Assembly: GCF_026162365.1 (NCBI RefSeq)
Contig: NZ_JAOANW010000006.1
Coordinates: 124,001 to 188,000 of the forward strand
Direction of reading: 5' to 3'
Length of the DNA: 64,000 nucleotides
Source of the DNA: Nitratireductor luteus
Lineage (GTDB): Bacteria > Pseudomonadota > Alphaproteobacteria > Rhizobiales > Rhizobiaceae
Positions 1 through 64,000 of the stretch are shown piece by piece (the stretch's first letter is position 1; every line of letters begins with the position of its first letter). The translations under genes and the position numbers were made by a program. Under the pieces are notes generated by a model. The model worked only from the letters and a program-made list of their open reading frames with translations. It did no database searches and had not been told where the DNA came from.

Positions 1-74
1 CCGCGACGTCGGCTGATTGCCGATATCGACGCACCGGGCAGGCCGTAACCGGCGCCCGATTCCCTGGAACAGCT

Positions 75-1289
75 CTATTTCACAATGGGGCCGAGAGGCG
101 TTTGAGTCAGGACTTCCGCGCCGTCAGGTCCGAGAAGCACGGCGTTTGAAAGGAAGTAATCACCTTTGCCCGTTCCCATGAGCCAGGAAAGGATGTGGAA
201 CGTCATGCCTTCGCGGACTTCCAGATCGGAATCGTGCCGGAGGCCGGTGACGCGATTTCCACCCGTCCAAGAGGGGGGAAAGCCGATGCCGACTGCATAG
301 CCGCAATGGTGTCGGCGGTAATGGGCAAGCCCGGCATCGTCGACGGCGGCCTGCCATGCCTGATAGACTTCACTTGCCCGCACGCCCGGTCGGAGCACGG
401 CCAGAACGGCAGTAAAGGCGCGGGTCGCGACTTCAGCCATCTCGGCGTCCTGATCGCGGATGGAGCCGACATGGATCAACCGCCCAAGTGGCGCGTGATA
501 GCGACTGACGCAGCCCGAAAGTTCGATGAGGACGGGCTCGCCCGCGCGATAGACCCCGCTACCCCAGGTGGTATGCTCTTCATCCATGCGCTGGCCGGGG
601 CGGATAAAGGGGCCGAAGCCCGGTGCGTCCCCACCGGCGCGGATCATCGCCGCATGGCATTCCGCCACCACATCGCGCTCGCGCGCGCCATCGACGATGG
701 CGGTGATGGCCGCCTCGGCGGCTGCATCGGACACCACGGCCGCCTTGCGCATCAGGGCCTGTTCCAACGGCGATTTCACGAGCCGCAGTTCATCGACAAG
801 CCCGGTTATGTCGGCCCAGTGGACATCCGGAAAACTCTCACGAAGCGCGTGACCAAAGCCATAGGAATGCCCCGACGACCAGGTTTCGACACCGATGCGC
901 ATGGCGCTATCGGCCTGTTCTTCTATCTCTTCGACCAGGGCCCTGAGCAAGGCGCGCGAACGATCCTTCGCCGCGAAGGAATCCTTGAGGAGCCGGACCG
1001 CGATGTCCGCTGCGGTCTCGCTGTCGGTGTGACCTTCGAAGAGAGCGTTGCGCACCTGCTTCTGGATGGAAACGCGCTCCATCAACCGCGTGATGAGAAC
1101 CATCTCGCCCTCGGCGGGCACAACGAGGAGATGCGGCGCGAAATAGCCCCAATGGTCGAGGCCAGTGAGATAGAAGATGTTCTCCGGTGTTGACAGCAGT
1201 GCCATGTCGAGGTCGCGCGCCTCCATAGCGCGCCGGACGTTCTCCAGCCTGTGTCTCAGTTCGTCGTCGGTGAAGGGGTTTTCAAACAT
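75..1289 (-). CDS. M24/creatinase-fold hydrolase, ectoine hydrolase-like
   Basis: Cytoplasmic hydrolase of the creatinase/M24 fold, 404 residues: N-terminal creatinase domain (about 10-160), catalytic domain (about 175-400). The metal ligands of true aminopeptidases are not kept. Glu256 (LIELSG) sits where the first Asp is expected, and the second Asp is lost (HAPLGR, 265-270). The stretch CGYAVGIGFPPSW (329-341) recalls the DoeA/EutD ectoine hydrolases, not prolyl peptidases. It is the last gene of a run that begins with an EhuB-like binding protein, so it probably opens an imported cyclic amino acid derivative such as ectoine. No EutE/DoeB deacetylase lies in the window; it could be just beyond base 1. 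ATG at 1289, with AGGAG about 12 bases upstream. Fold is sure, substrate is inference; an uncharacterised amidohydrolase is the alternative. Confidence 0.7.
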   Translation of the reverse strand: MFENPFTDDELRHRLENVRRAMEARDLDMALLSTPENIFYLTGLDHWGYFAPHLLVVPAEGEMVLITRLMERVSIQKQVRNALFEGHTDSETAADIAVRLLKDSFAAKDRSRALLRALVEEIEEQADSAMRIGVETWSSGHSYGFGHALRESFPDVHWADITGLVDELRLVKSPLEQALMRKAAVVSDAAAEAAITAIVDGARERDVVAECHAAMIRAGGDAPGFGPFIRPGQRMDEEHTTWGSGVYRAGEPVLIELSGCVSRYHAPLGRLIHVGSIRDQDAEMAEVATRAFTAVLAVLRPGVRASEVYQAWQAAVDDAGLAHYRRHHCGYAVGIGFPPSWTGGNRVTGLRHDSDLEVREGMTFHILSWLMGTGKGDYFLSNAVLLGPDGAEVLTQTPLGPIVK

Positions 1290-1361
1290 CGGGACAACCG
1301 CTCCTGATCGATTTCGCGGCAGACATATTCCAGATCTGCGTGGTCAACAGGTGCCTCGGTG

Positions 1362-2138
1362 TCAACCCGCCTCCAGAACAGCGCTCAGGAACTGACGGGT
1401 CCGCTCGTTTGCGGGATCGTTGAAGAGCTTGTCGGGCGGTCCCTGCTCGGCGATCTTGCCGTCGTAGAAAAAGCAGACGCGGTCGGAGAACTCCTTGGCG
1501 AACCCCATTTGATGCGTGACGATCAACATGGTGAGATCATGTTCGGTGCCCAGCTTGCGGATGACGTTGAGCACCTCGCCGACCAGTTCCGGGTCGAGGG
1601 CTGAGGTCACTTCATCGAACAGCATCACCTTGGGCCGCATTGCTAGCGCCCTGGCGATTGCCACGCGCTGCTTCTGCCCGCCGGACATCTGGATCGGGTA
1701 GTGGTTCTTCTTGTCGGAGAGGCCGACCATTTCGAGGAGTTCTGCAGCCCGCGCTTCGGCTTCGGCCTTCGGCAGCCCGAGCACGGACTTGGGCGCCTCC
1801 ATGCAGTTGGCCAGCGCCGTCATGTGCGGAAACAGATTGAAGTGCTGAAACACCATGCCGATCTTGCCCCGCACGCGCCTCAAGTGCCGTTCGTTTGCCG
1901 GCACCAGCTGACCATTCTTCTCCATATGCGTGAGCGGCTCGCCGTCGACCCAGATCACACCGCCATTGATGCGCTCCAGCGTCATCAGCATTCGCAGCAC
2001 CGTGGTCTTGCCCGAGCCGGAAGGACCGATGATCGCGACCTTCTCATTACGTGCGATATCGAGGTTGAGTTGGTCGAGTACCGTCAGCGCTCCGTAGCGC
2101 TTGGTAACTTTTTCGAAGCGGACCATGGGGTCGCTCAT
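1362..2138 (-). CDS. ehuA: Polar amino acid ABC transporter ATPase, EhuA-like
   Basis: Cytoplasmic ATPase subunit, 258 residues, powering uptake by the adjacent permeases. It has a Walker A GPSGSGKT (38-45), ABC signature MSGGQKQR, Walker B VMLFDEVTSALDPE and the switch His in VTHQMG. An insertion after the Walker A region (NGQLVPANERHLRRVRGKIG) resembles the one in EhuA of the ectoine/hydroxyectoine importer and is less usual in GlnQ or HisP. ATG at 2138 has AGGAG eight bases upstream. The gene follows ehuD closely (10 bases apart) and precedes the creatinase-fold hydrolase, giving the order binding protein, two permeases, ATPase, hydrolase. Importer class is secure; the ectoine specificity rests on resemblance to Ehu proteins and on the hydrolase. 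Confidence 0.8.
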   Translation of the reverse strand: MSDPMVRFEKVTKRYGALTVLDQLNLDIARNEKVAIIGPSGSGKTTVLRMLMTLERINGGVIWVDGEPLTHMEKNGQLVPANERHLRRVRGKIGMVFQHFNLFPHMTALANCMEAPKSVLGLPKAEAEARAAELLEMVGLSDKKNHYPIQMSGGQKQRVAIARALAMRPKVMLFDEVTSALDPELVGEVLNVIRKLGTEHDLTMLIVTHQMGFAKEFSDRVCFFYDGKIAEQGPPDKLFNDPANERTRQFLSAVLEAG

Positions 2139-2148
2139 GACGGAGCTC

Positions 2149-2817
2149 CTACTGCAAATGATAGCGGCGCTTGAGCCAGAAACTCACCGATTGCACGATC
2201 GTCGAGGCGACCAGGCTGAAGACCAGATAGAAGAAGCCGGCCACCGTGATCGCCTCGATGTAGCGATAGTTCTCAGCGCCGAAGTTCTTGGCTTGCTGCA
2301 GCATTTCGAGGATTGCGATTGCGGCCAGGATCGGTGTGTCCTTGAACATGCCGATGAAATAATTGCCAAGGCTGGGAACGATGGGCGGAATCGCCTGCGG
2401 CAGGATGATGACCCGCCAGGACCGCGCAGTCGACAGATTGAGCGCAGTGGATGCCTCCCACTGACCCGCGTCAACATGCTCGATACCGGCGCGGTAGCAC
2501 TCCGAACAATAGGCCGCATAGTGGATGCCGAGCACACCGATTCCCGCCGTCCAGGCGGGAATGACGATGCCGAATTGGGGACCGACGAAATAGACGAAGA
2601 ATATCTGCAAAAGCAGCGGCGTCGAACGGATGAACTCGATCGTTTCGGCCATGGCGCCGGAGATGTAGCGATTTGGCGACTGGCGGATAAGCGCGAAAAC
2701 CAGCCCTAGTACCAAAGCAATCGCAAAGCCGACGATGGTCGCCTGGACCGTCACGACACCGCCTCGATAAAGCAGTGGCAACGCGTCCCAGACATAGCTC
2801 CAATCCCAGATACTCAT
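2149..2817 (-). CDS. ehuD: Amino acid ABC transporter permease, EhuD-like
   Basis: Inner-membrane permease of the HisM/GlnP family, 222 residues with about five membrane segments. The EAA loop that docks on the ATPase is seen as WEASTALNLSTARSWRVIILPQA, conserved in spacing to polar amino acid permeases. The start is set at ATG 2817: it has GGGAGG upstream, and the ATG overlaps the stop of ehuC as ATGA, indicating translational coupling; longer in-frame readings lack this. Together with EhuC it would form the heterodimeric channel. Substrate cannot be read from this subunit. Confidence 0.82.
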   Translation of the reverse strand: MSIWDWSYVWDALPLLYRGGVVTVQATIVGFAIALVLGLVFALIRQSPNRYISGAMAETIEFIRSTPLLLQIFFVYFVGPQFGIVIPAWTAGIGVLGIHYAAYCSECYRAGIEHVDAGQWEASTALNLSTARSWRVIILPQAIPPIVPSLGNYFIGMFKDTPILAAIAILEMLQQAKNFGAENYRYIEAITVAGFFYLVFSLVASTIVQSVSFWLKRRYHLQ

Positions 2818-3485
2818 GCAGGAACCTCCCGCACAAAGCCCCGCGAGAAGCGTCGTTCCAGCCAACGCACGAGAGGCGTGATAAGAGCGCGTGCGATCAA
2901 GTAGTAGCCGAACAGCGCGATGGCAAAGAACAGCAGGTAATTCCCGGTCGCGTCGGCTGCCAGCTTGGCGGCGGTGGTCAGCTCGGTAATGGTGATGAAG
3001 AAGATCAGGGACGTGCCCTTGAGCAACTCGATCAACAGGTTGCCCCAGGGCGGCAGCATGCCGCGGATCGCCTGTGGCAGGACGATGCGCCGCATCATGG
3101 TCGAGCGCGAAAAGTTGAGCGCGATGCTCGCTTCATACTGACCGCGATCGACGCTCTGGATCGCCGCTCGCACGAGCTCGGCGCCATAACCCGACACATT
3201 CATGCCCACGCCGACAATGGCCACCGTCCATGGCGTCATGACGAGGCCAAAAATCGGGAGCACGAAAAACCACCAGTAGAGCTGCACCAGCATCGAGGTT
3301 CCGCGGAAGAACTCGATATAGGCAACGGCCATCCAGCGCAGCGGAGCAAGTCGCGAAACGCGGATCAGCCCAACCGCAAGGCCGAGCGCTATGGCGACGA
3401 GCGACGCCCCAAGGGTCACCAGAAGCGTGACGGTGACGCCTGTGAAAAGGGCTGCGACGCTGAAGCCGAGGGCAAACTCGTTCAT
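2814..3485 (-). CDS. ehuC: Amino acid ABC transporter permease, EhuC-like
   Basis: Inner-membrane permease, 223 residues, paired with EhuD. It carries the family EAA loop (QYEASIALNFSRSTMMRRIV) and the typical FFRGTSMLVQLYW stretch of HisM-type permeases, with about five hydrophobic helices. It lies 69 bases behind the binding-protein gene; that gap holds a strong stem-loop (3500-3537), which probably lets the binding protein be made in excess. Its 3' end overlaps ehuD by four bases. ATG at 3485 follows a GAGGGG-like element. Confidence 0.82.
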   Translation of the reverse strand: MNEFALGFSVAALFTGVTVTLLVTLGASLVAIALGLAVGLIRVSRLAPLRWMAVAYIEFFRGTSMLVQLYWWFFVLPIFGLVMTPWTVAIVGVGMNVSGYGAELVRAAIQSVDRGQYEASIALNFSRSTMMRRIVLPQAIRGMLPPWGNLLIELLKGTSLIFFITITELTTAAKLAADATGNYLLFFAIALFGYYLIARALITPLVRWLERRFSRGFVREVPA

Positions 3486-3499
3486 TCTGCCGGACCCCT

Positions 3500-3537
3500 C
3501 ATCACCCTTCCCCGGCAGTCGCCCGGGGAGGGTGATG
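3500..3537 (-). other. Intergenic stem-loop after ehuB
   Basis: Arms CATCACCCTTCCCCGG (3500-3515) and CCGGGGAGGGTGATG (3523-3537) pair along about 15 bases with a single bulged base and a seven-base loop. No T-run follows, so it looks like an mRNA-stabilising or partially terminating element between the binding-protein gene and its permease genes, not a full terminator. Confidence 0.7.
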
Positions 3538-3554
3538 ACGTGTCAAGGGCTGTC

Positions 3555-4400
3555 TCAGCCCTCGCAGAGTTCGGCCGTGGTCGTGCCATCCGGCAGATTG
3601 GTCTCGGTATAACCATAGGGGCGCACCGACTCCATCATCTGTTCGGAGCCGATATACTCCTTGAGGGCCGCATTGAACGCATCAACTTCTTCCTGCTGGT
3701 TGGGCAGGAAGGCGAGCCCCGGATAGCCGTCGATAACCGGCGGCGTGAACGGATCGGCAAGTTCGACAGCATCGTCCTTGTCGGCGAATTCCTTCATGGT
3801 GAAGTAAGTGCCGCTGCCGGCGGCTGCGCGCCCGGCCTTGACCGCCTGCAGGATTTCAGCCGGGCCGGCGACCTGCATGATCTTGTCGTCCGCGATGCCG
3901 ACCTCCTTTGCGTTCTTGACGGTGTTATAGCCGGCGCCGGTGACGAACGTCAGCTCCTTGTCGCGCACATCGTCAAAGGAGTGAAGGTTTTCGGGATTGC
4001 CCGCGGGCACCAGAAGCGCGTCTGCGAAGGTGCCAAGCGGCTCGGTGAAGAGCGCGTTGCGGCAGCGCTCTGGCAGGATGTACATGCCGCCAGTAACGAT
4101 GTCGAAGCGGCCGGCCTGCAGGCCGGGGATCAGCGAGCCCCACTCGGTCACTACCGGCTCGATGCTGGTCGTGCCCATCTTTTCGAGGAGGTCGATCGTC
4201 ATGGCGTTGATGAAGCCAAGCGGCTGGTTGTTATCGCCTGGATAAGCCCACGGGACTTCATTCGAGAAGCCGATACGGATGGTTTCGCCGGCTTTGATCT
4301 TGTCGAGAAGTTCTCCGGTCGAGGCCGAACCGGCCCATGTCCCCATGGTTAGTGCCGCCATTCCAAGTGCGGCAATCCCCCTTAGGATTGCACGTCTCAT
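3555..4400 (-). CDS. ehuB: Periplasmic substrate-binding protein, EhuB-like
   Basis: Periplasmic solute receptor (SBP family 3), 281 residues. The N-terminus is a Sec signal (arginine pair, then a hydrophobic stretch, GTWAGSAS near the cleavage site). Family features seen are GFSNEVPWAY near the start of the mature protein, the LIPGLQAGRFD turn, ILPERC, and a C-terminal PYGY followed by a TTAELC ending. The IxxNExP opening, PERC and final LC pattern recall EhuB of Sinorhizobium, which binds ectoine and hydroxyectoine. ATG at 4400 is preceded by GGGAG eight bases away; a longer reading to 4484 lacks a binding site and would bury the signal peptide. First gene of the operon. Specificity for ectoine is plausible, not proven. 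Confidence 0.78.
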   Translation of the reverse strand: MRRAILRGIAALGMAALTMGTWAGSASTGELLDKIKAGETIRIGFSNEVPWAYPGDNNQPLGFINAMTIDLLEKMGTTSIEPVVTEWGSLIPGLQAGRFDIVTGGMYILPERCRNALFTEPLGTFADALLVPAGNPENLHSFDDVRDKELTFVTGAGYNTVKNAKEVGIADDKIMQVAGPAEILQAVKAGRAAAGSGTYFTMKEFADKDDAVELADPFTPPVIDGYPGLAFLPNQQEEVDAFNAALKEYIGSEQMMESVRPYGYTETNLPDGTTTAELCEG

Positions 4401-4451
4401 TTTTCTTCTCCCGTTGTTCTCCCGCTTTTCTCGTTCACTGTTTATGGCTGT

Positions 4452-4480
4452 ATTATGTACAACATCATCCAGCTTCGCAA
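4452..4480 (-). promoter_or_regulatory. Candidate sigma-70 promoter of ehu operon
   Basis: On the minus strand TTGCGA (4475-4480) and CATAAT (4452-4457) are 17 bases apart, about 50 bases ahead of the ehuB ATG. The spacer contains GATGTTGTAC. Fit to consensus is moderate, so this is a candidate only. Confidence 0.35.
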
Positions 4481-4664
4481 TCATGCGGCCTCGTCAGCAC
4501 ATTTCGCCGACAAGTTACTTGGGAAGATCACATTCCGATGCGCCCGGAGAGGGCAGATGAAGTAGCCGAAGAGGAGGAGGCAGTATTTTGCAGATGTTTC
4601 TTGATACGCGTTTGCGCATCCTCTTCATGCGCAGCGCCGACACACCCAAGGGGGTCTACCACCC

Positions 4665-5291
4665 ATGAGCGTCCTCATCCTCCACATTCTCTATCTCGTC
4701 GCCATAACGGCCGAGGCAATGACCGCCGCACTCGCCGCCGGCCGCCGCAACATGGACTGGGTCGGTGTCTGCCTGCTGGCCGCCGTAACAGCCCTTGGCG
4801 GAGGCTCAACCCGCGATGTGCTGCTCGGGCACCATCCGCTGGTCTGGGTCGTCCATCCTGAATATCTGCTGGTCGTCGTTGTCGCGGCGATGACCACCAT
4901 TGCCATCGCCCGCTTCATGCACCATCTGCGCCGGCTGTTCCTCTTCCTCGATGCCGTCGGCCTTGTCGTTTTCACCATCATCGGCTGCACGATAGCGCTG
5001 GATATGGGTCTGCCCGTCGTCGTGGCGATCGTCGCCGGCATGATCACCGGCTGCGTGGGCGGAGTGCTGCGCGACATATTGTGCAACGAGATCCCGCTCC
5101 TGTTCCGCGCCGAACTTTACGCAAGTGTCTCCATCGTCACGGGCGGCCTCTATGTTACAGGCATGCAACTCGGCCTGCCGCACGACCCTGTCATGTACAC
5201 GGCGACGATCATAGGCCTGGCAATGCGGCTCCTGGCGCTGCGCTTCAACTGGCAGATGCCGAAATTCGTCTACACGCTGAAACTGCACTGA
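4665..5291 (+). CDS. TRIC-type cation channel family membrane protein (YadS-like)
   Basis: Integral inner-membrane protein, 208 residues with seven predicted hydrophobic segments. Two internal repeats each carry a glycine-rich turn followed by an Arg-Asp pair (LGGGSTRDVLLG near residue 45-55 and CVGGVLRDILCN near 128-139), the hallmark of the UPF0126/TRIC family whose prokaryotic members form trimeric potassium-permeable channels. ATG at 4665 has a GGGGG run about 10 bases upstream. It is transcribed alone, divergent from ehuB and convergent with the decarboxylase gene, so the context does not suggest a role. Family is clear; ion and physiological function are inferred from homologues. Confidence 0.85.
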   Translation: MSVLILHILYLVAITAEAMTAALAAGRRNMDWVGVCLLAAVTALGGGSTRDVLLGHHPLVWVVHPEYLLVVVVAAMTTIAIARFMHHLRRLFLFLDAVGLVVFTIIGCTIALDMGLPVVVAIVAGMITGCVGGVLRDILCNEIPLLFRAELYASVSIVTGGLYVTGMQLGLPHDPVMYTATIIGLAMRLLALRFNWQMPKFVYTLKLH

Positions 5292-5376
5292 CGAGCGCGG
5301 ATGTCCTCGCAATGATGTCAGGGCCCGTACCCGGATCCACTTCGATCTTGCGAATCCAGCGCCATCTGCGGGCACA

Positions 5377-6864
5377 TCAGGTCGACGTGGTCGTGCGTGC
5401 GATCTCGTGTCCCAAGCGAACCGTTTCCCGAACCAGCAAGTCGAGATCATCTTGCCGCGTCCGGTGATTGTTGATGGCAACGCGGAGGCAATGCTCCCCG
5501 TGTACCGTCGTATCCGAGATGGCTGCGGTGCCTTCTTCCTGCAGCCGCAGCATGATCTCGGTATTGATCGCCTTCAGCGCCTCGCCATCGATGCCGTCCG
5601 AACGATACCGATAGCAGACGATGTTGATGGTGGTCGGCGCTACCAACTCCAGAAGGGGCTCGGCTTCGATCAAGTCCGTGAGATAGCACCCCTGCGCGAT
5701 GTTCTGGTCGATCAAGCGGCCGAACTTCTCAACGCCATGCTCCTTCAGCGCCATCCAGACCTTCAGGGCTCTGAAGCCGCGTGTTGTTTGTAGCCCGTAC
5801 TCATGCAGCCACGGACCCGAGGCGAGGCCACGGGGGGTCGACTCCAGATATTCGGGCGTAACTGCGAACGAGCGGTGATGCGCAGGCGCGTCCCGAACGA
5901 GAACGCAGCCGATTTCGAACGGCGCATGCAACCACTTATGGGGATCGAGCGCCAGGGAATCGGCACGCTCGATCCCGGTGACGCGGTATGAGTTCTTGGG
6001 GGCGATTGTAATCAGCGCGCCGATGCAGCCGTCGACATGGAACCAAAGATCCTCTTGTGCCGCCAAATCGGCGAGCGCTTCCAGATCGTCAATCGCGCCG
6101 GTGTTGACCGTTCCGGCCGTTCCTATCACGCAGGCGGGACGAAATCCGGCTTCGCGATCTTCCGCGATCGCTTTCTGAAGCGAGGCGAGGTCTATCCGGA
6201 GGTCGGCGTCAGTCGGGATGCGCCGGAGGGCGCGATTTCCCAGCCCCAGCGCCTCCAGTGCCTTGCGATGGCAACTGTGAACCTGGTCGGAGGCGTAGAA
6301 GCGCAAGGGCTTCTCGATCGCTGCGACCCCGGTCTCGCGCACATCGGTGCCCGCCTTGGCGTTGCGCGCCACCGTCAGCCCGATAAGATTGGCCATCGAA
6401 CCGCCGCTGACCAGCGTACCGCTGGCTGAAGCAGGGAACCCGATCATCTCCTTGCACCAGCTCACCACCTGGTTGTCAATGAGTGCGGCGGCATGGTTGC
6501 CACCACCAAGGTTGGAGCCCTGTATCGCGGCCAGGAAGTCCGCCAAAGCCCCGGTGAAGTTGCTGGATCCCATATACCAGGACCAGAAGCGCGGATGGAT
6601 GTTGCCCATCGGATAGGGCATCACATTCTCCGCGACCTCCCGATATATCTCGGCGAGCGGCGCAGGCGAGCGGGGAAGCTCCGTTTCGAAAGTGGCCCTC
6701 ACGCCCACCGGCATTTCCTGCCACACGGGCCGCTCGCGCACGTCCCGCAGGTAGGCTATCGCATCGTCGGCGATCCGATGCGATAGCGCCCGCAGTTCGG
6801 TCCAATCACTCGGATCGAGTGATTCTTCGACTGGCGCGATGCGTGGGCGGCGCGAGACATCCAT
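5377..6864 (-). CDS. Group II PLP-dependent amino acid decarboxylase
   Basis: Cytoplasmic fold-type I PLP enzyme of the aromatic-amino-acid/glutamate decarboxylase family, 495 residues, the usual length. Visible landmarks are PMGNIHPRFWSWYMG (86-100), SGTLVSGGSMANL (148-160), the His196 that stacks on PLP, the Asp278 in HVDG, and the PLP Lys310 in ALDPHKWLH. ATG at 6864 is chosen because GGAGGAAG lies just upstream; a reading from 6945 would run into the preceding gene. It follows the cysteine-synthase-like gene by 25 bases, so the two are very likely co-expressed, and one enzyme may feed the other. Aromatic amino acids, aspartate-like or beta-substituted alanines are all possible substrates; nothing seen decides. 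Confidence 0.82.
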   Translation of the reverse strand: MDVSRRPRIAPVEESLDPSDWTELRALSHRIADDAIAYLRDVRERPVWQEMPVGVRATFETELPRSPAPLAEIYREVAENVMPYPMGNIHPRFWSWYMGSSNFTGALADFLAAIQGSNLGGGNHAAALIDNQVVSWCKEMIGFPASASGTLVSGGSMANLIGLTVARNAKAGTDVRETGVAAIEKPLRFYASDQVHSCHRKALEALGLGNRALRRIPTDADLRIDLASLQKAIAEDREAGFRPACVIGTAGTVNTGAIDDLEALADLAAQEDLWFHVDGCIGALITIAPKNSYRVTGIERADSLALDPHKWLHAPFEIGCVLVRDAPAHHRSFAVTPEYLESTPRGLASGPWLHEYGLQTTRGFRALKVWMALKEHGVEKFGRLIDQNIAQGCYLTDLIEAEPLLELVAPTTINIVCYRYRSDGIDGEALKAINTEIMLRLQEEGTAAISDTTVHGEHCLRVAINNHRTRQDDLDLLVRETVRLGHEIARTTTST

Positions 6865-6889
6865 CACTTCCTCCGTCGCGGCGTCGTGA

Positions 6890-7975
6890 TCAGACAGCGA
6901 ACTGATATCCAGGCGTCGAACGTGAAAGAGCCATCTCCTCCTCATCCATCTCGGCTTCGATCGTTTCGAAGAGCGGTGTCGTCATGTAGCGTTCGCCAGT
7001 GTCGGGGAGCACGCACAGGATCACGGACCCGGCGGATGCGCGTTCGGCGACCTGACGCGCCACGGCAAAGGTCGCGCCACCGGAGATGCCGGTGAAGATG
7101 CCTTCCTGCTGGGCCAGAGCCTTGGTCCATTTGATCCCTTCGGGTCCCGCAACCGGTATCACCTCATCATAGAGGCTGGTGTCGATCGCCTCCTGCAGCA
7201 CATGCGGAATGAAATCCGGCGTCCAGCCCTGGATCGGATGCGGCTCGAAGGCGGGATGGCTGGCGGCAGGGGCGCCATTCGGTCTGCGCTCCTGTACATG
7301 GCCGCTGCCGATCAGCTGTGCGTTGGCGGGCTCGCTGAGCACGATCCGCGTCTCCGGACGTTCGCGGCGCAGGACGCGGCCCACGCCGGCCACCGTGCCG
7401 CCCGTTCCGTAGCCGGTCACAAACCAGTCGAGACGCGAACCGGCGAAATCGTTGATGATCTCGCGGGCGGTCGTTGCCTCGTGGATTGCGGCATTGGCAG
7501 CGGTCTCGAACTGACGCGCAAGGAACCAGCCATTGGCCTCGGCCAGTTCCACCGCCTTCTTGTACATGCCGAAGCCTTTCTCCGCGCGGGGCGTCAGAAC
7601 CACCTTGGCTCCCAGCATGCGCATCAGCTTGCGGCGCTCGATGGAAAAGCTGTCGGCCATGGTCACGACCAGCGGGTAGCCCTTCTGGGCGCAAACCATG
7701 GCAAGCCCGATCCCGGTATTGCCGCTGGTCGCTTCGACGACTGTCTGTCCCGGCTTCAAAGTTCCGCTGCGCTCCGCCTCCTCGATGATATTGAGCGCCA
7801 GCCGATCTTTCACGGAGGACATCGGATTGAAGAATTCGGCCTTCACGTAGATTGTCGCGTGATCGACCCCGAGATTGTTTATCCGGATTGTCGGTGTATC
7901 TCCGACGGTATCGAGAATGCTGTCGAAGAGATGGCCTCGCCCGGCCGTGGTCCTGATTGCTGCCTTGTTCAACAT
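6890..7975 (-). CDS. Cysteine synthase-fold PLP enzyme (beta-substituted alanine synthase)
   Basis: Fold-type II PLP enzyme, 361 residues, longer than CysK (about 310-320). PLP Lys56 lies in SSVKDRLA; the substrate loop TSGNTGIG (83-90) and the phosphate-binding GTGGT (190-194) are intact, so it is predicted active. A segment rich in Pro and His (about 222-250, GHVQERRPNG then PHPIQGW) is larger than the matching loop of CysK, and the C-terminus has an acidic tail (EAEMDEEEM). It would replace an acyl- or phosphoserine leaving group with sulfide or another nucleophile. It sits first in a two-gene unit with a decarboxylase, which suggests a dedicated pathway and not housekeeping cysteine synthesis. 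Confidence 0.8.
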   Translation of the reverse strand: MLNKAAIRTTAGRGHLFDSILDTVGDTPTIRINNLGVDHATIYVKAEFFNPMSSVKDRLALNIIEEAERSGTLKPGQTVVEATSGNTGIGLAMVCAQKGYPLVVTMADSFSIERRKLMRMLGAKVVLTPRAEKGFGMYKKAVELAEANGWFLARQFETAANAAIHEATTAREIINDFAGSRLDWFVTGYGTGGTVAGVGRVLRRERPETRIVLSEPANAQLIGSGHVQERRPNGAPAASHPAFEPHPIQGWTPDFIPHVLQEAIDTSLYDEVIPVAGPEGIKWTKALAQQEGIFTGISGGATFAVARQVAERASAGSVILCVLPDTGERYMTTPLFETIEAEMDEEEMALSRSTPGYQFAV

Positions 7976-8049
7976 GGTTGGTCTCCCTGGTTTTCGTTAT
8001 AGGCTGAGCCGTCATTGCCGCCGCGGCCAGCCGCGGCGGCCATGAATTT

Positions 8050-8544
8050 TCAGTTCGTACGTGGATCGTCTTTCGGGTCGACATATTCGACGCCGAACGG
8101 TCCCATGCCGTTCAGCTGGACGATAGTCTCTTCTTCAGTCCAGGCAAAATGCGCCATGCCGACGGGAATGCGAACGAAGCTTCCCGGAGGCAGCAGGGGT
8201 GCAGCAGCCCGGTCGTGCTTCTCTCCACTCGCCATGCCGAAGCCGCCGGAGATGACTGTGACGTGCTCCTCCTTGGGATGCCTGTGAGGCGGCACATCGT
8301 AGCCGGCGGGAAACTTGAGCCGGATGACGAATGGACCTTCCTCCGCTGGGCTGCCCAGCAATACGGCTATCTCGGCGCCGGCCGGCAGCGTCGGCGGGCC
8401 GGCGCTGAACTTCACATCATCCGCAGGGATGACGGTATGATGCTCCTCAGCGGCGGAAGCCGGAAAAGCGGAGACAACGAGAAGCACACCAAGTGCGGCC
8501 GCCATGCGAGGTAGCGAGATGCGATGAACATGATGTATTTTCAT
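8050..8544 (-). CDS. Exported cupin-domain protein
   Basis: Small secreted cupin, 164 residues. A signal peptide (hydrophobic run ending FPASAAE) is followed by a single cupin barrel: PPHRHPKEEHVTVISGG carries the three-His/Glu metal motif (H..H....E) and PPGSFVRIPVGMAHF the second motif with its His. The protein would bind a metal in the periplasm; such cupins near a regulator may sense or modify a small molecule. ATG at 8544 has GGAGAA upstream; a longer reading lacks one and would hide the signal peptide. Divergent from the regulator at 8733. Role unknown. Confidence 0.78.
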   Translation of the reverse strand: MKIHHVHRISLPRMAAALGVLLVVSAFPASAAEEHHTVIPADDVKFSAGPPTLPAGAEIAVLLGSPAEEGPFVIRLKFPAGYDVPPHRHPKEEHVTVISGGFGMASGEKHDRAAAPLLPPGSFVRIPVGMAHFAWTEEETIVQLNGMGPFGVEYVDPKDDPRTN

Positions 8545-8732
8545 GTCTGTTCTCCATCTGATGACGAATGTGCCCATGAACAATGGCCCAAGCCAGGAAT
8601 GGAGGCATTGGCCTGCTTTGCTCATGCGCTTTCATGATGATCGCTGCAGCAACAAGATCGATCAAAGATGCAGCGCGGCAATTTCAATGATAGAACATAG
8701 ATCCAAGGGCCATCGTGGGAGGAGGCGTGGAA

Positions 8733-10751
8733 ATGCACGTAGAATCCACTTCACCGGACCTTGAAATCGGCACATCCGGAATTTGGGTTCGGATGCTCGG
8801 CCCTCTGACGGTCGAGCGGAACGGCGGCAAGCTTGAGCTTCCGGCATCGCGCAAGATGCGCGCACTCTTTGCTTATCTCGCACTTGCCCCGCATGCCGTA
8901 GGCCGCAGCCGCCTCTGCGAGCTCTTCTGGGATGTGCCCAACGATCCGCGAGGCGAACTGCGGTGGTGTCTCAGTAAACTGCGAAGCATACTCGACGAGC
9001 CGGGCCGCCGGCGCATCGAGGCCTCCAACGACATGGTCGCGCTGGATCTGGGTGACTGCCTGGTTGACGTTCTCGAGATCGCCTCCGCGACTAAGGAGGG
9101 AATTCCTAATCTCGACGCGAACCGGTTGCGGGCGCTGTCGGAACTGTTCGTTGGTGATTTTCTCGAAGGGCTGGAGATCGATCGCAGCTACCAGTTCAAC
9201 AATTGGCTCATCGCTCAACGCCGCCGCTTCAGGGCCTGCCACACGGCAGTGCTGGAACGCCTTGTCGGATGCCTTTCGACGGATTCCGATGAAATCTTCC
9301 CGCTCCTGGAAAAGTGGAGCCAACTTGCCCCCTTCGACGGGCAGGCGCATGTGAGGCTGCTGGCCGCTTTGGCAGCGCGCGGGAAAATAGGCGAATGCGA
9401 GGAACATTTGGCTGCCACAGCGCGAATGTTCGAGGCCGAGAACCTGGATCTCGATCCCGTTCGCAAGGCCTGGGCGGATATCAGAAATCGGCGGCCGGCC
9501 GCATTGCGCGCCGCGGACGCAACTCCCCGAGCACTGGTTTTACCCGATGACATCGCCGGTGCCCCCCGCAGAGCCTCGCTTGCCGTGATGCCGTTTCTCG
9601 ATGAATTGAACAAGGACGGCCGAAGTCGTACCCTTTCGGAGGGGCTCACCCACGACATCATCACCCGGTTGGCGAAGTTGAGGAACCTCTTCGTCATCGC
9701 GCGGGGCTCTGTCTTCGCACTCGCGGAGCAGAGCGTCGGCCCCGAGGATGCCGGACGGAGGCTGAACGTCGACTATGTCGCCAGCGGCACCGTGCAGCAC
9801 CGGACAGACCGCATCACTGTCACGGTAGAGCTTGTCGAGGCACGGACGGCCAGGATTGTCTGGACCGAGGCCTTCGATCACAAGCCAGACGATGCCTTCC
9901 TGGTTCTTGACGAGATCGGCAACAGGATCGTCTCGTCGATTGCCAGCGAGATCGAGACGGTGGAACGAAATCGCGCGATCCTCAAACCGCCCAACTCGCT
10001 GGATGCCTGGGAAGCTTACCACCGCGGCCTTTGGCACATGTATCGGTTCACCAAGCCGGACAACGAACTGGCCCAGCATTTTTTCCAGATGTCGGTGCGT
10101 CTGGACCCTACTTTCGCCAGGGCGCATGCTGGCTTATCTTTCACGCATTGGCAGAATGCCTTCCAGCATTGGGCGGATCGCGAACGGGAAAGCGACCGGG
10201 CTTTCGAGGCCGCCGGGTTAAGCCTGATTGTCGACGATCACGATCCGGCCGCACATTGGGCCATGGGCCGGGCCCTGTGGCTGAGAGATCGCCAGGACGA
10301 GTCCATCGGCGAACTGGAGAGGGCCGTTGACCTGAGCCCGAACTTTGCTCTCGGCCACTATGCACTCGCCTTCGTTCATTCGCAGTCGGGCGATCCGCAA
10401 ACCGCAATCGGGTCATCCGATCATTCTCGCCATCTCAGCCCGTTCGACCCGCTTCTGTTCGGCATGCTTGGTGCCCGGGCAATGGCGCATATTCGCCTGG
10501 GGCAATTCGATGAAGCGGCGGAGTGGGCGCTCAAGGCGGCGGCCCGTCCCAACGCCCATGCCATTATACTTGCGATCGCGGCCCATTGCCTTGCATTGGC
10601 GGGGCGGGTCGATGAGGGTAGAGCCTTCGCCGCCACCATTCGCAACACGCTTCCGCATTACCGGATCGATGACTTCCTCGCCACATTCCGATTCACCGAG
10701 GATGCCGCTGCCCTGTTCCGTCAGGGCGCCAAGCGAATTGGGCTTGATTGA
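8733..10751 (+). CDS. SARP-type regulator with TolB-like and TPR domains
   Basis: Cytoplasmic transcription regulator, 672 residues. Domain order by eye: winged-helix DNA-binding domain of the SARP/OmpR type (about 12-100, VRMLGPLTVERNGG opening), bacterial transcriptional activation domain built from helical repeats (about 115-260), a TolB/FlgO-like alpha-beta domain (about 285-415, SLAVMPFLDE opening, as found attached to many class III adenylate cyclases), and C-terminal TPR repeats (about 430-640). No cyclase or kinase catalytic motif is visible. The start at ATG 8733 follows GGGAGGAGG by seven bases; an upstream GTG at 8715 would overlap that site. Divergent from the exported cupin gene, which is the natural candidate target. 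Confidence 0.75.
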   Translation: MHVESTSPDLEIGTSGIWVRMLGPLTVERNGGKLELPASRKMRALFAYLALAPHAVGRSRLCELFWDVPNDPRGELRWCLSKLRSILDEPGRRRIEASNDMVALDLGDCLVDVLEIASATKEGIPNLDANRLRALSELFVGDFLEGLEIDRSYQFNNWLIAQRRRFRACHTAVLERLVGCLSTDSDEIFPLLEKWSQLAPFDGQAHVRLLAALAARGKIGECEEHLAATARMFEAENLDLDPVRKAWADIRNRRPAALRAADATPRALVLPDDIAGAPRRASLAVMPFLDELNKDGRSRTLSEGLTHDIITRLAKLRNLFVIARGSVFALAEQSVGPEDAGRRLNVDYVASGTVQHRTDRITVTVELVEARTARIVWTEAFDHKPDDAFLVLDEIGNRIVSSIASEIETVERNRAILKPPNSLDAWEAYHRGLWHMYRFTKPDNELAQHFFQMSVRLDPTFARAHAGLSFTHWQNAFQHWADRERESDRAFEAAGLSLIVDDHDPAAHWAMGRALWLRDRQDESIGELERAVDLSPNFALGHYALAFVHSQSGDPQTAIGSSDHSRHLSPFDPLLFGMLGARAMAHIRLGQFDEAAEWALKAAARPNAHAIILAIAAHCLALAGRVDEGRAFAATIRNTLPHYRIDDFLATFRFTEDAAALFRQGAKRIGLD

Positions 10752-10808
10752 TGCGCGATCATACGACCGCTTGCTCGATGCGGGAACGGCCCGGACCAAA
10801 CACCTGGG

Positions 10809-11846
10809 TCAGAATTTCCCGATAAGGTCGGATGCAACAAGGTTTGAGCTCTGGCGCTTGCGGATTTCGAAGCCGAGGTCGATGGTCTTGCTCTCGCCGC
10901 CGGAGCCCTCGATCGCCTCAACGAGCATGTTCACCGCATGCCGGCCCATTTCGTAACGATAGGTGCGCACGCTGGTGATCGGCGGCTCGGCCGTCGCCAT
11001 CATCTCAAGATCGTTGAAGCCGCAGATGCCCAGCCAGGCGGGCACGGGAATTCGGCGGCGCTGTGCCTCGAACATGACACCGAGTGCCAGATCGTCATTG
11101 TTGCAGAACACGGCGTCGAGATCAGGCGCGCGGTCGATCAGTTCCGCGAAGAGCTGAGCGCCCAGCGTCACCGTCGAGGCAGCCGTCGTGGTGATGACCC
11201 TGCTTTCGGAAAACAGACCCGCCCCTGAAGCCGTGTCGCGGAAGCCGCGCAGGCGGCGCTGCGAACGGGGATCCATGCGGGCGCCGATGAACCCGAGGCC
11301 CCGGTAGCCCTGCTCGATGAGATGCCGTGTGGCCGCACATGCTGCGTCGTAGTGGGAAAAACCGACCATCAGATCCACGGGGTTGTCGTCGATCTCCATG
11401 ATCTGCACGACGGGACAGGCGGCCCTCTCCAGCAGCTCGCGGGATTTTTCCGACTGGTCGATGCCGGTGACGATCAGCCCGGCCGGCTTCTGGCCCAGGA
11501 AAACCTTCAAGAGGCTTTCCTCCCTCAGCGCGGAATAGCGCGAATTTGCCAGCTGGATGTCGTAGTCCGTGCTCTCCAGCGCGGTGTAGATGCCGAGCAG
11601 CACCTCGGCAAAGACGTTGTTGGTGACCGAAGGTATGATCACGCCGATGACGTTCGTCCGGCTCGAGGCAAGGGTGCGCGCCGCCGGATTGGGCACATAG
11701 CCGAGATCGTCTATCGCCCGCGCAATCTCCTCGCGCAGCCGCGGCGAGACCTTGTCCGGCATGCGCAGGGCCCGCGAAACGGTGATAGCGCTGACACCGA
11801 CCCGGGCCGCGACATCCGCAAGTGTTGCTTTCCTGAAGTTTCGCAC
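10809..11846 (-). CDS. LacI family regulator, GntR-like
   Basis: Sugar-acid responsive repressor, 345 residues: LacI helix-turn-helix (about 7-55, TLADVAARVGVSAITVSRAL) with the hinge RTLASSRTNVIGVI, then a periplasmic-binding-protein-like effector domain (about 60-330). The start is GTG at 11846 with GGAAA upstream. It is divergent from the gluconokinase gene and shares a 115-base region with it that holds a near-palindrome with the AGCGCT core (11921-11936). Regulation of the gluconokinase/TRAP unit by gluconate or a related sugar acid is the direct inference; GntR of E. coli is the closest known counterpart in logic. Confidence 0.85.
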   Translation of the reverse strand: MRNFRKATLADVAARVGVSAITVSRALRMPDKVSPRLREEIARAIDDLGYVPNPAARTLASSRTNVIGVIIPSVTNNVFAEVLLGIYTALESTDYDIQLANSRYSALREESLLKVFLGQKPAGLIVTGIDQSEKSRELLERAACPVVQIMEIDDNPVDLMVGFSHYDAACAATRHLIEQGYRGLGFIGARMDPRSQRRLRGFRDTASGAGLFSESRVITTTAASTVTLGAQLFAELIDRAPDLDAVFCNNDDLALGVMFEAQRRRIPVPAWLGICGFNDLEMMATAEPPITSVRTYRYEMGRHAVNMLVEAIEGSGGESKTIDLGFEIRKRQSSNLVASDLIGKF

Positions 11847-11895
11847 GATATCGGATTTCCAGCCGCATCTTGATGACGAATCCTATCTCACCCCA

Positions 11896-11936
11896 TTGAC
11901 ATATGCCAGCGCCACCCCCTATGACAGCGCTAACAT
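11896..11936 (+). promoter_or_regulatory. Gluconokinase promoter with LacI-type operator
   Basis: A consensus -35 TTGACA (11896-11901) is followed 18 bases later by TATGAC (11920-11925). The -10 is covered by ATGACAGCGCTAACAT (11921-11936), a near-palindrome of the form ATGNNAGCGCTNNCAT, like LacI-family operators. A partial copy (ATGCCAGCGC) begins at 11903. Binding of the divergent LacI protein here would block transcription of gluconokinase and the TRAP genes. Confidence 0.5.
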
Positions 11937-11961
11937 CGAGAACCATGCCGGGGAGGAGTGT

Positions 11962-12540
11962 ATGGTCGGCCTTTGCAGGAACGTGGTGGTGATGGGCGTC
12001 TGCGGCGTGGGCAAATCCACAGTCGCCAGCCGTCTGGCCGCCCGCTGCAATGGCCATTTCCTGGAAGGCGACCAGTTTCATCCTCCCGAGAATGTCGGGG
12101 CGATGGCGAGCGGCATTCCGCTGACGGACAAGGAGCGCTGGGTCTGGCTCGGGGAAATCTGCAACGGGATCGGAGCACTCAATGCCCGCGACGACGCGCC
12201 CGTCTTCCTCGCATGCTCGGCGCTCAAGCGCAGCTATCGCACGCTGCTGCGGGTCCGCACGGGGCCCCTCGCGATCATCCATCTTGACGGCGACAGCGCG
12301 ATCATCCATCAGCGCCTGCATGCGCGCCGGGACCATTTCATGCCGCCGTCCCTGCTGGGCAGCCAGTTGCGGGACCTCGAGCCGCCCGACACGCATGCGG
12401 AGGCACCCGTCCGCCGGTTCGATATCGCGCGCAGTCTTGACCAGATCATAGAGGAAGCGGAGCATTTTTGCCGGCGTCACGTTGCCAGCGCCGGTCGATC
12501 CCCAAGCGGGGAAACACCAAGCAGGCAACAAATTCCATGA
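11962..12540 (+). CDS. gntK: Gluconokinase
   Basis: Cytoplasmic kinase, 192 residues, phosphorylating D-gluconate to 6-phosphogluconate for the Entner-Doudoroff or pentose phosphate route. P-loop GVCGVGKST near residue 12-20; LEGDQFHPPENVGAMASGIPLTD is the characteristic GntK substrate loop, and ACSALKRSYR the second family block. ATG at 11962 has GGGGAGGAG upstream; the open frame extends 5' but without a site and across the operator. A TRAP importer begins 35 bases after its stop, so uptake and first catabolic step are one operon. Confidence 0.88.
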   Translation: MVGLCRNVVVMGVCGVGKSTVASRLAARCNGHFLEGDQFHPPENVGAMASGIPLTDKERWVWLGEICNGIGALNARDDAPVFLACSALKRSYRTLLRVRTGPLAIIHLDGDSAIIHQRLHARRDHFMPPSLLGSQLRDLEPPDTHAEAPVRRFDIARSLDQIIEEAEHFCRRHVASAGRSPSGETPSRQQIP

Positions 12541-12574
12541 TGGCCGCTGGCCATAACTCAGGAGGAGAAACACC

Positions 12575-13594
12575 ATGAAATTCATCCCGAAACTTGCGCT
12601 GGCCGCCGTGGCGGCGATCGCTCTGTCGAGCGCGGCCTCCGCCCAGGAGTTCTCGTTCAAGTTCCAGTCGAGCGACCCTTCGGGCAACCCTAACTTCGAG
12701 CTGCAGAAGGGCTGGACCGAGACGCTGGAGGAGCGCACGGACGGCAAGGTCAAGATTGAGCTGCTGCCTGTCGGCTCGGTGGTCGAGTATAACGAAACGC
12801 AGGACGCGATCGCGGCCGGCATTCTCGACGGCCATATCACCGACACCTCCTATTTCGCCGGCAAGGATCCTGCTTTTGGACTGATCGCCAATCCGGTCGG
12901 TGCGTGGTCTGATCCTCAGCAGATGTTCGACTTCATGTCCGAGGGCGGCGGCAAGGAGCTGATGAATGAGATCCTCGAGCCTTACGGCCTGCATTTCATC
13001 GGCGCCACGACACCCGGTCTCGAAGCCTTCGTGTCCAACGTCCCGCTGGACAGCGTCGACGATCTTCAGGGTCTGAAGATGCGTGCGCCCGAGGGCCTGG
13101 TGCAGCAGGTGTTCGCTGCGGCGGGCGCCTCTCCGGTCAACCTGCCGGGTTCGGAAGTGTTCACGTCGCTCGACAAGGGTGTCATCGATGCGGCCGACTA
13201 CAGCGTCTTCTCGACCAACCAGGCGCAGGGCCTTAACGAGATCGCGCCGCACCCGGTCTATCCGGGCTTCCATTCGATGCCGCTTGTCGAGGTGTCGATG
13301 AACAAGGAGAAGTGGGACGCGCTGCCGGACGACATCAAGACGGCCTTCGAGGAGACCGTGGCGGAGTTTGCCCAGCACCAGGTGTCCACGCTCGCCGAGA
13401 ACGACCAGAAAGCGGTCGAGGAGGCCAAGGCCAGCGGCGAGATCACCGTCCATGACTGGTCGCCCGAAGAGCGCGCCAAATTCCGCAAGATCGCCATCGG
13501 CGAGTGGGAGGAAGTTGCCGCGAAGTCGGAGAACGCGCAGCGGGTCTACGAGTTGCTGACGTCGTATCTCACCAGCAAAGGTCTGGTCCAGTAA
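12575..13594 (+). CDS. TRAP transporter substrate-binding protein (DctP family)
   Basis: Periplasmic receptor, 339 residues with a Sec signal peptide (LALAAVAAIALSSAASAQ). The DctP fold is recognised from LKMRAPEGLVQQVF (the conserved Arg that binds the substrate carboxylate is in KMRAPE) and from the later VSMNKEKWDALPDDIK block. GGAGG lies just ahead of the ATG. It leads the three-gene TRAP set placed after gluconokinase, so gluconate or a related aldonate/uronate is the likely ligand. A strong hairpin (13606-13630) separates it from the permease genes. Confidence 0.85.
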   Translation: MKFIPKLALAAVAAIALSSAASAQEFSFKFQSSDPSGNPNFELQKGWTETLEERTDGKVKIELLPVGSVVEYNETQDAIAAGILDGHITDTSYFAGKDPAFGLIANPVGAWSDPQQMFDFMSEGGGKELMNEILEPYGLHFIGATTPGLEAFVSNVPLDSVDDLQGLKMRAPEGLVQQVFAAAGASPVNLPGSEVFTSLDKGVIDAADYSVFSTNQAQGLNEIAPHPVYPGFHSMPLVEVSMNKEKWDALPDDIKTAFEETVAEFAQHQVSTLAENDQKAVEEAKASGEITVHDWSPEERAKFRKIAIGEWEEVAAKSENAQRVYELLTSYLTSKGLVQ

Positions 13595-13605
13595 GGACCG
13601 GCGCA

Positions 13606-13630
13606 CCGGCGGCGGCAGTGCCGCCGCCGG
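13606..13630 (+). other. Intergenic stem-loop after dctP
   Basis: Perfect 11-base arms, CCGGCGGCGGC (13606-13616) and GCCGCCGCCGG (13620-13630), around the three-base loop AGT. There is no T-run. It stands between the binding-protein gene and the small permease gene and is expected to stabilise the upstream message or damp read-through. Confidence 0.75.
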
Positions 13631-13649
13631 CTCATCGAGGGAGGGTCTT

Positions 13650-14234
13650 ATGCGCGACGACGATCTGCCGGATGTCGAAGCGGTGCTCGAACAGGAAGTC
13701 GCCGCCCCGTTGCCGGAAGCCGGCATGCTGGGCAGGCTGATCGACCGCGGCGGGATCGTCTTCGCGATCGGCATCGTCCTGGCAATGCTCATCCTGATCC
13801 AGGAGGTCGTCCTGCGCTATTTCTTCAATGCGCCGACCATCTGGGCGCACGAGACGACCGTTTTCCTGGCCGCCACCGCCTTCCTTTATGGCGGCCTCTA
13901 CTGCACGGTGCGCAACTCCCACATCCGCGTGGTGCTGCTTTACGATCTGGTGCAAGGCCGTGCGCGGCGCGTGCTCGACGCGGTGATCTCCCTCGTCTGC
14001 ATGATCGCCACCGGCTTTTTTGCCTGGGCGGCCTGGCTGATGGTGCAGCGGGCCATCTTCAGGCCCGACGGCAGCGTCAGGTTCGAAACCTCCGGCAGCG
14101 CCTGGGACCCTGCCTTCCCCGCCTTTCTGAAGCTGTTTCTGCTCGCGGTGCTGGCGCTGATGGCCTTGCAGTTCTTGATCCTTGCCTTCAATTTCGCCCG
14201 CGCGGCCCTGGCGCGCCATTCGGAGACCACCTGA
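13650..14234 (+). CDS. TRAP transporter small permease (DctQ family)
   Basis: Small inner-membrane subunit, 194 residues with four hydrophobic segments. The family motif region is seen at LRYFFNAPTIWAHETTVFLAA (about residues 54-74), where an aromatic/Trp and a Glu before the second helix are typical. GAGGGAGG precedes ATG 13650. It pairs with the large subunit that starts 17 bases after its stop to form the sodium-driven sugar-acid symporter. Confidence 0.83.
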   Translation: MRDDDLPDVEAVLEQEVAAPLPEAGMLGRLIDRGGIVFAIGIVLAMLILIQEVVLRYFFNAPTIWAHETTVFLAATAFLYGGLYCTVRNSHIRVVLLYDLVQGRARRVLDAVISLVCMIATGFFAWAAWLMVQRAIFRPDGSVRFETSGSAWDPAFPAFLKLFLLAVLALMALQFLILAFNFARAALARHSETT

Positions 14235-14250
14235 TGCCGGAGACAACCTG

Positions 14251-15576
14251 ATGGAGGGGCTCGGGTTCCTCTTCGACCTCAAATCGCTCGGCATCGAATA
14301 TGGCACGCTTGTCATGTTCGCCATGCTCTTCGGCCTGCTGCTCGTCGGCATTCCGCTTGCCTATGTGACGCTTCTGGTCGCGCTCATCTTCGCGCTGGGC
14401 TGGTTCGGCCCCGCCTCGGTGCCGCTGATCACCAGCCGGGTCTATTCCTTCGTCTCGTCCTTCGTCTTCGTGTCGGTGCCGATGTTCGTGCTGATGGCGG
14501 CGCTGCTCGACCGCTCGGGCATCGCCCGCGACCTGTTCGACGCGATGAAGCTGATCGGCGGCCGGCTGCGCGGCGCCGTCGCCGTGCAGACCATCTTCCT
14601 CGCCGTGGTGCTGGCGGCCATGAGCGGCATCATCGGCGGCGAGATCGTGCTGCTCGGGCTGCTGGCCCTGCCCCAGATGCTGCGCCTTGGCTATGACCGC
14701 AATCTGGCTATAGGTGTCATCTGCGCGGGCGGCTCGCTCGGCACCATGATCCCGCCCTCCATTGTTCTCATCATCTACGGCCTGACTGCCAACGTCTCCA
14801 TCGGCGACCTTTTCACCTCCGCGTTCATCCCCGGCTTCATGCTGGCGAGCTTCTATGTCGTTTATGTGCTGGTGCGCTGCTGGCTCAATCCCGCCCTTGC
14901 CCCGCTGCCCGAACCAGATCCGCGGCCGCTGGTCGAGCGGCTGACGCTCCTGAGGGGCATCATACTACCGATCATCGTCGTCATATTCGTGCTGGGCTCG
15001 ATCTATGGCGGCATTGCTTCCGTCACCGAAGCCTCGGCTGTCGGTGTCGCCGGCGTTCTCCTTTCCACCGTCGTCCGTGGTGAGTTTTCGCTGCACATGC
15101 TCAAGGCCGCAGCGCTGCAGACGCTGTCGACCTGCGGCATGATCGTGTGGATCGGTATCGGCGCCAGCGCGCTGGTGGGGGTCTTCAACCTGATGGGAGG
15201 CATCGACTTTGTCGCGGGCCTGCTAACGGGGGTGTCGGAGAACCCGACGGTCATCATCCTTGTGATGATGGCGATTCTTTTCGTCCTCGGCATGTTCCTG
15301 GACTGGGTGGGCATTGCCCTGCTCACCATGCCGATATTCGTGCCTGTGGTCATAAACCTGGGCTATGATCCGGTGTGGTTCGGCGTGCTGTTTGCCATGA
15401 ACATGCAGATATCCTTCCTGACGCCGCCTTTCGGCCCGGCCGCCTTTTACCTCAAAAGCGTGGCGCCCAAGGAAATCTCGCTGGGCATGATCTTCCGCGC
15501 GCTGCTGCCGTTCATCTGTCTCCAGGCTCTGGCCGTTGGTCTGCTTATCGCCTTCCCCGGCATCACCGGGCGGTAA
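14251..15576 (+). CDS. TRAP transporter large permease (DctM family)
   Basis: Main transport subunit, 441 residues with around twelve membrane helices. Conserved blocks seen: SVPMFVLMAALLDRSG, GGSLGTMIPPSIVLIIYG (the IPPS turn) and FLTPPFGPAAFYL near the C-terminus. ATG at 14251 has GGAG eight bases upstream; the frame is open back into dctQ but that extension is not membrane-like. Last gene of the gluconokinase/TRAP unit; nothing gene-like follows until the convergent ybaN-type gene at 16296-15853. Confidence 0.87.
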   Translation: MEGLGFLFDLKSLGIEYGTLVMFAMLFGLLLVGIPLAYVTLLVALIFALGWFGPASVPLITSRVYSFVSSFVFVSVPMFVLMAALLDRSGIARDLFDAMKLIGGRLRGAVAVQTIFLAVVLAAMSGIIGGEIVLLGLLALPQMLRLGYDRNLAIGVICAGGSLGTMIPPSIVLIIYGLTANVSIGDLFTSAFIPGFMLASFYVVYVLVRCWLNPALAPLPEPDPRPLVERLTLLRGIILPIIVVIFVLGSIYGGIASVTEASAVGVAGVLLSTVVRGEFSLHMLKAAALQTLSTCGMIVWIGIGASALVGVFNLMGGIDFVAGLLTGVSENPTVIILVMMAILFVLGMFLDWVGIALLTMPIFVPVVINLGYDPVWFGVLFAMNMQISFLTPPFGPAAFYLKSVAPKEISLGMIFRALLPFICLQALAVGLLIAFPGITGR

Positions 15577-15852
15577 CCATTGGAGCGCGCCGCTGCAGAG
15601 TTCTGTCACAAACCGTTGACGAAAACGATTTGGCAGCGCCTCGGCACCCTTCCTGTCCGCCCGTGCCAAGAGGATGATCGAGCTCATTGCCACGCGGGAC
15701 CTGGTGGTCGTCTTCGTCACCATCACCAGGCTCGAAGAACGGGCGACTGGTCCAGGAAAGCTACGCCAACAGCGTCCACGCCGATCCAGTCGGCCGCACG
15801 CACGAAACGCCCTCCGGCATAGCTTGTCCCCTCCCTCCCCGTTCGGCGATCT

Positions 15853-16296
15853 TCATCTCACGCTGTTTGTCCGCCTGCCCGGTGCCTTGCGCTCAGGCCG
15901 CTTCGCGATCCAGACTGCGCAGCCGGCCATGACGCCCGCCACTACGATGGCAAGCCATGGAGCGGGCTTCGCCCCGACGTAAAATAGCGCGTAGCCGGTT
16001 ATCATGCCTGCACAGGCTATAAACTTTGCCCGGCGCGACATTGCACCATGTTCGCGCCAATCCCGCAGCACCGGCCCGAAGCGGGGATGATTAAGCAGCC
16101 ACGCCTCCAGCCGCGGTGACGACCGGCCGAAACACCAGGCGGCTAGGATCAGGAAGATCGTGGTTGGCATGACCGGCAGGAATGCGCCGACAAAACCAAG
16201 CAACAACATCAGGCAGCCGAGCGCGACGAAACCCGCCTGCCGGCCTACCTTGAGCCGGGAACGGATGTACCAGTCGCGCTTTCCGTCCATCGTCAT
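15853..16296 (-). CDS. YbaN family (DUF454) membrane protein
   Basis: Inner-membrane protein, 147 residues. LGFVGAFLPVMPTTIFLILAAWCF is the family signature (first helix pair around 35-58), followed by FGRSSPRLEAWLLNHPRFGP and two more hydrophobic segments near the C-terminus. The start may be ATG 16296 or the second ATG at 16290, which sits better behind GGAG. Function of the family is unknown; in other bacteria members neighbour haem or priming genes, but here it stands alone between the TRAP operon and a GntR gene. Confidence 0.75.
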   Translation of the reverse strand: MTMDGKRDWYIRSRLKVGRQAGFVALGCLMLLLGFVGAFLPVMPTTIFLILAAWCFGRSSPRLEAWLLNHPRFGPVLRDWREHGAMSRRAKFIACAGMITGYALFYVGAKPAPWLAIVVAGVMAGCAVWIAKRPERKAPGRRTNSVR

Positions 16297-16401
16297 CGCT
16301 CCGGGTGAACAGGCTGCCGGATCGCCACACCGAGATCGGCCATGACCGTCCTATCCAAGCGCGCATGGGGTGCATGGTTGCTGCCTTCAGCCGGTTGCCG
16401 G

Positions 16402-17112
16402 TCAGCGCAGGATATCGGCAAGTTTTTCCGGCTTCTTCTCGCCGCGTGTGAGGTCGAGCCCCGAGAGAAGATCGACCATGTGGCTCTTCATCAGCCCGGC
16501 CGCTTCTTCGGCACGATGCGCTTCGATCGCATCGACCAGAGCATGGTGGGCGTGGCTTTCGCACGTCGTGTCCCGTCGCTTCCAATAGAGCGCGATGATC
16601 AGCGACGAGTGCGAGACGAGGTCGCGCACCATGGCCGTCAGGACCGAATGGTCGGTGATCTCGGCGATCCCCACGTGGAAGCGGGCCGACAGCGTGATCG
16701 CCTCGCTGTCACGACCGGCATGCAGCGCTTCATGCTCCTTATCCAGATGGCGTCGCAACAAGGCAATGTCCTGCGGACCGGCGGAGCCTGCGGCAAGAGC
16801 GGCGACCCGCGGTTCGATCAGCGCCCTGGCCTCGAAGACCTCGCGCGCTTCCTTTATCGACGGCTTGGCGACGAAGGCGCCGCGGTTCGGCTCCAACCGC
16901 GCCAGACGGTCGTGGGCAAGCGCCTGCAAGGCCGAGCGGATGACTGTGCGGCTGACCGAATAGATGGAGGCGAGCTCATCCTCGGGCAGCTTCGTGCCCG
17001 GGGCGAGGCGGTGGCTGACGATGGCTTGCCGAAGGCCATGATAGATCGGCGACCAGCGTGTCGAGCGCTTTTCCCCGTCGTCTTCCAGTCGTAGTGCGGT
17101 CAGTTCGTTCAT
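16402..17112 (-). CDS. GntR family regulator, FCD subfamily
   Basis: Transcription factor, 236 residues: N-terminal GntR winged helix (about 20-85, with DELASIYSVSRTVIRSALQAL as recognition region) and an all-helical FCD effector domain (about 95-225) with metal/ligand His residues such as RFHVGIAEI. ATG at 17112 has AGGAAAC upstream. It lies at the 3' end of the importer/racemase unit, 184 bases beyond the racemase gene. FCD-type GntR proteins commonly bind operators with a GTATAC or similar centre; the 30-bp palindrome at 22847-22876 ahead of the importer is the best target here. Confidence 0.85.
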   Translation of the reverse strand: MNELTALRLEDDGEKRSTRWSPIYHGLRQAIVSHRLAPGTKLPEDELASIYSVSRTVIRSALQALAHDRLARLEPNRGAFVAKPSIKEAREVFEARALIEPRVAALAAGSAGPQDIALLRRHLDKEHEALHAGRDSEAITLSARFHVGIAEITDHSVLTAMVRDLVSHSSLIIALYWKRRDTTCESHAHHALVDAIEAHRAEEAAGLMKSHMVDLLSGLDLTRGEKKPEKLADILR

Positions 17113-17296
17113 GTTTCCTGGCGAACCTATGGCATTTAGGCAGAAAAACAAGAAGATGGAGCGTCCGCATGAACGCACGGCGCTCCAACTTCCTTACGGA
17201 TCCGCGCCGGAGCAACTTCGACACCAGCGCATAGCTGTTCGAAGTCTCACATTGTTCGCATCGCCGTCAATCCCATCGGAAACGGCTTGCCAGCGG

Positions 17297-18079
17297 TTAC
17301 CGTTTGACGGGCGTCGCGCCCACTGCGGCGGGGGCTCCACCGGCCTCTTCATCGACCGGGGACAAGGGCGCATGCATTCCGGCATAGCGTTTGCCACGGG
17401 GAAAGGCGTAGCCGCCGACCTTCGACGTCTTCAGTCCGATGCCGGCCATCGCCTCCGCCAGCTTCACCGCGCATGCCACACCGTCAAGAACCGGGATGTG
17501 GTGCTCTCCCGTCAGATCCTTCGCCAGATCGGCCATGCCGGCACAGCCCAGCACGATCGCCTCAGCGCCGTCATCCGCGATGGCACGCGCGATCTCCCGC
17601 GAAATCTTCTGTCGCGCCTTCGAGCCCGGAAGCTCGAGATCCAGCACGGGAACATCCGCCGCCCTCACTTTTGCGCAGCGTGTCGCCAAACCGTATTTCA
17701 CCAGATTGTGCTCGATAGCCGGCACGGAGCGGGCAAGGGTCGTAACCACGCTGAACTTGCCCGCAAGAAGCGCGGCGAAATGGAAGGCGGCCTCACCGAT
17801 GCCGAGAACCGGGGCCTCCGTCACGCAGCGCGCCGCATCGAGGCCGGTATCGTCGAAGCACGCGATCACATAGGCGTCCATCATCGGCGCCTTGCGCATC
17901 TGCGTGAGGATGCCGGGTATGGCAACGACCTCGTCGTAATAGCCCTCGATGCTGGGCGGGCCGTCCTCAGGGTTGACGGCGACGATCTCCGTTCCGGGCG
18001 CGGCCACGTAACGGGCGGCCAGGCCGATCTTGGCGGTCATTGAAGCCGTTGTATTGGGGTTGATGACGAGGATGCGCAT
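17297..18079 (-). CDS. Asp/Glu/hydantoin racemase family enzyme
   Basis: Cytoplasmic cofactor-independent racemase/isomerase, 260 residues. The two catalytic cysteines are present: Cys74 in IACFDDTG and Cys179 in VLGCAGM, matching the Cys pair of hydantoin racemases; the opening MRILVINPNTT is also typical of that group. It would invert a carbon next to a carbonyl by two-base chemistry. It follows the LivF-type ATPase gene by about 11 bases, suggesting the imported compound or its breakdown product is the substrate. No hydantoinase or carbamoylase gene is visible nearby, so the true substrate may be different (for instance another 2-substituted acid). ATG at 18079. Confidence 0.78.
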   Translation of the reverse strand: MRILVINPNTTASMTAKIGLAARYVAAPGTEIVAVNPEDGPPSIEGYYDEVVAIPGILTQMRKAPMMDAYVIACFDDTGLDAARCVTEAPVLGIGEAAFHFAALLAGKFSVVTTLARSVPAIEHNLVKYGLATRCAKVRAADVPVLDLELPGSKARQKISREIARAIADDGAEAIVLGCAGMADLAKDLTGEHHIPVLDGVACAVKLAEAMAGIGLKTSKVGGYAFPRGKRYAGMHAPLSPVDEEAGGAPAAVGATPVKR

Positions 18080-18090
18080 TCAGACCGGCC

Positions 18091-18813
18091 TCAAAGTTCG
18101 CCGCCGAGATAAAGTTTTCGGACCCGCTCGTCGGTCAGCATCTCGGCGGAGTTGCCGCTCAGCGCGACGCTGCCGGTGGACAGCGCGTAGGCCCGCTGCG
18201 AAACGCGCAGCGCCATGCGGGAATTCTGTTCCACCAGGAGAACGCTCACCCCCTCGTCGCGGTTGATCGCCACGATCGAGCGGGCGATGTCCTGGACGAG
18301 CTTGGGCGCGATGCCGAGCGAGGGCTCGTCGAGCAGAAGCAGGCGTGGCCTGCTCATCAGTGCCCTGCCGATCACCAGCATCTGCTGCTCGCCGCCGCTC
18401 ATGGTGCCGGCCTGCTGGGAATAGCGCTCCTTCAGGCGGGGAAATCGCGTCAACACCATGTCGATGCTGTCGCGGATCTCGTTCCTGTCGCCGCGCGTGA
18501 AGGCGCCCATCATCAGATTGTCGCGCACAGTCATGTAGGGGAAGACGCGCCGCCCCTCCGGCACCATGGAGATGCCCATGCGAACGATCTCGTCGGGCGC
18601 CGTGCCGTCGATCCGCTGTCCGCGGAAATGCACCTGCCCTTCCCTGATTTTCTGCAACCCCGTGATGGCGCGCAGGATGGAAGACTTCCCGGCTCCATTG
18701 GCGCCGATCAGCGCGACTGTCTCGCCCTCCTTGACCTCAAGGGACACGCCCTTCAGCGCGTAGACATGGTCATAATAGAGCTTCACGTCCTGAAATCTGA
18801 GAAGCTGATCCAT
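18091..18813 (-). CDS. Branched-chain amino acid-type ABC ATPase (LivF family)
   Basis: Cytoplasmic ATPase, 240 residues. Walker A GANGAGKSS, signature MSGGEQQML and Walker B LLLLDEPSLGIAP are all present; the short C-terminus ending in a KLYLGG motif is typical of LivF. ATG at 18813 has GGAG upstream and starts one base beyond the stop of the LivG-type gene. With LivG it powers the LivH/LivM channel. Substrate range of this family spans amino acids, amides, urea and aromatic or dicarboxylic acids. Confidence 0.85.
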   Translation of the reverse strand: MDQLLRFQDVKLYYDHVYALKGVSLEVKEGETVALIGANGAGKSSILRAITGLQKIREGQVHFRGQRIDGTAPDEIVRMGISMVPEGRRVFPYMTVRDNLMMGAFTRGDRNEIRDSIDMVLTRFPRLKERYSQQAGTMSGGEQQMLVIGRALMSRPRLLLLDEPSLGIAPKLVQDIARSIVAINRDEGVSVLLVEQNSRMALRVSQRAYALSTGSVALSGNSAEMLTDERVRKLYLGGEL

Positions 18814-18814
18814 G

Positions 18815-19594
18815 CTAGACTCCGATCGTTTCGTCTTCGGCACCGAGATAGGCTTCGATGACATTCGGGTCCTGCTGGATGTCTGCCGGCGATCCCTCGG
18901 CGATCTTGCTGCCGAAATTGAGAACGACGATACGATCGGAGATGCTCATCACCGCCGGCATGTCGTGCTCCACCAGGAGGACCGTGATGCCGCGTTCCCT
19001 CACCTTGTGGACCATCTCCACCGCCTTGCGCGTCTCATCGTGGTTCATGCCCGCGAAGGGTTCGTCGAGAAGCAGCACAGCCGGATTTGTGGCAAGGCCG
19101 ATAGCGATGCCGAGCGCGCGCAGATGCCCGTGCGGCAGGTTGCTGGCCGTCTCGTCGCGCATCGGGGCAAGGCCAAGGAATTCGAGAATCTCGTCGGCCG
19201 AGCGGCCGAACTCCGCCTGGTCGCGGCGTGCCGCCACCGTGCCGAAATAAAAGCCGGCAAGGCTTGCCCGCGAGCGCAGATGATGCGCAGTGACGACATT
19301 GTCGCGTACGCTCATCCCCTTGAAGATGGTGGTCTCCTGGAACGTGCGGACGACGCCCTTGCGGGCCGCGGCATGAGGAGCGAGGCCGGAGATTCGCTCG
19401 CCCTTGAAGCGCACCTCGCCGGCGGTCGGAATCAGGAAGGAGGAGATCAGCTTGAACAGCGTCGATTTGCCGGCGCCGTTCGGGCCAATGACAGAGAGGA
19501 TTTCGCGCTCCTCAACGGAAAACGAGACGTCGTTCACGGCGACAAGTCCGCCGAAGCGCTTCGTGAGACCGACGACTTCCAGAATCCGACTCAT
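18815..19594 (-). CDS. Branched-chain amino acid-type ABC ATPase (LivG family)
   Basis: Cytoplasmic ATPase, 259 residues. Walker A GPNGAGKST, the LivG-specific RTFQETTIFKGMSVRDNV block, signature-like LPHGHLRALGIA (here H-G-H in place of the usual G-x-Q, a mild departure) and Walker B VLLLDEPFAGMNHDE. ATG 19594 overlaps the stop of the preceding permease as ATGA, fixing the start; the longer open frame upstream is inside the permease gene. The altered signature motif is worth noting but LivG proteins vary here. Confidence 0.84.
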   Translation of the reverse strand: MSRILEVVGLTKRFGGLVAVNDVSFSVEEREILSVIGPNGAGKSTLFKLISSFLIPTAGEVRFKGERISGLAPHAAARKGVVRTFQETTIFKGMSVRDNVVTAHHLRSRASLAGFYFGTVAARRDQAEFGRSADEILEFLGLAPMRDETASNLPHGHLRALGIAIGLATNPAVLLLDEPFAGMNHDETRKAVEMVHKVRERGITVLLVEHDMPAVMSISDRIVVLNFGSKIAEGSPADIQQDPNVIEAYLGAEDETIGV

Positions 19595-20598
19595 GCTTCC
19601 ACCCCCTTCTTCCGTGCAGGCACGCCGTTCCCCTTCCGCTTCGGCAGGCTGAGGCTCAAGAGGCCGTTGGGCAGCACCAGCATGAGCGCGATAAGCACGG
19701 ACGAGAAGATGAGAAGCTGGAAACGGCCGGTCTCGAACAGAAGGTCCCAACCGAAGTAAAGAACGAAGGTGCCGAGCATGGGCCCGAAGACATAGCTGAG
19801 CCCGCCGAGGAAGCAGTTGAGCATGAAGTTCACCGAATCGGCGACAGTGAAACTCGACGGATAGATCGACTGCGAAATGGCCGCGAACATGGCGCCGCCG
19901 ACACCGCCGAGGAAGGAGGACATGGCGTAGGCGATGACGCGCAGATAAGCGATGTTAACGCCGATCGAGGAGGCAAGCTCCTCGTTCTGCTGCAGCGATT
20001 GGCACAACTGCCCGATGCGAGACCGCGACAGGCGGTAAAGCCCGGCGAAGCACAACGCCATGAGAAGCACGGCCACGATGTAGAAGGCCAGCCGCGGGTT
20101 GGCCAGCGTGGAAAAGTCCGGAATGATCGTCAGGCCGAACAGGCTTATCTCGCCAGGTAACGGGATGCTGACGATCCCCTTGGCGCCGTTGGTGATCGGC
20201 AGCGCCAGGGCAAGAAGGCGGGCGACCTCGGTAAGCACCAGGGAGATCATGGCGAAGTAGACACCGCGCAGCCGCAGGATCGGCAATCCGATCAGCACAC
20301 TTGCCGCCGCACAGAACAGGCCGGCCAGCGGCAGGGTCAGCCAGAAGGAGACGCCGTAGCCGGTCACGAGGATGGCGGAGACATACCCGCCCATGAGCGC
20401 ATAGGCGCCCTGCCCGATATTGATGCGACCGATATAGAAGGTGATCCAAACACCGGCGCTGATGATGGAAAGCAGGGCCACCGAAGTGAGCGTGTAATAA
20501 AAGTCGGTCCGCCCTGTCAGGTTGATCAGCACCGGCACGCCGACGAGCAATGTCAGAAGAAAGGCCGCCGAGGCCGCGATCTTGGTTGTCCGTGTCAT
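19591..20598 (-). CDS. Branched-chain amino acid-type ABC permease (LivM family)
   Basis: Inner-membrane permease, 335 residues, about nine or ten hydrophobic segments. LivM blocks seen: TFYIGRINIGQGAYALMGGY near the N-terminal third, RLRGVYFAMISLVLTEVARLL, and QQNEELASSIGVNIAYLRVIAYAMSS near residue 215-240. Starts four bases after the LivH-type gene ends. Works with LivH as heterodimer. The C-terminus carries a basic tail (PKRKGNGVPARKKG). Confidence 0.85.
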   Translation of the reverse strand: MTRTTKIAASAAFLLTLLVGVPVLINLTGRTDFYYTLTSVALLSIISAGVWITFYIGRINIGQGAYALMGGYVSAILVTGYGVSFWLTLPLAGLFCAAASVLIGLPILRLRGVYFAMISLVLTEVARLLALALPITNGAKGIVSIPLPGEISLFGLTIIPDFSTLANPRLAFYIVAVLLMALCFAGLYRLSRSRIGQLCQSLQQNEELASSIGVNIAYLRVIAYAMSSFLGGVGGAMFAAISQSIYPSSFTVADSVNFMLNCFLGGLSYVFGPMLGTFVLYFGWDLLFETGRFQLLIFSSVLIALMLVLPNGLLSLSLPKRKGNGVPARKKGVEA

Positions 20599-20602
20599 TG
20601 CA

Positions 20603-21469
20603 TCAACCCCACGGCTTGCCCATCAGCCCGTTCGGGCGAATGCTCAGGAAGACCATCAAAAGGGCGAAGATCACCAGATAGGTGACGTCGCCGAACTCGC
20701 GAAGCACTGTCAGGCCGACCGATTCCATCATGCCCAGGATGAAGCCGCCGGCGATCGCCCCGCCGACAACCCCGGCCCCCCCGATCATCACCATCAGGAA
20801 GGCCTTGATCGAGATCGGTCCGCCGATGCCCGAATTGACGCCGGTGATGGTGACGAGCAATCCGCCCACGACACCCGCGAGCATTGCTCCAAGTGCGAAG
20901 CCGATCATGGAATAGCGATTGACGTTCACGCCCATCAGCTGGGCCGCGATCCGATCCTGCGCAAGCGCCCGCATGGCCCGGCCGGGTTTGCTGTACTGCA
21001 TGAACAGGACAAAGGCCGCGATCATGAGTACGGCAAGCACCCCGACGAGGATGCGGTCGTAGGGCAGGATCACCGCGTCGGAAATGAAAACGCCGTCGAT
21101 AATCTTCGGAACGCCGCGCTGCTTCTCGCCGAAGAGCAGAAGGATGACGGAATCGAGGAAGAAGGCGATGGCCGCTGCGAGGAGCATGGTGCTTTCCTCG
21201 CGCACGCTGCGCCTGATCACCGTCCGGAACAGATACTTTTCGATCGCCGCACCGACCACCGCCAACGTGAGGCCCGAACAGACCAGAGCCACCGGAAAGG
21301 GCAGGCCGAGCTGGCCGTAGATCGTATAAGTGACGAAACCGCCCAGCACATAGAGCTGGCCATGCGCGAAATTGAGGACGTTCATCAGCGCGAAGATGAG
21401 CGTGAGCCCGAGCGCGATCAGGGCGTATTGGGCGCCGAGATAGAGCCCGTTGGCGATTACCTGTTCCAT
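20603..21469 (-). CDS. Branched-chain amino acid-type ABC permease (LivH family)
   Basis: Inner-membrane permease, 288 residues, about eight hydrophobic segments. The opening GLYLGAQYALIALGLTLIF followed by NVLNFAHGQLYVLGG is the LivH signature; AQDRIAAQLMGVNVNRYSM is the ATPase-facing loop. It stands 73 bases after the binding-protein gene, with a hairpin in the gap (21490-21516). ATG at 21469; its ribosome-binding site is weak, consistent with lower expression than the receptor. Confidence 0.85.
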   Translation of the reverse strand: MEQVIANGLYLGAQYALIALGLTLIFALMNVLNFAHGQLYVLGGFVTYTIYGQLGLPFPVALVCSGLTLAVVGAAIEKYLFRTVIRRSVREESTMLLAAAIAFFLDSVILLLFGEKQRGVPKIIDGVFISDAVILPYDRILVGVLAVLMIAAFVLFMQYSKPGRAMRALAQDRIAAQLMGVNVNRYSMIGFALGAMLAGVVGGLLVTITGVNSGIGGPISIKAFLMVMIGGAGVVGGAIAGGFILGMMESVGLTVLREFGDVTYLVIFALLMVFLSIRPNGLMGKPWG

Positions 21470-21489
21470 GTCGAGGGTGTCCGCTGCCG

Positions 21490-21516
21490 GGAGGCTCGGG
21501 CAGCGCCCGAACCTCC
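21490..21516 (-). other. Intergenic stem-loop after livJ-type gene
   Basis: GGAGGCTCGGGC (21490-21501) pairs with GCCCGAACCTCC (21505-21516) over eleven pairs with one C/A mismatch and a three-base loop. No T-run. It lies between the receptor gene and livH. Confidence 0.7.
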
Positions 21517-21542
21517 GTCACTCGTGGAATGCGGGCGCTGTG

Positions 21543-22751
21543 TCAGTCGACTTCGCCGATGAACAAGGTCTCGAAAGCGCCGTCCTTGAACTCCGTCACC
21601 ACCATCGGCACCGAGATCTGCCGCTTCTGGCCGAAGGAGGACATGCCGACATATTTCAGCTCGCTTTCGCCCTTGATGTAGGGGTTCGGCGCGGAGAAGG
21701 TCTCCATCGTCTTCTTGAACTCCTCGACATCATCGATCGCCGCCGGGTTCGCCTTCAGGGTCTCGATGATGTAGTCGAGCGCATAGACCTTGGTGTTGGA
21801 CTCGTCGTTATATTCTCCATAGGCCTTGGTATAGCGCTCGATGAACTCTTCCATCTCGGGTGAGCGGATTTCCGGTGTGGACGCACCACCGACGGAGATG
21901 AAGCCGTTGGCGAGTTCCCCCGCTCCCTCCTGCAGCACATTGGCATCCTGGGCGGTCTCTGCCGAAATCAGCCCCTGATAGCCGAGCTCCCGCGCGGAAC
22001 GGATGAGCTGCGGGGCGTTGGCCGGGGCCACGCCGGACAGGACCAGGAGGTCTGGCTGCAAGCGCACGATAGGCGTCATGATCGGCGTGAAATCGCGCGT
22101 GTCGGTCTGATAGGTGTCGTTCTCGGCGACCACCTCGAGGCCCAACGCCTTGGCGGCTGCCACGCCGCTGTCGCGCTGGCTCAACGGATCGGACTCGTTG
22201 GCCGCAACGAAGGCGACCGTTTTGACGCCCTTGTTTTCCATCAGGTATTTGTAGATGGCCGGTCCCGACTGGTAGTTCGCAACCATGCCCAGAACCGCAT
22301 TGGACGCGGGCGGAGTGTAGAGCTCCTTCGGGAAGGCGTAGGGAAAGTAGATGATGCCGTTGGCCTCGGCAACGGGGCGCACGGCCGCGGCGCCGTCATC
22401 GACATTCGGGCCGACCACGTAGTGGATGCCTTCCTGAGCCATTTTCTCCATGCCGGCGATGGCCCGCTTCGGATCCTTCTGGTCGTCGAAGGTCACGATG
22501 CTGATGTCGTAGGTCTCGTCGCCGATCTTGACCCCGCCGATTTCGTTCAGCCAGTCGGCCCGCACCTGCATCGAGCGCACATTCGATGTGCCCCAGGCGG
22601 CAGCGGGGCCGCTGGTCACGCCGACGAAGCCGATCTTCAAGGTCTTGTTCTGGGCGGCCGCGGAGGACAGGGCCGCGGCGGTGAACGCGAGCGCGGAAAC
22701 GGCGCCGATAGCCAGCGTTTTCAGTGTCGTGCGTCTATTGATCATCTTCAT
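21543..22751 (-). CDS. ABC transporter substrate-binding protein (LivJ/Peripla_BP_6 family)
   Basis: Periplasmic receptor, 402 residues. A Tat-like or Sec signal is seen at the N-terminus (NRRTTLKTLAIGAVSALAFTAAAL... ending SSAAAQ), then the type I fold with KIGFVGVTSGPAAAWG as first strand. The start could be ATG 22751 or 22745; both lie behind AAGGGGA. It begins the livJHMGF/racemase run and is preceded by a TTGACA box (22836-22841) and a perfect 30-bp palindrome. It resembles receptors for amides and aromatic or branched acids in general terms; no ligand can be assigned. Confidence 0.82.
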   Translation of the reverse strand: MKMINRRTTLKTLAIGAVSALAFTAAALSSAAAQNKTLKIGFVGVTSGPAAAWGTSNVRSMQVRADWLNEIGGVKIGDETYDISIVTFDDQKDPKRAIAGMEKMAQEGIHYVVGPNVDDGAAAVRPVAEANGIIYFPYAFPKELYTPPASNAVLGMVANYQSGPAIYKYLMENKGVKTVAFVAANESDPLSQRDSGVAAAKALGLEVVAENDTYQTDTRDFTPIMTPIVRLQPDLLVLSGVAPANAPQLIRSARELGYQGLISAETAQDANVLQEGAGELANGFISVGGASTPEIRSPEMEEFIERYTKAYGEYNDESNTKVYALDYIIETLKANPAAIDDVEEFKKTMETFSAPNPYIKGESELKYVGMSSFGQKRQISVPMVVTEFKDGAFETLFIGEVD

Positions 22752-22846
22752 TCCCCTTCTGGTCATCGCGCTTTTTATACGGTCATGCTCTTTGGCTGCG
22801 CGGATGACGTCCAGCGAAGTACGAAACGACAAGATTGTCAACATCT

Positions 22847-22876
22847 GATCAAAATTTTGTATACAAAATTTTGATC
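22847..22876. promoter_or_regulatory. Perfect 30-bp palindrome, candidate GntR-FCD operator
   Basis: GATCAAAATTTTGTA (22847-22861) is followed at once by its exact reverse complement (22862-22876), centred on GTATAC. It lies 96 bases ahead of the receptor ATG and six bases upstream (minus strand) of a consensus -35 TTGACA (22836-22841). GTATAC centres are common in operators of FCD-type GntR repressors, and the operon's own last gene is such a regulator, so this is its likely site. Confidence 0.65.
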
Positions 22877-22970
22877 CGGTTGGTTCGATGCCGGGGAGCG
22901 ACATGCAGCGGCGGCGCTGCAGGGACCATCAAGGAGGTGCGTATCCTCGTATCGCGCCAACGGCATCGGT

Positions 22971-23918
22971 TCAGCCCGCGTTCGCCATCGCTGTCGCTAT
23001 GTAATTGGCGATCATCAGGTCGAGATGGGCGCCGCCACCATTCTTGAAGACGGTGATCTCATCGTCGGATGCGCGTCCGGTCGCTGTGCCGCTGACAAGG
23101 TCGTAGTGGTCGCCCTTCACAGCGTCAGCGGCAATGACCCCCGCGGCGATCGGGATCGTGAGCTCGCCAATATGGCCGATCGTGGTTTCCCGGCTATCGA
23201 CAAAGAGCGATCCGCCCGCGATCAGCGCATCGTCGGCTTCACGCATATCGGCCTTGAAGGCACCGATAAGGTCCACGTGCGTCCCCGGTCTGATCCAGGC
23301 GCCAAGCAGCACCGGTTCGCGCGCCATGGTGGCGGTCGAGATAATGTCGGCTGCGCCGGCCGCTTCTTCCAGGTCGGGGGCGGCGGCGGTCTCCACACCC
23401 TCCACGCGCATGGATCCGGCCAGCGCCTCGGCCTGTTCATTCCGGCGTGCCCAGATCCGGACGTGCTTGATCGAGGGCATAATCGCCGTATAGGCGAGGA
23501 TGAGGCTGCGTGCTACGGTGCCCGCCCCTACGATCAGCAGCCTTTCGCTGTCGGGTCGGGCCAGAAGGGAGGCGCCCAGAACCGAATCCCCCGCTGTCTT
23601 GAATTCGGTGACGAGCCGGCTTTCGATGATTGCAGTCAGTTGTCCGTGTTCGGGCTCGAACGTGAACATGGCCCCCTGTATGCTGGGCAGGTTTGCCTGC
23701 GGGTTCTTGCCGAAGACGGTGACCGATTTCACACCGAAGCCGAGCCCTTCGATAAAGGCGCCCCGGCTGAGCAGAGACCCCTCGGTCGGACCCAGGAACA
23801 TGTCGGCCACCTGCGCCTTGGGGCGCTCGTGACCGGACCGCAGTGCGGCGACCGCACCGGGCCAGGTCAGCAGGGGCGCGGCCTCGTCATAGGTGATCAG
23901 GCGTGGGGTGATCATCAT
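22971..23918 (-). CDS. Ornithine cyclodeaminase/mu-crystallin family enzyme
   Basis: NAD(P)-dependent enzyme of 315 residues. The Rossmann motif is LLIVGAGTVARSLI (about 127-140), and the early ESRLVTEFKTAGDSVLGASLLA (Lys and Arg-type substrate contacts; usual form is LTxxRTAAxS, here TEFKTAGDS, so the usual Arg is Lys) marks the active site. The family includes ornithine cyclodeaminase, ketimine reductases and alanine or amino-acid dehydrogenases, and this altered site argues against a true ornithine cyclodeaminase. ATG at 23918 has AAGGAA upstream. It is transcribed toward the importer operon but separated from it by the palindrome, so it may be under its own promoter. Confidence 0.75.
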   Translation of the reverse strand: MMITPRLITYDEAAPLLTWPGAVAALRSGHERPKAQVADMFLGPTEGSLLSRGAFIEGLGFGVKSVTVFGKNPQANLPSIQGAMFTFEPEHGQLTAIIESRLVTEFKTAGDSVLGASLLARPDSERLLIVGAGTVARSLILAYTAIMPSIKHVRIWARRNEQAEALAGSMRVEGVETAAAPDLEEAAGAADIISTATMAREPVLLGAWIRPGTHVDLIGAFKADMREADDALIAGGSLFVDSRETTIGHIGELTIPIAAGVIAADAVKGDHYDLVSGTATGRASDDEITVFKNGGGAHLDLMIANYIATAMANAG

Positions 23919-24242
23919 GGTGTTCCTTCATTCATGAATTTCGCGCAAGCCGGGATGCAATTCTCCAGACATTGATCGCCGAGGTCCAGCCGAAGTTCCA
24001 GCAGTTCGAGTACACTGATGACCACGGCAGCGGTGAACATACGCACTCCTTCGTTACCACATCCACGGCGCTCGCATTTGGCTGTTCGAACGGTCGAAAT
24101 AAGACGGGTTCCGCCAGCGCGTTACCAGGCAAGGTGAGGCGTGCGGCGATGAGTGCAAAGTATGTGGCTTTTCACGCAGAAGGAATTTTGGCGATCATGC
24201 GCAGGCTGCGCCGGCAGGCCGCTCCGAATGCACCCGGCAGGC
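23919..24242. other. 324-base gap, no confident gene
   Basis: Lies between two minus-strand genes. On the plus strand from about 23972 a frame opens with a protein-like run (IAEVQPKFQQFEYTDD, then HGSGEHTHSFVTTSTA) but has only a TTG start, no ribosome-binding site and drifts into sequence antisense to the demethylase gene. It may be a decayed fragment. No RNA gene or repeat seen. Confidence 0.3.
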
Positions 24243-25616
24243 TTAGATTTGCGATCGGTAGTGCTTTCGGCTCGCCTCGTGGATCGGCCAGGGGTGAACC
24301 TCGGCCCCGACCTGCATCTGCACGTGCCGCTCGACATGCGGCTTCTTGGTGCCGCCATTGGCCTCGCCCCAAAGGATTGACAGTTTCGTTCCCTGATCGG
24401 CCAAATCCGCACGTACCACCGCGAGTGAAATCCAGGCCCGCTCGTTCGCCGAATAGACGGGATAGGTAGACAGGCCGACCTGCTGACCATCAAGCAGCAC
24501 CTGGTCATAGGGATGGGCGGCATAATGGCCCGCAGGCAGCTCCATCAGTTTGGGACCCGGATACTGATCCATCAGGCCACCGAAAATCCCGAGCACGTCC
24601 GACTTGTCCCAGACCAGCGTGACCTTGGTGCGATGATCTTGCGTCGCCATCTCCTCGAGCGCTCTGCGCCCGATGAAATCGTGGTCGAACTTCACGATGC
24701 GGCCATAGTCGAGGTCAAAGGGTGTGAGATAGAATTCCTCCACATTGTCCGGTTGAAAGCTGCCGCCAACCGAGCACGTCGTCTCGAAGCTGTCGGCACC
24801 CAGCCATTCACGATAGGGACGCATGGCTTCCCCGGTATAGATCGCCGGCAGCGGCGACGGGATCCAGCCCGATTCCATTGCAGCGCAGGAATAGGCCCGC
24901 GAGCCCGCCCGCAGCATGCCATACTTGCCGCCGATTTCGAGCAGACGATCGTAGACCTTCTCGGCGTCACCGATGGGTCCCCAGATTTCAAGCCCCTTGG
25001 CACCGCCCATCCCGTGGCTGAGCGTACGTGCATGGCATCCGGCGATGGTGATCTCTCCCATGTTGAAGAACCTGGTGACCAGCGGACCGCCCTCATTGAC
25101 CTCGTTGAGGATGTCCATCGCGAGCGGACCCTGCACCTCGTAGCGATACAGCTTGCGCGGCTTGTTGGGATTATCGAGGGAACGGGCGTCTAGTTCGGTC
25201 CGAACGTCGAAGCCGGCATTTTCCGCCTGAAACTTTATCCAGTTCGCAAGGGGCGGCCTTCCGACATAGAGAATTTCGTCATCCTCCAGCGCAAAGATGA
25301 TGCCGTCGCCGATCACATATCCATCATAATTGCAGCAGACCAACTGCTTGGCCTTGTCACGCCCGAAGCCCTCAAAGCTGTTGACCCCCACATGCGCGAG
25401 CAACCTGATGGCATCAGGGCCGCGCACGTAAAGATCGGCCATATGGTAGGACTGATTGAGCAGTGCGGCGGCGTGACGCCAGGCGCGCATCTCCTCCATC
25501 CAATTGGTATATTGCGGCTGGATAGGAAAGACGTAGGGGCCGTCCTGCGCGTTCTGCAACATGTGCGACGGGTTACCGACGCGTTTGATCTTATCTTCAA
25601 GTGATTTGTCGGCCAT
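24243..25616 (-). CDS. GcvT-family aromatic O-demethylase, LigM/DesA-like
   Basis: Tetrahydrofolate-dependent methyltransferase of the aminomethyltransferase (GcvT) family, 457 residues. Many stretches echo LigM of Sphingobium: NYDGYVIGDGIIF, VYVGR-type (YVGRPPLANW), GSRAYSCAAMESGWIPSPLP, KFDHDFIGRRALE and the C-terminal WGEANGGTKKP. LigM moves the methyl group of vanillate or 3-O-methylgallate to tetrahydrofolate; this enzyme may act on a methoxylated benzoate, which suits the hydroxybenzoate genes further along. DmdA-like activity on a sulfonium is a less likely alternative. ATG 25616 has GGAGGAG upstream. It stands alone, divergent from a LysR gene. No folate-recycling genes (metF, ligH) are adjacent. 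Confidence 0.75.
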   Translation of the reverse strand: MADKSLEDKIKRVGNPSHMLQNAQDGPYVFPIQPQYTNWMEEMRAWRHAAALLNQSYHMADLYVRGPDAIRLLAHVGVNSFEGFGRDKAKQLVCCNYDGYVIGDGIIFALEDDEILYVGRPPLANWIKFQAENAGFDVRTELDARSLDNPNKPRKLYRYEVQGPLAMDILNEVNEGGPLVTRFFNMGEITIAGCHARTLSHGMGGAKGLEIWGPIGDAEKVYDRLLEIGGKYGMLRAGSRAYSCAAMESGWIPSPLPAIYTGEAMRPYREWLGADSFETTCSVGGSFQPDNVEEFYLTPFDLDYGRIVKFDHDFIGRRALEEMATQDHRTKVTLVWDKSDVLGIFGGLMDQYPGPKLMELPAGHYAAHPYDQVLLDGQQVGLSTYPVYSANERAWISLAVVRADLADQGTKLSILWGEANGGTKKPHVERHVQMQVGAEVHPWPIHEASRKHYRSQI

Positions 25617-25722
25617 CGCCCGGACTCCTCCCGAAATTCTCCGTCGGAATACCTATCATCCAGCGCCAGCGCTGGCATATGCTCATATTGAATAGCCATG
25701 ATCATCTTGGTAATATCTGTAT

Positions 25723-26916
25723 ATGGCAGAGGAAGCCCGCATTTCACTGAAGCAGATGCGCGTTATAGACGCTGTGGCAGGAACCACGAGCTTCGAGCAG
25801 GCGGCGCGAACACTGAACACGAGCCAGCCGGTCGTTTCACGGACGATAGCCTCCGCCGAGAAAGCCTTGGGCGTAGCCCTGTTTCAACGCGGCTGGAGCG
25901 GGACGGAACCAACGTCATGGGGTGAGGCTGTCCTGAGGCACTGCTCAGCGGCGCTCAAGCTGATTCAAAAGGCGGAAGATGACATCGCCATCGCCGGCGG
26001 TCCCCGTCCGAATCTCAGGACTTTCCTGCGATGGCATCATCTTGATGCTGTCGCGGCGGTGGTGCGGCTCGAAAGCGCCTCGGCCGCATCCGTCCACCTG
26101 AATATGACACAACCGGCGATCAGCCGGTCGATCGCCGCTATCGCGCAGTATTCCAAGCAGACGCTTTTCAAGAGACGTCGCCACGGGCTTGAAGCAACCG
26201 AGCAGGCACGACGTCTTGCGGCACTTCGCGGCGAACTTCTTCAGGAACTGGGCGGCATAGAAACCTTCACGCTGGACACGAAACGTCGCCTGATCGGTCG
26301 TCTGGCGGTCGGGATGCTACCCTTTTCGGGACAAAACATAGTGGCAAAGGTCTTTGGAAGTCTGTCCGACCGTTATCCGGATTTGCGGCTGATGGCCGTG
26401 CCGGGCAGCTACAACATGCTCGCAGAAGCACTCCGGCGCAGGGAGATCGATTGCATGGTGGGGATTCTGAGAAACCCGCCGCCCTACAACGACCTTCGCG
26501 AAATCTTTCTTTACAATGAAAAGTTCGCCCTGGTCGCCCGGCATGACCACCCCTGCCACTCCCAACCGGTGTCCATCTCCACCCTGCAGGACGAGAAATG
26601 GATCGTCGCGCCTCACCGCACGCCGGTGCGCGCCTATTTCGAAGAATTGTTCCGGAATGTCGGCGCCGTGCCGCCGACACAGACCTGTGAAATCCTGTCC
26701 TTCGGCAACGCGGAACAGGTCATCATGAACAGCAATTCTATCGGCCTTTTGAGTTACAGTGACGAGAACCTCAAAAGTCTTCCCGACAGACTGCGCAAAG
26801 TAGAGATCGACCTCCCGGGATCGGAGATCGCCATAGGGTTGACCATCAGGAAGAGCGGGGGATCGTCAGCGATACTCAAGGTCTTCGAAGACCACCTCAG
26901 AGCGCAGGCGTCCTAG
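25723..26916 (+). CDS. LysR-like regulator with two tandem helix-turn-helix domains
   Basis: Transcription regulator, 397 residues, about 95 longer than usual LysR proteins. Two LysR DNA-binding domains are seen in series: residues about 10-70 (FEQAARTLNTSQPVVSRTI) and about 103-163 (SASAASVHLNMTQPAISRSI). A single effector domain (about 190-390, substrate-binding-protein fold) follows. Both recognition helices look intact. The gene is divergent from the LigM-like demethylase and is the obvious candidate to control it. No clear ribosome-binding site is seen ahead of ATG 25723. Confidence 0.82.
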   Translation: MAEEARISLKQMRVIDAVAGTTSFEQAARTLNTSQPVVSRTIASAEKALGVALFQRGWSGTEPTSWGEAVLRHCSAALKLIQKAEDDIAIAGGPRPNLRTFLRWHHLDAVAAVVRLESASAASVHLNMTQPAISRSIAAIAQYSKQTLFKRRRHGLEATEQARRLAALRGELLQELGGIETFTLDTKRRLIGRLAVGMLPFSGQNIVAKVFGSLSDRYPDLRLMAVPGSYNMLAEALRRREIDCMVGILRNPPPYNDLREIFLYNEKFALVARHDHPCHSQPVSISTLQDEKWIVAPHRTPVRAYFEELFRNVGAVPPTQTCEILSFGNAEQVIMNSNSIGLLSYSDENLKSLPDRLRKVEIDLPGSEIAIGLTIRKSGGSSAILKVFEDHLRAQAS

Positions 26917-26920
26917 GGTC

Positions 26921-26962
26921 AGGCGGATGCCTGCCCTCGGCTCTCACTCGAAACCGAGAGCC
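26921..26962 (+). terminator. Candidate hairpins after the LysR gene
   Basis: Two adjacent stems follow the stop codon: CAGGC/GCCTG around GGAT (26921-26934) and GGCTCTC (26939-26945) with GAGAGCC (26956-26962) around a ten-base loop. No T-run follows the second, so termination strength is uncertain. Confidence 0.4.
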
Positions 26963-27186
26963 AGATTGTGTCAGCCTCCGTCTATCGGCACGCGCAATGC
27001 GCTCCTGAACGCTGCAGCGGCCAGTTGCTCGATCGCGTTCCTGTAAAGATCGCGTTCAATGAGTGCCTTTCCAGCCCGATGCGACTGCGCCAAATCAAAA
27101 TCGGTCGATTTTTGAGGACCCTTCCCGCAGGACCAGGATCGGATGGCACGCGGATCGATTATCCCGCGCGACCGTTTACAGCGCAG

Positions 27187-27492
27187 TCAGTGCCGCCATT
27201 CGGATTGCCGTGGCAGGTCGCCAGCGACATCCACATGGGCAGAGTCGCTTGCTGGCGGCAATTCCTTTTCAGAGAAGCGAAGGCTGAGAAGCCTCCCGTC
27301 GTCGGTCAGAAGATGGAGATCCCCGCGAGCGAACACCTCCCGCAAAACATCCGCAGGCATGCGGATTTCGCCGCTGCCGGTCACCTCTCCGGGTCTCCTC
27401 AGGAATCCGTCAAAATCGTAGTCCGCGCGGGCGAGGGTTTCATCCCTGCTTTTCAAGACACCGGCCCCACGAATGCCGCCAAGATACTGCAT
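27187..27492 (-). CDS. Hypothetical small protein
   Basis: 101 residues, no family recognised. It has a well placed AAAGGAGA before ATG 27492. The middle part reads as a compact beta-rich fold (GSGEIRMPADVLREVF, then GDLHLLTDDGRLLSLRFSEKEL), while the tail is polar. It is the last of three small minus-strand genes with good ribosome-binding sites and short gaps. Membrane or export signals are absent. Confidence 0.6.
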   Translation of the reverse strand: MQYLGGIRGAGVLKSRDETLARADYDFDGFLRRPGEVTGSGEIRMPADVLREVFARGDLHLLTDDGRLLSLRFSEKELPPASDSAHVDVAGDLPRQSEWRH

Positions 27493-27519
27493 TAGCGATC
27501 TCCTTTTAAAGAGTTCTGG

Positions 27520-27780
27520 TTAGACGAGTGCATCTGCGTCCAGAGCTGCGGCCAGTTCCTCTGGATCGACTTCAACCACCTGATGCCGGACGCCTTCGAC
27601 GGAAATCGCTGGAATGTGCAACATCGTGGCCGTGCGCCGGTAGGCAAGAAAGGAGAGACCGAAGATCTCCTCCTCGTCGACCACCAGACGATAGACCCCG
27701 GCAGGCTGCCGAATGTTGAAGGCACTCAGCATGAAGGGTTGCTGGAACGTGATCTGGGTATCGGTGGTGCGAATGGTCAT
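27520..27780 (-). CDS. Hypothetical small protein
   Basis: 86 residues. ATG at 27780 has GGAGG six bases upstream; a slightly longer frame to 27804 has no site. Sequence features: TDTQITFQQPFMLSAFN, then GVYRLVVDEEEIFGLSFLAYRRTATMLH, suggesting a small mixed alpha-beta protein that often accompanies DUF1488 genes in rhizobial genomes as far as I can recall. Function unknown. Sits 55 bases downstream of the DUF1488 gene and 27 bases ahead of the next small gene. Confidence 0.65.
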   Translation of the reverse strand: MTIRTTDTQITFQQPFMLSAFNIRQPAGVYRLVVDEEEIFGLSFLAYRRTATMLHIPAISVEGVRHQVVEVDPEELAAALDADALV

Positions 27781-27835
27781 CGGAGCCTCCGGCTCTTCTT
27801 TCATCTCCCCATCCGGGCGATCAGGGGAACTTGGC

Positions 27836-28090
27836 TTACCGGAAATCCGCCGCCCTCAGCACATACACAGTCCTGCGGGCGCTGCCGTAGATCTCGCGCG
27901 CGACGTCGTGGATCGTGGCGCGCGCTGCATCGAACGCGGCCAGATAATCCGCTTCACCGGCAGTTGCGGTATGCAGCGCATCGGTCTCGACGAAGAAGGG
28001 CACCTCGAACATACCGTCATGGCCGATGAAGCGAACGCGCTGCCCGACTTCGTCGTAGCTGCGGCTTCTATTGGGGAAAGTAAGCGTCAT
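27836..28090 (-). CDS. DUF1488 family protein
   Basis: 84 residues. LTFPNRSRSYDEVGQRVRFIGHDGMFEVPFFV is typical of the DUF1488 family, a group of short proteobacterial proteins of unknown role. ATG at 28090 is preceded by GAGG about nine bases upstream; an earlier ATG at 28105 lacks a site. First of three small genes on the minus strand. Confidence 0.7.
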   Translation of the reverse strand: MTLTFPNRSRSYDEVGQRVRFIGHDGMFEVPFFVETDALHTATAGEADYLAAFDAARATIHDVAREIYGSARRTVYVLRAADFR

Positions 28091-28537
28091 GATCGTATAC
28101 CTCATAGGAATGGATTCTCAGTTCGTGGGCTACAGCTCTCCGCATTGCTGGGTGAACAATGGCACTCCCTCACACGCTGATCTCAGGAGCGTCAGGCTGC
28201 TGCGGCATGGAGAGTAAGTGCGACGGTGGCGGCGCTGATCCCATCACCGCTTCGGCGCGGGACCAGCCGCAGCTGACACGACCGCTCCTTGCACGAGCGC
28301 TGTCACCTTAAGACACCGGATCCCATGGAGTGTTCTTTTCTGCGGCCGGGTGTAGAGGGCCACATCCTCATATAGTCTCTTTGGCAATCGAATAACAGGA
28401 GTGCCAGATATTCTTCTCGGCGCAGGCGGGTTAAGTGGTCCGCCCTCAAGGCCTGGCCTATGCGGACCGCCAAGCGCTAAAGGTTGAAAAGCCAGGGGTC
28501 GCCCTTGCTAGCAAGCTGGCCGCCCTCCATGCGCGTC
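28091..28537. other. 447-base gap, no confident gene
   Basis: No RNA gene, strong hairpin or intact reading frame was recognised. At 28435-28551 (plus strand) a 38-codon frame from GTG ends in a protein-like run (LALASKLAALHARLIGR-type ending) directly after a stop codon, and overlaps the end of the isomerase gene on the other strand; it may be the 3' scrap of a lost gene. The promoter of the small-gene trio must lie in the left part. Confidence 0.35.
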
Positions 28538-29326
28538 TCATAGGCCGATGAGGCCAGGACTTGATGAAACCCCTTCAGTAAGCGAGCCTCCATCGGCGCG
28601 CAGCCCGCGGGCGCCCCGGCCGGAAAGCCATCGGGCCATGTCAGCCGCTTGCCCCATCAGCCTGGTCTCGGGCGCCTTGCCGAACTCGATCGGTTCCTGC
28701 CTGTCGGTGGGAGACAACAGAATAGATGTCCTGCCTGACCACGCGGCCGCATGATCCCGGATCAGCGCATCGATAAAATCCGACGGCATGTCGGCAAAAC
28801 GGCCGCCACTGTTCAGGTCCACCGCATGGAGCCAGAGTGCGCGTGCGCGGATTTCTGGTGTTTTTCTCAGCGCCAGCCGCCGGCCCGCCGCATCCTCCAC
28901 GCAAGCGTCCCAGTCAGCATCGCTCAGATCGCGCCATTCAACGTTGAGGTGAACCTCCGAATGGTCGAACAGATAACGCAGCGCGCGCGACGGCAGGGTT
29001 GCCCCAAGTTCGACATCGCCGCTCGCCACCTGCGCGACGCGCGGAAGGGGCTCCTTCCGGCCGTTCCGAGCCCAAGCGACTACTTCGCTCAGGATACGAG
29101 CGTGGTAGCCGATATGTGCGATGATATGGCGCCGCGACAATCCGGGCAGCGCGGAAGGCGCGTCGAGATCGGCATCCGACAGCTCGTTGAGGAGGCGTGC
29201 GAAATAGGCAGTGCCGCGACGCGCCCAATCGAGTTGGCGGACGGGTGCGGCGGCCGCATCGTATCGGGCGCCACTGCCCTGCCGGGCCCGAAGTGCAGCG
29301 CGCGCCTCTTCGATGCTCTGACCCAT
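28538..29326 (-). CDS. Maleylpyruvate isomerase-like protein, MDMPI/DinB-like family
   Basis: 262 residues of the DinB-like four-helix family that includes the mycothiol-dependent maleylpyruvate isomerase. N-terminal helix bundle with SRRHIIAHIGYHARIL (His67, His71) and the second block ALWLHAVDL (His167). In characterised members the metal is held by a His, a Glu and a His four residues on (ExxxH); here the Glu position is Ala163. It may therefore bind metal poorly or use another ligand such as Glu158. ATG 29326 overlaps the stop of the gentisate dioxygenase gene by one base, so the genes are co-translated. A second, unrelated isomerase lies two genes upstream; this protein may be redundant. 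Confidence 0.72.
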   Translation of the reverse strand: MGQSIEEARAALRARQGSGARYDAAAAPVRQLDWARRGTAYFARLLNELSDADLDAPSALPGLSRRHIIAHIGYHARILSEVVAWARNGRKEPLPRVAQVASGDVELGATLPSRALRYLFDHSEVHLNVEWRDLSDADWDACVEDAAGRRLALRKTPEIRARALWLHAVDLNSGGRFADMPSDFIDALIRDHAAAWSGRTSILLSPTDRQEPIEFGKAPETRLMGQAADMARWLSGRGARGLRADGGSLTEGVSSSPGLIGL

Positions 29327-30426
29327 CAATCGCCCACTTCCACATGGGTGCGGGCGAAGTTCAGCCGCTCCATGATCGGCGCATCGGAAAAGCAGAACAG
29401 ATCGAACTGCGTTTCGGCCTGGAGGGACCAGCGCACCCAGGACGGGATCACGAATAGGTCGCCGATATTGAGCTTGTGCCTCACGCCATCGATGACAACT
29501 GCGCCCTCTCCCTCGAACACCTGGAAGACGGACGAGCCCACCTCCCGCCGCGTCGGCGTTTGCGTGCCGGCGCGCAGGCGATGGAACTCGCAGCGGATCG
29601 TCGACATCACGTCGCCACCCGTCGTGGGATTGACATAGCGGATGGCGGCATGGCCCTGCTCCACCGTCGCGGGCTGCCCCTCCTCCTCCAGCAGGAGCTG
29701 CTCGGTCAGGGCGCGGTCCGTGTGCTCCCAGCGATAGGCGCCGATGGGCGAGCTGACGGTGTCGCTAAGCCCGGACAGGGGACGCAGGCCCGGATGGCAC
29801 CAGAGCCGCTCGCCCCGCGAAACGCGTGGCGTGGCGTAGTCGGTCACCCGGTCCGAGCCGAACTCGAAGAAGCCGACATCATTCTGCTGCGCAAAGGGGA
29901 TATCGAGCCCGTCGATCCAGGCCATGGGTTTGTCGGTGTCGTTGTGATGACCGTGGAAATGCCAGCCTGGCGTCAGGAGCAGATCGCCGCGGCTCATTCG
30001 CACCGGGTCACCATTGACAACGGTCCAGACCCCCTCCCCTTCGACCACGAAACGGAAGGCGTTCTGCGCGTGGCGGTGCTCAGGCGCGGTTTCCCTCGGG
30101 CCGAGATATTGGATCGCGGCCCAGAGCGTGGGGCTGACATAGGCGTGGCCGCCCAGCCCCGGATTGGCGAGGCCGATGGCCCGCCGCTCGCCGCCACGCC
30201 CAACCGGCACGAGTTCGCCGGACTGCTCCGCAAGCGGCAGCAGCTCCGCCCATTTCCAGATGTGGGGCACAGCTCGCGGCTTGGGATGAATCGGCATCAG
30301 GTCGCCGAGCTGGGTCCAGAGCGGAATGAGATGCTGCTCCTCGAATCCCTTGTAGAGGGCGCGCAGCTCCAGCGTATCCTCTGGTTGCATTTCGTTGGCG
30401 GGAGTGTCTTCGTTTTTGTCAGGCAC
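29326..30426 (-). CDS. Gentisate 1,2-dioxygenase
   Basis: Cytosolic ring-cleaving Fe(II) dioxygenase with two cupin domains, 366 residues, giving maleylpyruvate from gentisate. The iron ligands are His117 and His119 (APEHRHAQNAF) and His158 (GWHFHGH). As far as I can recall it closely follows salicylate 1,2-dioxygenase of Pseudaminobacter salicylatoxidans, with a two-residue offset: Arg81, Ala83 and Trp102 correspond to Arg83, Ala85 and Trp104 there. The residue equal to Gly106 of that enzyme is Ala104 here; a Gly106Ala change was reported to turn it into a conventional gentisate dioxygenase. So gentisate, not salicylate, is the predicted substrate. GTG start at 30426 with AGGAGG eight bases upstream. 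Confidence 0.9.
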   Translation of the reverse strand: MPDKNEDTPANEMQPEDTLELRALYKGFEEQHLIPLWTQLGDLMPIHPKPRAVPHIWKWAELLPLAEQSGELVPVGRGGERRAIGLANPGLGGHAYVSPTLWAAIQYLGPRETAPEHRHAQNAFRFVVEGEGVWTVVNGDPVRMSRGDLLLTPGWHFHGHHNDTDKPMAWIDGLDIPFAQQNDVGFFEFGSDRVTDYATPRVSRGERLWCHPGLRPLSGLSDTVSSPIGAYRWEHTDRALTEQLLLEEEGQPATVEQGHAAIRYVNPTTGGDVMSTIRCEFHRLRAGTQTPTRREVGSSVFQVFEGEGAVVIDGVRHKLNIGDLFVIPSWVRWSLQAETQFDLFCFSDAPIMERLNFARTHVEVGD

Positions 30427-30455
30427 GGCGTGTCCTCCTGCTTGCGAATTGATGG

Positions 30456-31103
30456 TCAGGCAGCGTCCGGCTGGTTAGGGGGTGCCGCATCCCTGAAAGC
30501 GGGTATCTGGTCCAGCCGTTCAAAGATGCGGCCGATCGTCGGCCACGCCGACGTGCCGATTTCGAAGCGGCGGTTGTTCCAGACCTGCGCGTAAAGGCAA
30601 AGGTCGGCGAGCCCCGGCTTATTGCCATGACAGAGTTGGCCGGTCATGGGATCCGACGACAGCATCTTTTCCAGCGCATCGAAGGTGGTTTCGACCCAGT
30701 GGGTGAACCATTCCTTTTGCGCCGCCTCATCGGCGCCGAAGCGGTCCGCCAGATAGCCCAGCACCCGAAGATTGTTGAGCGGATGGACCTCGCAGGCGCT
30801 CATCAGCGCCAGCGCCCGCACCCGCGCCCTGCCATCGGGATCGGACGGCAGAAGGGCGGGTTCGGGATAGGTTTCCTCCAGCCACTCGATGATCGCCAGC
30901 GACTGCGTCATGATCGTGCCGTCCGGGCGCTCGAGCGTCGGCACAAGGCCGGCCGGGTTCATCGCCAGGTACTCCGGCGTTCGCGTATCTCCCCGCCGCA
31001 GGACATAGGGTACGTAGTCGTAGTCCAGGCCCTTGAGGTTCAGCGCTGCGCGCAGCCGCGTGGACGTCGATGAGCGGAAGAAATTGTGCAGCGTCAGGGT
31101 CAT
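30456..31103 (-). CDS. Maleylpyruvate isomerase, GST zeta type
   Basis: 215-residue glutathione transferase of the zeta class, converting maleylpyruvate to fumarylpyruvate with glutathione as cofactor (NagL-like). The N-terminal thioredoxin fold carries the catalytic SSTSTRLR (11-18), and the GLVPTLE cis-Pro and QSLAIIEWLEE blocks bind glutathione. The C-terminal all-helical domain has the short PLNNLRVLGYL stretch seen in maleylpyruvate/maleylacetoacetate isomerases. ATG at 31103 has AGGGAA upstream and starts two bases after the hydrolase gene stops. Maleylacetoacetate as substrate is possible but the neighbours point to gentisate. Confidence 0.87.
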   Translation of the reverse strand: MTLTLHNFFRSSTSTRLRAALNLKGLDYDYVPYVLRRGDTRTPEYLAMNPAGLVPTLERPDGTIMTQSLAIIEWLEETYPEPALLPSDPDGRARVRALALMSACEVHPLNNLRVLGYLADRFGADEAAQKEWFTHWVETTFDALEKMLSSDPMTGQLCHGNKPGLADLCLYAQVWNNRRFEIGTSAWPTIGRIFERLDQIPAFRDAAPPNQPDAA

Positions 31104-31105
31104 CG

Positions 31106-31801
31106 TTATTCCCTGGGGCCGATCTCGGTAACGATCTCGCCCAGCCCTTCGATGCTCACCACGCATACGTCGCCCGACACCAGTGCTCCGACGCCTGCCG
31201 GCGTACCTGTCATGATCAGGTCACCGGGCGCCAGCGCGATGGAATGCGACAGGAACGAGATGATCTCGGGCACAGACCAGATGAGCTCGGTCAAATCTGC
31301 GTCCTGCCTGGTCTCGCCGTTGACGGTGAGCCGGATCGCGCCTTTGTCCGGGTGCCCGACCTTGCCCACCGGATGAACCGGGCCGATGATCGCGGAATTA
31401 TCGAAGGCCTTGCCGAAGTCCCAGGGCCGTCCCTTGTCGCGCGCCTGGAGCTGCAGGTCGCGCCGGGTCAGATCGTTGCCGATGGCATAGCCCCAGACAT
31501 GCGTCAGTGCCTCCGCCTCGGGAATATCGCGCCCGCCCGTGACGATGGCGACGACCAGTTCCGCCTCGTAGTGGAAGTTCTCCGTCTGCGGCGGATAGGG
31601 AACGGTTTCGCCCGCGTCCACGACCGCGTCTGCCGGCTTGCTGAAGAAGAACGGCAATTCGCGTTCCGGGTCCTTGCCCATTTCGCGGGCATGGGCGGCG
31701 TAGTTCCTCCCGACACAGAAGATGCGCCGCACCGGAAACCTGTCCGGGCTGTCGGCAACTGCCACTGTCGCGACCGGCGCGGGAGAAAAGACGTAGGACA
31801 T
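31106..31801 (-). CDS. Fumarylpyruvate hydrolase, FAH family
   Basis: 231-residue member of the fumarylacetoacetate hydrolase family that splits fumarylpyruvate into fumarate and pyruvate (NagK-like). FCVGRNYAAHA opens the fold; the metal-binding acids are in FHYEAELV and in NDLTRRDLQ, and KAFDNSAIIGP plus GDLIMTGTPAGVG are the other conserved blocks. ATG at 31801 has AAGGAGA upstream. It completes the lower gentisate pathway in the same operon as the dioxygenase and both isomerases. Confidence 0.88.
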   Translation of the reverse strand: MSYVFSPAPVATVAVADSPDRFPVRRIFCVGRNYAAHAREMGKDPERELPFFFSKPADAVVDAGETVPYPPQTENFHYEAELVVAIVTGGRDIPEAEALTHVWGYAIGNDLTRRDLQLQARDKGRPWDFGKAFDNSAIIGPVHPVGKVGHPDKGAIRLTVNGETRQDADLTELIWSVPEIISFLSHSIALAPGDLIMTGTPAGVGALVSGDVCVVSIEGLGEIVTEIGPRE

Positions 31802-31843
31802 TCGTGTCTCCTTGTTGTTGAAGCCAGTTAGCAAGTCGATGCG

Positions 31844-33808
31844 TTATTGCGCAGGGTGAGGAACGGAAACGGTGCTTTGCCGGTCCCGCCCCAGCAGCCA
31901 GAGCAGAACCAACGCGGCTAAACCCGCCCCGTTGATCCAGAGCGTTGCAGCTGCGAGAATGCCCGGCGGCAGCAACAGAGCCGCGCCCGCAAGCCCCGTC
32001 AGGATCCGCCGGACGATGCCGGCGGGGCCATGCAGCCAGCCGATGAAGGCGCTCGAGATCGCGTAGACCCCCAGGATCGCCGTCGCGACCGCGACCACGA
32101 TCTCAACCGGGTCGCCGATCAAGAGCAGGGCGGGCGAGAATACGAAGAGGAAGGGAATGATATAGGCGGTCCAACCGAAGCGCATTGACTCGAAGGCCGT
32201 CGCCAGCGGCGGAGCCTTGGCGATGGAGGCCGCGAAGAAGGCACCGATCCCGATGGGCGGCGTCACCATCGACATCATGCCGAGATAGAAGATGAAGAGG
32301 TGCGCGGCAATCGGCTCCACGCCCGTCTCGATCAGCGAGGGGGCGACGAGCACGGCGAGAAGCAGATAGACGCCCACGGTGGGCATGCCCATGCCGAGCA
32401 CGAGGCAGACTGCAGCGGAAATGAGCAATAGCAAGAACAGGTTGCCCTGCCCCAGATCGACCAGCGCGAACGTTACGGCAAATCCGAGACCGGTCACGTT
32501 CAGCACGCCGATAATGAAGCCGGCCGCCGCGGAAATCATGATGATGTCGATGATCGACTGGCCGCTTTCGACGGCGGCACTCCAGAGGTCGCGCAGCGAC
32601 ATGCGGGACTTGCCGTAGCCCATGAAAAGGCCGATCAGCAGGGCGGCACCGCCACCCCACAGAGCCGCGGTCTCGGCCCGCTGGTTGAACCAGAACAGCG
32701 CGGCGACAATTGCCGCAAAAGGCAGCGCGAAAACCCATCCGCGTGACAGGACGCGACCCATAGGCGGGATCTCCTCGCCCTCCACCGGCCTGATATTGTG
32801 CTTGGCTGCCTGGAGGTCGGCCTGCACATAGAGAGCGACATAATAGAGCAGTGCCGGCACGATCGCCGCCACCACGATTTCCGAATAGGGCTTTTGCAGG
32901 ATGTCGGCCATCAGGAAGGCCACCGCACCCATGACAGGCGGGGCGATCTGCCCGCCGGTTGACGCCACCGCCTCGACGGCTGCCGCCGTGGTGCGGCGGA
33001 AGCCGGAATTGATCATCAGCCGTATCGTCACCACGCCGGTCGCAACGATGTTCGACACGACCACGCCCGAGATGGAGCCGAACAGGGCCGACGCGACGAT
33101 GGAGATCTTCGCGGAGCCGCCGCGCCTGTGGCCCATGCTGGCGAGCGCGATGTCGTTGAAGAAATCAGCGCCACCGGAGCGCAATAGAAGCTGGCCGAAA
33201 AGGATAAAGGCAACGACGACGGTCGCAGCAACGTTGAGGGTGATGCCGAACAGGCCGTTAGGATCGAAGGCAAGATAGACCGCCATGCGCGGCGCCTGGA
33301 CCTCGCGGGTTTGCAGGATGCCCGGCACCAGATGGCCGATAAGCCCGTAAAGCACGATCGCCAGGACGACGACGACGAGCGTTATGCCCACCGTCCGGCG
33401 CAAGCCTTCAAGCACGAGGAGAAACAGAAGGCCGCCGACGATCAGCGCATCCCACGGCAGCATCATGGCGCTGGAAAGGAGGGCCGGATAGGCCAAGGCC
33501 ACATAGAAGGAAAGGCCGAGGCCGAGCGCAGCAAGGATCAAGTCCGGTATCGGCGGCGCACTGGTTGTGTCGTCCGATCGCCGTGCGCGGCGGACAAGGA
33601 ACACGAGCCCAAGGCTCAAGCCGAGGATCACCGCCAGGAACTGCTCGGTATAGTATGAATAGCCAAGCCGGGACGGCAGGTCAGCGGCCTGCGCCACGGC
33701 GAGCAGCGTGAGGGTGCCGGCGAGCGCATGAACCAGGTGCCGGACCCATGCTGGTCCGCTCACATCTTCCGGCGCACCGGATGCGATTTGCGGGGTGTTG
33801 TCGCTCAC
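31844..33808 (-). CDS. TRAP transporter fused permease (TAXI-TRAP type, DctQM fusion)
   Basis: Inner-membrane importer subunit, 654 residues with around eighteen hydrophobic segments: the small subunit is fused to the large one, as is usual for TAXI systems. Conserved DctM-like blocks are ASTGGQIAPPVMGAVAFLMAD and GMGMPTVGVYLL together with MVTPPIGIGAFFAA. GTG start at 33808 behind AAGGG. The receptor gene precedes it with a hairpin in the gap (33835-33858). Its position between the ring-cleavage genes and the activating fusion enzyme marks it as the uptake route for the aromatic acid. Confidence 0.87.
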   Translation of the reverse strand: MSDNTPQIASGAPEDVSGPAWVRHLVHALAGTLTLLAVAQAADLPSRLGYSYYTEQFLAVILGLSLGLVFLVRRARRSDDTTSAPPIPDLILAALGLGLSFYVALAYPALLSSAMMLPWDALIVGGLLFLLVLEGLRRTVGITLVVVVLAIVLYGLIGHLVPGILQTREVQAPRMAVYLAFDPNGLFGITLNVAATVVVAFILFGQLLLRSGGADFFNDIALASMGHRRGGSAKISIVASALFGSISGVVVSNIVATGVVTIRLMINSGFRRTTAAAVEAVASTGGQIAPPVMGAVAFLMADILQKPYSEIVVAAIVPALLYYVALYVQADLQAAKHNIRPVEGEEIPPMGRVLSRGWVFALPFAAIVAALFWFNQRAETAALWGGGAALLIGLFMGYGKSRMSLRDLWSAAVESGQSIIDIIMISAAAGFIIGVLNVTGLGFAVTFALVDLGQGNLFLLLLISAAVCLVLGMGMPTVGVYLLLAVLVAPSLIETGVEPIAAHLFIFYLGMMSMVTPPIGIGAFFAASIAKAPPLATAFESMRFGWTAYIIPFLFVFSPALLLIGDPVEIVVAVATAILGVYAISSAFIGWLHGPAGIVRRILTGLAGAALLLPPGILAAATLWINGAGLAALVLLWLLGRDRQSTVSVPHPAQ

Positions 33809-33834
33809 GCTCTACCCTTTCGATCCAGATCGAC

Positions 33835-33858
33835 CGGGGCGGCGTCAATGCCGCCCCG
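33835..33858 (-). other. Intergenic stem-loop after TAXI receptor gene
   Basis: Nine-base arms CGGGGCGGC (33835-33843) and GCCGCCCCG (33850-33858) around a six-base loop, no T-run, between receptor and fused permease genes. Confidence 0.72.
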
Positions 33859-33871
33859 CGAAGCTAAAAGA

Positions 33872-34837
33872 CTATTCGGAATCCGGCTGCTCGACGCCGC
33901 GCTCTTCGAAGAAGGCGATGGCGCCGGGGTGGTACTCCAATCCCGGGTAGCTCTTGTAGGCGGTCTGGAGATTGAGCGCCTTGAGCGGCGGATAGGCGTT
34001 ACCGATGGCTTCGGTGTTGTCGAAGATGACCGACAGGAAATCCTTGACCTGCTCATCCGGCACATGGCTGCCGGCCACGAGGATATTGTCCCACGTCACG
34101 AACATCATCGGCTCCTTGACGCCAACCCGCGGCGGTGCGGGGGTGACCTCGGAGAAATAAAAGGCCGGGCGGACCGCCTGAATTTTGGCGAGGTTCTCGT
34201 CATTGGCTTCGACGGTCAGGAAGCGCACGCCGCCGACCGAGGCGTCGATCTCGGCAACCTTCGGTCCGCCGACGGCGAAGAAGGCGCTATCGACACGCCC
34301 GGAAGCCATGTCGTCCGAGCCGCGGATCAATTCCGGCACCGGTACCTGCTTCACGTCATCCCAGCTCAGCCCGCCGGCGGCGAGGATGGCGGTGATGTGG
34401 GACCTTGCGATCGGGAATCCGTCCCAGCCCGAGGGCACGCTTTTGCCCGCGAGATCCGACACTGTGGTCAATCCGGAGCTTTCCTTCACATAGAGCCCGA
34501 CCGGGAAGGGATTGATGCGCGCAATGACCCGCAGGTTGGGCAACGCGGTACCATATTCGCCGCTGCCCGCGACCGCAGAAATGGCGTCGTTGACATCGTT
34601 GAGCGCGAACTCCGCGATGCCTTCGTTCAATGCCTGCATCATCTGTGCATTACCGCCGTAAGGCTGCACCACCATGCGCAGATCGCTGCTTTCGCGCGCC
34701 TGACCGGCAATGACGGACGACATGGTGTTCCACACCGATCCCTGTGGCGGGGTTGCGATGGAACTGACCTGCGCGGCGGCGGGCACGGTTAACCCGAGCG
34801 CCAAGCTGGCTGCCAATAAATAGTTGCTGATCTTCAT
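33872..34837 (-). CDS. TAXI family TRAP substrate-binding protein
   Basis: Periplasmic receptor, 321 residues, with a signal peptide (YLLAASLALGLTVPAAAQ). TAXI features: SSIATPPQGSVWNTMSSVIA opening, VVQPYGGNAQMMQALNEGIAEFALNDV, and GWDGFPIARSHITAILAAGGLS. These receptors bind acids such as glutamate, and in catabolic clusters aromatic acids. The gene begins 61 bases after the fusion enzyme gene ends and is presumably in the same transcript. Ligand inferred as a hydroxybenzoate. Confidence 0.83.
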   Translation of the reverse strand: MKISNYLLAASLALGLTVPAAAQVSSIATPPQGSVWNTMSSVIAGQARESSDLRMVVQPYGGNAQMMQALNEGIAEFALNDVNDAISAVAGSGEYGTALPNLRVIARINPFPVGLYVKESSGLTTVSDLAGKSVPSGWDGFPIARSHITAILAAGGLSWDDVKQVPVPELIRGSDDMASGRVDSAFFAVGGPKVAEIDASVGGVRFLTVEANDENLAKIQAVRPAFYFSEVTPAPPRVGVKEPMMFVTWDNILVAGSHVPDEQVKDFLSVIFDNTEAIGNAYPPLKALNLQTAYKSYPGLEYHPGAIAFFEERGVEQPDSE

Positions 34838-34898
34838 TTCATTCCTCCCATTGATAAGAATTGTTTGCCGAACCGTGCCGAGGAGCCTCCCAGCCCTG

Positions 34899-37643
34899 TC
34901 ACAGACTTTCCTCTTTCACTGGCAAGAGCGCTTGCCGGTCTATCTTTCCGGTGCCGGTCTTGGGCAGGTCGGCGACATACTCGACGATGCGTGGATATTT
35001 GTATGGCTGTAGCCGAGACTTGATGTAGGCGCGCAGGGTTTCGCTCAGTTCGTCACTCCCGGCTTTACCCTCGCGCAAACGGACCACGGCTCGCAGAGTC
35101 ATCCTGCGGTCTGCCATTTCGTGCGCCATCACGGCACATTCGTGGACGTCGGGATGCTCGTTCAGGCAGCGCTCCACCTCCAGCGGCCAGACCCACTGGC
35201 CCGAAACCTTGATCAACTCGTCGGCGCGCCCCTGGAAGTAGTAATAGCCGTCCTTCTCGATAAAACGGTCGCCGGTATAGAGCCAGTCTCCGCGCATGGT
35301 GTCGCGGGTCTTGTCCGGCCGGTTCCAGTAGCAGGGGGCCGAGGAATGGCCGCGCACGAACATCACGCCTTCCTCGCCGGGACCTGCCGGTTTTCCCTCA
35401 GGCGTCTCCAGGCGCACCTCATAGCCCGGGACGCGGGCGCCAGCGGAGCCGATGCGGTGGTCGTCCAGGGAGTTGGACAGATAGATGTGCAGCATCTCTG
35501 TCGAACCCAGCCCCTCGGTTGGGCCGTGCCCCGTCAGCGCCTTCCAGGAGTCATAGATTTCCTGCGACAGGATTTCAGCCGCCGACATGGACTGACGCAG
35601 CGAGCTCAGATCGCGCGCCTCGACACCTTCGGTCCGCGCCAGTGCCGTGTAGAGCGTCGGAAGGCCAAAGAGCACCGACGGGCAAAACTGCTCGATTGTA
35701 TCCAGTACCGCGTCGGGGCGCGGCTGACCCGGCAGCAAAAGCGTTGTCGCGCCGATGGAGAAGGGAAAGGTGATCGCGTTCCCGAAGCCGTAGGCGAAGA
35801 AGATCTTCGGCACCGAAAAACAGATGTCGTCGGCACGCAGCTTCAAAACGTGCTTACCGAAGGAGGCCTGCGTATAGGCCATATCGTGATGCAGGTGGAC
35901 AATCCCCTTGGGCCGACCGGTCGAGCCGGAGGAATACATCCAGAAGGCCATGTCGTCCGGGCCGGTGTCGGCACAGTCGAGCGTCTGCGGCTGTCCGTTC
36001 AGGAAGTCAGCGGCTGCGATGCGCCCTGCCCCTTCGGCCATGCCGTTGGCGATCACCACCTGTTCCAGCGCTGTGCCGTTCAGCGTCTCCGGCCCAAAGC
36101 GGTCCGCCAGGGATGCCTCGCATACAGCGATCCGCGCGCCGGTGTCCTGCAGGAAGAAGTTCAGGAGGTCGGGCGTGGTCTGTGTGTTCAGGAGCACAGG
36201 CACGAAGCCGGCGCGCACCGCCCCGAAGAAGGCCGCCGGATAGGCCGGCGTATCATCGAGGAAGAACGGGATGCGGTCCCCCCGCTTCAGCCCGGCGGCG
36301 ATGAAGGCGTTGCCCCACCGCGCCGCCTCTGCCACCAGTTCGGCATAGGTCAGTGTGCCGGCCGGCCCGATCACTGCGGGCTTGTCGGGATTGCGGGCGA
36401 GATTGTCCCACAGGATGGCGGAGCAGTTCGGGTGTGCAGCCCTGTCGAAGCCAAGTTCGACGGCACCGGGCGCATCGTCCTTTACCGGGTCGGCAAGAGC
36501 GCTGCCTTCCGCCGCCCTCTCGGCCTCGTAACGGGCCATAAACCCCGGCGCGATCTTGCGCAGACGCTCCATGTCCATCCGGCCGGAGCGCGTCAGGTAG
36601 TCGAAAGCGAAATCGACCGGCGGCAAAGCCATCTTCGCCGCAAAGCTCTCATACCAATTTGCAGAGGTGTTGGCAGCGTCGACAATCTTCTTGGCGACCG
36701 GCTGCCGCTCGGCCTGGTAGGCCGCAAGCGCCTCATCGACATCGTCATGCGCGGCCAGCGAGCGGACGAGCGCGATGGCATCCTCCATCGCCAGTCGCGT
36801 GCCGGAACCGATCGAGAAATGCGCGGTATGGGCGGCGTCGCCCAAAAGCACATGCCGCCCCGTGACCCAGTTCTGGCACCATAGCCGCGGAAACTGCCGC
36901 CACATGGACTTGTTGGTGATCAGCGGCGCGCCTTCCAGAACGTCGGCAAAGATCGTTTCACACAACCGCGCGCTCTGCGTTTCGTCCATGTCCGCAAAGC
37001 CGTATGCGCCGAAGGTGGCCTCGTCGCATTCGACGATGAAGGTGCTGCGGTTCGGGGAGAACCGGTAGTGATGCGCGTTCAACGCCCCCTTCTCGGTCTC
37101 CACGAAGGTCTGGGTCAGCGTATCGAAGGGGCGTTCCGTGCCGAACCAGGCGAAACGGTTGCTGAAATGCTCGAGCACCGGCGCGAATTCCGCCTCGCGC
37201 GAACGGCGGACCAGGGAGTTCAGCCCATCTGCTCCGATAATGAGATCCGCCTGCAATTCGTCAAGCGCGGTCACCGTATGCGAGAAGCGCATTTCCACGC
37301 CGACTGCTTGCGCCCGCTTGCGCAGGATCTCGATCAACTCCAGCCGGCCAATGGAGGCAAATCCGACGCCGTCGAGGATCACCTGCCCGGCTGGCAGGTT
37401 CAGCGTCATATTCCGCCAGCGCTCCATGCGCGGCGTCACAAGATCATGGGTCTCAGGATCGTCGGCCTTGAGGAAATCCAGCGCCTGGTCGGAGAAGACA
37501 ACACCAAAGCCGAAAGTCGCGCCTTCCGGATTCTGCTCGGTTACACGCACCCGCGCAGCCGGCAGGAAACGTCGCAGCAGGATCGCGGCATAGAGCCCTG
37601 CCGGACCTGCACCCAAGATCTCGATGCTGGACAGCCTAGCCAT
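34899..37643 (-). CDS. Fusion of aryl-CoA FAD monooxygenase and benzoate-CoA-type ligase
   Basis: 914-residue two-enzyme protein. Residues 1-380 are a group A flavin monooxygenase of the salicylyl-CoA 5-hydroxylase/2-aminobenzoyl-CoA monooxygenase type: GAGPAG (11-16), FGFGVVFSD (45-52), ADG (138-140), GDAAH (268-272). Residues about 400-914 are a benzoate-CoA-ligase-type enzyme: SSGSTGRPKG (571-580), GSTEMLH (713-719), YTGDRF (789-794), catalytic Lys900 in KTGTGKIDR. All catalytic motifs look intact, so one chain can activate the acid and hydroxylate the thioester. The old-yellow-enzyme domain found at this C-terminus in aminobenzoyl-CoA monooxygenase is absent. Substrate may be salicylate (5-hydroxylation) or 4-hydroxybenzoate (1-hydroxylation with NIH shift); both give gentisyl-CoA. 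ATG 37643 follows GGGAGGAG; an upstream GTG does not. Confidence 0.87.
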   Translation of the reverse strand: MARLSSIEILGAGPAGLYAAILLRRFLPAARVRVTEQNPEGATFGFGVVFSDQALDFLKADDPETHDLVTPRMERWRNMTLNLPAGQVILDGVGFASIGRLELIEILRKRAQAVGVEMRFSHTVTALDELQADLIIGADGLNSLVRRSREAEFAPVLEHFSNRFAWFGTERPFDTLTQTFVETEKGALNAHHYRFSPNRSTFIVECDEATFGAYGFADMDETQSARLCETIFADVLEGAPLITNKSMWRQFPRLWCQNWVTGRHVLLGDAAHTAHFSIGSGTRLAMEDAIALVRSLAAHDDVDEALAAYQAERQPVAKKIVDAANTSANWYESFAAKMALPPVDFAFDYLTRSGRMDMERLRKIAPGFMARYEAERAAEGSALADPVKDDAPGAVELGFDRAAHPNCSAILWDNLARNPDKPAVIGPAGTLTYAELVAEAARWGNAFIAAGLKRGDRIPFFLDDTPAYPAAFFGAVRAGFVPVLLNTQTTPDLLNFFLQDTGARIAVCEASLADRFGPETLNGTALEQVVIANGMAEGAGRIAAADFLNGQPQTLDCADTGPDDMAFWMYSSGSTGRPKGIVHLHHDMAYTQASFGKHVLKLRADDICFSVPKIFFAYGFGNAITFPFSIGATTLLLPGQPRPDAVLDTIEQFCPSVLFGLPTLYTALARTEGVEARDLSSLRQSMSAAEILSQEIYDSWKALTGHGPTEGLGSTEMLHIYLSNSLDDHRIGSAGARVPGYEVRLETPEGKPAGPGEEGVMFVRGHSSAPCYWNRPDKTRDTMRGDWLYTGDRFIEKDGYYYFQGRADELIKVSGQWVWPLEVERCLNEHPDVHECAVMAHEMADRRMTLRAVVRLREGKAGSDELSETLRAYIKSRLQPYKYPRIVEYVADLPKTGTGKIDRQALLPVKEESL

Positions 37644-37680
37644 GTCTCCTCCCAAACTCACTCGACAGATTGAGATTAGA

Positions 37681-37708
37681 AGGATAGATTGTTTTCCATA
37701 TTATGCAA
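37681..37708 (-). promoter_or_regulatory. Candidate promoter of the aryl-CoA/gentisate operon
   Basis: On the minus strand TTGCAT (37703-37708) and TATCCT (37681-37686) are 16 bases apart, ahead of the fusion gene. The region is only 85 bases and also serves the divergent thioesterase/IclR genes, so an IclR operator is expected here (ATTG and CAAT half-sites flank the spacer). Confidence 0.35.
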
Positions 37709-37728
37709 TGCTTTTTATGGAGCAGAAA

Positions 37729-38148
37729 ATGCGAACGGCGCACAGCCTTGATTATTCGATCAGTTTCGGCGATTGTGATCCTGCCGGAATCGTCTTTTAT
37801 CCGCACGTTTACGCATGGTTCGACCGCACCTTCCACGACTGGCTCAGGCGCTTCGGCGGGCATGGCGCGATTTGCGAAACGCTGGGAGCCATCGGTCTGG
37901 GGCTTATGGAAGCCGGCGCCCAGTTCCGTCGGCCGATGCGCGATGGAGACGTCCTGACCCTCACCCTTTCCGTCGAGGAATGGGGCCGCAAAACCCTGCG
38001 CCTTTCCTATGAGGGGCGTGTCGGCGGCCATGTCACGGTTGTGGGGAACGAGTTGCGAGCGCTGTTCAAGCGTACCGATAACGGTATGGTCGCTGCGGAA
38101 GTCGGGGCACTGCGCAGAATGGTGGAAGGTGATGGCCAAGGACGATAA
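37729..38148 (+). CDS. Acyl-CoA thioesterase, 4-hydroxybenzoyl-CoA thioesterase-like
   Basis: 139-residue hotdog-fold thioesterase. The catalytic Asp lies in FGDCDPAGIVFYPHVY, the signature of 4-hydroxybenzoyl-CoA thioesterase, close to the N-terminus. Predicted to hydrolyse gentisyl-CoA to gentisate and CoA, the step needed between the fusion enzyme and the ring-cleavage dioxygenase. ATG at 37729 has GGAG seven bases upstream; the frame extends further 5' without any site. Divergent from the fusion gene, and its end overlaps the IclR gene by 17 bases, so enzyme and regulator are co-translated. Confidence 0.85.
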   Translation: MRTAHSLDYSISFGDCDPAGIVFYPHVYAWFDRTFHDWLRRFGGHGAICETLGAIGLGLMEAGAQFRRPMRDGDVLTLTLSVEEWGRKTLRLSYEGRVGGHVTVVGNELRALFKRTDNGMVAAEVGALRRMVEGDGQGR

Positions 38149-38941
38149 GGGCGAGGGACAGACGGGTGGCATTCAATCACTCGACGCGGCATTGCGGCTG
38201 CTCGGCGCCATGATGGAACACCGCGGACCGGTGTCGCTGTCGGAGCTCGCCCGCGAGTGCCGCATGCCGCCCAGCAAGGTGCATCGCTATCTCGCCTCCT
38301 TTCAGCGAGCCGGTCTCGTGGAGCAGGCCGGCCGCTCCGGAAAATACGATCTCGGCCCCGGCGCGGTGACGCTCGGCCTTTCGGCGCTTGCCCGGCACGA
38401 TTTTGTGAACCGTGCCTCCGACGCCTTGCCAGATCTGTGCACGGAATCCGGACTGACAGCGCTGCTCTCCGTTTGGGGAAACCAGGGTGCGACAGTGATC
38501 CGCTGGGAGCGCGCCGCCTCGCCCACGGTCACTTCGATGGGCCTTGGGACCACGCTGCCCCTGCTCAATTCCGCTACGGGGCGCGCCTTCCTCGCCTGGG
38601 CGCCCCAGGCCCCGCTTCAGGCGATCCGCGCGGCCGAAATTCGCGGCGCGCGCAAGAATCCGGCCATCGCCCCGGATTTGGCGCCGACGGAGCGCGATCT
38701 CGAAAAGCTGGTCGGGACCATTCGTGCCCAGGGCTATGCCTCGGTGGAAGGCAAGTTCATACCCGGCCTCGTGGCCATCGCCGCTCCCATCCTCGACTGG
38801 CAGGGAGAAGCGCAGGCCGTGGTGACCTTGATTGGCACCGACCCGGGCGTTGTCCAGCCGGGATCGGAAGCCGTTGCGCGCCTCGTTGCCTTCTGCAAGG
38901 AGCTTTCTTTTGCCCCTATGACCTTGGCCGACGCGAAATAG
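38132..38941 (+). CDS. IclR family regulator
   Basis: 269-residue regulator: winged helix (about 12-75, LSELARECRMPPSKVHRYLASFQ) and GAF-like effector domain (about 90-255). ATG at 38132, GGAAGG upstream, starting inside the thioesterase gene. It sits between the gentisate and gamma-resorcylate modules but faces the 37644-37728 divergent promoter region, so control of the aryl-CoA/gentisate genes with an aromatic acid or its thioester as effector is likely. IclR members of aromatic pathways (PcaR, PobR) can act as activators. Confidence 0.83.
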   Translation: MAKDDKGEGQTGGIQSLDAALRLLGAMMEHRGPVSLSELARECRMPPSKVHRYLASFQRAGLVEQAGRSGKYDLGPGAVTLGLSALARHDFVNRASDALPDLCTESGLTALLSVWGNQGATVIRWERAASPTVTSMGLGTTLPLLNSATGRAFLAWAPQAPLQAIRAAEIRGARKNPAIAPDLAPTERDLEKLVGTIRAQGYASVEGKFIPGLVAIAAPILDWQGEAQAVVTLIGTDPGVVQPGSEAVARLVAFCKELSFAPMTLADAK

Positions 38942-38975
38942 ACCACGCGGGTCGTCCCTAAGCGGGCGGCTGCTC

Positions 38976-40031
38976 TCAAGCATCGGAGCCATGGAATGCG
39001 TGCTCCAGAAGTTCACGGATGCGGGCCTCAGTGAGTGGCTCGGGGTTCCAGTACGGGTTCGACATCGCCTGGGCCACGGCCGGCTCGATGCCTTCCGCGG
39101 TCATGCCGATCTCCTTGAGGGACATCGGCGCACCAACGCGGCGTGCGAGGCCCTGCAAACCCTTTGCGGCGTCCCCTGCCCCGAGCGCGCGCGCCACCTT
39201 TGCCGCTGCCGCAGGTGCCGCCTCCGTGTTGTAGCGCATGGCATGGGGCAGGATGACGGCATGCGTTTCCGCATGGGGAAGATCGAACATGCCGCCCAGC
39301 GTGTGACAGAGCTTGTGGTGCAGCGCCATGCCGACCGAACCGAGGCAGATACCGCAGAGCCAAGCGCCGTAAAGCGCGTCCGACCGCGTATAGAGATCGT
39401 TGGGTTTCGCTACGATGCCCGGCAGCGCTCGGGCGAGTGCGGCGATCCCTTCCTCGGCCATCAGATCGATCACAGGGTTGCGGTCCTGCGCATAGAGCGC
39501 CTCGACGCCGTGGGCGATGGCGTTCATGCCGCTCACGGCGGAGAGCTTCGCCGGCAGCCCGAGTGTCAGCGAAACATCGTAGATGACGGTTTCCGGCAGC
39601 ACCTTCGGGTCGCGCAGCGTGGTCTTGCGGTCGTGCTCGGTCTGGCCAAGGATCGGCGTCATTTCCGAGCCTGCGTAGGTGGTGGGCACGACGAGTTGTG
39701 GCAGGTCTGTGCGCAGCGCAATCGCCTTGCCGAGGCCGGTCGTCGATCCGCCGCCGATGGCCACAATGCCGTCCGCGCCGCAGCGCTCGACCTCGCGCAT
39801 AGCCCGCTCGGTCACATCAATGGGTGTGTGCATGGCAGCTTCCGAGAAAATGCCGGCGGCAAGCGTGCTCAGACGCCGCGCGGTATCCTCAGCCATATCC
39901 CGCTGATGGGGCGTCGAAAGCACGAGCGAGCGCGTGACGCCGAGGCGCTCCACCTCGGGAGCAAGTGTGTCGAGCGTGCCGCTGCCGAAGATGACCCTCG
40001 TGGGAAGACCGGTATAAGTGAATGCCTGCAT
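38976..40031 (-). CDS. graC: Maleylacetate reductase
   Basis: 351-residue iron-containing alcohol dehydrogenase family enzyme that reduces maleylacetate to 3-oxoadipate. The nucleotide-binding GGGSTTGLGKAIAL and the metal region MNAIAHGVEALYAQDRNP followed by ALHHKLCHTLGGMFDLPHAETH show the maleylacetate reductase subgroup. ATG 40031 with AGGAGG upstream; the longer open frame beyond it is not supported. Last gene of the gamma-resorcylate operon, following the hydroxyquinol dioxygenase by 50 bases, and it provides the final step to the 3-oxoadipate pathway. Confidence 0.88.
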   Translation of the reverse strand: MQAFTYTGLPTRVIFGSGTLDTLAPEVERLGVTRSLVLSTPHQRDMAEDTARRLSTLAAGIFSEAAMHTPIDVTERAMREVERCGADGIVAIGGGSTTGLGKAIALRTDLPQLVVPTTYAGSEMTPILGQTEHDRKTTLRDPKVLPETVIYDVSLTLGLPAKLSAVSGMNAIAHGVEALYAQDRNPVIDLMAEEGIAALARALPGIVAKPNDLYTRSDALYGAWLCGICLGSVGMALHHKLCHTLGGMFDLPHAETHAVILPHAMRYNTEAAPAAAAKVARALGAGDAAKGLQGLARRVGAPMSLKEIGMTAEGIEPAVAQAMSNPYWNPEPLTEARIRELLEHAFHGSDA

Positions 40032-40081
40032 GTCAGCCTCCTGGCCTAGAGCGCCGTGCGTCCATTCGGACGCACGGCGCT

Positions 40082-41017
40082 CTATTTTCCTTGTTTTTCC
40101 GCATTTATGCGGACGCCAGATGGTTCCATCTGGCTGCAAAATGCTTTTGTCAGGACGAAATGCCAGTTCACGCTCCAGTAGGGTGCTGCGAGACCCGCAT
40201 CCTCGCCTGTTCCAGGCTGCTCCATGCACCGGAAGTCCGCTATCAGGCTCTCCTTTACGCCGAACACGGCGTCCTGATCGAGATAATCGCAGTCGGGCGG
40301 GAAGATGTGGGTGATGAGCGGATCGTAGCCTGGCGCGGTGACGATGAAATGGATGTGCGCGGCGCGGTTGGGGTGACGCCCGAGTTGGCCGAGCAGCTTG
40401 CCCACCGGACCGTCATCGGGGATCGGGTAGTAGCGTGGCTTGACGGAGCGGAAGCGATAGCTGCCGTTCTCGTCCGCAGTGAAGACGCCGCGCAGGTTCC
40501 AGTCCGGCTGAACGCCCTTCTGCTGCACGTCATAGAAGCCGTCGTCATTGGTCTGCCAGACATCGATGAGCGCGCCCTCAACAGGCTTACCTTCCGTGTC
40601 CCGCACGACGCCGCCCACCACCAGCGGCTCTCCTTTGCCGTCCAGGCAGATATTGGTGCCGCGCTCGTATCGGGGAGCTTCAGGCACGTAGAACGGGCCG
40701 AGGATCGTGTTTTCCGTGGCGCCGGACGGGCGGCGATGGTTGATCGCGTCGACCAGCATGGAGACGCCGAGCACATCCGACAGCAGGATGAACTCCTGAC
40801 GCCAATCCGTGCACATGTGGCCGGTTTTTGTGAGGAAATCGATTGCGGCCAGCCATTCCTCATGGGTGGGCTCCACTTCCTTCACCGCCGCGTGCAGATG
40901 GTGGACGATCGCCGCCATCACCTCACTCAGCCGCGGATCCACATCCGCGCCCATGCGCGCGTTGACCACTTCCACAGAGCTCTCCTCGGAGAAGAGAGGG
41001 TATTTGTTGGCCGTCAT
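40082..41017 (-). CDS. graB: Hydroxyquinol 1,2-dioxygenase
   Basis: 311-residue intradiol dioxygenase opening hydroxyquinol (1,2,4-trihydroxybenzene) to maleylacetate. Fe(III) ligands: Tyr162 (DGFYD), Tyr197 (RYYPIP), His221 and His223 (RAAHIHF). The N-terminal helical linker domain (about 1-100) and ENTILGPFYVPEAPRYERG are those of hydroxyquinol-type, not catechol-type, enzymes. Ten bases behind the decarboxylase gene. ATG at 41017. Confidence 0.9.
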   Translation of the reverse strand: MTANKYPLFSEESSVEVVNARMGADVDPRLSEVMAAIVHHLHAAVKEVEPTHEEWLAAIDFLTKTGHMCTDWRQEFILLSDVLGVSMLVDAINHRRPSGATENTILGPFYVPEAPRYERGTNICLDGKGEPLVVGGVVRDTEGKPVEGALIDVWQTNDDGFYDVQQKGVQPDWNLRGVFTADENGSYRFRSVKPRYYPIPDDGPVGKLLGQLGRHPNRAAHIHFIVTAPGYDPLITHIFPPDCDYLDQDAVFGVKESLIADFRCMEQPGTGEDAGLAAPYWSVNWHFVLTKAFCSQMEPSGVRINAEKQGK

Positions 41018-41027
41018 AATCCGCCTC

Positions 41028-42002
41028 CTACAAGCTGAAGAGCGCCTTTGCGTTGGTCCGGCCGATCTTGGTGCGATCCGCCTCGGAGATGGTGGCGCTG
41101 TCGAACCAGTCCGCCGCGTGGTCGATATTCTCGAACGGCCAATCGGTGGAGAAGAGGATGCGGTCCGAGCCGATCTCCAGCATGGCGTCGATCAGCGTCT
41201 GGGTGCGGAAGTTGCCGGAGGTGGTGATGTAGAAGTTCTCGTTGAAATAATCCGCGATACGCCGCTTTGCTGGATATTTCGGCGGCACCTTCACCCAGGC
41301 ATTGCGATTATCGATGCGCCACATCATGTAGGGCAGCCCCTCGCCCATGTGGCCGAGGATGATCTGCAGGCCGGGATGTTCGTCGAACAGACCCGAACCC
41401 ATCAGCCGCAGCGCATGCACCGCCGTTTCCTGCGCGAAGGCCCAGGTGGGGCCCATCAGCCAGGGATGGCCTTCGTAGATGCGACTATCCTCTGGCAGGG
41501 GATTGCGCGGATGCAGATAAAACGGCACGTCGAGCGCGGCGACCGTAACCCAGAAGCCGCGATATTGCGGCAGATCATAATAAAGCAGATCATTAGTGTC
41601 GCTGCGCTGGCTGAAACCGTTCACCAATGCGCCGACGAAGCCGAGATCCTTGACGCAGCGCTCCAACTCACGCGATGCCGCTTCCGGGTCCTGCAGCGGC
41701 AGGGCGGCAAAGGCGCGGAACCGGCTAGGGCGTTTGGCGCATTCCTCGGCCAGGGCGTCGTTCGCGCGGCGCGAGATTTCGACGGCCTTGCCGGTATCGG
41801 GGATTGCCTGAACGGCGGGCGCGTTGAGCGAAAGGATCATCATGTCGATCCCGTGCTGGTCCATGAGCCTCAGACGTGTGTCCTGGATATCGAGCAGCCT
41901 GCCTTTCAACTCTGTCCAATAGTCTCCCGGCACGAACCCCGCTGAATCCATCAGCGTTTCGGGAATGGCGAAATGCTCTTCGAGCGCGATCTTGCCTTGC
42001 AT
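41028..42002 (-). CDS. graF: Gamma-resorcylate (2,6-dihydroxybenzoate) decarboxylase
   Basis: 324-residue amidohydrolase-fold decarboxylase giving resorcinol from 2,6-dihydroxybenzoate. Residue positions match the well studied Rhizobium enzyme exactly: metal ligands Glu8, His10, His164 and Asp287, and catalytic His218 (ILGHMGE). The reaction is reversible in homologues. ATG 42002 has GGGAGGAAAC upstream; the longer frame to 42095 has no site and lies in graA. The full set of neighbours (resorcinol hydroxylase, hydroxyquinol dioxygenase, maleylacetate reductase) fits. Confidence 0.92.
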   Translation of the reverse strand: MQGKIALEEHFAIPETLMDSAGFVPGDYWTELKGRLLDIQDTRLRLMDQHGIDMMILSLNAPAVQAIPDTGKAVEISRRANDALAEECAKRPSRFRAFAALPLQDPEAASRELERCVKDLGFVGALVNGFSQRSDTNDLLYYDLPQYRGFWVTVAALDVPFYLHPRNPLPEDSRIYEGHPWLMGPTWAFAQETAVHALRLMGSGLFDEHPGLQIILGHMGEGLPYMMWRIDNRNAWVKVPPKYPAKRRIADYFNENFYITTSGNFRTQTLIDAMLEIGSDRILFSTDWPFENIDHAADWFDSATISEADRTKIGRTNAKALFSL

Positions 42003-42033
42003 GTTTCCTCCCTTGAGGTGTGTTCGAGCCGGG

Positions 42034-43257
42034 TCAGTACTGGCCCTTGGGTTCGAGGCCGAGCATGTGCTGGCCGACCATCGTTCCGACCGCATCCCAA
42101 TTCATGCTGATGTGGCGGCCGACCGCATTTGCGTCGCGCCAGGCACGCTGAACGGGATTTTCCAGATTGAGTCCCGTGCCGCCGGTCGAGGCGTTGAGCG
42201 CTTCCACGGCGCGCAGCGCAAGACTGACGGCGAACCCCTGTCCGCGGCGGCTGACAAGGCGGTCCTCCACGGTGAACGCGTTTCCCGATCCGGCCAATGC
42301 CTCAGCATTCGCGACGTCGCGCAGCAGGATTTCGCGTGCGGCATCGATGCTCGCCGCCGCTTCCGCCACCCGGAGCTGAATGGTGGGAAACTCGGCCATG
42401 CGGTTATTGCCGCCAGCCACTGCCCCGCGCGTGACGCGCGTCGAGATCGAGGTGACGTAGCTTTCAAGCGCGCCCTTGGCGGCGCCCACCGCAGCAGAGG
42501 CCAGGCAGGATGGGATGCCGGTCAGCAGAGGCATGTTGAACAAGGCATGACCTTGGTAAACATTGGCACCCGGCGTCCTTCCGCTGGTGGCCTGCGGGAA
42601 GGTCAGCACGCGATGCTCCGGCACCACCACATTGTCGAGCACGAGCGTCTTGGATCCCGTGCCGGCGAGGCCCACCACGTCCCATGTATCGTCGATCGTG
42701 TACTCCCGAGCCGGCACAAGCAGGAATGCTGGAACCGGCTTCTCCCCCTCCTCACGCCCAGGCAGTACGGCAGCGCACAAAGACCACTGCGCATTTTCGC
42801 AGCCGCTGGCGAAGGACCAGCGTCCCTCGAGCCGATAGCCCCCCTCGACGCGCTCGGCCATGGAGGTGGGCGCATAAGAGCCGCATAAGAGCGCGTCGGG
42901 GTTTTCAGCCCAGACATCCTCCTGCGCTGCCTTCGGGAACATGGCGAGCAGCCACTGATGCGCCGAAAGCAGGCACGCGACCCAGCCTGTCGATGCGCAA
43001 GAGGCGGAAAGCTCGATATTTGCGTCGACGAGTTCGGCGAAAGGCCTGGGCGAACCGCCATGGGCGGCAGGCTTTACCACGTCAAAGTAGCCGATCTCGC
43101 GCAGGGCCGCGATATTGGCCGCCGGCACGCGCCGCGTGCGCTCGGTTTCCAATGCCCGCTGCCGAAAGACTGGGGACAGTTCCGCAACGCGGTCCTTGAG
43201 CGTCCCGCCAATAACGGCGACGTCCTCCTTCCTGGCCTCTATAGCGCCAAGTATCAT
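42034..43257 (-). CDS. graA: Resorcinol 4-hydroxylase, oxygenase component
   Basis: 407-residue FADH2-using monooxygenase of the acyl-CoA-dehydrogenase fold (HpaC/HpaB-type partner systems), converting resorcinol to hydroxyquinol. Fold cues: ELSASCASTGWVACLLSAHQWLLAMFP, YRLEGRWSFASGCENAQW, and a C-terminal ASTGGTGLNLENPVQRAWRD, as in two-component phenol hydroxylases. ATG 43257 with AGGAGG. Needs the flavin reductase encoded 27 bases upstream. Order reductase, oxygenase, decarboxylase, dioxygenase, reductase defines the pathway. Confidence 0.88.
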   Translation of the reverse strand: MILGAIEARKEDVAVIGGTLKDRVAELSPVFRQRALETERTRRVPAANIAALREIGYFDVVKPAAHGGSPRPFAELVDANIELSASCASTGWVACLLSAHQWLLAMFPKAAQEDVWAENPDALLCGSYAPTSMAERVEGGYRLEGRWSFASGCENAQWSLCAAVLPGREEGEKPVPAFLLVPAREYTIDDTWDVVGLAGTGSKTLVLDNVVVPEHRVLTFPQATSGRTPGANVYQGHALFNMPLLTGIPSCLASAAVGAAKGALESYVTSISTRVTRGAVAGGNNRMAEFPTIQLRVAEAAASIDAAREILLRDVANAEALAGSGNAFTVEDRLVSRRGQGFAVSLALRAVEALNASTGGTGLNLENPVQRAWRDANAVGRHISMNWDAVGTMVGQHMLGLEPKGQY

Positions 43258-43284
43258 CGGTTCCTCCTAAACAGGTTGTGGTGA

Positions 43285-43794
43285 TCAGGCTGCGGGCTGC
43301 GAAATGCAGTACCGCGCGTCCTCGTAGAGAAGAGGCCGGGTTACATCGTCGACGAAGGCGTCGATCACCTGGCCGATAAAAAGTGTATGGGTTCCGTAGG
43401 GAACGGCGGCGACGCGCCGGCAAACCACCCGCGCATGCGCTCCCGCAAGCATGAGGACACCGGAGGCATGGCGCTCCCATTCGGCCGGGCGGAACCTATC
43501 CTCCGGTGCGACCTTGCCGCTGAAGGCATCGGACAGAGGCCGTTGCTCCTGCGCCAGCACGTTCACCGCGAAATTAGGCTGGCAAAGCACCATTTCGTGC
43601 AGGTAGGTCCGGTTATTGAGGCAGACGACCAGCGCTGGTGGTTCCATCGACACGGAGGTGACGGCCGTCACCGTCATGCCGTGATCGGCCCCGTCATTGC
43701 AGCCTGTGACTACGGTCACGGTGGCCGGGAATTTTCGCATCATGGCGCGAAAGCTGGTGCCAACGGTTTCGTCTGGAACGACGGTCAAGGTCAT
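43285..43794 (-). CDS. graD: Flavin reductase component of resorcinol hydroxylase
   Basis: 169-residue flavin reductase-like protein (HpaC/FMN-binding split-barrel family) that supplies reduced flavin to the oxygenase. MRKFPATVTVVTGC, VTAVTSVSMEPPALVVCLN and the FAVNVLAQEQ block are family landmarks, and a final THTLFIGQVID forms the last strand. GGAGGAGG precedes ATG 43794. First gene of the operon, divergent from the MarR gene. Confidence 0.88.
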   Translation of the reverse strand: MTLTVVPDETVGTSFRAMMRKFPATVTVVTGCNDGADHGMTVTAVTSVSMEPPALVVCLNNRTYLHEMVLCQPNFAVNVLAQEQRPLSDAFSGKVAPEDRFRPAEWERHASGVLMLAGAHARVVCRRVAAVPYGTHTLFIGQVIDAFVDDVTRPLLYEDARYCISQPAA

Positions 43795-43825
43795 GAGGCT
43801 TTCCTCCTCCCAATCTGCAAATTAC

Positions 43826-43862
43826 AATAATTGCATTTGCAAATGTTGTCTACACAATTATT
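43826..43862. promoter_or_regulatory. Candidate MarR operators in the graD/marR divergent region
   Basis: CATTTGCAAATG (43834-43845) is a perfect 12-base palindrome, and AATAATTG (43826-43833) is mirrored by CAATTATT (43855-43862). The graD start is 32 bases to the left. ACAATTGT (43968-43975) also abuts the MarR start. Such nested inverted repeats are typical MarR-family sites. Confidence 0.5.
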
Positions 43863-43977
43863 TTAGGGGAGGCGCGGAAGCTCGACGAGACGCTCGACCG
43901 GGCGGCGGCAGTGCATCGTCCCGCTGCTTGCATGGCGGGGCGGCAAGCGCTAACCATGCCCCACGCAACAATTGTGA

Positions 43978-44427
43978 ATGAAAATGACCTACCGCTTCAC
44001 AAGCTCACTGCCCTACCTGCTCAATCGCGTCGGCGTCAGAATGGGCGAGCTGTTTTCGCAGAGGCTCGCGGAACATGACCTCACCCTTCCCATGTACCGT
44101 GTCATGGCGGTTCTTCGGCAGGAAGGCCCGCAGCGGCTGAGCGATCTCAGCGCCATGGTCACGGTCGAGATTTCGACGCTCTCGCGGCTGGTCACCGCCA
44201 TGAAGCGGAAAGGCCTGGTCTCGCGCGTACGCCCTGAAGACAATGGCCGAACGGTCCGGATCGACCTGACCAAGACCGGGGAAAAGCTGGTGGACAACCT
44301 CATGCCTGTTGCCGCGCATTTCGAGGAGGTGGGCATAAGGAGCTTCAGTGAGGACGAGGTAGCCCGGCTCAAGAACGCTCTGAAGCAGATTCATGAGAAT
44401 CTCGAAGAGATCGGCGGTTCCGATTAG
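43978..44427 (+). CDS. MarR family regulator, GraR-like
   Basis: 149-residue winged-helix regulator: MYRVMAVLRQEGPQRLSDLSAMVTVEISTLSRLVTAMKRKGL is the DNA-binding region, flanked by dimerisation helices. Divergent from the gamma-resorcylate operon and its likely repressor; the equivalent gene in Rhizobium is graR. ATG at 43978 or 43984; no Shine-Dalgarno seen, and ACAATTGT lies directly ahead, suggesting a short or absent leader and self-control. Confidence 0.82.
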   Translation: MKMTYRFTSSLPYLLNRVGVRMGELFSQRLAEHDLTLPMYRVMAVLRQEGPQRLSDLSAMVTVEISTLSRLVTAMKRKGLVSRVRPEDNGRTVRIDLTKTGEKLVDNLMPVAAHFEEVGIRSFSEDEVARLKNALKQIHENLEEIGGSD

Positions 44428-44670
44428 AAGCGCCTAATATGATATCTGGGTGTCGAGCAGATCATGGGAACGGTGCCTGCGGCTATTCTGGTCATCTTCC
44501 ATCATGAGATGAGGCAAACAGCGTTGCGCAGTGAAGCGTCGGCGCGCGAGGGCGAATGCGTCTCGCCCACGCCCTCCGTCTGAACCGCGCGCCTCCACAA
44601 TCTGACAGGCACTTTGAAGAAATCACAGGCAGCACTGCGCCATTTTTGCAGCGGACCCTTTGATACTGCT
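44428..44670. other. 243-base convergent gap
   Basis: Between the end of the MarR gene and the end of the M20 peptidase gene. No gene or convincing terminator was seen. Confidence 0.5.
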
Positions 44671-46083
44671 CTACGCCTGCAAGGCGGGTTCCGCTCGTTG
44701 CGCCGCCGGCGTCTCGCCGAGATCCCAGAACAGCCCCGTCATCATCTCCAGCGCTTCTTCCGTCATAGAGATCAGTGTGTGCTCGTTCGGTGCGTGCTGC
44801 GAGCAGCCGGGGTAGGAATGCGGCACCCATACCGTGGGCAGGCCGAGAATCCCGGCAAAGGTCTCATTGGGCAGAGAGCCGGCGAGGTTGGGCAGGATGG
44901 CCGGCTTCTTACCAGTCGTCGCGATGATCGACTCCTTCACCCGCGCCACCCAGGGATGGTCGGGGTCGAGCCGCGTGGCGCGGAAGAAGCCGCGATCGGC
45001 GGGGATGATCTCCACTTCCGCAAACCCCTGCCTGTCCAGATGGCGGCGCAGCGCCGGCAGGATGTCGTCCGGGTCGGTGCCGACCACATAGCGCAATTGA
45101 CAATGGGCGTTCGCCCGGGCGGAAATTGCGTTGACGGGCGCTTCGGGCACGCCGCTCTTCTGCGCCAGCACGGCAAAACTGTTCCAGCCGAAGACACGCT
45201 CGGAGGGTGTCAGGCTCTCCTCGCCCCAGTCCGGATCGATAGCGGGCCCGTCATAGCCTCCCACCGGGCAGTCCCTCAGGGCTTCGCGCACGGCTGGTGT
45301 CAGGCTGGTCGGGCGCCATTCGGGGATCTGGATCTGACCGCGCCGATCAACGATGCTGGTCAGCGCATGCGCGAGCACGATGGCCGGATCGCGCAGAAGC
45401 CCGCCCCAATTGCCCGAATGATGCGGGCCGCCGCGAAGATCGACGCGAAGGTCGAAATTGATGGCGCCACGCGATCCCATGAATAGCGTCGGGCGCTCTG
45501 GATGCAGGCGTGGGCCATCCGAGGCGATCAGCACATCGGCATGGAAGAGCTCCCCGTTCTGCTCGAAGAGCTCTCCCAGCCCTGGCGAACCGCATTCTTC
45601 ACCCATCTCGATGATGACCTTGCAGTTGAAGCCGAGATTCCCCTTTTCGGCGAGAACGGTGCGCAGCGCGGCGATATTAATGCAATGCTGTCCCTTGTTG
45701 TCGGCAGTGCCACGGCCATAAAGACGGTCCCCCTCGCGTACCAGCCGAAAGGGATGCAGGCCCTCGCGCCATTGTTCGGTCTGGGCGCGGATCACGTCGC
45801 CATGGCCGTAGACGAGCACGGTCTCGAAATCCGGGCTCTCGATGCGCTCGGCAAGAAGGAACGGCACGCCGGCATCGACCGGATTTTCCAGGATCCGGTG
45901 CGCGAAGCCGAGCTCGGCCAGCTTCGGCACCATCTCCTCAATCAGATAACGCCGGAGCTCCGGCCGCTTGGCAGGCTCCTGGCTCTGCGTATCGAAAGCG
46001 ACCATGCGGGCGAGTTCGTCCTCGAAACCGCCGGAGGTAAGATAGTCGTTGATGCGCGCGATGGCGCTGTCGCGGGTCGCCAA
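44671..46083 (-). CDS. M20 family metallopeptidase/amidohydrolase
   Basis: 470-residue cytoplasmic zinc peptidase. Metal-site motifs: VYGHGDV (His and Asp), [10 protein letters not shown] (bridging Asp), [10 protein letters not shown] (catalytic and ligand Glu), and a C-terminal His in PNEHTLI. A small lid domain is inserted (about 215-330, with GGPHHSG). It should cut dipeptides or N-acyl amino acids. I place the start at TTG 46083: AAGGAAGGA lies eight bases upstream and the protein then begins as relatives do; ATG 46113 has no site and overlaps the preceding gene by 29 bases. Follows gamma-glutamyltransferase and a peptide importer, so it probably finishes imported peptides. Confidence 0.8.
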
Positions 46084-46084
46084 G

Positions 46085-47662
46085 TCAGGATCCTTCCTTT
46101 TCGTGCACGGCATCGCCCCAAGGCGACATGACTTCCGTGCAACCCATATTCATGCCGTTCTCCCGTATCACGCCTGCCGGACAGGCGAAGGCGTAGGGGA
46201 AAACGGTTCGTTGCGTGGTCACCACCGGGTGGATGCCCTCCAGCGCCGCGAGGATGTCCGGCGCCAGGGTCTCGTCGGCGACGATCGTGCCCGCACCGCT
46301 GTTGTCGATACGCGGATGGTGGAATGCCTCTTCCAGCGACATGCCGAAATCCGTCATGAAAGAGGTAAGATTGAGCACAGCCGGCAGGATCTTCCGCCCA
46401 CCCGAGGCGCCGATGGCAAAGCGCCTGCCGTCCTTCTCGCCGATGGTCGGGCAGACATTCATCAGGCATCCCTTTCCGGGCGCCAGCGAGTTGGGCTTGC
46501 CGGGCTCTGGGTCGAACCACATGATGCCGTTGTTCATCAGCAGGCCGGTGGAAGGCGAAACGACGCGCGAACCGAAGATGGACAGCAATGTTTGCGTCAC
46601 CGCGCACATATTGCCATTCTTGTCGACGACGCTGAAATGGGTCGTGCAGGAGGGGGCGTGCGGAGCTTCCGCGTCGCCCATTTCACGCAGGCGCCGCTCG
46701 TAAGTTTTGCCGAGAGCGCGTGCCATTTCGGCAAAGCTCGTGCTGTCAGGCCGTGCGCCGGGCGCGAAGGTTTTTTCCATCATCGCCAGACAATCGGCCA
46801 GATTTCTGCCCGCCGTCAGGCCCTGTGCCGCATGAACGGTGCCGCCGCGATAGGGCGTGTTGATGGTCCCGGTGAGCTGTGCACGATAGGACATGAGATC
46901 GTCGCGGGAAAGGGAGCCGCCCTTGGCCTGAATGTCGGCAACGAGTGCGGCGGCAATGTCGCCCTCATAGAAGTCGCGCCCGCCCGCCTCGGCCAGGCGC
47001 GTCAGCGTATCGGCCATGCGGTCCTGGTTCAGTCGCGTCGCCGACAGCGCCGTCCAGCCGGCGATTTTCGGCCATTGTCCATCGTCGAGAAACAGGGCCG
47101 CCGCGTCGGCGTCCTTTGCCAGTTCGCGTGCTGTCGAGGCAATCAGCAGCGAGGCGTACCAGTCGACCAGCAGACCCTCACGCGCAAGCCCCACTACCGG
47201 CAGCAGAAGATCTTTCCAGGAAAGAACTCCGTAGGTCTCGTGAGCCAGTTCCATGCCGGCGACCGTGCCCGGCACGGCAATGGCAGTCGCGCCCTGCACA
47301 TTGCGGTCGTCCGCCACCGCCGGCCATGGGAAGAGATCGGAGGCTTTTCCAGCGCCTGAAAGGGGATAGTGCGCAGGGTTCAGGGATGCGGGCGAGCGCA
47401 TGCCGAACTGGATCGTGCGCGCCTGCTGCTCGTCCTCGCGCCAGACGACCATGGCCCCACCCCCCGCCGGTCCGCTCATCCACGGCTCGACAACACCGAT
47501 TGCGAAGGACGTTGCGACAGCAGCATCCACCGCATCGCCACCTGCCTCCAGCACGGAAGCCCCGATCTCCGCTGCAACCCGGTGCTGGGCGGCGACCACG
47601 CCACCTTTCGTGGCCACGACATGTTTGCGCACGCTCTGCGAGCGCGAAAAATTGCCCATCAT
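46085..47662 (-). CDS. Gamma-glutamyltransferase family protein
   Basis: 525-residue Ntn-hydrolase that cleaves or transfers gamma-glutamyl groups, made as a precursor that cuts itself. The nucleophile Thr is in [21 protein letters not shown], marking the start of the small subunit at roughly residue 340; the glycine loop is GASGGRKI. No signal peptide is visible (the N-terminus is [14 protein letters not shown]), so it would act in the cytoplasm on imported peptides, unlike periplasmic Ggt. Acylase activity on other amides is possible in this family. AGGA precedes the second ATG. Confidence 0.82.
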
Positions 47663-47668
47663 CCGGTC

Positions 47669-48646
47669 CTAATTTGTGGCGGCGCCATAAAGGTGGCAAT
47701 CCACATGACCGCCCGCCCCAACGACATGCGGGGGCGGCGTGGTCTTGCAGGCAGCACGGGCTTGTGCGCAGCGCGGATGAAAGCGGCAGCCCGAGGGCGG
47801 CGAAATCGGGTTGGGATAGGCCGCGCCCAGGTGCGTGTCGGGAACCGAGAGGGCGGGATCGGGCGTCAGCACCGAATCCAGCAGAGCCTGCGTGTAAGGG
47901 TGGCGCGGGCCGGCGAAGAGCTCGGCCGCCGGCGCCTCCTCGACGATCTGGCCCAGATACATGACCGCCACGCGGGTTGCCAGATGCTCCACCACCGCCA
48001 GATTGTGGCTGATGAAGAGATAAGTGAGGCCCAATTCCTGGCGCAGATCACCCAAGAGGTTGAGGATCTGCGACTGTACAGACACGTCCAGCGCCGAGGT
48101 AGGCTCGTCGCAGATGACGATTTCCGGCTTCATGATAAGCGCGCGGGCAATCGCCACGCGCTGCCTCTGGCCGCCGGAAAGCTGGCTCGGGTAGCCGCGC
48201 CGCACACGGGCGGGCAGGCCGACCAGATCGAGCATTTTCGTCACCGCTTGCATGCGCGAGGCATGATCGCCCACATTGTGGACCACCAGCGGCAAAGCGA
48301 TGATATCCTCGATGCTCTTGCGCGGATTGAGTGAGGAATAGGGATCCTGGAAGATCGGCTGGATGCGACGCGCCAGAAGCCGCCGCTCACGCGGGCCGAT
48401 CTCCGCGCCATCCACCAGAACCTTGCCGGTGGTAGGCGCCTCAAGGCCGAGCAGGATCTTCGCCAGTGTGGATTTGCCGCAACCGGATTCGCCCACCAGC
48501 CCCACGACATCCTTGCGGTTGATGCGCAGGGATACGCCGCCCAGCGCATGGAGCGGCTTGGCCGCGGCGAACATACCCTGCTTTACCTGATAGGTCTTGG
48601 TGATGGCGGCGAGTTCGAGGATCGACGCCGTGGCTTGCTCGCTCAT
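47669..48646 (-). CDS. Peptide ABC transporter ATPase (DppF/OppF family)
   Basis: 325-residue ATPase. Walker A GESGCGKST, signature LSGGQRQR, Walker B IVICDEPTSALDV; the C-terminal oligopeptide-type region has the Cys-rich GCRFHPRCAQARAACK that holds an iron-sulfur cluster in DppD/DppF. ATG overlaps the end of the DppD-type gene (ATGA). Completes the importer, and the gamma-glutamyltransferase gene follows seven bases on. Confidence 0.87.
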   Translation of the reverse strand: MSEQATASILELAAITKTYQVKQGMFAAAKPLHALGGVSLRINRKDVVGLVGESGCGKSTLAKILLGLEAPTTGKVLVDGAEIGPRERRLLARRIQPIFQDPYSSLNPRKSIEDIIALPLVVHNVGDHASRMQAVTKMLDLVGLPARVRRGYPSQLSGGQRQRVAIARALIMKPEIVICDEPTSALDVSVQSQILNLLGDLRQELGLTYLFISHNLAVVEHLATRVAVMYLGQIVEEAPAAELFAGPRHPYTQALLDSVLTPDPALSVPDTHLGAAYPNPISPPSGCRFHPRCAQARAACKTTPPPHVVGAGGHVDCHLYGAATN

Positions 48647-49644
48647 GCCGGCACCCTCCCCTCGTTTTCATGCCCCTCATTCTCATGAATGCAGCGCCAG
48701 GCATGCCCCGTTTCCGTGTGCCGCTCGGGGACAGCGGAAGCACAGGCAGCTTCAGCGACGTCGCAGCGGGTGCGGAAGGCGCAGCCTTCCATCCGGCCGA
48801 TCAGCGACGGCACGATGCCGGGAATGGAGCCCAGATGCTCGCCCGGCTTCGTCTTGCCGGGCACAGGGATGCAGCGCAGGAGCCCTCTCGTATAGGGATG
48901 GCGCGGATGCCTGAAAATCTCCTGTGCCGTGCCCTGCTCCACCACCTCGCCGGCATACATGACGGCAACCTTGTCCGCGATGCGGGCGACGACGCCCAGA
49001 TCATGGGTAACAAGGATCATCGCCATGTTCATCTCGCGTTGCAGATCGGCCAAGAGCCGGAGGATCTGCGCCTGGATGGTGACGTCAAGTGCCGTGGTCG
49101 GCTCGTCGGCGATGATCAGCTCCGGGGCGCACATCAGAGCCATGGCGATCATTACGCGCTGGCGCAGGCCACCCGAAAGCTGGTGCGGATACTGCGAAAG
49201 GCGGCTTTCGGCGGCGGTGATGCCGACCTTGCCCAGAAGCGCCACCGCGCGGGCGCGCGCCTCCGCCCTGCCCGTCTTGTTGTGCAGCAGGTACGCCTCT
49301 TCCAACTGGTCGCCGATCGTATAGGCGGGGTTGAGCGAGGTCATGGGCTCCTGGAAGATCATCGCCATGCGGTTGCCGCGCAGATCGCGCATCTGCCGTG
49401 GTTTCTGGTGCTGCAGATCGATCCTGGCGAATTCCAGCCGGCTGGCGGCGCGCTTGAGGTTCTTCGGCAGGAGACCCATGATGGCGAGCGAGGTCAGCGA
49501 TTTGCCGCTGCCCGATTCCCCGACGATGCACAGCGTTTCGCCGCGTTTGAGATCGAAGCCGATGCCGCGCACGGCATGCATGGTCCCCTGGCCCATCGGA
49601 ATGTCGATGGTGAGATCGTGAACGCTGAGAATGGGGTCACTCAT
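48643..49644 (-). CDS. Peptide ABC transporter ATPase (DppD/OppD family)
   Basis: 333-residue ATPase. Walker A GESGSGKSL, signature LSGGLRQR, Walker B LIIADEPTTALDV, and a C-terminal CAFRTRCDVAEAACASA cysteine motif. ATG at 49644 lies seven bases after the DppC-type gene; longer readings extend into that gene. Works with the DppF-type partner. Confidence 0.87.
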   Translation of the reverse strand: MSDPILSVHDLTIDIPMGQGTMHAVRGIGFDLKRGETLCIVGESGSGKSLTSLAIMGLLPKNLKRAASRLEFARIDLQHQKPRQMRDLRGNRMAMIFQEPMTSLNPAYTIGDQLEEAYLLHNKTGRAEARARAVALLGKVGITAAESRLSQYPHQLSGGLRQRVMIAMALMCAPELIIADEPTTALDVTIQAQILRLLADLQREMNMAMILVTHDLGVVARIADKVAVMYAGEVVEQGTAQEIFRHPRHPYTRGLLRCIPVPGKTKPGEHLGSIPGIVPSLIGRMEGCAFRTRCDVAEAACASAVPERHTETGHAWRCIHENEGHENEGRVPA

Positions 49645-49651
49645 GATCGGC

Positions 49652-50551
49652 CTACCCCTTGTTTTCCGGCGCGGATACATCGCGCAGCCCGTCGCCCAGA
49701 AGATTGATGGCAAGAACCAGGATGAAGAGCGCGATACCGGGTATGGCGATTACCCACGGTTCGAACAGCATCATCTGCTTGCCCTCCGAGATCATAATAC
49801 CCCACGAAGGCGTTGGCGGCTGCACGCCTAGGCCGAGGAAGGAAAGCGCCGCCTCCAGCAGGATCGCATGCGCCATCTCCAGCGTCGCCACGACGATGAG
49901 GTTGTTGGCGATGTTGGGCATGATTTCCGAGAGGATGATGCGCCGCGTCGAGCAGCCTATGGCTTTCGCCGCGTTGACATACTCCAGGTCGCGCACCTGC
50001 AGTACCGAAGACCGCATGACAACGGCGAAGCGGTCCCACAGAAGCAGGCCTAGCACGCATACTACCACTTGCAGGGATCCGCCCAGGACGGCCACCACCG
50101 CCAGCGCCACCAGCACGACAGGCATGGCCAGACGCACGTTGATCAAGAAGGTGACAATGAGGTCGATGCGGCCGCCGAAATAGCCGGCGGCCACCCCCAT
50201 AGCCGTGCCGATGATACCTGAAATCAGTGCCGCGAAGGCGCCGATGGCGAGCGAGATGCGCGCGCCGTAGAGAAGACGGGCCAGATAGTCGCGGCCGAGG
50301 TGATCGGTGCCCAGAATGTGGTCGGGATCGCTGCCCGTCATCCAGAAGGGAGGCTTCATCCGCGCCGCCAGATCCTGCGCATAGGGATCGTGACCTGCAA
50401 GCAGCGGTGCAAAGAGAGCGATCAGAACGATCACGAGCAGGACGGTGATGCCGAAGACGAGGCCATAATGGCCGAAGATGCGCCGGCGCAAAAGCGCAAC
50501 CGGGCTCGGCGTGCGGACCTCTTCGGCGATGGTGTCGATGGTACGCGCCAT
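49652..50551 (-). CDS. Peptide ABC transporter permease (DppC family)
   Basis: 299-residue inner-membrane permease, about six helices. DppC landmarks: GTDHLGRDYLARLLYGARISL, EYVNAAKAIGCSTRRIILSEIMPN (ATPase-docking loop) and ALSFLGLGVQPPTPSWG. ATG 50551 follows the DppB stop directly, with GGGTGGG as ribosome-binding site. Confidence 0.88.
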   Translation of the reverse strand: MARTIDTIAEEVRTPSPVALLRRRIFGHYGLVFGITVLLVIVLIALFAPLLAGHDPYAQDLAARMKPPFWMTGSDPDHILGTDHLGRDYLARLLYGARISLAIGAFAALISGIIGTAMGVAAGYFGGRIDLIVTFLINVRLAMPVVLVALAVVAVLGGSLQVVVCVLGLLLWDRFAVVMRSSVLQVRDLEYVNAAKAIGCSTRRIILSEIMPNIANNLIVVATLEMAHAILLEAALSFLGLGVQPPTPSWGIMISEGKQMMLFEPWVIAIPGIALFILVLAINLLGDGLRDVSAPENKG

Positions 50552-50552
50552 G

Positions 50553-51470
50553 TCAGCCCACCCTGATGCGCGGGTCGAGCCAGGCATTGGCCAGGTCCGA
50601 CAGGAATGTGAATACGATGTAGAACAGCGAGAAGATCAGGATCAGCGCCTGCACCGTCGGCAGATCGTTGCGCGCGATCGACTCCCAGGCGAGATAGCCG
50701 GCTCCGTGAAGGGCGAAGATCGATTCCACGACGATGGACCCGCCCAGCATGAAGCCCATTTGCACGGCGGCGAGGCTGACCACCGGCACCACGGCATTGC
50801 GCAGCGCATGCTTGAACATGACGCGCATCTCGCTTGCGCCTTTGGCGCGGGCGGTGCGGATATAATCGGCGCCCAAAACCTCCAGCATGCCCGCCCGCGT
50901 CAGCCGCATGATGGCCGGCATGGCGTAATAGCCGAGCACAACGGTCGGCATGATGAAATTCTGCCAGCCGTTGGAGCCCGATGGCGGCAGCCAGTTGAGA
51001 CGGATGGAAAAGATCACGATCAGCACCAGGCCGAACCAGAAGCTGGGCATCGCCTGGCCCATGACGGAGATGAAAAGTGCCGTCCGATCGATCAGCGTGT
51101 TGGGGCGCATGGCCGCCGCCACGCCCAGCGGCACGGCGGTCAGGAGCGCGAAGGAAATACCGCACACGCCAAGCAGCATGGTGATCGACAGGCGGTCGGC
51201 GATCAACTCCGAGACTGGCATCTTGAAGTAGTAACTCTGGCCGAAGTCACCGCGGAGCGCACTTGTCAGCCAGTCGCCATACTGCACGAGGAACGGCCTG
51301 TCGAAGCCATAGAGCGCGCGAATGGCGTCGACGTCGGAGGCGCTGGCGTTTTCGCCTGCGATGGCGGAAGCCGGATCGCCCGACATGAACAGCAGGCTGA
51401 AGCTGAGCAATGACACGGTCAGCGTCACCAGCACCGCGAGCCCGAGCCGTTTCAGTGTGAATGCAAGCAT
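50553..51470 (-). CDS. Peptide ABC transporter permease (DppB family)
   Basis: 305-residue inner-membrane permease, about six helices. DppB landmarks: LTVSLLSFSLLFMSGDPA, MRLTRAGMLEVLGADYIRTARAKGASE (docking loop) and a C-terminal ANAWLDPRIRVG. ATG 51470 is chosen over an upstream GTG at 51476 because GGGGT is at a workable distance only from the ATG. Follows the receptor gene by 66 bases containing a hairpin. Confidence 0.87.
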   Translation of the reverse strand: MLAFTLKRLGLAVLVTLTVSLLSFSLLFMSGDPASAIAGENASASDVDAIRALYGFDRPFLVQYGDWLTSALRGDFGQSYYFKMPVSELIADRLSITMLLGVCGISFALLTAVPLGVAAAMRPNTLIDRTALFISVMGQAMPSFWFGLVLIVIFSIRLNWLPPSGSNGWQNFIMPTVVLGYYAMPAIMRLTRAGMLEVLGADYIRTARAKGASEMRVMFKHALRNAVVPVVSLAAVQMGFMLGGSIVVESIFALHGAGYLAWESIARNDLPTVQALILIFSLFYIVFTFLSDLANAWLDPRIRVG

Positions 51471-51493
51471 TTGCACCCCGATTCATGAGGACG

Positions 51494-51524
51494 GCGCGCC
51501 GCAGAAACACATGCTCCGGCGCAC
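51494..51524 (-). other. Intergenic stem-loop after peptide receptor gene
   Basis: Plus-strand GCGCGCCG (51494-51501) and CGGCGCAC (51517-51524) form eight pairs in the transcript, one being G-U, with a 15-base loop. Weaker than the other five such stems in this window but in the same position. Confidence 0.5.
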
Positions 51525-51536
51525 CCAAAAGGATGG

Positions 51537-53048
51537 TTACTTCCAGCGCATCTGGAAGAAACGAACCACCTCGTCAGGGGTCGGCGTGTATTCCGCGTCC
51601 TGGGTAAAGACGTAGTTGGAATTATAGGAGAACAGCGGGACCCAGTAGGCTTCGTCCGCGATCTTCTTCAGCGCCTTGGAATAATTCTCCTTGCGCACCG
51701 CCGGGTCGACCGAGGTGTCGGCGAGGTCGAGCCAGGCCTTGACCTCGTCGTCGCGGGCGAAGTCCTCTGCACCGTGCTTGAAGAACTCGCTGGTGATGGC
51801 GGAGGCGTCGTTCACCGAATAGGAGCCCCAGGTCTGGAAGCTCATCTGCGTCTCGCCACTGCGGCGCAGGTCGCGCAGCGCCGAATACTGCAGATATTTG
51901 AGGTTTGCCGTGATCCCCACCTCGGCCAGATAGGCCAGCATCGCCTCGGCATATTCGCGGTTGCGATAGGCGTAGAGATCGATCTCGAAGCCTTCCGGAT
52001 AACCCGCCTCGGCGAGAAGCGCCTTGGCCTTCTCCGGATCGTAGTCATAGGCGGTCACGTCCTGCTCGCAGCCGAACTGGGTCGGGAAGCAAGCCGAATT
52101 GACCACCTTCGACGCTCCCTTGAGCAGGTTGTCGACGATCGCCTGGCGGTCGATCGCATGGCCGAGCGCCTGGCGCACGGCGCGCTTGGTTATCGGATGG
52201 TCGCCGCTGCGGCCGGCCGCATCGAGTTCCAGATAGCCGATGCGCATCGTGCTTTCATTGACCACGTTGAAGCGGCCCATGGCGGCGAGCTTCTCCGCCT
52301 GGTCGGCTGGCACGCCCCAGATGAAATCGACACCGCCGCTGAACAGTTCAGCCAATTGCGTGTTGACGTCGGGGATGGTGCGAATATCGACGGTGCCGAT
52401 GGTCGCCTTCCCCTTGGGGCTATCGTGATAGCCTTCATACTTCTTCAGAACGAAATGCTTGCCGGGCTCGACGCTTTCAACCATGTACGGGCCGGTGCCG
52501 ACTGGCTTCAGCGCCATCCCGGCCGGGCCGACCTCGGCGTAATACTCGTTCGGGTAAATCGAAACCGGCCCGGAAAGATATTCCAGCGCGGCCGGGAACG
52601 GCCCGCTGGTGACGATGCGAACCGTGTATTTGTCGACCTTTACGGCTTCCTTCATCCAGTTGACGTTGCGCTGGACGACCGCGCCGTTTTCCGGATCTGC
52701 TACGTAGTTGACCGTGTAAACCACATCGTCGGCGTCGAATTCCTCGCCGTTGTGGAACCGCACGCCCTCGCGCAGCTTCAATTCCAGCGTCGTGTCGTCG
52801 ACCCATTCCCAGGAGGTGGCGAGATTGCCTTCATACTCACCCGTCTCCTGGTTGAGATAAAGCAGCCCATCCCAGATGGAACGCTGCAGGATAACGCCCT
52901 CGCGGGCCGAATTGAAATAGCTGTCGACCGACTCCAGCTCTTTCGTGAAGGCTGCGTTGAGCGTGTCGCCTGCCTTGCCCGCCAAGGCATGACCGCCCGT
53001 CATGACGGCGGCCAAAGCAATCGAGCCCATCAAAATGCGTGATTTCAT
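51537..53048 (-). CDS. Peptide/nickel-type ABC substrate-binding protein (SBP family 5)
   Basis: 503-residue periplasmic receptor with signal peptide (LMGSIALAAVMTGGHALAG). Family blocks: WEWVDDTTLELKLREGVRFHNGEEFDADDVVYTVNYV, VGTGPYMVESVEPGKH, and KRAVRQALGHAIDRQAIVDNLLKG. Ligand is probably a short peptide, by the neighbouring gamma-glutamyltransferase and M20 peptidase; opine or glutathione-type ligands are alternatives. ATG at 53048 has only a weak TAAGAA site. First gene of the operon, with a perfect TATAAT at 53098-53103. Confidence 0.86.
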   Translation of the reverse strand: MKSRILMGSIALAAVMTGGHALAGKAGDTLNAAFTKELESVDSYFNSAREGVILQRSIWDGLLYLNQETGEYEGNLATSWEWVDDTTLELKLREGVRFHNGEEFDADDVVYTVNYVADPENGAVVQRNVNWMKEAVKVDKYTVRIVTSGPFPAALEYLSGPVSIYPNEYYAEVGPAGMALKPVGTGPYMVESVEPGKHFVLKKYEGYHDSPKGKATIGTVDIRTIPDVNTQLAELFSGGVDFIWGVPADQAEKLAAMGRFNVVNESTMRIGYLELDAAGRSGDHPITKRAVRQALGHAIDRQAIVDNLLKGASKVVNSACFPTQFGCEQDVTAYDYDPEKAKALLAEAGYPEGFEIDLYAYRNREYAEAMLAYLAEVGITANLKYLQYSALRDLRRSGETQMSFQTWGSYSVNDASAITSEFFKHGAEDFARDDEVKAWLDLADTSVDPAVRKENYSKALKKIADEAYWVPLFSYNSNYVFTQDAEYTPTPDEVVRFFQMRWK

Positions 53049-53097
53049 TTGTTCTTAAGCCGGCGCGAAACCGGCCCCCTCTGATTGGCATCTTTTT

Positions 53098-53124
53098 ATT
53101 ATATTATGATACGGTACACCGTAT
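53098..53124 (-). promoter_or_regulatory. Peptide operon promoter and IclR-type operator
   Basis: On the minus strand a perfect -10 TATAAT (53098-53103) is preceded by the inverted repeat ATACGGT-AC-ACCGTAT (53109-53124), which covers the -35 area. The divergent IclR protein (53209 on) is the likely binder. Expected start of transcription is near 53092, about 45 bases before the receptor ATG. Confidence 0.5.
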
Positions 53125-53208
53125 AATGGTTCAGCGTATGAGCGGGGATTTTGCTTGTCAAGAATGAGGCGATGCGATTTACCGGCGCGATGGACAGGGG
53201 ACACAGCA

Positions 53209-53976
53209 TTGACCAAGCAGAAGCAGGACACGCTGTTTGTCGGCTCGCTGGAAAAGGGAATGCGCGTGTTGAGCGCTTTCGGCGAGCGTCACCGCGCATT
53301 GGGTTTAACGGAGATCGCCGCCCTCACCGGCCTTGACAGGAGCGCCGTGCAACGGCTCGCCAACACGCTGCACAAGACGGGCTACCTCAACAAGGACCCC
53401 GAGACGCGGCGCTACAGCCCGTCGCTGAAGTTTCTCGAGCTGGGAAATGCCTATCTGTGGTCCGACCCTCTGGTCCAGCTTGCCATGCCTAAGCTGATCG
53501 AGCTTGGCCGCAAGCTTGGCGAACGCGTGAATGTTGCGCGGCTCGACGGAGACCAGATTGTCTACGTCATCCGCATCCCCACGCAGCTGACGAGCTTCGG
53601 CGCGATGATCGCGGGGCGCCGCCTATCGGCGCTCACTACATCCAGCGGCCGCGCCATGATCGCCTGTTTGAGCGCCGCCGAACGCAAGCACGCAGCGGAA
53701 ACCTGGCCGCTCACCGCTCTGACACTGAAGACGACGCTGGACCGGGCCAAGATTGCCGCCACGATCGAGGAAGCGGCCGCCTGCGGCTATGGCCTGACGG
53801 TCAGCGAAAACATCCTCAACGAAATAGGCATCGCCGCCCCCATTCTCGCCGCCGACGGCCGCCCCGTGGCAGCCGTGCAATGCTCGGTGTCGAGCATGAA
53901 ATGGAGCATCGAAAAAGTGCGCAGCGGCATTGCCCCCCATCTGATCGAGGTGGCGAACTCCATCCAGTTATCCTGA
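53209..53976 (+). CDS. IclR family regulator
   Basis: 255-residue regulator: winged helix (about 15-75, LTEIAALTGLDRSAVQRLANTLH) and effector domain (about 85-250, RVNVARLDGDQIVYVIRIP, then GRAMIACLSAAER). The start is uncertain: TTG at 53209 has AGGGGA seven bases upstream and is preferred; ATG 53164 is in frame but lacks a site. Divergent from the peptide operon and its likely regulator. Convergent with the ACC deaminase gene, only 17 bases apart. Confidence 0.8.
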   Translation: MTKQKQDTLFVGSLEKGMRVLSAFGERHRALGLTEIAALTGLDRSAVQRLANTLHKTGYLNKDPETRRYSPSLKFLELGNAYLWSDPLVQLAMPKLIELGRKLGERVNVARLDGDQIVYVIRIPTQLTSFGAMIAGRRLSALTTSSGRAMIACLSAAERKHAAETWPLTALTLKTTLDRAKIAATIEEAAACGYGLTVSENILNEIGIAAPILAADGRPVAAVQCSVSSMKWSIEKVRSGIAPHLIEVANSIQLS

Positions 53977-53993
53977 GGCGGCCTGCCTTGCTT

Positions 53994-55007
53994 TCAGCCG
54001 TTGCGGAAGGCGTAGCTGTAGCCGTTGATCGCCGGCACGCCGCCCAGATGCGCGTAGAGCACTTTTGAGCCCTCCGGGAAGAACCCCTTTTTCACCAGGT
54101 CGATCATGCCCTGCATGGATTTTCCCTCATAGACGGGGTCGGTCATCATGCCTTCCAGCCGCGCGCAAAGGCGGATCGCCTCCTTGGTTTCCTGCGATGG
54201 CACGCCATAGATGGGATAGGCGTAGTCCTCATTGAGCACCACGTCGTCTTCCTCGATCGCACGCCCCAGTTCCACAAGCGCCGCTGTCTTCTGGGCGATG
54301 TCGAGCACTTGCGCCTTCGTCTGCGCCGGCGTTGCCGAGGCATCTATGCCGATGACGTTGCGCGCCCGACCGTCTGCGGCGAAACCGACCAACATGCCGG
54401 CATGGGTGGAGCCGGTCACCGTGCAGACCACGATATAGTCGAACTTGAAGCCGAGCTCTTTTTCCTGCGCGCGCACCTCCTCGGCAAAGCCCACATAGCC
54501 CAGCCCGCCATATTTATGCACCGAGGCGCCGGCGGGGATGGGATAGGGCTTGCCGCCCTTCGCCTTCACGTCCTTCAGCGCGTTTTCCCAACTCTCGCGG
54601 ATGCCGATGTCGAAACCCTCGTCGACCAGTTCTACATCCGCGCCCATGACCCGGCTCAACAGGATGTTGCCGACCCGGTCATAGACGGCATCCTCATGCG
54701 GCACCCAGCTTTCCTGCACCAGCCGGCATTTGAAGCCGATCTTGGCCGCTGTCGCCGCCACCATGCGCGTGTGGTTCGATTGCACGCCGCCGATCGACAC
54801 CAGCGTGTCGGCGCCGGAGGCGATGGCGTCGGGCACGATATATTCCAGCTTGCGCAGCTTGTTGCCGCCGAAGGCAAGGCCCGAATTGCAGTCCTCGCGC
54901 TTGGCGTAAAGCTCTACCTTGCCGCCCAGATGCGCGGTCAGGCGCTCCAGCTTCTCGATGTGGGTGGGGCCAAAGGTGAGCGGATAGCGTTCGAATTTTT
55001 CCAGCAT
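53994..55007 (-). CDS. acdS: 1-Aminocyclopropane-1-carboxylate deaminase
   Basis: 337-residue fold-type II PLP enzyme that breaks ACC, the plant ethylene precursor, into 2-oxobutyrate and ammonia. Residues diagnostic for real ACC deaminase are all kept, one position lower than in the Pseudomonas enzyme: Lys50 (PLP), Ser77, Tyr267, Tyr293, Glu294 and Leu321. This separates it from D-cysteine desulfhydrase. ATG 55007 has AAGG seven bases upstream. Divergent from an Lrp-type regulator, the usual AcdR arrangement. Suggests life in or near plant roots. Confidence 0.93.
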
Positions 55008-55152
55008 GGGCAGCCTTTCCGGATGAAGGGGGAGAAAGCCGAAAGCTAGCGCATCACATGCGGAAGGTGCTTTCAAAGTTTACCTTTGATCTCATCCAAA
55101 ATAGCTATAGACATCGGTTATTCGACCGAAATCCTACTTTGCAGCCGGATAT

Positions 55153-55632
55153 ATGAAAGAATCTTCCGAGAAGCAGGCCTTGGACAGGATCGACCGCAAG
55201 ATCCTGCGGCAGTTGCAACGCGACGGCCGGTTGACGAACGCGGATCTGGCCAGGCTGGTCGATGTCAGCCCGGCCACCTGCCATCGTCGCACCGAGCGGC
55301 TTTTCAAGGCCGGGTACATTCGCGGCGTCCACGCTGCGGTCGCACCCGGACGTGTGGAACGTGGAGCATTGGTTATGGTCGGCGTGGTTCTCGACCGCTC
55401 GACGCCGGAGAGCTTTGCCGCCTTCGAGACGGCGGTCCGGAAGCTGCCGTTTATTCTCGACTGCCATCTGGTTGCCGGCGACTTCGATTACTTTCTCAAG
55501 ATCCGCGTGCGCGACATGGCCGATTTCAATCGCCTGCACGGCAGCCAGCTCATCGCCCTGCCAGGCGTGCGCCAGACGCGAACCTTCTTCGTCATGAAGG
55601 AGGTGGTGGACGGGGCGCTGCTCGATTTCTAG
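55153..55632 (+). CDS. acdR: Lrp/AsnC family regulator of ACC deaminase
   Basis: 159-residue feast/famine regulator: helix-turn-helix (about 8-55, LDRIDRKILRQLQRDGRLTNADLARLVDVSPATCHRR) and a RAM effector domain (about 70-155, ending VMKEVVDGALL). It is divergent from acdS across 145 bases, the classical AcdR layout, and would activate acdS with ACC. ATG 55153. Confidence 0.88.
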   Translation: MKESSEKQALDRIDRKILRQLQRDGRLTNADLARLVDVSPATCHRRTERLFKAGYIRGVHAAVAPGRVERGALVMVGVVLDRSTPESFAAFETAVRKLPFILDCHLVAGDFDYFLKIRVRDMADFNRLHGSQLIALPGVRQTRTFFVMKEVVDGALLDF

Positions 55633-55646
55633 CAGCGCCACGGGCC

Positions 55647-55672
55647 AGGGCGCCTAAGGTCCACTGCGCCCT
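55647..55672. terminator. Candidate bidirectional terminator hairpin
   Basis: AGGGCGC (55647-55653) and GCGCCCT (55666-55672) pair with a 12-base loop between the convergent acdR and matB genes, followed by AATT only. Weak candidate. Confidence 0.35.
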
Positions 55673-55719
55673 AATTGACGTCCTTGAGCAGTTCTCGCCG
55701 CCGGAATGAGATTTCCTGC

Positions 55720-57234
55720 TCAGCCATTCCCGTAAAGCGACTTGTAGGTCTCGCGCAGGACATTCTTTTGCACTTTGCCCATGGTGTTGCGCGGCAGGTC
55801 GCCGACAAAGATCACCCGCTTGGGCTGCTTGTAACGCGCGAGCCGGTCCTTGAGGCCGCCGAGCACCGCGTTCTCGTCTATGCCGGCCTCCGGCTTGCGC
55901 ACGACGATCGCCGTGACGCCCTCGCCGAAGTCGGGATGAGGCACGCCGATGACCGCGCTTTCGACCACACCTGGGAGCAGATCGATCTCGGTTTCCACCT
56001 CCTTGGGATAGATGTTGTATCCGCCGGAGATCACGAGATCCTTGCCGCGCCCCACGATGTGAACATACCCGTCCGCGTCGATCTTCCCGAGATCGCCGGT
56101 GATGAAGTATCCGTCCGGGCGGAATTCGGCCTCCGTCTTTTCCTGCATGCGCCAATAGCCCTTGAAGACATTGGGGCCCTTCACTTCGATCATGCCCGTC
56201 TCGTCCGTGCCCAGCGTACTGCCCGTCTCGGGATCCGTAACGCGCAGCGAAACCCCCGGAAGGGGAAAGCCGACAGTGCCGGCGATGCGCTTTCCGTCAT
56301 AGGGATTGGACGTGTTCATGTTCGTTTCGGTCATGCCGTAACGTTCGAGAATGGCGTGGCCGGTCATCTTGCGGAACCGCGTGTGGGTCTCGGCAAGCAG
56401 CGGCGCCGAACCGGAGACGAACAGGCGCATGCCGGACGCCACCTCACGGGTCAAGCCCGCGTGCTGGACGAGCCGCACATAGAAGGTCGGCACCCCCATC
56501 AACGCGGTCGCCTTCGGCATCAGCCGCAACACCTCGTCGGCGTCGAATTTCGGCAGGAAGTACATCGATGCGCCGGACAGGAGGATGACGTTGGAGGCGA
56601 CAAAAAGCCCGTGCGTGTGGAAGATCGGCAGAGCGTGGATCAGACGGTCGGTCTCGGTGAACCGCCAGTAGTCGCGCAATGTCAGCCCGTTCGACAGGAG
56701 ATTGTCATGCGTGAGCATCGCTCCTTTCGAGCGGCCCGTCGTGCCGGAGGTGTAGAGGATCGCCGCCAGATCGTCGGGCCCGCGCGGCACATCGCCGAAA
56801 TCGGCACCCTCGCCCGGCATGAGCTGCAGCAGCGTCCCGCCACCCTTGTCGTCGAGCGTTTCGACGCGTGCTCCGTGCTTGGCCGCGATCGCGCGGATGC
56901 TGTCGGCTGCAGCGGGCGTCGACACCACCAGCCGCGGCTCCGCATCGCCGATGAAATAATCGAGCTCGGCCGTCGTGTATCCGGTGTTGAGCGGCAGATA
57001 GACGGCCCCGGCGCGCAGGCAGGCCAGATAGAGCATCAGCGCCTCGGGGCTCTTTTCCACCTGCACGGCGACACGGTCGCCGGGCTCCACCGACAGCTTC
57101 TTCAGCGTGGCCGCAAGGCGGCCGGAAAAGGCGAACATCTCGTCATATGTCCATACCCGCCCATCGAGCGTCTCGATGAAGGTTGCGCCCGGGCTGGCCG
57201 CATCCCTTATGGCGTCGAACATATGGTTGCTCAT
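55720..57234 (-). CDS. matB: Malonyl-CoA synthetase
   Basis: 504-residue acyl-CoA synthetase activating malonate with ATP and CoA. Motifs: YTSGTTGRSKGAMLTH (A3), ERYGMTETNMNTSNPYDGKR (MatB-typical), ITGDLGKID, GRGKDLVISGGYNIYPKEVE and the catalytic Lys in PRNTMGKVQK. ATG 57234 overlaps the stop of matA (ATGA). It is the last gene of the matPQMAB unit: malonate in, malonyl-CoA, then acetyl-CoA by MatA. Confidence 0.9.
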   Translation of the reverse strand: MSNHMFDAIRDAASPGATFIETLDGRVWTYDEMFAFSGRLAATLKKLSVEPGDRVAVQVEKSPEALMLYLACLRAGAVYLPLNTGYTTAELDYFIGDAEPRLVVSTPAAADSIRAIAAKHGARVETLDDKGGGTLLQLMPGEGADFGDVPRGPDDLAAILYTSGTTGRSKGAMLTHDNLLSNGLTLRDYWRFTETDRLIHALPIFHTHGLFVASNVILLSGASMYFLPKFDADEVLRLMPKATALMGVPTFYVRLVQHAGLTREVASGMRLFVSGSAPLLAETHTRFRKMTGHAILERYGMTETNMNTSNPYDGKRIAGTVGFPLPGVSLRVTDPETGSTLGTDETGMIEVKGPNVFKGYWRMQEKTEAEFRPDGYFITGDLGKIDADGYVHIVGRGKDLVISGGYNIYPKEVETEIDLLPGVVESAVIGVPHPDFGEGVTAIVVRKPEAGIDENAVLGGLKDRLARYKQPKRVIFVGDLPRNTMGKVQKNVLRETYKSLYGNG

Positions 57235-58667
57235 CGGGAAAACTCCTTGCTGCCTTCTCTTCTTGCACGCTCACTCGCGAGGCTTTCGCCTGCGTCCACG
57301 TCGGACACGGGCACCAGGCTCCGCGAAGCGCGGCCCGCCGGTGCCAGCCGCCGGACGGGCTGTGCCGCCACCACTTCGCCGCGCCCGGCAAAGGCCTCAT
57401 GATTGGCTTCTATGTCTTCGAGCTTATAAAGATAATTGACCATCAGCCCATGCGCCTGACGCATCGCGCGCGGCGAGCGATCAGCGAGAAAGTTGATCCT
57501 TTCAAGCCGCGCGCCGTTTCCCAGATGGAAACGGGCGACCGGATCCACGATCTTGCCCCGGGCCGTTCTCGCGCGCAGGAAATAGCGGGCGGCCAGCACC
57601 GTCATGACAGGCCTGACCGCGGCAACGATCTCCTGCTTCTCCGCCCATTCGGGATCGTCCAGCACTTCCAGCCGTTCGCGCTCCCCGGTATCCAGCATGT
57701 CGGACACCTCCGGATGGCGTTCGCGCGACAACCAGTCAGCAAAAGCCGGCACCGGGGACAGCGTGACAAAGCTGTTGAGCTTGGGCAGTTCGCGGCGCAG
57801 ATCCTCCACCACCTGCTTGATCAGGAAGTTACCAAAGGAAACGCCGCGCAGCCCTTCCTGGCAGTTGGAGATGGAATAAAAGACTGCGGTGGTCGCCTCC
57901 TCCGCGCGCAGCGGCGCCCGGTCCTCGCGAAGCACGTCCGCGATGTTCGCCGGCATCTCCTTCATCAGCGCAACTTCCACGAAGATCAATGGCTCGTCGA
58001 CGAGCTGCGGATGAAAGAAGGCAAAACAACGTCGGTCTTCCGGCTTCAGCCTGCGCCGCAATTCGTCCCAGCCGTCTATGTGATGCACCGCTTCGTAACG
58101 GATCACCTTTTCCAAGATATCGGCCGGCGTCGACCAGCTTATCGGCCACAGCACCAGAAAGCCGCGATTGAACCAGGATGTGAAGAGATGCGCGAAATCG
58201 GCATCGACCGCTGCAAGGTCGGGTTCCCCGGTCTTGAGGCGTAGCAGTGCCTCGCGCATGCGCACCAGCGTCGCAATACCCTTCGGCGCCAGGTTCAGGC
58301 GGCGGATCAACTCCTGCCGCCGCGGCTCCGCCGCGGCGTGGAGTTCGAGCAGCGCCTTCGGCGTCGGATCGGCGCGGTAGGCGTCGATAGCCGTTTCCAG
58401 CCGTTCCGTGTCGGGCCCGAAACGACTGAGAAGCATCGTCATGAAATCGCGTTGCTGCGTTGGACTGAATTGCTCCCAGCGGTCCAGTATACCCTTGGCA
58501 AGCGCCATGCCGGAGGCCTCTCCCCGGCTTGAAAGAAGCGTTTCACAGGCCGCTTCGATGGCGCCCATGCCTTGGGCCTGGTGGTCGCGCGGACCGATGG
58601 ACAGGATGCGGCGCCCGCGTTCGGTGATCGCCTGGAGCATGTCGCTGAAGAAGGTCGCCCCGTTCAT
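57231..58667 (-). CDS. matA: Malonyl-CoA decarboxylase
   Basis: 478-residue decarboxylase turning malonyl-CoA to acetyl-CoA and CO2. N-terminal helical domain (about 60-150) and C-terminal GNAT-like catalytic domain with FYSISNCQEGLRGVSFGNFLIKQV and the RFHLGNGARLERINFLAD block that holds the catalytic His. A polar tail (after about 450) is extra. ATG 58667 overlaps the stop of the TRAP gene (ATGA) and has GGGAG upstream; the long open frame beyond lies inside that gene. Confidence 0.9.
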   Translation of the reverse strand: MNGATFFSDMLQAITERGRRILSIGPRDHQAQGMGAIEAACETLLSSRGEASGMALAKGILDRWEQFSPTQQRDFMTMLLSRFGPDTERLETAIDAYRADPTPKALLELHAAAEPRRQELIRRLNLAPKGIATLVRMREALLRLKTGEPDLAAVDADFAHLFTSWFNRGFLVLWPISWSTPADILEKVIRYEAVHHIDGWDELRRRLKPEDRRCFAFFHPQLVDEPLIFVEVALMKEMPANIADVLREDRAPLRAEEATTAVFYSISNCQEGLRGVSFGNFLIKQVVEDLRRELPKLNSFVTLSPVPAFADWLSRERHPEVSDMLDTGERERLEVLDDPEWAEKQEIVAAVRPVMTVLAARYFLRARTARGKIVDPVARFHLGNGARLERINFLADRSPRAMRQAHGLMVNYLYKLEDIEANHEAFAGRGEVVAAQPVRRLAPAGRASRSLVPVSDVDAGESLASERARREGSKEFSR

Positions 58668-59980
58668 TGCACAACTCCCATCATCTGGTTCGGCAGCCAG
58701 ACGGCAATCTGCGGAAAGACGCACAGGATGACGATTGCCAGGAACATGACCAACACGTAGGGAAGCGCGCCCCACAGGATCTCCCTGGTGGGAACGTCGG
58801 GAGCGATCGCGTTGATGACGAACAGATTGAGCCCGATGGGCGGCGTGATCAGCCCCACTTCCATATTGATCGTCAGCACGATTGCAAACCAGTAAGGATC
58901 GAAGCCCGCCTGGGTGACGATCGGGAACAGCATCGGTGCCGTCATCACGATCACGGCCACCGGCGGCAGGAACATGCCGGCGACCAACAGGAAAACATTG
59001 ATGACCGCCAGCAGCACCCAGCGGTTGACCTCCATGTCGCCAATGGCCGCGGCGATCGTCTGCGTGATGAAGAGCGAGGAAAGCGCGAAGGCGAAGAGCT
59101 CGGCCGCCGCCATGATCATCATGATCATCACGCTTTCGCGCATGGCCGATCCGAAGATGCCGGCAACCGGCCGGAAACGGAACAGCCGGTAGGCGATGAC
59201 CACGACGAGAAGCGTCAGCATCGCTCCCACGCCGGCGGCCTCGGACGGCGTGGCGATGCCGCCGTAAAGCACGTAGAGCGTGCCGGCGATGATCATCAGG
59301 AAAGGCAGGACACGAGGCAGGCCAGCCAATCGCTCGCGCATGGTAAAGCGCGTGGCGCGTGCGGCGAATTCATATCCCTTGCGCTTGCAGTCGATGATCG
59401 CCCAGACCATGAACATCAAGATCAGCATGATCCCCGGGAATATGCCGGCCATGAACAGCCGGCCGATCGAGGTCTCCGTGGCGATGCCGTAAACGATCAG
59501 CGTCACCGATGGCGGAATGAGGATGCCGAGCGTCCCGCCCGCGGCGATAGAGCCGGTGGCAACGGAACTCGGGTAGCCGCGCCGCAGCATTTCGGGAATG
59601 CCCATCTTGCCTATGGCTGCGCAGGTGGCGGGCGACGAGCCCGTCATGCCCGAAAAGATGCCGCAGGCGCCGATATTGGACAGCACCAGTCCCCCGGGCA
59701 CCCGGTTAAGCCAGCGGTCGAGCGAAGTGTAGAGGTCGGCTCCCGCCGGTGAGGAGGCGACCGCAGCGCCCATCAGGACGAACATCGGGATCGCCACATA
59801 GGCAAGGTTGGCGATACCCGAAAACATCGTGTCGCCCAGGATATAGAAAATGTCGAGACCGCTTTGCAGGAACAGGGCGACGAAGGCGGCAAGTCCGAGC
59901 GCGAAGGCGATCGGCATGCCCGTGCCCAGCAGCAGGAACAACGCGGCAATGATGGTCAGGCCGGCATAAGTCGGGCTCAT
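58664..59980 (-). CDS. matM: Malonate TRAP transporter large permease
   Basis: 438-residue DctM-type membrane protein with about twelve helices. Blocks: VAIPMFVLMGAAVASS, MTGSSPATCAAIGKMGIPEM, GGTLGILIPPSVTLIVYG, and LITPPIGLNLFVI. Translationally coupled to matQ (upstream, ATGA) and matA (downstream, ATGA). By context takes up malonate with MatP and MatQ. Confidence 0.88.
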   Translation of the reverse strand: MSPTYAGLTIIAALFLLLGTGMPIAFALGLAAFVALFLQSGLDIFYILGDTMFSGIANLAYVAIPMFVLMGAAVASSPAGADLYTSLDRWLNRVPGGLVLSNIGACGIFSGMTGSSPATCAAIGKMGIPEMLRRGYPSSVATGSIAAGGTLGILIPPSVTLIVYGIATETSIGRLFMAGIFPGIMLILMFMVWAIIDCKRKGYEFAARATRFTMRERLAGLPRVLPFLMIIAGTLYVLYGGIATPSEAAGVGAMLTLLVVVIAYRLFRFRPVAGIFGSAMRESVMIMMIMAAAELFAFALSSLFITQTIAAAIGDMEVNRWVLLAVINVFLLVAGMFLPPVAVIVMTAPMLFPIVTQAGFDPYWFAIVLTINMEVGLITPPIGLNLFVINAIAPDVPTREILWGALPYVLVMFLAIVILCVFPQIAVWLPNQMMGVVQ

Positions 59981-60543
59981 CGGGCGTCCCCCTTTATCAC
60001 GGGTTCGACAGGCACCAGACTTTCGGCACCGGCACTTTCGGGATCAGGCGATTGCATCGCATGACCCGAAAGCTGCGCCGCTATACCGGCGATATATTGC
60101 AGGCATAGCATCGCAAAACTTAACGGCAGGGCCGAAAGCGGTATCCATAGCGGCGGCGCCCAAACGCCGGAATGCCGCCAATTGCCCGCCCAGGCATCGT
60201 GGAACTGTATCCATGTCGCGGCGAGCATGATGGCGCAGAAGGAAAAGCCCAGCAGGCTGGCGACAAGACGCAGACGCCGGCGGACCCCATCGCTCACGAC
60301 GAGTTCGACCACGTCGACGCCGACATGGCCGCCTTTGAGCAATACGTAAGGCGCACCCAGAAACATCGCGGCCGTCGCAGCGAAGACGACGAAATCGTTC
60401 TGCCAGATCGTCGGCAGCCGAAGGACATACCGCATCAGGATCATCTGGCAGACGACGATCATGGCTGCGATCAAGAGTCCGGTCGCCAGCACCGCAAACG
60501 CGCGCGACATATGACCGACACTGCGGATATAGACCTGCACCAT
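59977..60543 (-). CDS. matQ: Malonate TRAP transporter small permease
   Basis: 188-residue DctQ-type membrane protein, four helices, with RYVLRLPTIWQNDFVVFAATAAMFLG (about 37-62) as the family block. ATG 60543 has AGGAAAC eight bases upstream; a TTG six bases earlier would be too near the site. Overlaps matM by four bases. Confidence 0.84.
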   Translation of the reverse strand: MVQVYIRSVGHMSRAFAVLATGLLIAAMIVVCQMILMRYVLRLPTIWQNDFVVFAATAAMFLGAPYVLLKGGHVGVDVVELVVSDGVRRRLRLVASLLGFSFCAIMLAATWIQFHDAWAGNWRHSGVWAPPLWIPLSALPLSFAMLCLQYIAGIAAQLSGHAMQSPDPESAGAESLVPVEPVIKGDAR

Positions 60544-60574
60544 TCGCAAGTTTCCTGTTGCAAGAAGAGAGTGA

Positions 60575-60605
60575 CCGGCGGCGTACGCCCTTCGTATGCC
60601 GCCGG
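60575..60605 (-). other. Intergenic stem-loop after matP
   Basis: Arms CCGGCGGCGTACG (60575-60587) and CGTATGCCGCCGG (60593-60605) pair over thirteen positions with one mismatch and a five-base loop, between the receptor gene and matQ. Confidence 0.73.
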
Positions 60606-60614
60606 CATCCGCCC

Positions 60615-61619
60615 TTACTCCACAGCCAAGGCTTTCTCGATCAATTTGTCGCCGCCGGGCACGCGCTCCGCGAAGTTCTTGTAGGCGGAACCCTTGGCCA
60701 CTTCGAGCCAGGCATCGTAATCGGCCTTCGACATCTCGACCACTTCGACGCCGGCTTTCTCATAGGTCTCGACCAACATCGCGTCGCCGTTCCTGATCTC
60801 GGCGTTGAAATGGGCCTCGGCCTTTTCGCCGGCGTCCAGGATCGCCTGCTGCTGCTCAGGAGTCAGCCTCTCGAACACGCTCTTGGACATCAGCACCGGC
60901 TCGTACATGAACCACAGGGCGTTCTCGCCCGGTGCCGTCAGGCATTTGACCTGTTCGAACAGCCGATAGGACACGAAACTGGCCGAAGAAGTGTTGGTGG
61001 CATCGAGAACGTTGGTCTGCATGCCGGTGTAGATTTCCGACGACGGCATGGAGGTGATCGAGGCACCGGCGGCGGCCAGCATTTGCTCGAACGCCGGGCC
61101 GGCCGCGCGGATCACCTGGCCTTTCACGGTGTCCGGCGAGGTAATGCAGTTCTTCTTTGATGCGAAGGCGCCGGACAGCCAGGCATCGGAAATCACGATA
61201 GCCCCCGCGTCTTCGATGATCTGCTTGATGTCGGCCATGAACTCGGAATCGTTCAGGCGCATGGCCCTGTCGAAATTGCCGACGAGGCCAGGCATCAGCG
61301 TTGCCGAAAACTCCGGATGCCGCCCCGACGCGTAGTCGAGCGGAAAGGAAGTCAGATCGAGCAAGCCGCGGGTCACAGCGTTCCACTGGTCGTTCGGCTT
61401 GTAAAGCGAAGCGCCGGGAAAGACCTGTATTTCCAGGCCCACATCGGCAGCGGCGACCTCGCGTGCGATCAGTTGCACCATCTCGTCGCGGATGTCTCCC
61501 TTACCTCCCGGGAACTGGTGCGATGCCTTCAGAATCGTTTGGGCCCCGGCGGTACCGGCGGCAAGGCACCCGATGGCGAGACAGGTCGCAAATTTCAGCA
61601 TGTTTAGGAACTTTGGCAT
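60615..61619 (-). CDS. matP: Malonate TRAP transporter substrate-binding protein
   Basis: 334-residue DctP-type receptor with a signal peptide (KFATCLAIGCLAAGTAGAQ). It has GKGDIRDEMVQLIAREV near the N-terminus and KGQVIRAAGPAFEQMLAAAGAS, where the conserved Arg of DctP proteins binds the carboxylate. The ATG at 61619 follows GGGAGG. First gene of the malonate unit, divergent from the GntR gene; a MatR-like operator overlaps its probable promoter. Confidence 0.88.
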   Translation of the reverse strand: MPKFLNMLKFATCLAIGCLAAGTAGAQTILKASHQFPGGKGDIRDEMVQLIAREVAAADVGLEIQVFPGASLYKPNDQWNAVTRGLLDLTSFPLDYASGRHPEFSATLMPGLVGNFDRAMRLNDSEFMADIKQIIEDAGAIVISDAWLSGAFASKKNCITSPDTVKGQVIRAAGPAFEQMLAAAGASITSMPSSEIYTGMQTNVLDATNTSSASFVSYRLFEQVKCLTAPGENALWFMYEPVLMSKSVFERLTPEQQQAILDAGEKAEAHFNAEIRNGDAMLVETYEKAGVEVVEMSKADYDAWLEVAKGSAYKNFAERVPGGDKLIEKALAVE

Positions 61620-61675
61620 TTCGTCCTCCCTGATATCCTGGCTCCTAGCCCGGATAAGTGTCGTAGCTTGCCGAT

Positions 61676-61707
61676 ATTATGCATAATGTCAATTCTTGTA
61701 TACAAAA
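61676..61707 (-). promoter_or_regulatory. MatR operator and matP promoter
   Basis: TCTTGTATACAAAA (61694-61707) fits the MatR recognition pattern TCTTGTA/TACACGA reported for Rhizobium, as recalled. On the minus strand the TTGTAT in it (61700-61705) and CATAAT (61676-61681) make a -35/-10 pair 18 bases apart, so the bound regulator would cover the promoter. Confidence 0.6.
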
Positions 61708-61751
61708 GGATGTGATATGTATTTTGTCACGATTCTGATTTCGGGAACCCA

Positions 61752-62432
61752 ATGACCGGCAACACATTCCACAAACTGCGCGACGAGATCGAAAACGGTA
61801 TCGTGACCGGAATCTTCGAACCTGGAGAACGTCTCGATGAAGCGCAGCTCGCCGCACGTTTCGGTGTGTCTCGCACGCCCATCCGCGAGGCGCTGATGCA
61901 GCTCGGCGCGATAGGGCTGGTGGAGATCCGGCCGCGGCGCGGTGCGGTCGTTGTCGATCCCGGCCCCAACCGGATTTTCGAGATGTTCGAGGTGATGGCG
62001 GAACTGGAAAGCATGGCTGGTGCACTGGCAGCGCGCCGCCATACCGAGGAGGACAAGGCCGCCATCCAGGAAAGCCATGCGCGTTGCGAGCGCTCGGCAG
62101 CGAGCGAGGACGCGGATGCCTACTACTACGATAATGAGGTCTTCCATTACGCGATCTACGAGGCCAGCCACAGCGGCTTCCTCGCCGAACAGTGCGTGAC
62201 CCTTCATCGCCGTCTGCGCCCATACCGGCGCCTGCAACTGCGCGTGCGCAACCGCATGAAGGTCTCTTTCAGCGAGCATGCGGCCATCGTCGAAGCGATC
62301 CTGGCCGGCGACGCCGAGGCAGCCCGGTCCCACCTGCGCGACCACGTCGCCGTTCAGGGCGACCGCTTCAGCGATCTCATCTCAAACCTCAGCAGGCGTG
62401 AGTCGGCGGCCACCAGCGGTCACCGCCGATGA
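61752..62432 (+). CDS. matR: GntR family regulator of malonate genes
   Basis: 226-residue FCD-type GntR protein: winged helix (about 8-70, LDEAQLAARFGVSRTPIREALMQLGAIGLVEIRPRRGAVV) and helical effector domain (about 80-215) with the metal-type residues YDNEVFHYAIYEASH and RMKVSFSEHAAIVEAIL. Divergent from matP and matching MatR in context and operator. Malonate is the expected effector. Confidence 0.87.
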   Translation: MTGNTFHKLRDEIENGIVTGIFEPGERLDEAQLAARFGVSRTPIREALMQLGAIGLVEIRPRRGAVVVDPGPNRIFEMFEVMAELESMAGALAARRHTEEDKAAIQESHARCERSAASEDADAYYYDNEVFHYAIYEASHSGFLAEQCVTLHRRLRPYRRLQLRVRNRMKVSFSEHAAIVEAILAGDAEAARSHLRDHVAVQGDRFSDLISNLSRRESAATSGHRR

Positions 62433-62572
62433 CAGTCTTGAACTTCGAGCCGACGAGTTCGCGGTGCTGAAAACACTCTGTCCGGCCGCCTTCCAAAGGC
62501 AGCCGTGCCGGTCCTTATCCAGTGATCGGCGCGCTGCCTTTCACTGTGGTCATGGTGGCCATGCGGTTCCCG

Positions 62573-64000
62573 TCATGCAAGCATCGTGTCGATCGCCTGG
62601 CGCTGACGGTGCATTTCGAGGAAGATCAGATAGTCCCGCTCGAATCTGTCCCGCGAAGCCGGATCGGGGAGGCGCTTTCGTCCGCCCCTGTCCATCGCGA
62701 CACATGCCTGCGAAAGATCGGGATAGAGACCCGCCGCCGTCGCGGCGACCATGCCCGTGCCGAGAAGCACGGCGTCCTCGGCTTGCGGCTCTACCACCGT
62801 GCAACTGGTGGCGTCGGCGTAGAGCTCCATGAGCAGCGGGTTCTTCACATGCCCGCCCGTCACATGCAGCGTGTCGATGCCGTAGCCGCTCTTGTTGAGC
62901 GCATCCAGGATATGTCGGATGCCGAAGGCGATTGCCACGGCCGTACGCCAGTAGAGCCGGCAGAGGCTGTCGAAGGAGGAGTCGAGGGTCAGCCCTGAAA
63001 TGACGCCGACCGCATGCGGGTCGCCCAGCGGCGAACGGTTGCCGTGGAAATCCGGCAGGACATGCAGGCGCGAGGCCAGAGCAGGGCCCTCCTGCTCGCG
63101 CAGTTCGATGATGCGCCCGACGATCTTCTGATGCATAGCCGCATCGGGCTCGCCGCCGGCACCGTGCCAGCGAATGATGTGGTCGAGCAGAGCGCCGGAG
63201 ACCGACTGTCCGCCCTCCCCGACCCAGTAGCCCGGAAGCGCGGCACCGAGATAAGGCCCCCAGACGCCGCGTACGGGTCTCGGCTCCGGGGAAAAGGCCA
63301 TGATACAGCTCGACGTGCCGGCGATGAGCGCCATATGCCTGTCGATGCTTGCAGCATTGCCGGCAAAGCCGCCCAGCACCCCGAGGGCCCCGCCATGGGC
63401 GTCGATCAGCCCTGCGCCCACCCGGCATTGCTCGGTTAGACCAAGTTCTCCGGCGGCTACCGGCGTAAGCGGCCCGAGATCGGTGCCGATGGCGCTCGCC
63501 CTTTCCGGCAATGCTCCGCGCTCCAGCATGTCGCCTATCCCAACTCCGGCGAAAAAGTCCCGCTGCCACCCCGGCGTCTCGTGGGCCAGATAGCCCCATT
63601 TGCAGGTCAGCGTGCACTGGGAGCGTTCGAGGCTGCCCGAGGCCTTCCAGGTCAGGAAATCGGCAAGGTCGAAGAAATGCCCGGCGGCCTTCCAGCTTTC
63701 CGGCAGGTTGCGCTTCAGCCACATCAGCTTCGGCGTCTGCATCTCCGGCGACATGACGCCACCGATGAAGTCGAGCACCCGGTGTCCGGTGGCCGTGCAT
63801 TCGTCCGCCTCGCCAATCGCCCGGTGATCGAGCCATACGATCGTGTCCCAATGCGTCTCGCCTGTAAGAGAGACGCTGACCTGCGCGCCGGCCGGATTGC
63901 GGACGACGAGCGAGCAGGTGGCGTCGAAGCTGATCCCGGCGATCGCCTCGGCTCTAGCGCCGGCCCGTTGCAACGCCGCCCGCACGCTCTGGCACACCGC
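62573..64000 (-). CDS. FGGY family carbohydrate kinase, partial
   Basis: Pentulose-type kinase cut by the window end: the first roughly 50 residues, including the ATP-binding GxDxGT near the start, lie beyond base 64000. Visible blocks: ISFDATCSLVV, TIVWLDHRAIGEAD (catalytic Asp region of FGGY kinases is further on at GLIDAHGGALGVLGG), IAGTSSCIMAF and HVTGGHVKNPLLMELYADATSC (ATP site). These match the ribulokinase/ribitol kinase-like FGGY group. Stop at 62573. Genes that would name the sugar are outside the window. Confidence 0.85.
   Translation of the reverse strand, partial: AVCQSVRAALQRAGARAEAIAGISFDATCSLVVRNPAGAQVSVSLTGETHWDTIVWLDHRAIGEADECTATGHRVLDFIGGVMSPEMQTPKLMWLKRNLPESWKAAGHFFDLADFLTWKASGSLERSQCTLTCKWGYLAHETPGWQRDFFAGVGIGDMLERGALPERASAIGTDLGPLTPVAAGELGLTEQCRVGAGLIDAHGGALGVLGGFAGNAASIDRHMALIAGTSSCIMAFSPEPRPVRGVWGPYLGAALPGYWVGEGGQSVSGALLDHIIRWHGAGGEPDAAMHQKIVGRIIELREQEGPALASRLHVLPDFHGNRSPLGDPHAVGVISGLTLDSSFDSLCRLYWRTAVAIAFGIRHILDALNKSGYGIDTLHVTGGHVKNPLLMELYADATSCTVVEPQAEDAVLLGTGMVAATAAGLYPDLSQACVAMDRGGRKRLPDPASRDRFERDYLIFLEMHRQRQAIDTMLA

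Follow-up and report, generated by a model that had tools for sequence, protein, structure and literature searches.

A predicted fusion of a CehH-type hydroxylase with a CehG-type salicylate-CoA ligase in Nitratireductor luteus and other bacteria

Does the 914-residue protein encoded in the window (the whole 64,000-nucleotide stretch of Nitratireductor luteus DNA that was analysed) unite two enzymes in one chain, and if so, on what would it act and what would the fusion mean? The open frame (34899..37661, minus strand) contains no internal stops and yields 920 aa from a GTG start, or 914 aa if translation begins at the in-frame ATG (37643; Table 1). Its Pfam domains, FAD_binding_3 (residues 9–323), AMP-binding (413–773), and AMP-binding_C (822–900), all exceeded the curated cut-offs, and the ligase half fell within the benzoate-CoA ligase family. 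Among 58 aligned fused proteins, including that of the window, G11/G13/G16, D139-G140, and G268-D269 in the hydroxylase half, together with S571-S572-G573 (the core of YSSGSTG), G713-S714-T715-E716, T790-G791-D792, R806, and K900, were invariant; we take these conserved residues to be the functional motifs of the hydroxylase and the ligase. The dN/dS ratio was 0.059–0.064 in both halves when the window gene was compared with those of Sinorhizobium sojae and M. camelthorni, and 0.059–0.241 across ten fused relatives, so that, judged by these ratios, both halves are under purifying selection. The first-pass annotation, which had described one polypeptide with a hydroxylase followed by a ligase and intact motifs, is therefore borne out by the stop-free frame, the domains, and the conservation of the motifs.

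Table 1. Features of the fused gene and its neighbours in the window
Feature	Position	Strand	Evidence
Gentisate 1,2-dioxygenase-like double cupin	29326..30426	−	TIGR02272, 272.4 bits; Cupin_2, two stretches
Zeta-GST isomerase, putative maleylpyruvate isomerase	30456..31103	−	TIGR01262, 252.6 bits (cut-off 171.05)
FAA-hydrolase family protein, putative fumarylpyruvate hydrolase	31106..31801	−	PF01557
TRAP fused permease	31844..33808	−	TIGR02123
TAXI-type TRAP solute-binding protein	33872..34837	−	TIGR02122
Predicted fused CehH-type salicylyl-CoA hydroxylase and CehG-type salicylate-CoA ligase, 914 aa	34899..37643	−	Single open frame; Pfam/NCBIfam domains; 94% identical to a fused Sinorhizobium sojae relative
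Ligase half, residues 401–914, ANL family	34902..36443	−	TIGR02262, 484.7 bits (cut-off 375.25)
Junction, residues 381–400	36444..36503	−	Hydroxylase end continues directly with the N-terminal tail native to the ligase (DPV...G.EIGF), without an added linker domain
Hydroxylase half, residues 1–380, FAD_binding_3	36504..37643	−	PF01494 at 9–323; N-terminal half of NF006101, 387 bits
4HBT thioesterase, CehI-like (gentisyl-CoA thioesterase)	37729..38148	+	PF03061 and PF13279; 46–51% identity to annotated CehI, same divergent position
IclR-type regulator	38132..38941	+	PF09339 and PF01614

We also considered whether a sequencing or assembly error had deleted a stop between two adjacent genes. Such an error is conceivable because 20 of 41 split pairs overlap by 4 nt and a single indel would join them, and the fusion in Bradyrhizobium archetypum (L118) is seen in one draft genome. 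The window fusion, however, is repeated in many independent assemblies, among them a complete plasmid (S. sojae, 94% identical; L060, 95%); its relatives diverge at synonymous sites, and its junction no longer has a start methionine. For the window gene, an artefact is thus refuted by the many independent fused loci and can be set aside as extremely improbable. A database search for other fusions with the same domain order, as the first-pass annotation had proposed, classified 116 loci, of which 75 (71 without four same-contig repeats) were fused, mostly in Alphaproteobacteria; the relatives were the best 80 of 463 and favour full-length fused loci, so this ratio is not a prevalence. One candidate, L014, appeared in the genome search as a fused gene with one TGA inside and is in fact two genes. 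The full-length fusion recurs at 51–95% identity in independently sequenced genomes, and among 297 genomes sampled from the order six carried it (the window's own counted), against none of 385 genomes of the class besides the window's own (matches to E 1e-140). The fusion is a recurrent architecture, present in dozens of bacteria from the sea and from soil. Annotated plasmid records mostly label the gene 'benzoate-CoA ligase family protein', which hides the hydroxylase half and the likely salicylate role in rhizobia and roseobacters.

In terms of known systems, the Streptomyces Sdg route and the 4-hydroxybenzoate NIH-shift route had been named as the comparators, but the nearest system proved to be CehG/CehH/CehI, reportedly a CoA-mediated salicylate route of Rhizobium sp. 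X9 (Zhou et al. 2021). RefSeq names CehH a salicylyl-CoA hydroxylase, CehG a salicylyl-CoA ligase, and CehI a gentisyl-CoA thioesterase; we assume that these names rest on the X9 proteins. The halves of the window protein are orthologous to the RefSeq cehH/cehG loci L058 and L059, with 70–71% identity for the hydroxylase and 73–74% for the ligase. The window also shares with Agrobacterium pAt1 (L058) the gene order, in which IclR and cehI diverge from cehH and cehG, the thioesterase (46–51% identical to annotated CehI), and the gentisate-type genes. The difference is that Ceh consists of two genes, separated in the two named records by 105–107 nt to the first ATG (114–116 nt to the annotated start), whereas the window has one 914-codon frame. 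By these sequence comparisons, the window gene is a CehH–CehG fusion in one chain. Split cehH/cehG genes with thioesterase, IclR, and TRAP genes were also found in Salipiger. The annotation of the pAt1 cluster additionally lists a flavin hydroxylase with a flavin reductase, a 2-hydroxychromene-2-carboxylate isomerase, a member of the dihydrodipicolinate-synthase family, and an aldehyde dehydrogenase, which together look like a naphthol-to-salicylate set; in one record, the Ceh pair adjoins what look like pollutant-degradation genes.

Other systems were more distant. In the Sdg route, the ligase SdgA and the salicylyl-CoA 5-hydroxylase SdgC are separate proteins. We take the proposed chemistry to be the same and the hydroxylase to belong to the same family as the window's, the activating enzyme being of the 2,3-dihydroxybenzoate-AMP-ligase type there and of the benzoate-CoA-ligase type here. 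SdgC is named in PMC13215587. The bifunctional hydroxylase/oxidoreductase NF006101 (anthraniloyl-CoA monooxygenase/reductase type) is likewise a fusion and shares the N-terminal hydroxylase family, but its C-terminal half is an old-yellow-enzyme rather than a ligase; the window protein scored 387 bits against a cut-off of 1078 and matched only profile positions 3–387 of 768. The benzoate-CoA ligase BadA (PDB 4eat, 4rlf) and the anthranilate-CoA ligase AuaEII (4wv3) share the fold and motifs of the ligase half at 35–38% identity, but both stand alone, whereas the window ligase is fused. With 4rlf/4eat, the ligase half was 38% identical in the structural alignment and also matched by sequence, and VioD was the best solved relative of the hydroxylase half by sequence among the PDB matches listed, each of which covers one half only. 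Searches of the open-licence literature found no characterised enzyme or published fusion with the hydroxylase–ligase order, of which the first-pass annotation likewise knew none, and no papers on the NIH-shift route. The CehH–CehG-type fusion therefore seems to be an undescribed form of known separate enzymes.

Profile searches recovered a 4HBT thioesterase, a cupin, a GST, and an FAA hydrolase, in line with the thioesterase and gentisate genes that the first-pass annotation had assigned to an aerobic CoA-dependent route, and together with the hydroxylase and ligase they agree with that reading. The thioesterase frame is open from 37624, but the ATG at 37729, which gives 139 aa, is the most probable start because annotated CehI has 134 aa and a start at 37624 would run 20 nt into the hydroxylase gene. 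The double cupin scored below the TIGR02272 equivalog cut-off (442.1 bits), which is still its best family match, and its gentisate 1,2-dioxygenase role is suggested by context; the GST is of the maleylacetoacetate/maleylpyruvate-isomerase type. A resorcinol/hydroxyquinol-type gene set also adjoins the locus. Neighbours were counted at 63 loci of at least 19 kb, with five repeats or near-repeats (L069, L073, L086, L096, L112) and the amidohydrolase (GRDC) left out and some near-copies, such as L063/L064 and L059/L090, retained. An IclR relative was matched in 41 of 49 fused and all 14 split loci, mostly immediately upstream on the opposite strand. A gentisate-dioxygenase match lay within the retrieved flanks (usually 10 kb on either side) at 27 of the 49 fused loci, three being only 33–35% identical. 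All eight tested fused genomes without such a match beside the fusion carry a relative elsewhere, the best match in seven being a 33–36% identical cupin.

Because the nearest named system is CehG/CehH/CehI, the substrate is narrowed to salicylate, which is the likely substrate of the fused enzyme. Gentisate can come from several hydroxybenzoates, and the same two steps might act on another acid, such as 3-hydroxybenzoate, 4-hydroxybenzoate (with an NIH shift), or a dihydroxybenzoate. The 3-hydroxybenzoate-CoA ligase HbdA (NF053567) is the third-best NCBIfam match, second only to TIGR02262 among those to the ligase half, and the resorcinol/hydroxyquinol-type set lies beside the locus. The HbdA score, at 364.2 bits, is nevertheless far below the cut-off of 1000, which excludes membership; the closest named relatives of both halves are salicylate enzymes, and hydroxyquinol/resorcinol-type genes are rare among the 49 fused loci (MAR 2, HQO 3, RH 2, FR 2). 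Another acid thus appears unlikely, even though the HbdA score and the pocket stretches FFAYG and LHI, which match benzoate ligases, leave several substrates compatible with the sequence alone. Anthranilate was rejected as a substrate and is probably served by other enzymes because the genome has its own set, a hydroxylase/OYE enzyme (763 aa, 1277 bits to NF006101) with a ligase and a kynureninase-like gene close by. A second hydroxylase in the genome stands alone and is accompanied by a thioesterase and a ligase of the 2,3-dihydroxybenzoate type; this set might be the salicylate route of the genome.

We consider it quite probable that the fused protein is a bifunctional salicylate-CoA ligase/salicylyl-CoA 5-hydroxylase, with CehH and CehG in one chain. 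Salicylate would be imported by the TRAP transporter and converted by the C-terminal ligase, with ATP and CoA, to salicylyl-CoA, which the N-terminal FAD domain, using NAD(P)H and O2, would hydroxylate para to the hydroxyl to yield gentisyl-CoA. Gentisate would then be freed by the CehI-like thioesterase, a separate protein, and the dioxygenase, isomerase, and hydrolase would pass it to central metabolism. We infer the substrate, the regiochemistry, the cofactor, and any channelling in this scheme.

Phylogenetic trees (LG+G4, without a mixture model) required approximately six changes between fused and split states. The largest tree comprised 106 rows of the 116 loci, after the removal of same-contig repeats or near-copies (L064, L069, L073, L086, L096, L112, L119), L125 (internal stop), L114 (N letters), and L097 (odd spacing); later trees used subsets of 72 ingroup rows with two outgroups, whose root was weak (66/60), 50 rows, and 62 rows. 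At least three apparent fusions were found, one of them the single-genome case of B. archetypum. The fusions probably formed from pairs with a 4-nt overlap, and that of the window probably arose where the stop of an ancestral cehH and the start of cehG overlapped by 4 nt, through a change of frame or the loss of a few nucleotides. The named CehH/CehG pair was nested within the fused clade in both concatenated and single-domain trees (AU p = 8e-6 against fused monophyly), and this nesting makes the pair look like a secondary split. In the R. leguminosarum group, copies L140 and L141 look like the fused gene disrupted by a frame change rather than like clean fissions.

The fusion may also be neutral, with the activities the same as when separate, no gain from channelling, and fusion and fission drifting. 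This is compatible with the salicylate reading, and we consider the chances evenly balanced. The architecture switches repeatedly on the trees, and one clade has apparently returned to separate genes with spacers, which suggests that the fusion is not essential. The junction has no conserved linker module: D385 is invariant in the 58 fused proteins and P386 and V387 occur in at least 90%, but in all ten comparisons dN was higher at the junction than in either half. The domains of the predicted structure were good (mean pLDDT 88.8), but at a pTM of 0.58 the model gave no indication of fixed packing, and we did not rely on it for how the domains are oriented or how far apart the active sites lie. 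Against neutrality stand the multiple origins of the fusion and the size of the main fused clade, in a sample that favours fused loci. More tentatively, and in our view doubtfully, a fusion family formed repeatedly from translationally coupled pairs may pass the acyl-CoA directly from one active site to the other, the channelling that the first-pass annotation had proposed, with the Ceh pair as its secondary split. Salicylate serves plants as a defence hormone and also occurs as an intermediate when naphthalene and carbaryl are degraded. If the channelling reading is true, the fused and split orthologues would be a natural experiment on why CoA-activated ring hydroxylation needs joined steps. 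Orthologues that are fused, or have apparently split again, while keeping the same neighbours allow a direct test of whether covalent linkage matters for a CoA intermediate.

The fused hydroxylase–ligase that the first-pass annotation had claimed is real: it occupies a single open frame with no stop, and its FAD_binding_3, AMP-binding, and AMP-binding_C domains all score above the Pfam cut-offs. The ligase half passes the NCBIfam benzoate-CoA ligase family TIGR02262 (484.7; cut-off, 375.25) and is matched at 35–38% identity by benzoate- and anthranilate-CoA ligases, both in the sequence search and among the matches listed in the structural search. Among the matches listed, VioD was nearest by sequence to the hydroxylase half, which reached 387 bits against the N-terminal half only of the NCBIfam hydroxylase/oxidoreductase model NF006101 (cut-off of 1078 not reached). 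The nucleotide-binding and catalytic motif residues were invariant across 58 aligned fused proteins, including that of the window. Compared with S. sojae and M. camelthorni, both halves had dN/dS values of 0.059–0.064, with junction values of 0.22 and 0.10, respectively; across ten fused relatives, the halves ranged from 0.059 to 0.241. The domains were well folded in the AlphaFold model (mean pLDDT, 88.8), whose pTM of 0.58 gives no evidence for or against channelling between them.

Coordinates of the fused gene and other features (window positions unless a residue range or locus is given)
Feature	Location	Strand	Description
Fused hydroxylase–ligase ORF	34899..37661	-	920 aa from GTG; 914 aa from ATG 37643
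FAD_binding_3	residues 9–323
AMP-binding	residues 413–773
AMP-binding_C	residues 822–900
Hydroxyquinol/resorcinol-type set	38976–44427		Fe-ADH, intradiol dioxygenase, Amidohydro_2, HsaA-like flavin monooxygenase, flavin reductase, MarR
LysR-type protein	25723–26916		397 aa
Further AMP-forming ligase (L006)	55756–57153		31% identity to the ligase half
Second related system, own genome	G000:C40, L145 6944–11055		2,3-dihydroxybenzoate-AMP-ligase-type enzyme, stand-alone hydroxylase, 4HBT thioesterase
Broken fused gene, L140	5941–8732		frame change
Broken fused gene, L141	6043–8732		frame change

The gene also has named relatives. On Agrobacterium and Salipiger plasmids, RefSeq names two separate genes cehH (salicylyl-CoA hydroxylase) and cehG (salicylyl-CoA ligase), together with cehI (gentisyl-CoA thioesterase) in the Agrobacterium record. 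CehH is 70–71% identical to the hydroxylase half, CehG 73–74% to the ligase half, and CehI 46–51% to the window thioesterase, and the order IclR–cehI/cehH–cehG is common to the window and the Ceh records. The genes following cehH–cehG differ, encoding an FAA hydrolase, isomerase, and cupin in Agrobacterium and TRAP proteins in Salipiger; the Agrobacterium cluster runs on into what look like naphthol-to-salicylate-type pathway genes. A 2021 paper, cited in PMC11335346, deals with the CoA-mediated breakdown of salicylate by Rhizobium sp. X9.

Two other systems of the same family occur in the own genome. One, probably of the anthranilate type, centres on a hydroxylase/OYE of 763 aa; near it lie a ligase gene and genes resembling those for acyl-CoA dehydrogenase and kynureninase. 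The other (L145), which combines a stand-alone hydroxylase with a ligase and a thioesterase, could compete with the fused gene for the salicylate role; its locus also holds an Asp/Glu-racemase/arylmalonate-decarboxylase-like protein. Sequence comparison favours reading the window gene as a single-chain version of CehH plus CehG, with salicylate as the likely substrate. The C-terminal domain would convert salicylate, ATP, and CoA to salicylyl-CoA, which the N-terminal domain would 5-hydroxylate with FAD, NAD(P)H, and O2 to gentisyl-CoA; the CehI-like thioesterase would hydrolyse this product, after which the dioxygenase would open the ring.

The thioesterase and gentisate-type genes previously proposed around the fusion were borne out. 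Divergent from the fused gene are a thioesterase of the 4HBT family and an IclR-type regulator, and TAXI/TRAP transporter genes, an FAA hydrolase, and a zeta-GST isomerase lie behind it on the same strand, with a gentisate-dioxygenase-like double cupin that falls below the TIGR02272 cut-off (272 bits; cut-off, 442). Given the 134 aa of the annotated CehI, ATG 37729 is a more probable thioesterase start than 37624. In the adjacent hydroxyquinol/resorcinol-type set, the Fe-ADH and the Amidohydro_2 protein are presumably maleylacetate reductase-like and gamma-resorcylate decarboxylase-like, respectively. The window also encodes a further AMP-forming ligase and a LysR-type protein whose extra N-terminal region matches LysR models as well, so that it apparently has two DNA-binding domains.

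Neighbours were counted in 63 loci no shorter than 19 kb (49 fused, 14 split), after removal of five that repeated or nearly repeated others. Matches to IclR were found in 41 fused and all 14 split loci, thioesterase matches in 30 (29 divergent upstream) and 12, and gentisate dioxygenase matches in 27 (three only 33–35% identical) and 10; therefore, the gentisate genes are not in every case adjacent to the fusion. All eight fused genomes picked for having no nearby dioxygenase match contained a relative elsewhere, one of them close (82%); the best matches in the others (33–36%) may be other cupin dioxygenases. Among these 63 loci, close copies of the hydroxyquinol/resorcinol-type set adjoin the fusion only in L056 and L060. 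The next downstream gene in L098, L105, and L109 encodes a periplasmic binding protein, and two ABC ATPase genes also lie near the fusion in L109.

A database search for fusions of the same order recovered full-length relatives. Within the order, 6 of the 297 genomes searched carried one, the own genome included (L014, with two genes, was left out); at the class level, none of 385 genomes did apart from the window's own; plasmid records carried the gene in S. sojae (94%) and R. leguminosarum (about 78%). In plasmids of the R. leguminosarum group, it is broken by a frame change in L140 and L141, where few of the usual neighbours match, and whole in strains L057 and L117. With the best 80 of 463 relatives from a GTDB contig scan included, a sampling that favours fused genes, 116 loci had both domains, 75 fused and 41 split; 71 fused loci remain without L073, L086, L096, and L112, contigs already in the genome search.

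The hydroxylase stop and ligase start overlap by 4 nt (NTGA) in 20 of the 41 split pairs, a classical sign of translational coupling. Fused junctions contain little besides the two termini, and that of Bradyrhizobium archetypum (L118) retains the ligase start methionine. L118 grouped with split Bradyrhizobium-type pairs: with L018 in the hydroxylase trees (branch supports 99/89 with 72 ingroup rows and 2 outgroups; 100/93 with 62 rows) and with L017 and L018 in the 62-row ligase tree (95/85). Six fused/split changes were needed in a 106-row tree (quick search), each of them imposed by branches whose SH-aLRT was 95 or higher; six, five of them forced, for the fused label in the 72-ingroup-row hydroxylase tree; and six in each 62-row tree. 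These topologies point to apparently independent fusions in a large alphaproteobacterial clade, in a Beta/Gammaproteobacterial MAG clade (L130, L131, L132, L134, and L136), and in the single draft genome of L118; L120 and the pair L012/L013 may represent others. Since the root of the 72-ingroup-row tree is weak (66/60) and horizontal transfer is likely, the change count is valid for the gene trees only.

The split clade with both cehH/cehG-named loci was monophyletic (100/99 in the 72-ingroup-row and 50-row trees) and nested inside the fused rows, grouped with four fused loci (L072, L124, L076, and L082) at 100/99 (50 rows), 88/94 (72 ingroup rows), 97/97 (62-row hydroxylase), and 100/97 (62-row ligase). 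A constraint that united the fused rows other than L012/L013 to the exclusion of this clade was rejected in the 50-row tree (AU p 8.5e-6), the group having been picked after an earlier tree was seen. Spacers before the likely ligase starts in the clade are about 65–140 nt by eye; automatic start choice, which counts upstream GTG, TTG, and ATG codons, gives 9–110 nt. The simplest reading is that the named cehH/cehG pair would have arisen by secondary fission. A search of open-licence papers found no published description of the fused chain; the parts and the pathway were already known, and it is their union in one chain that appears new.
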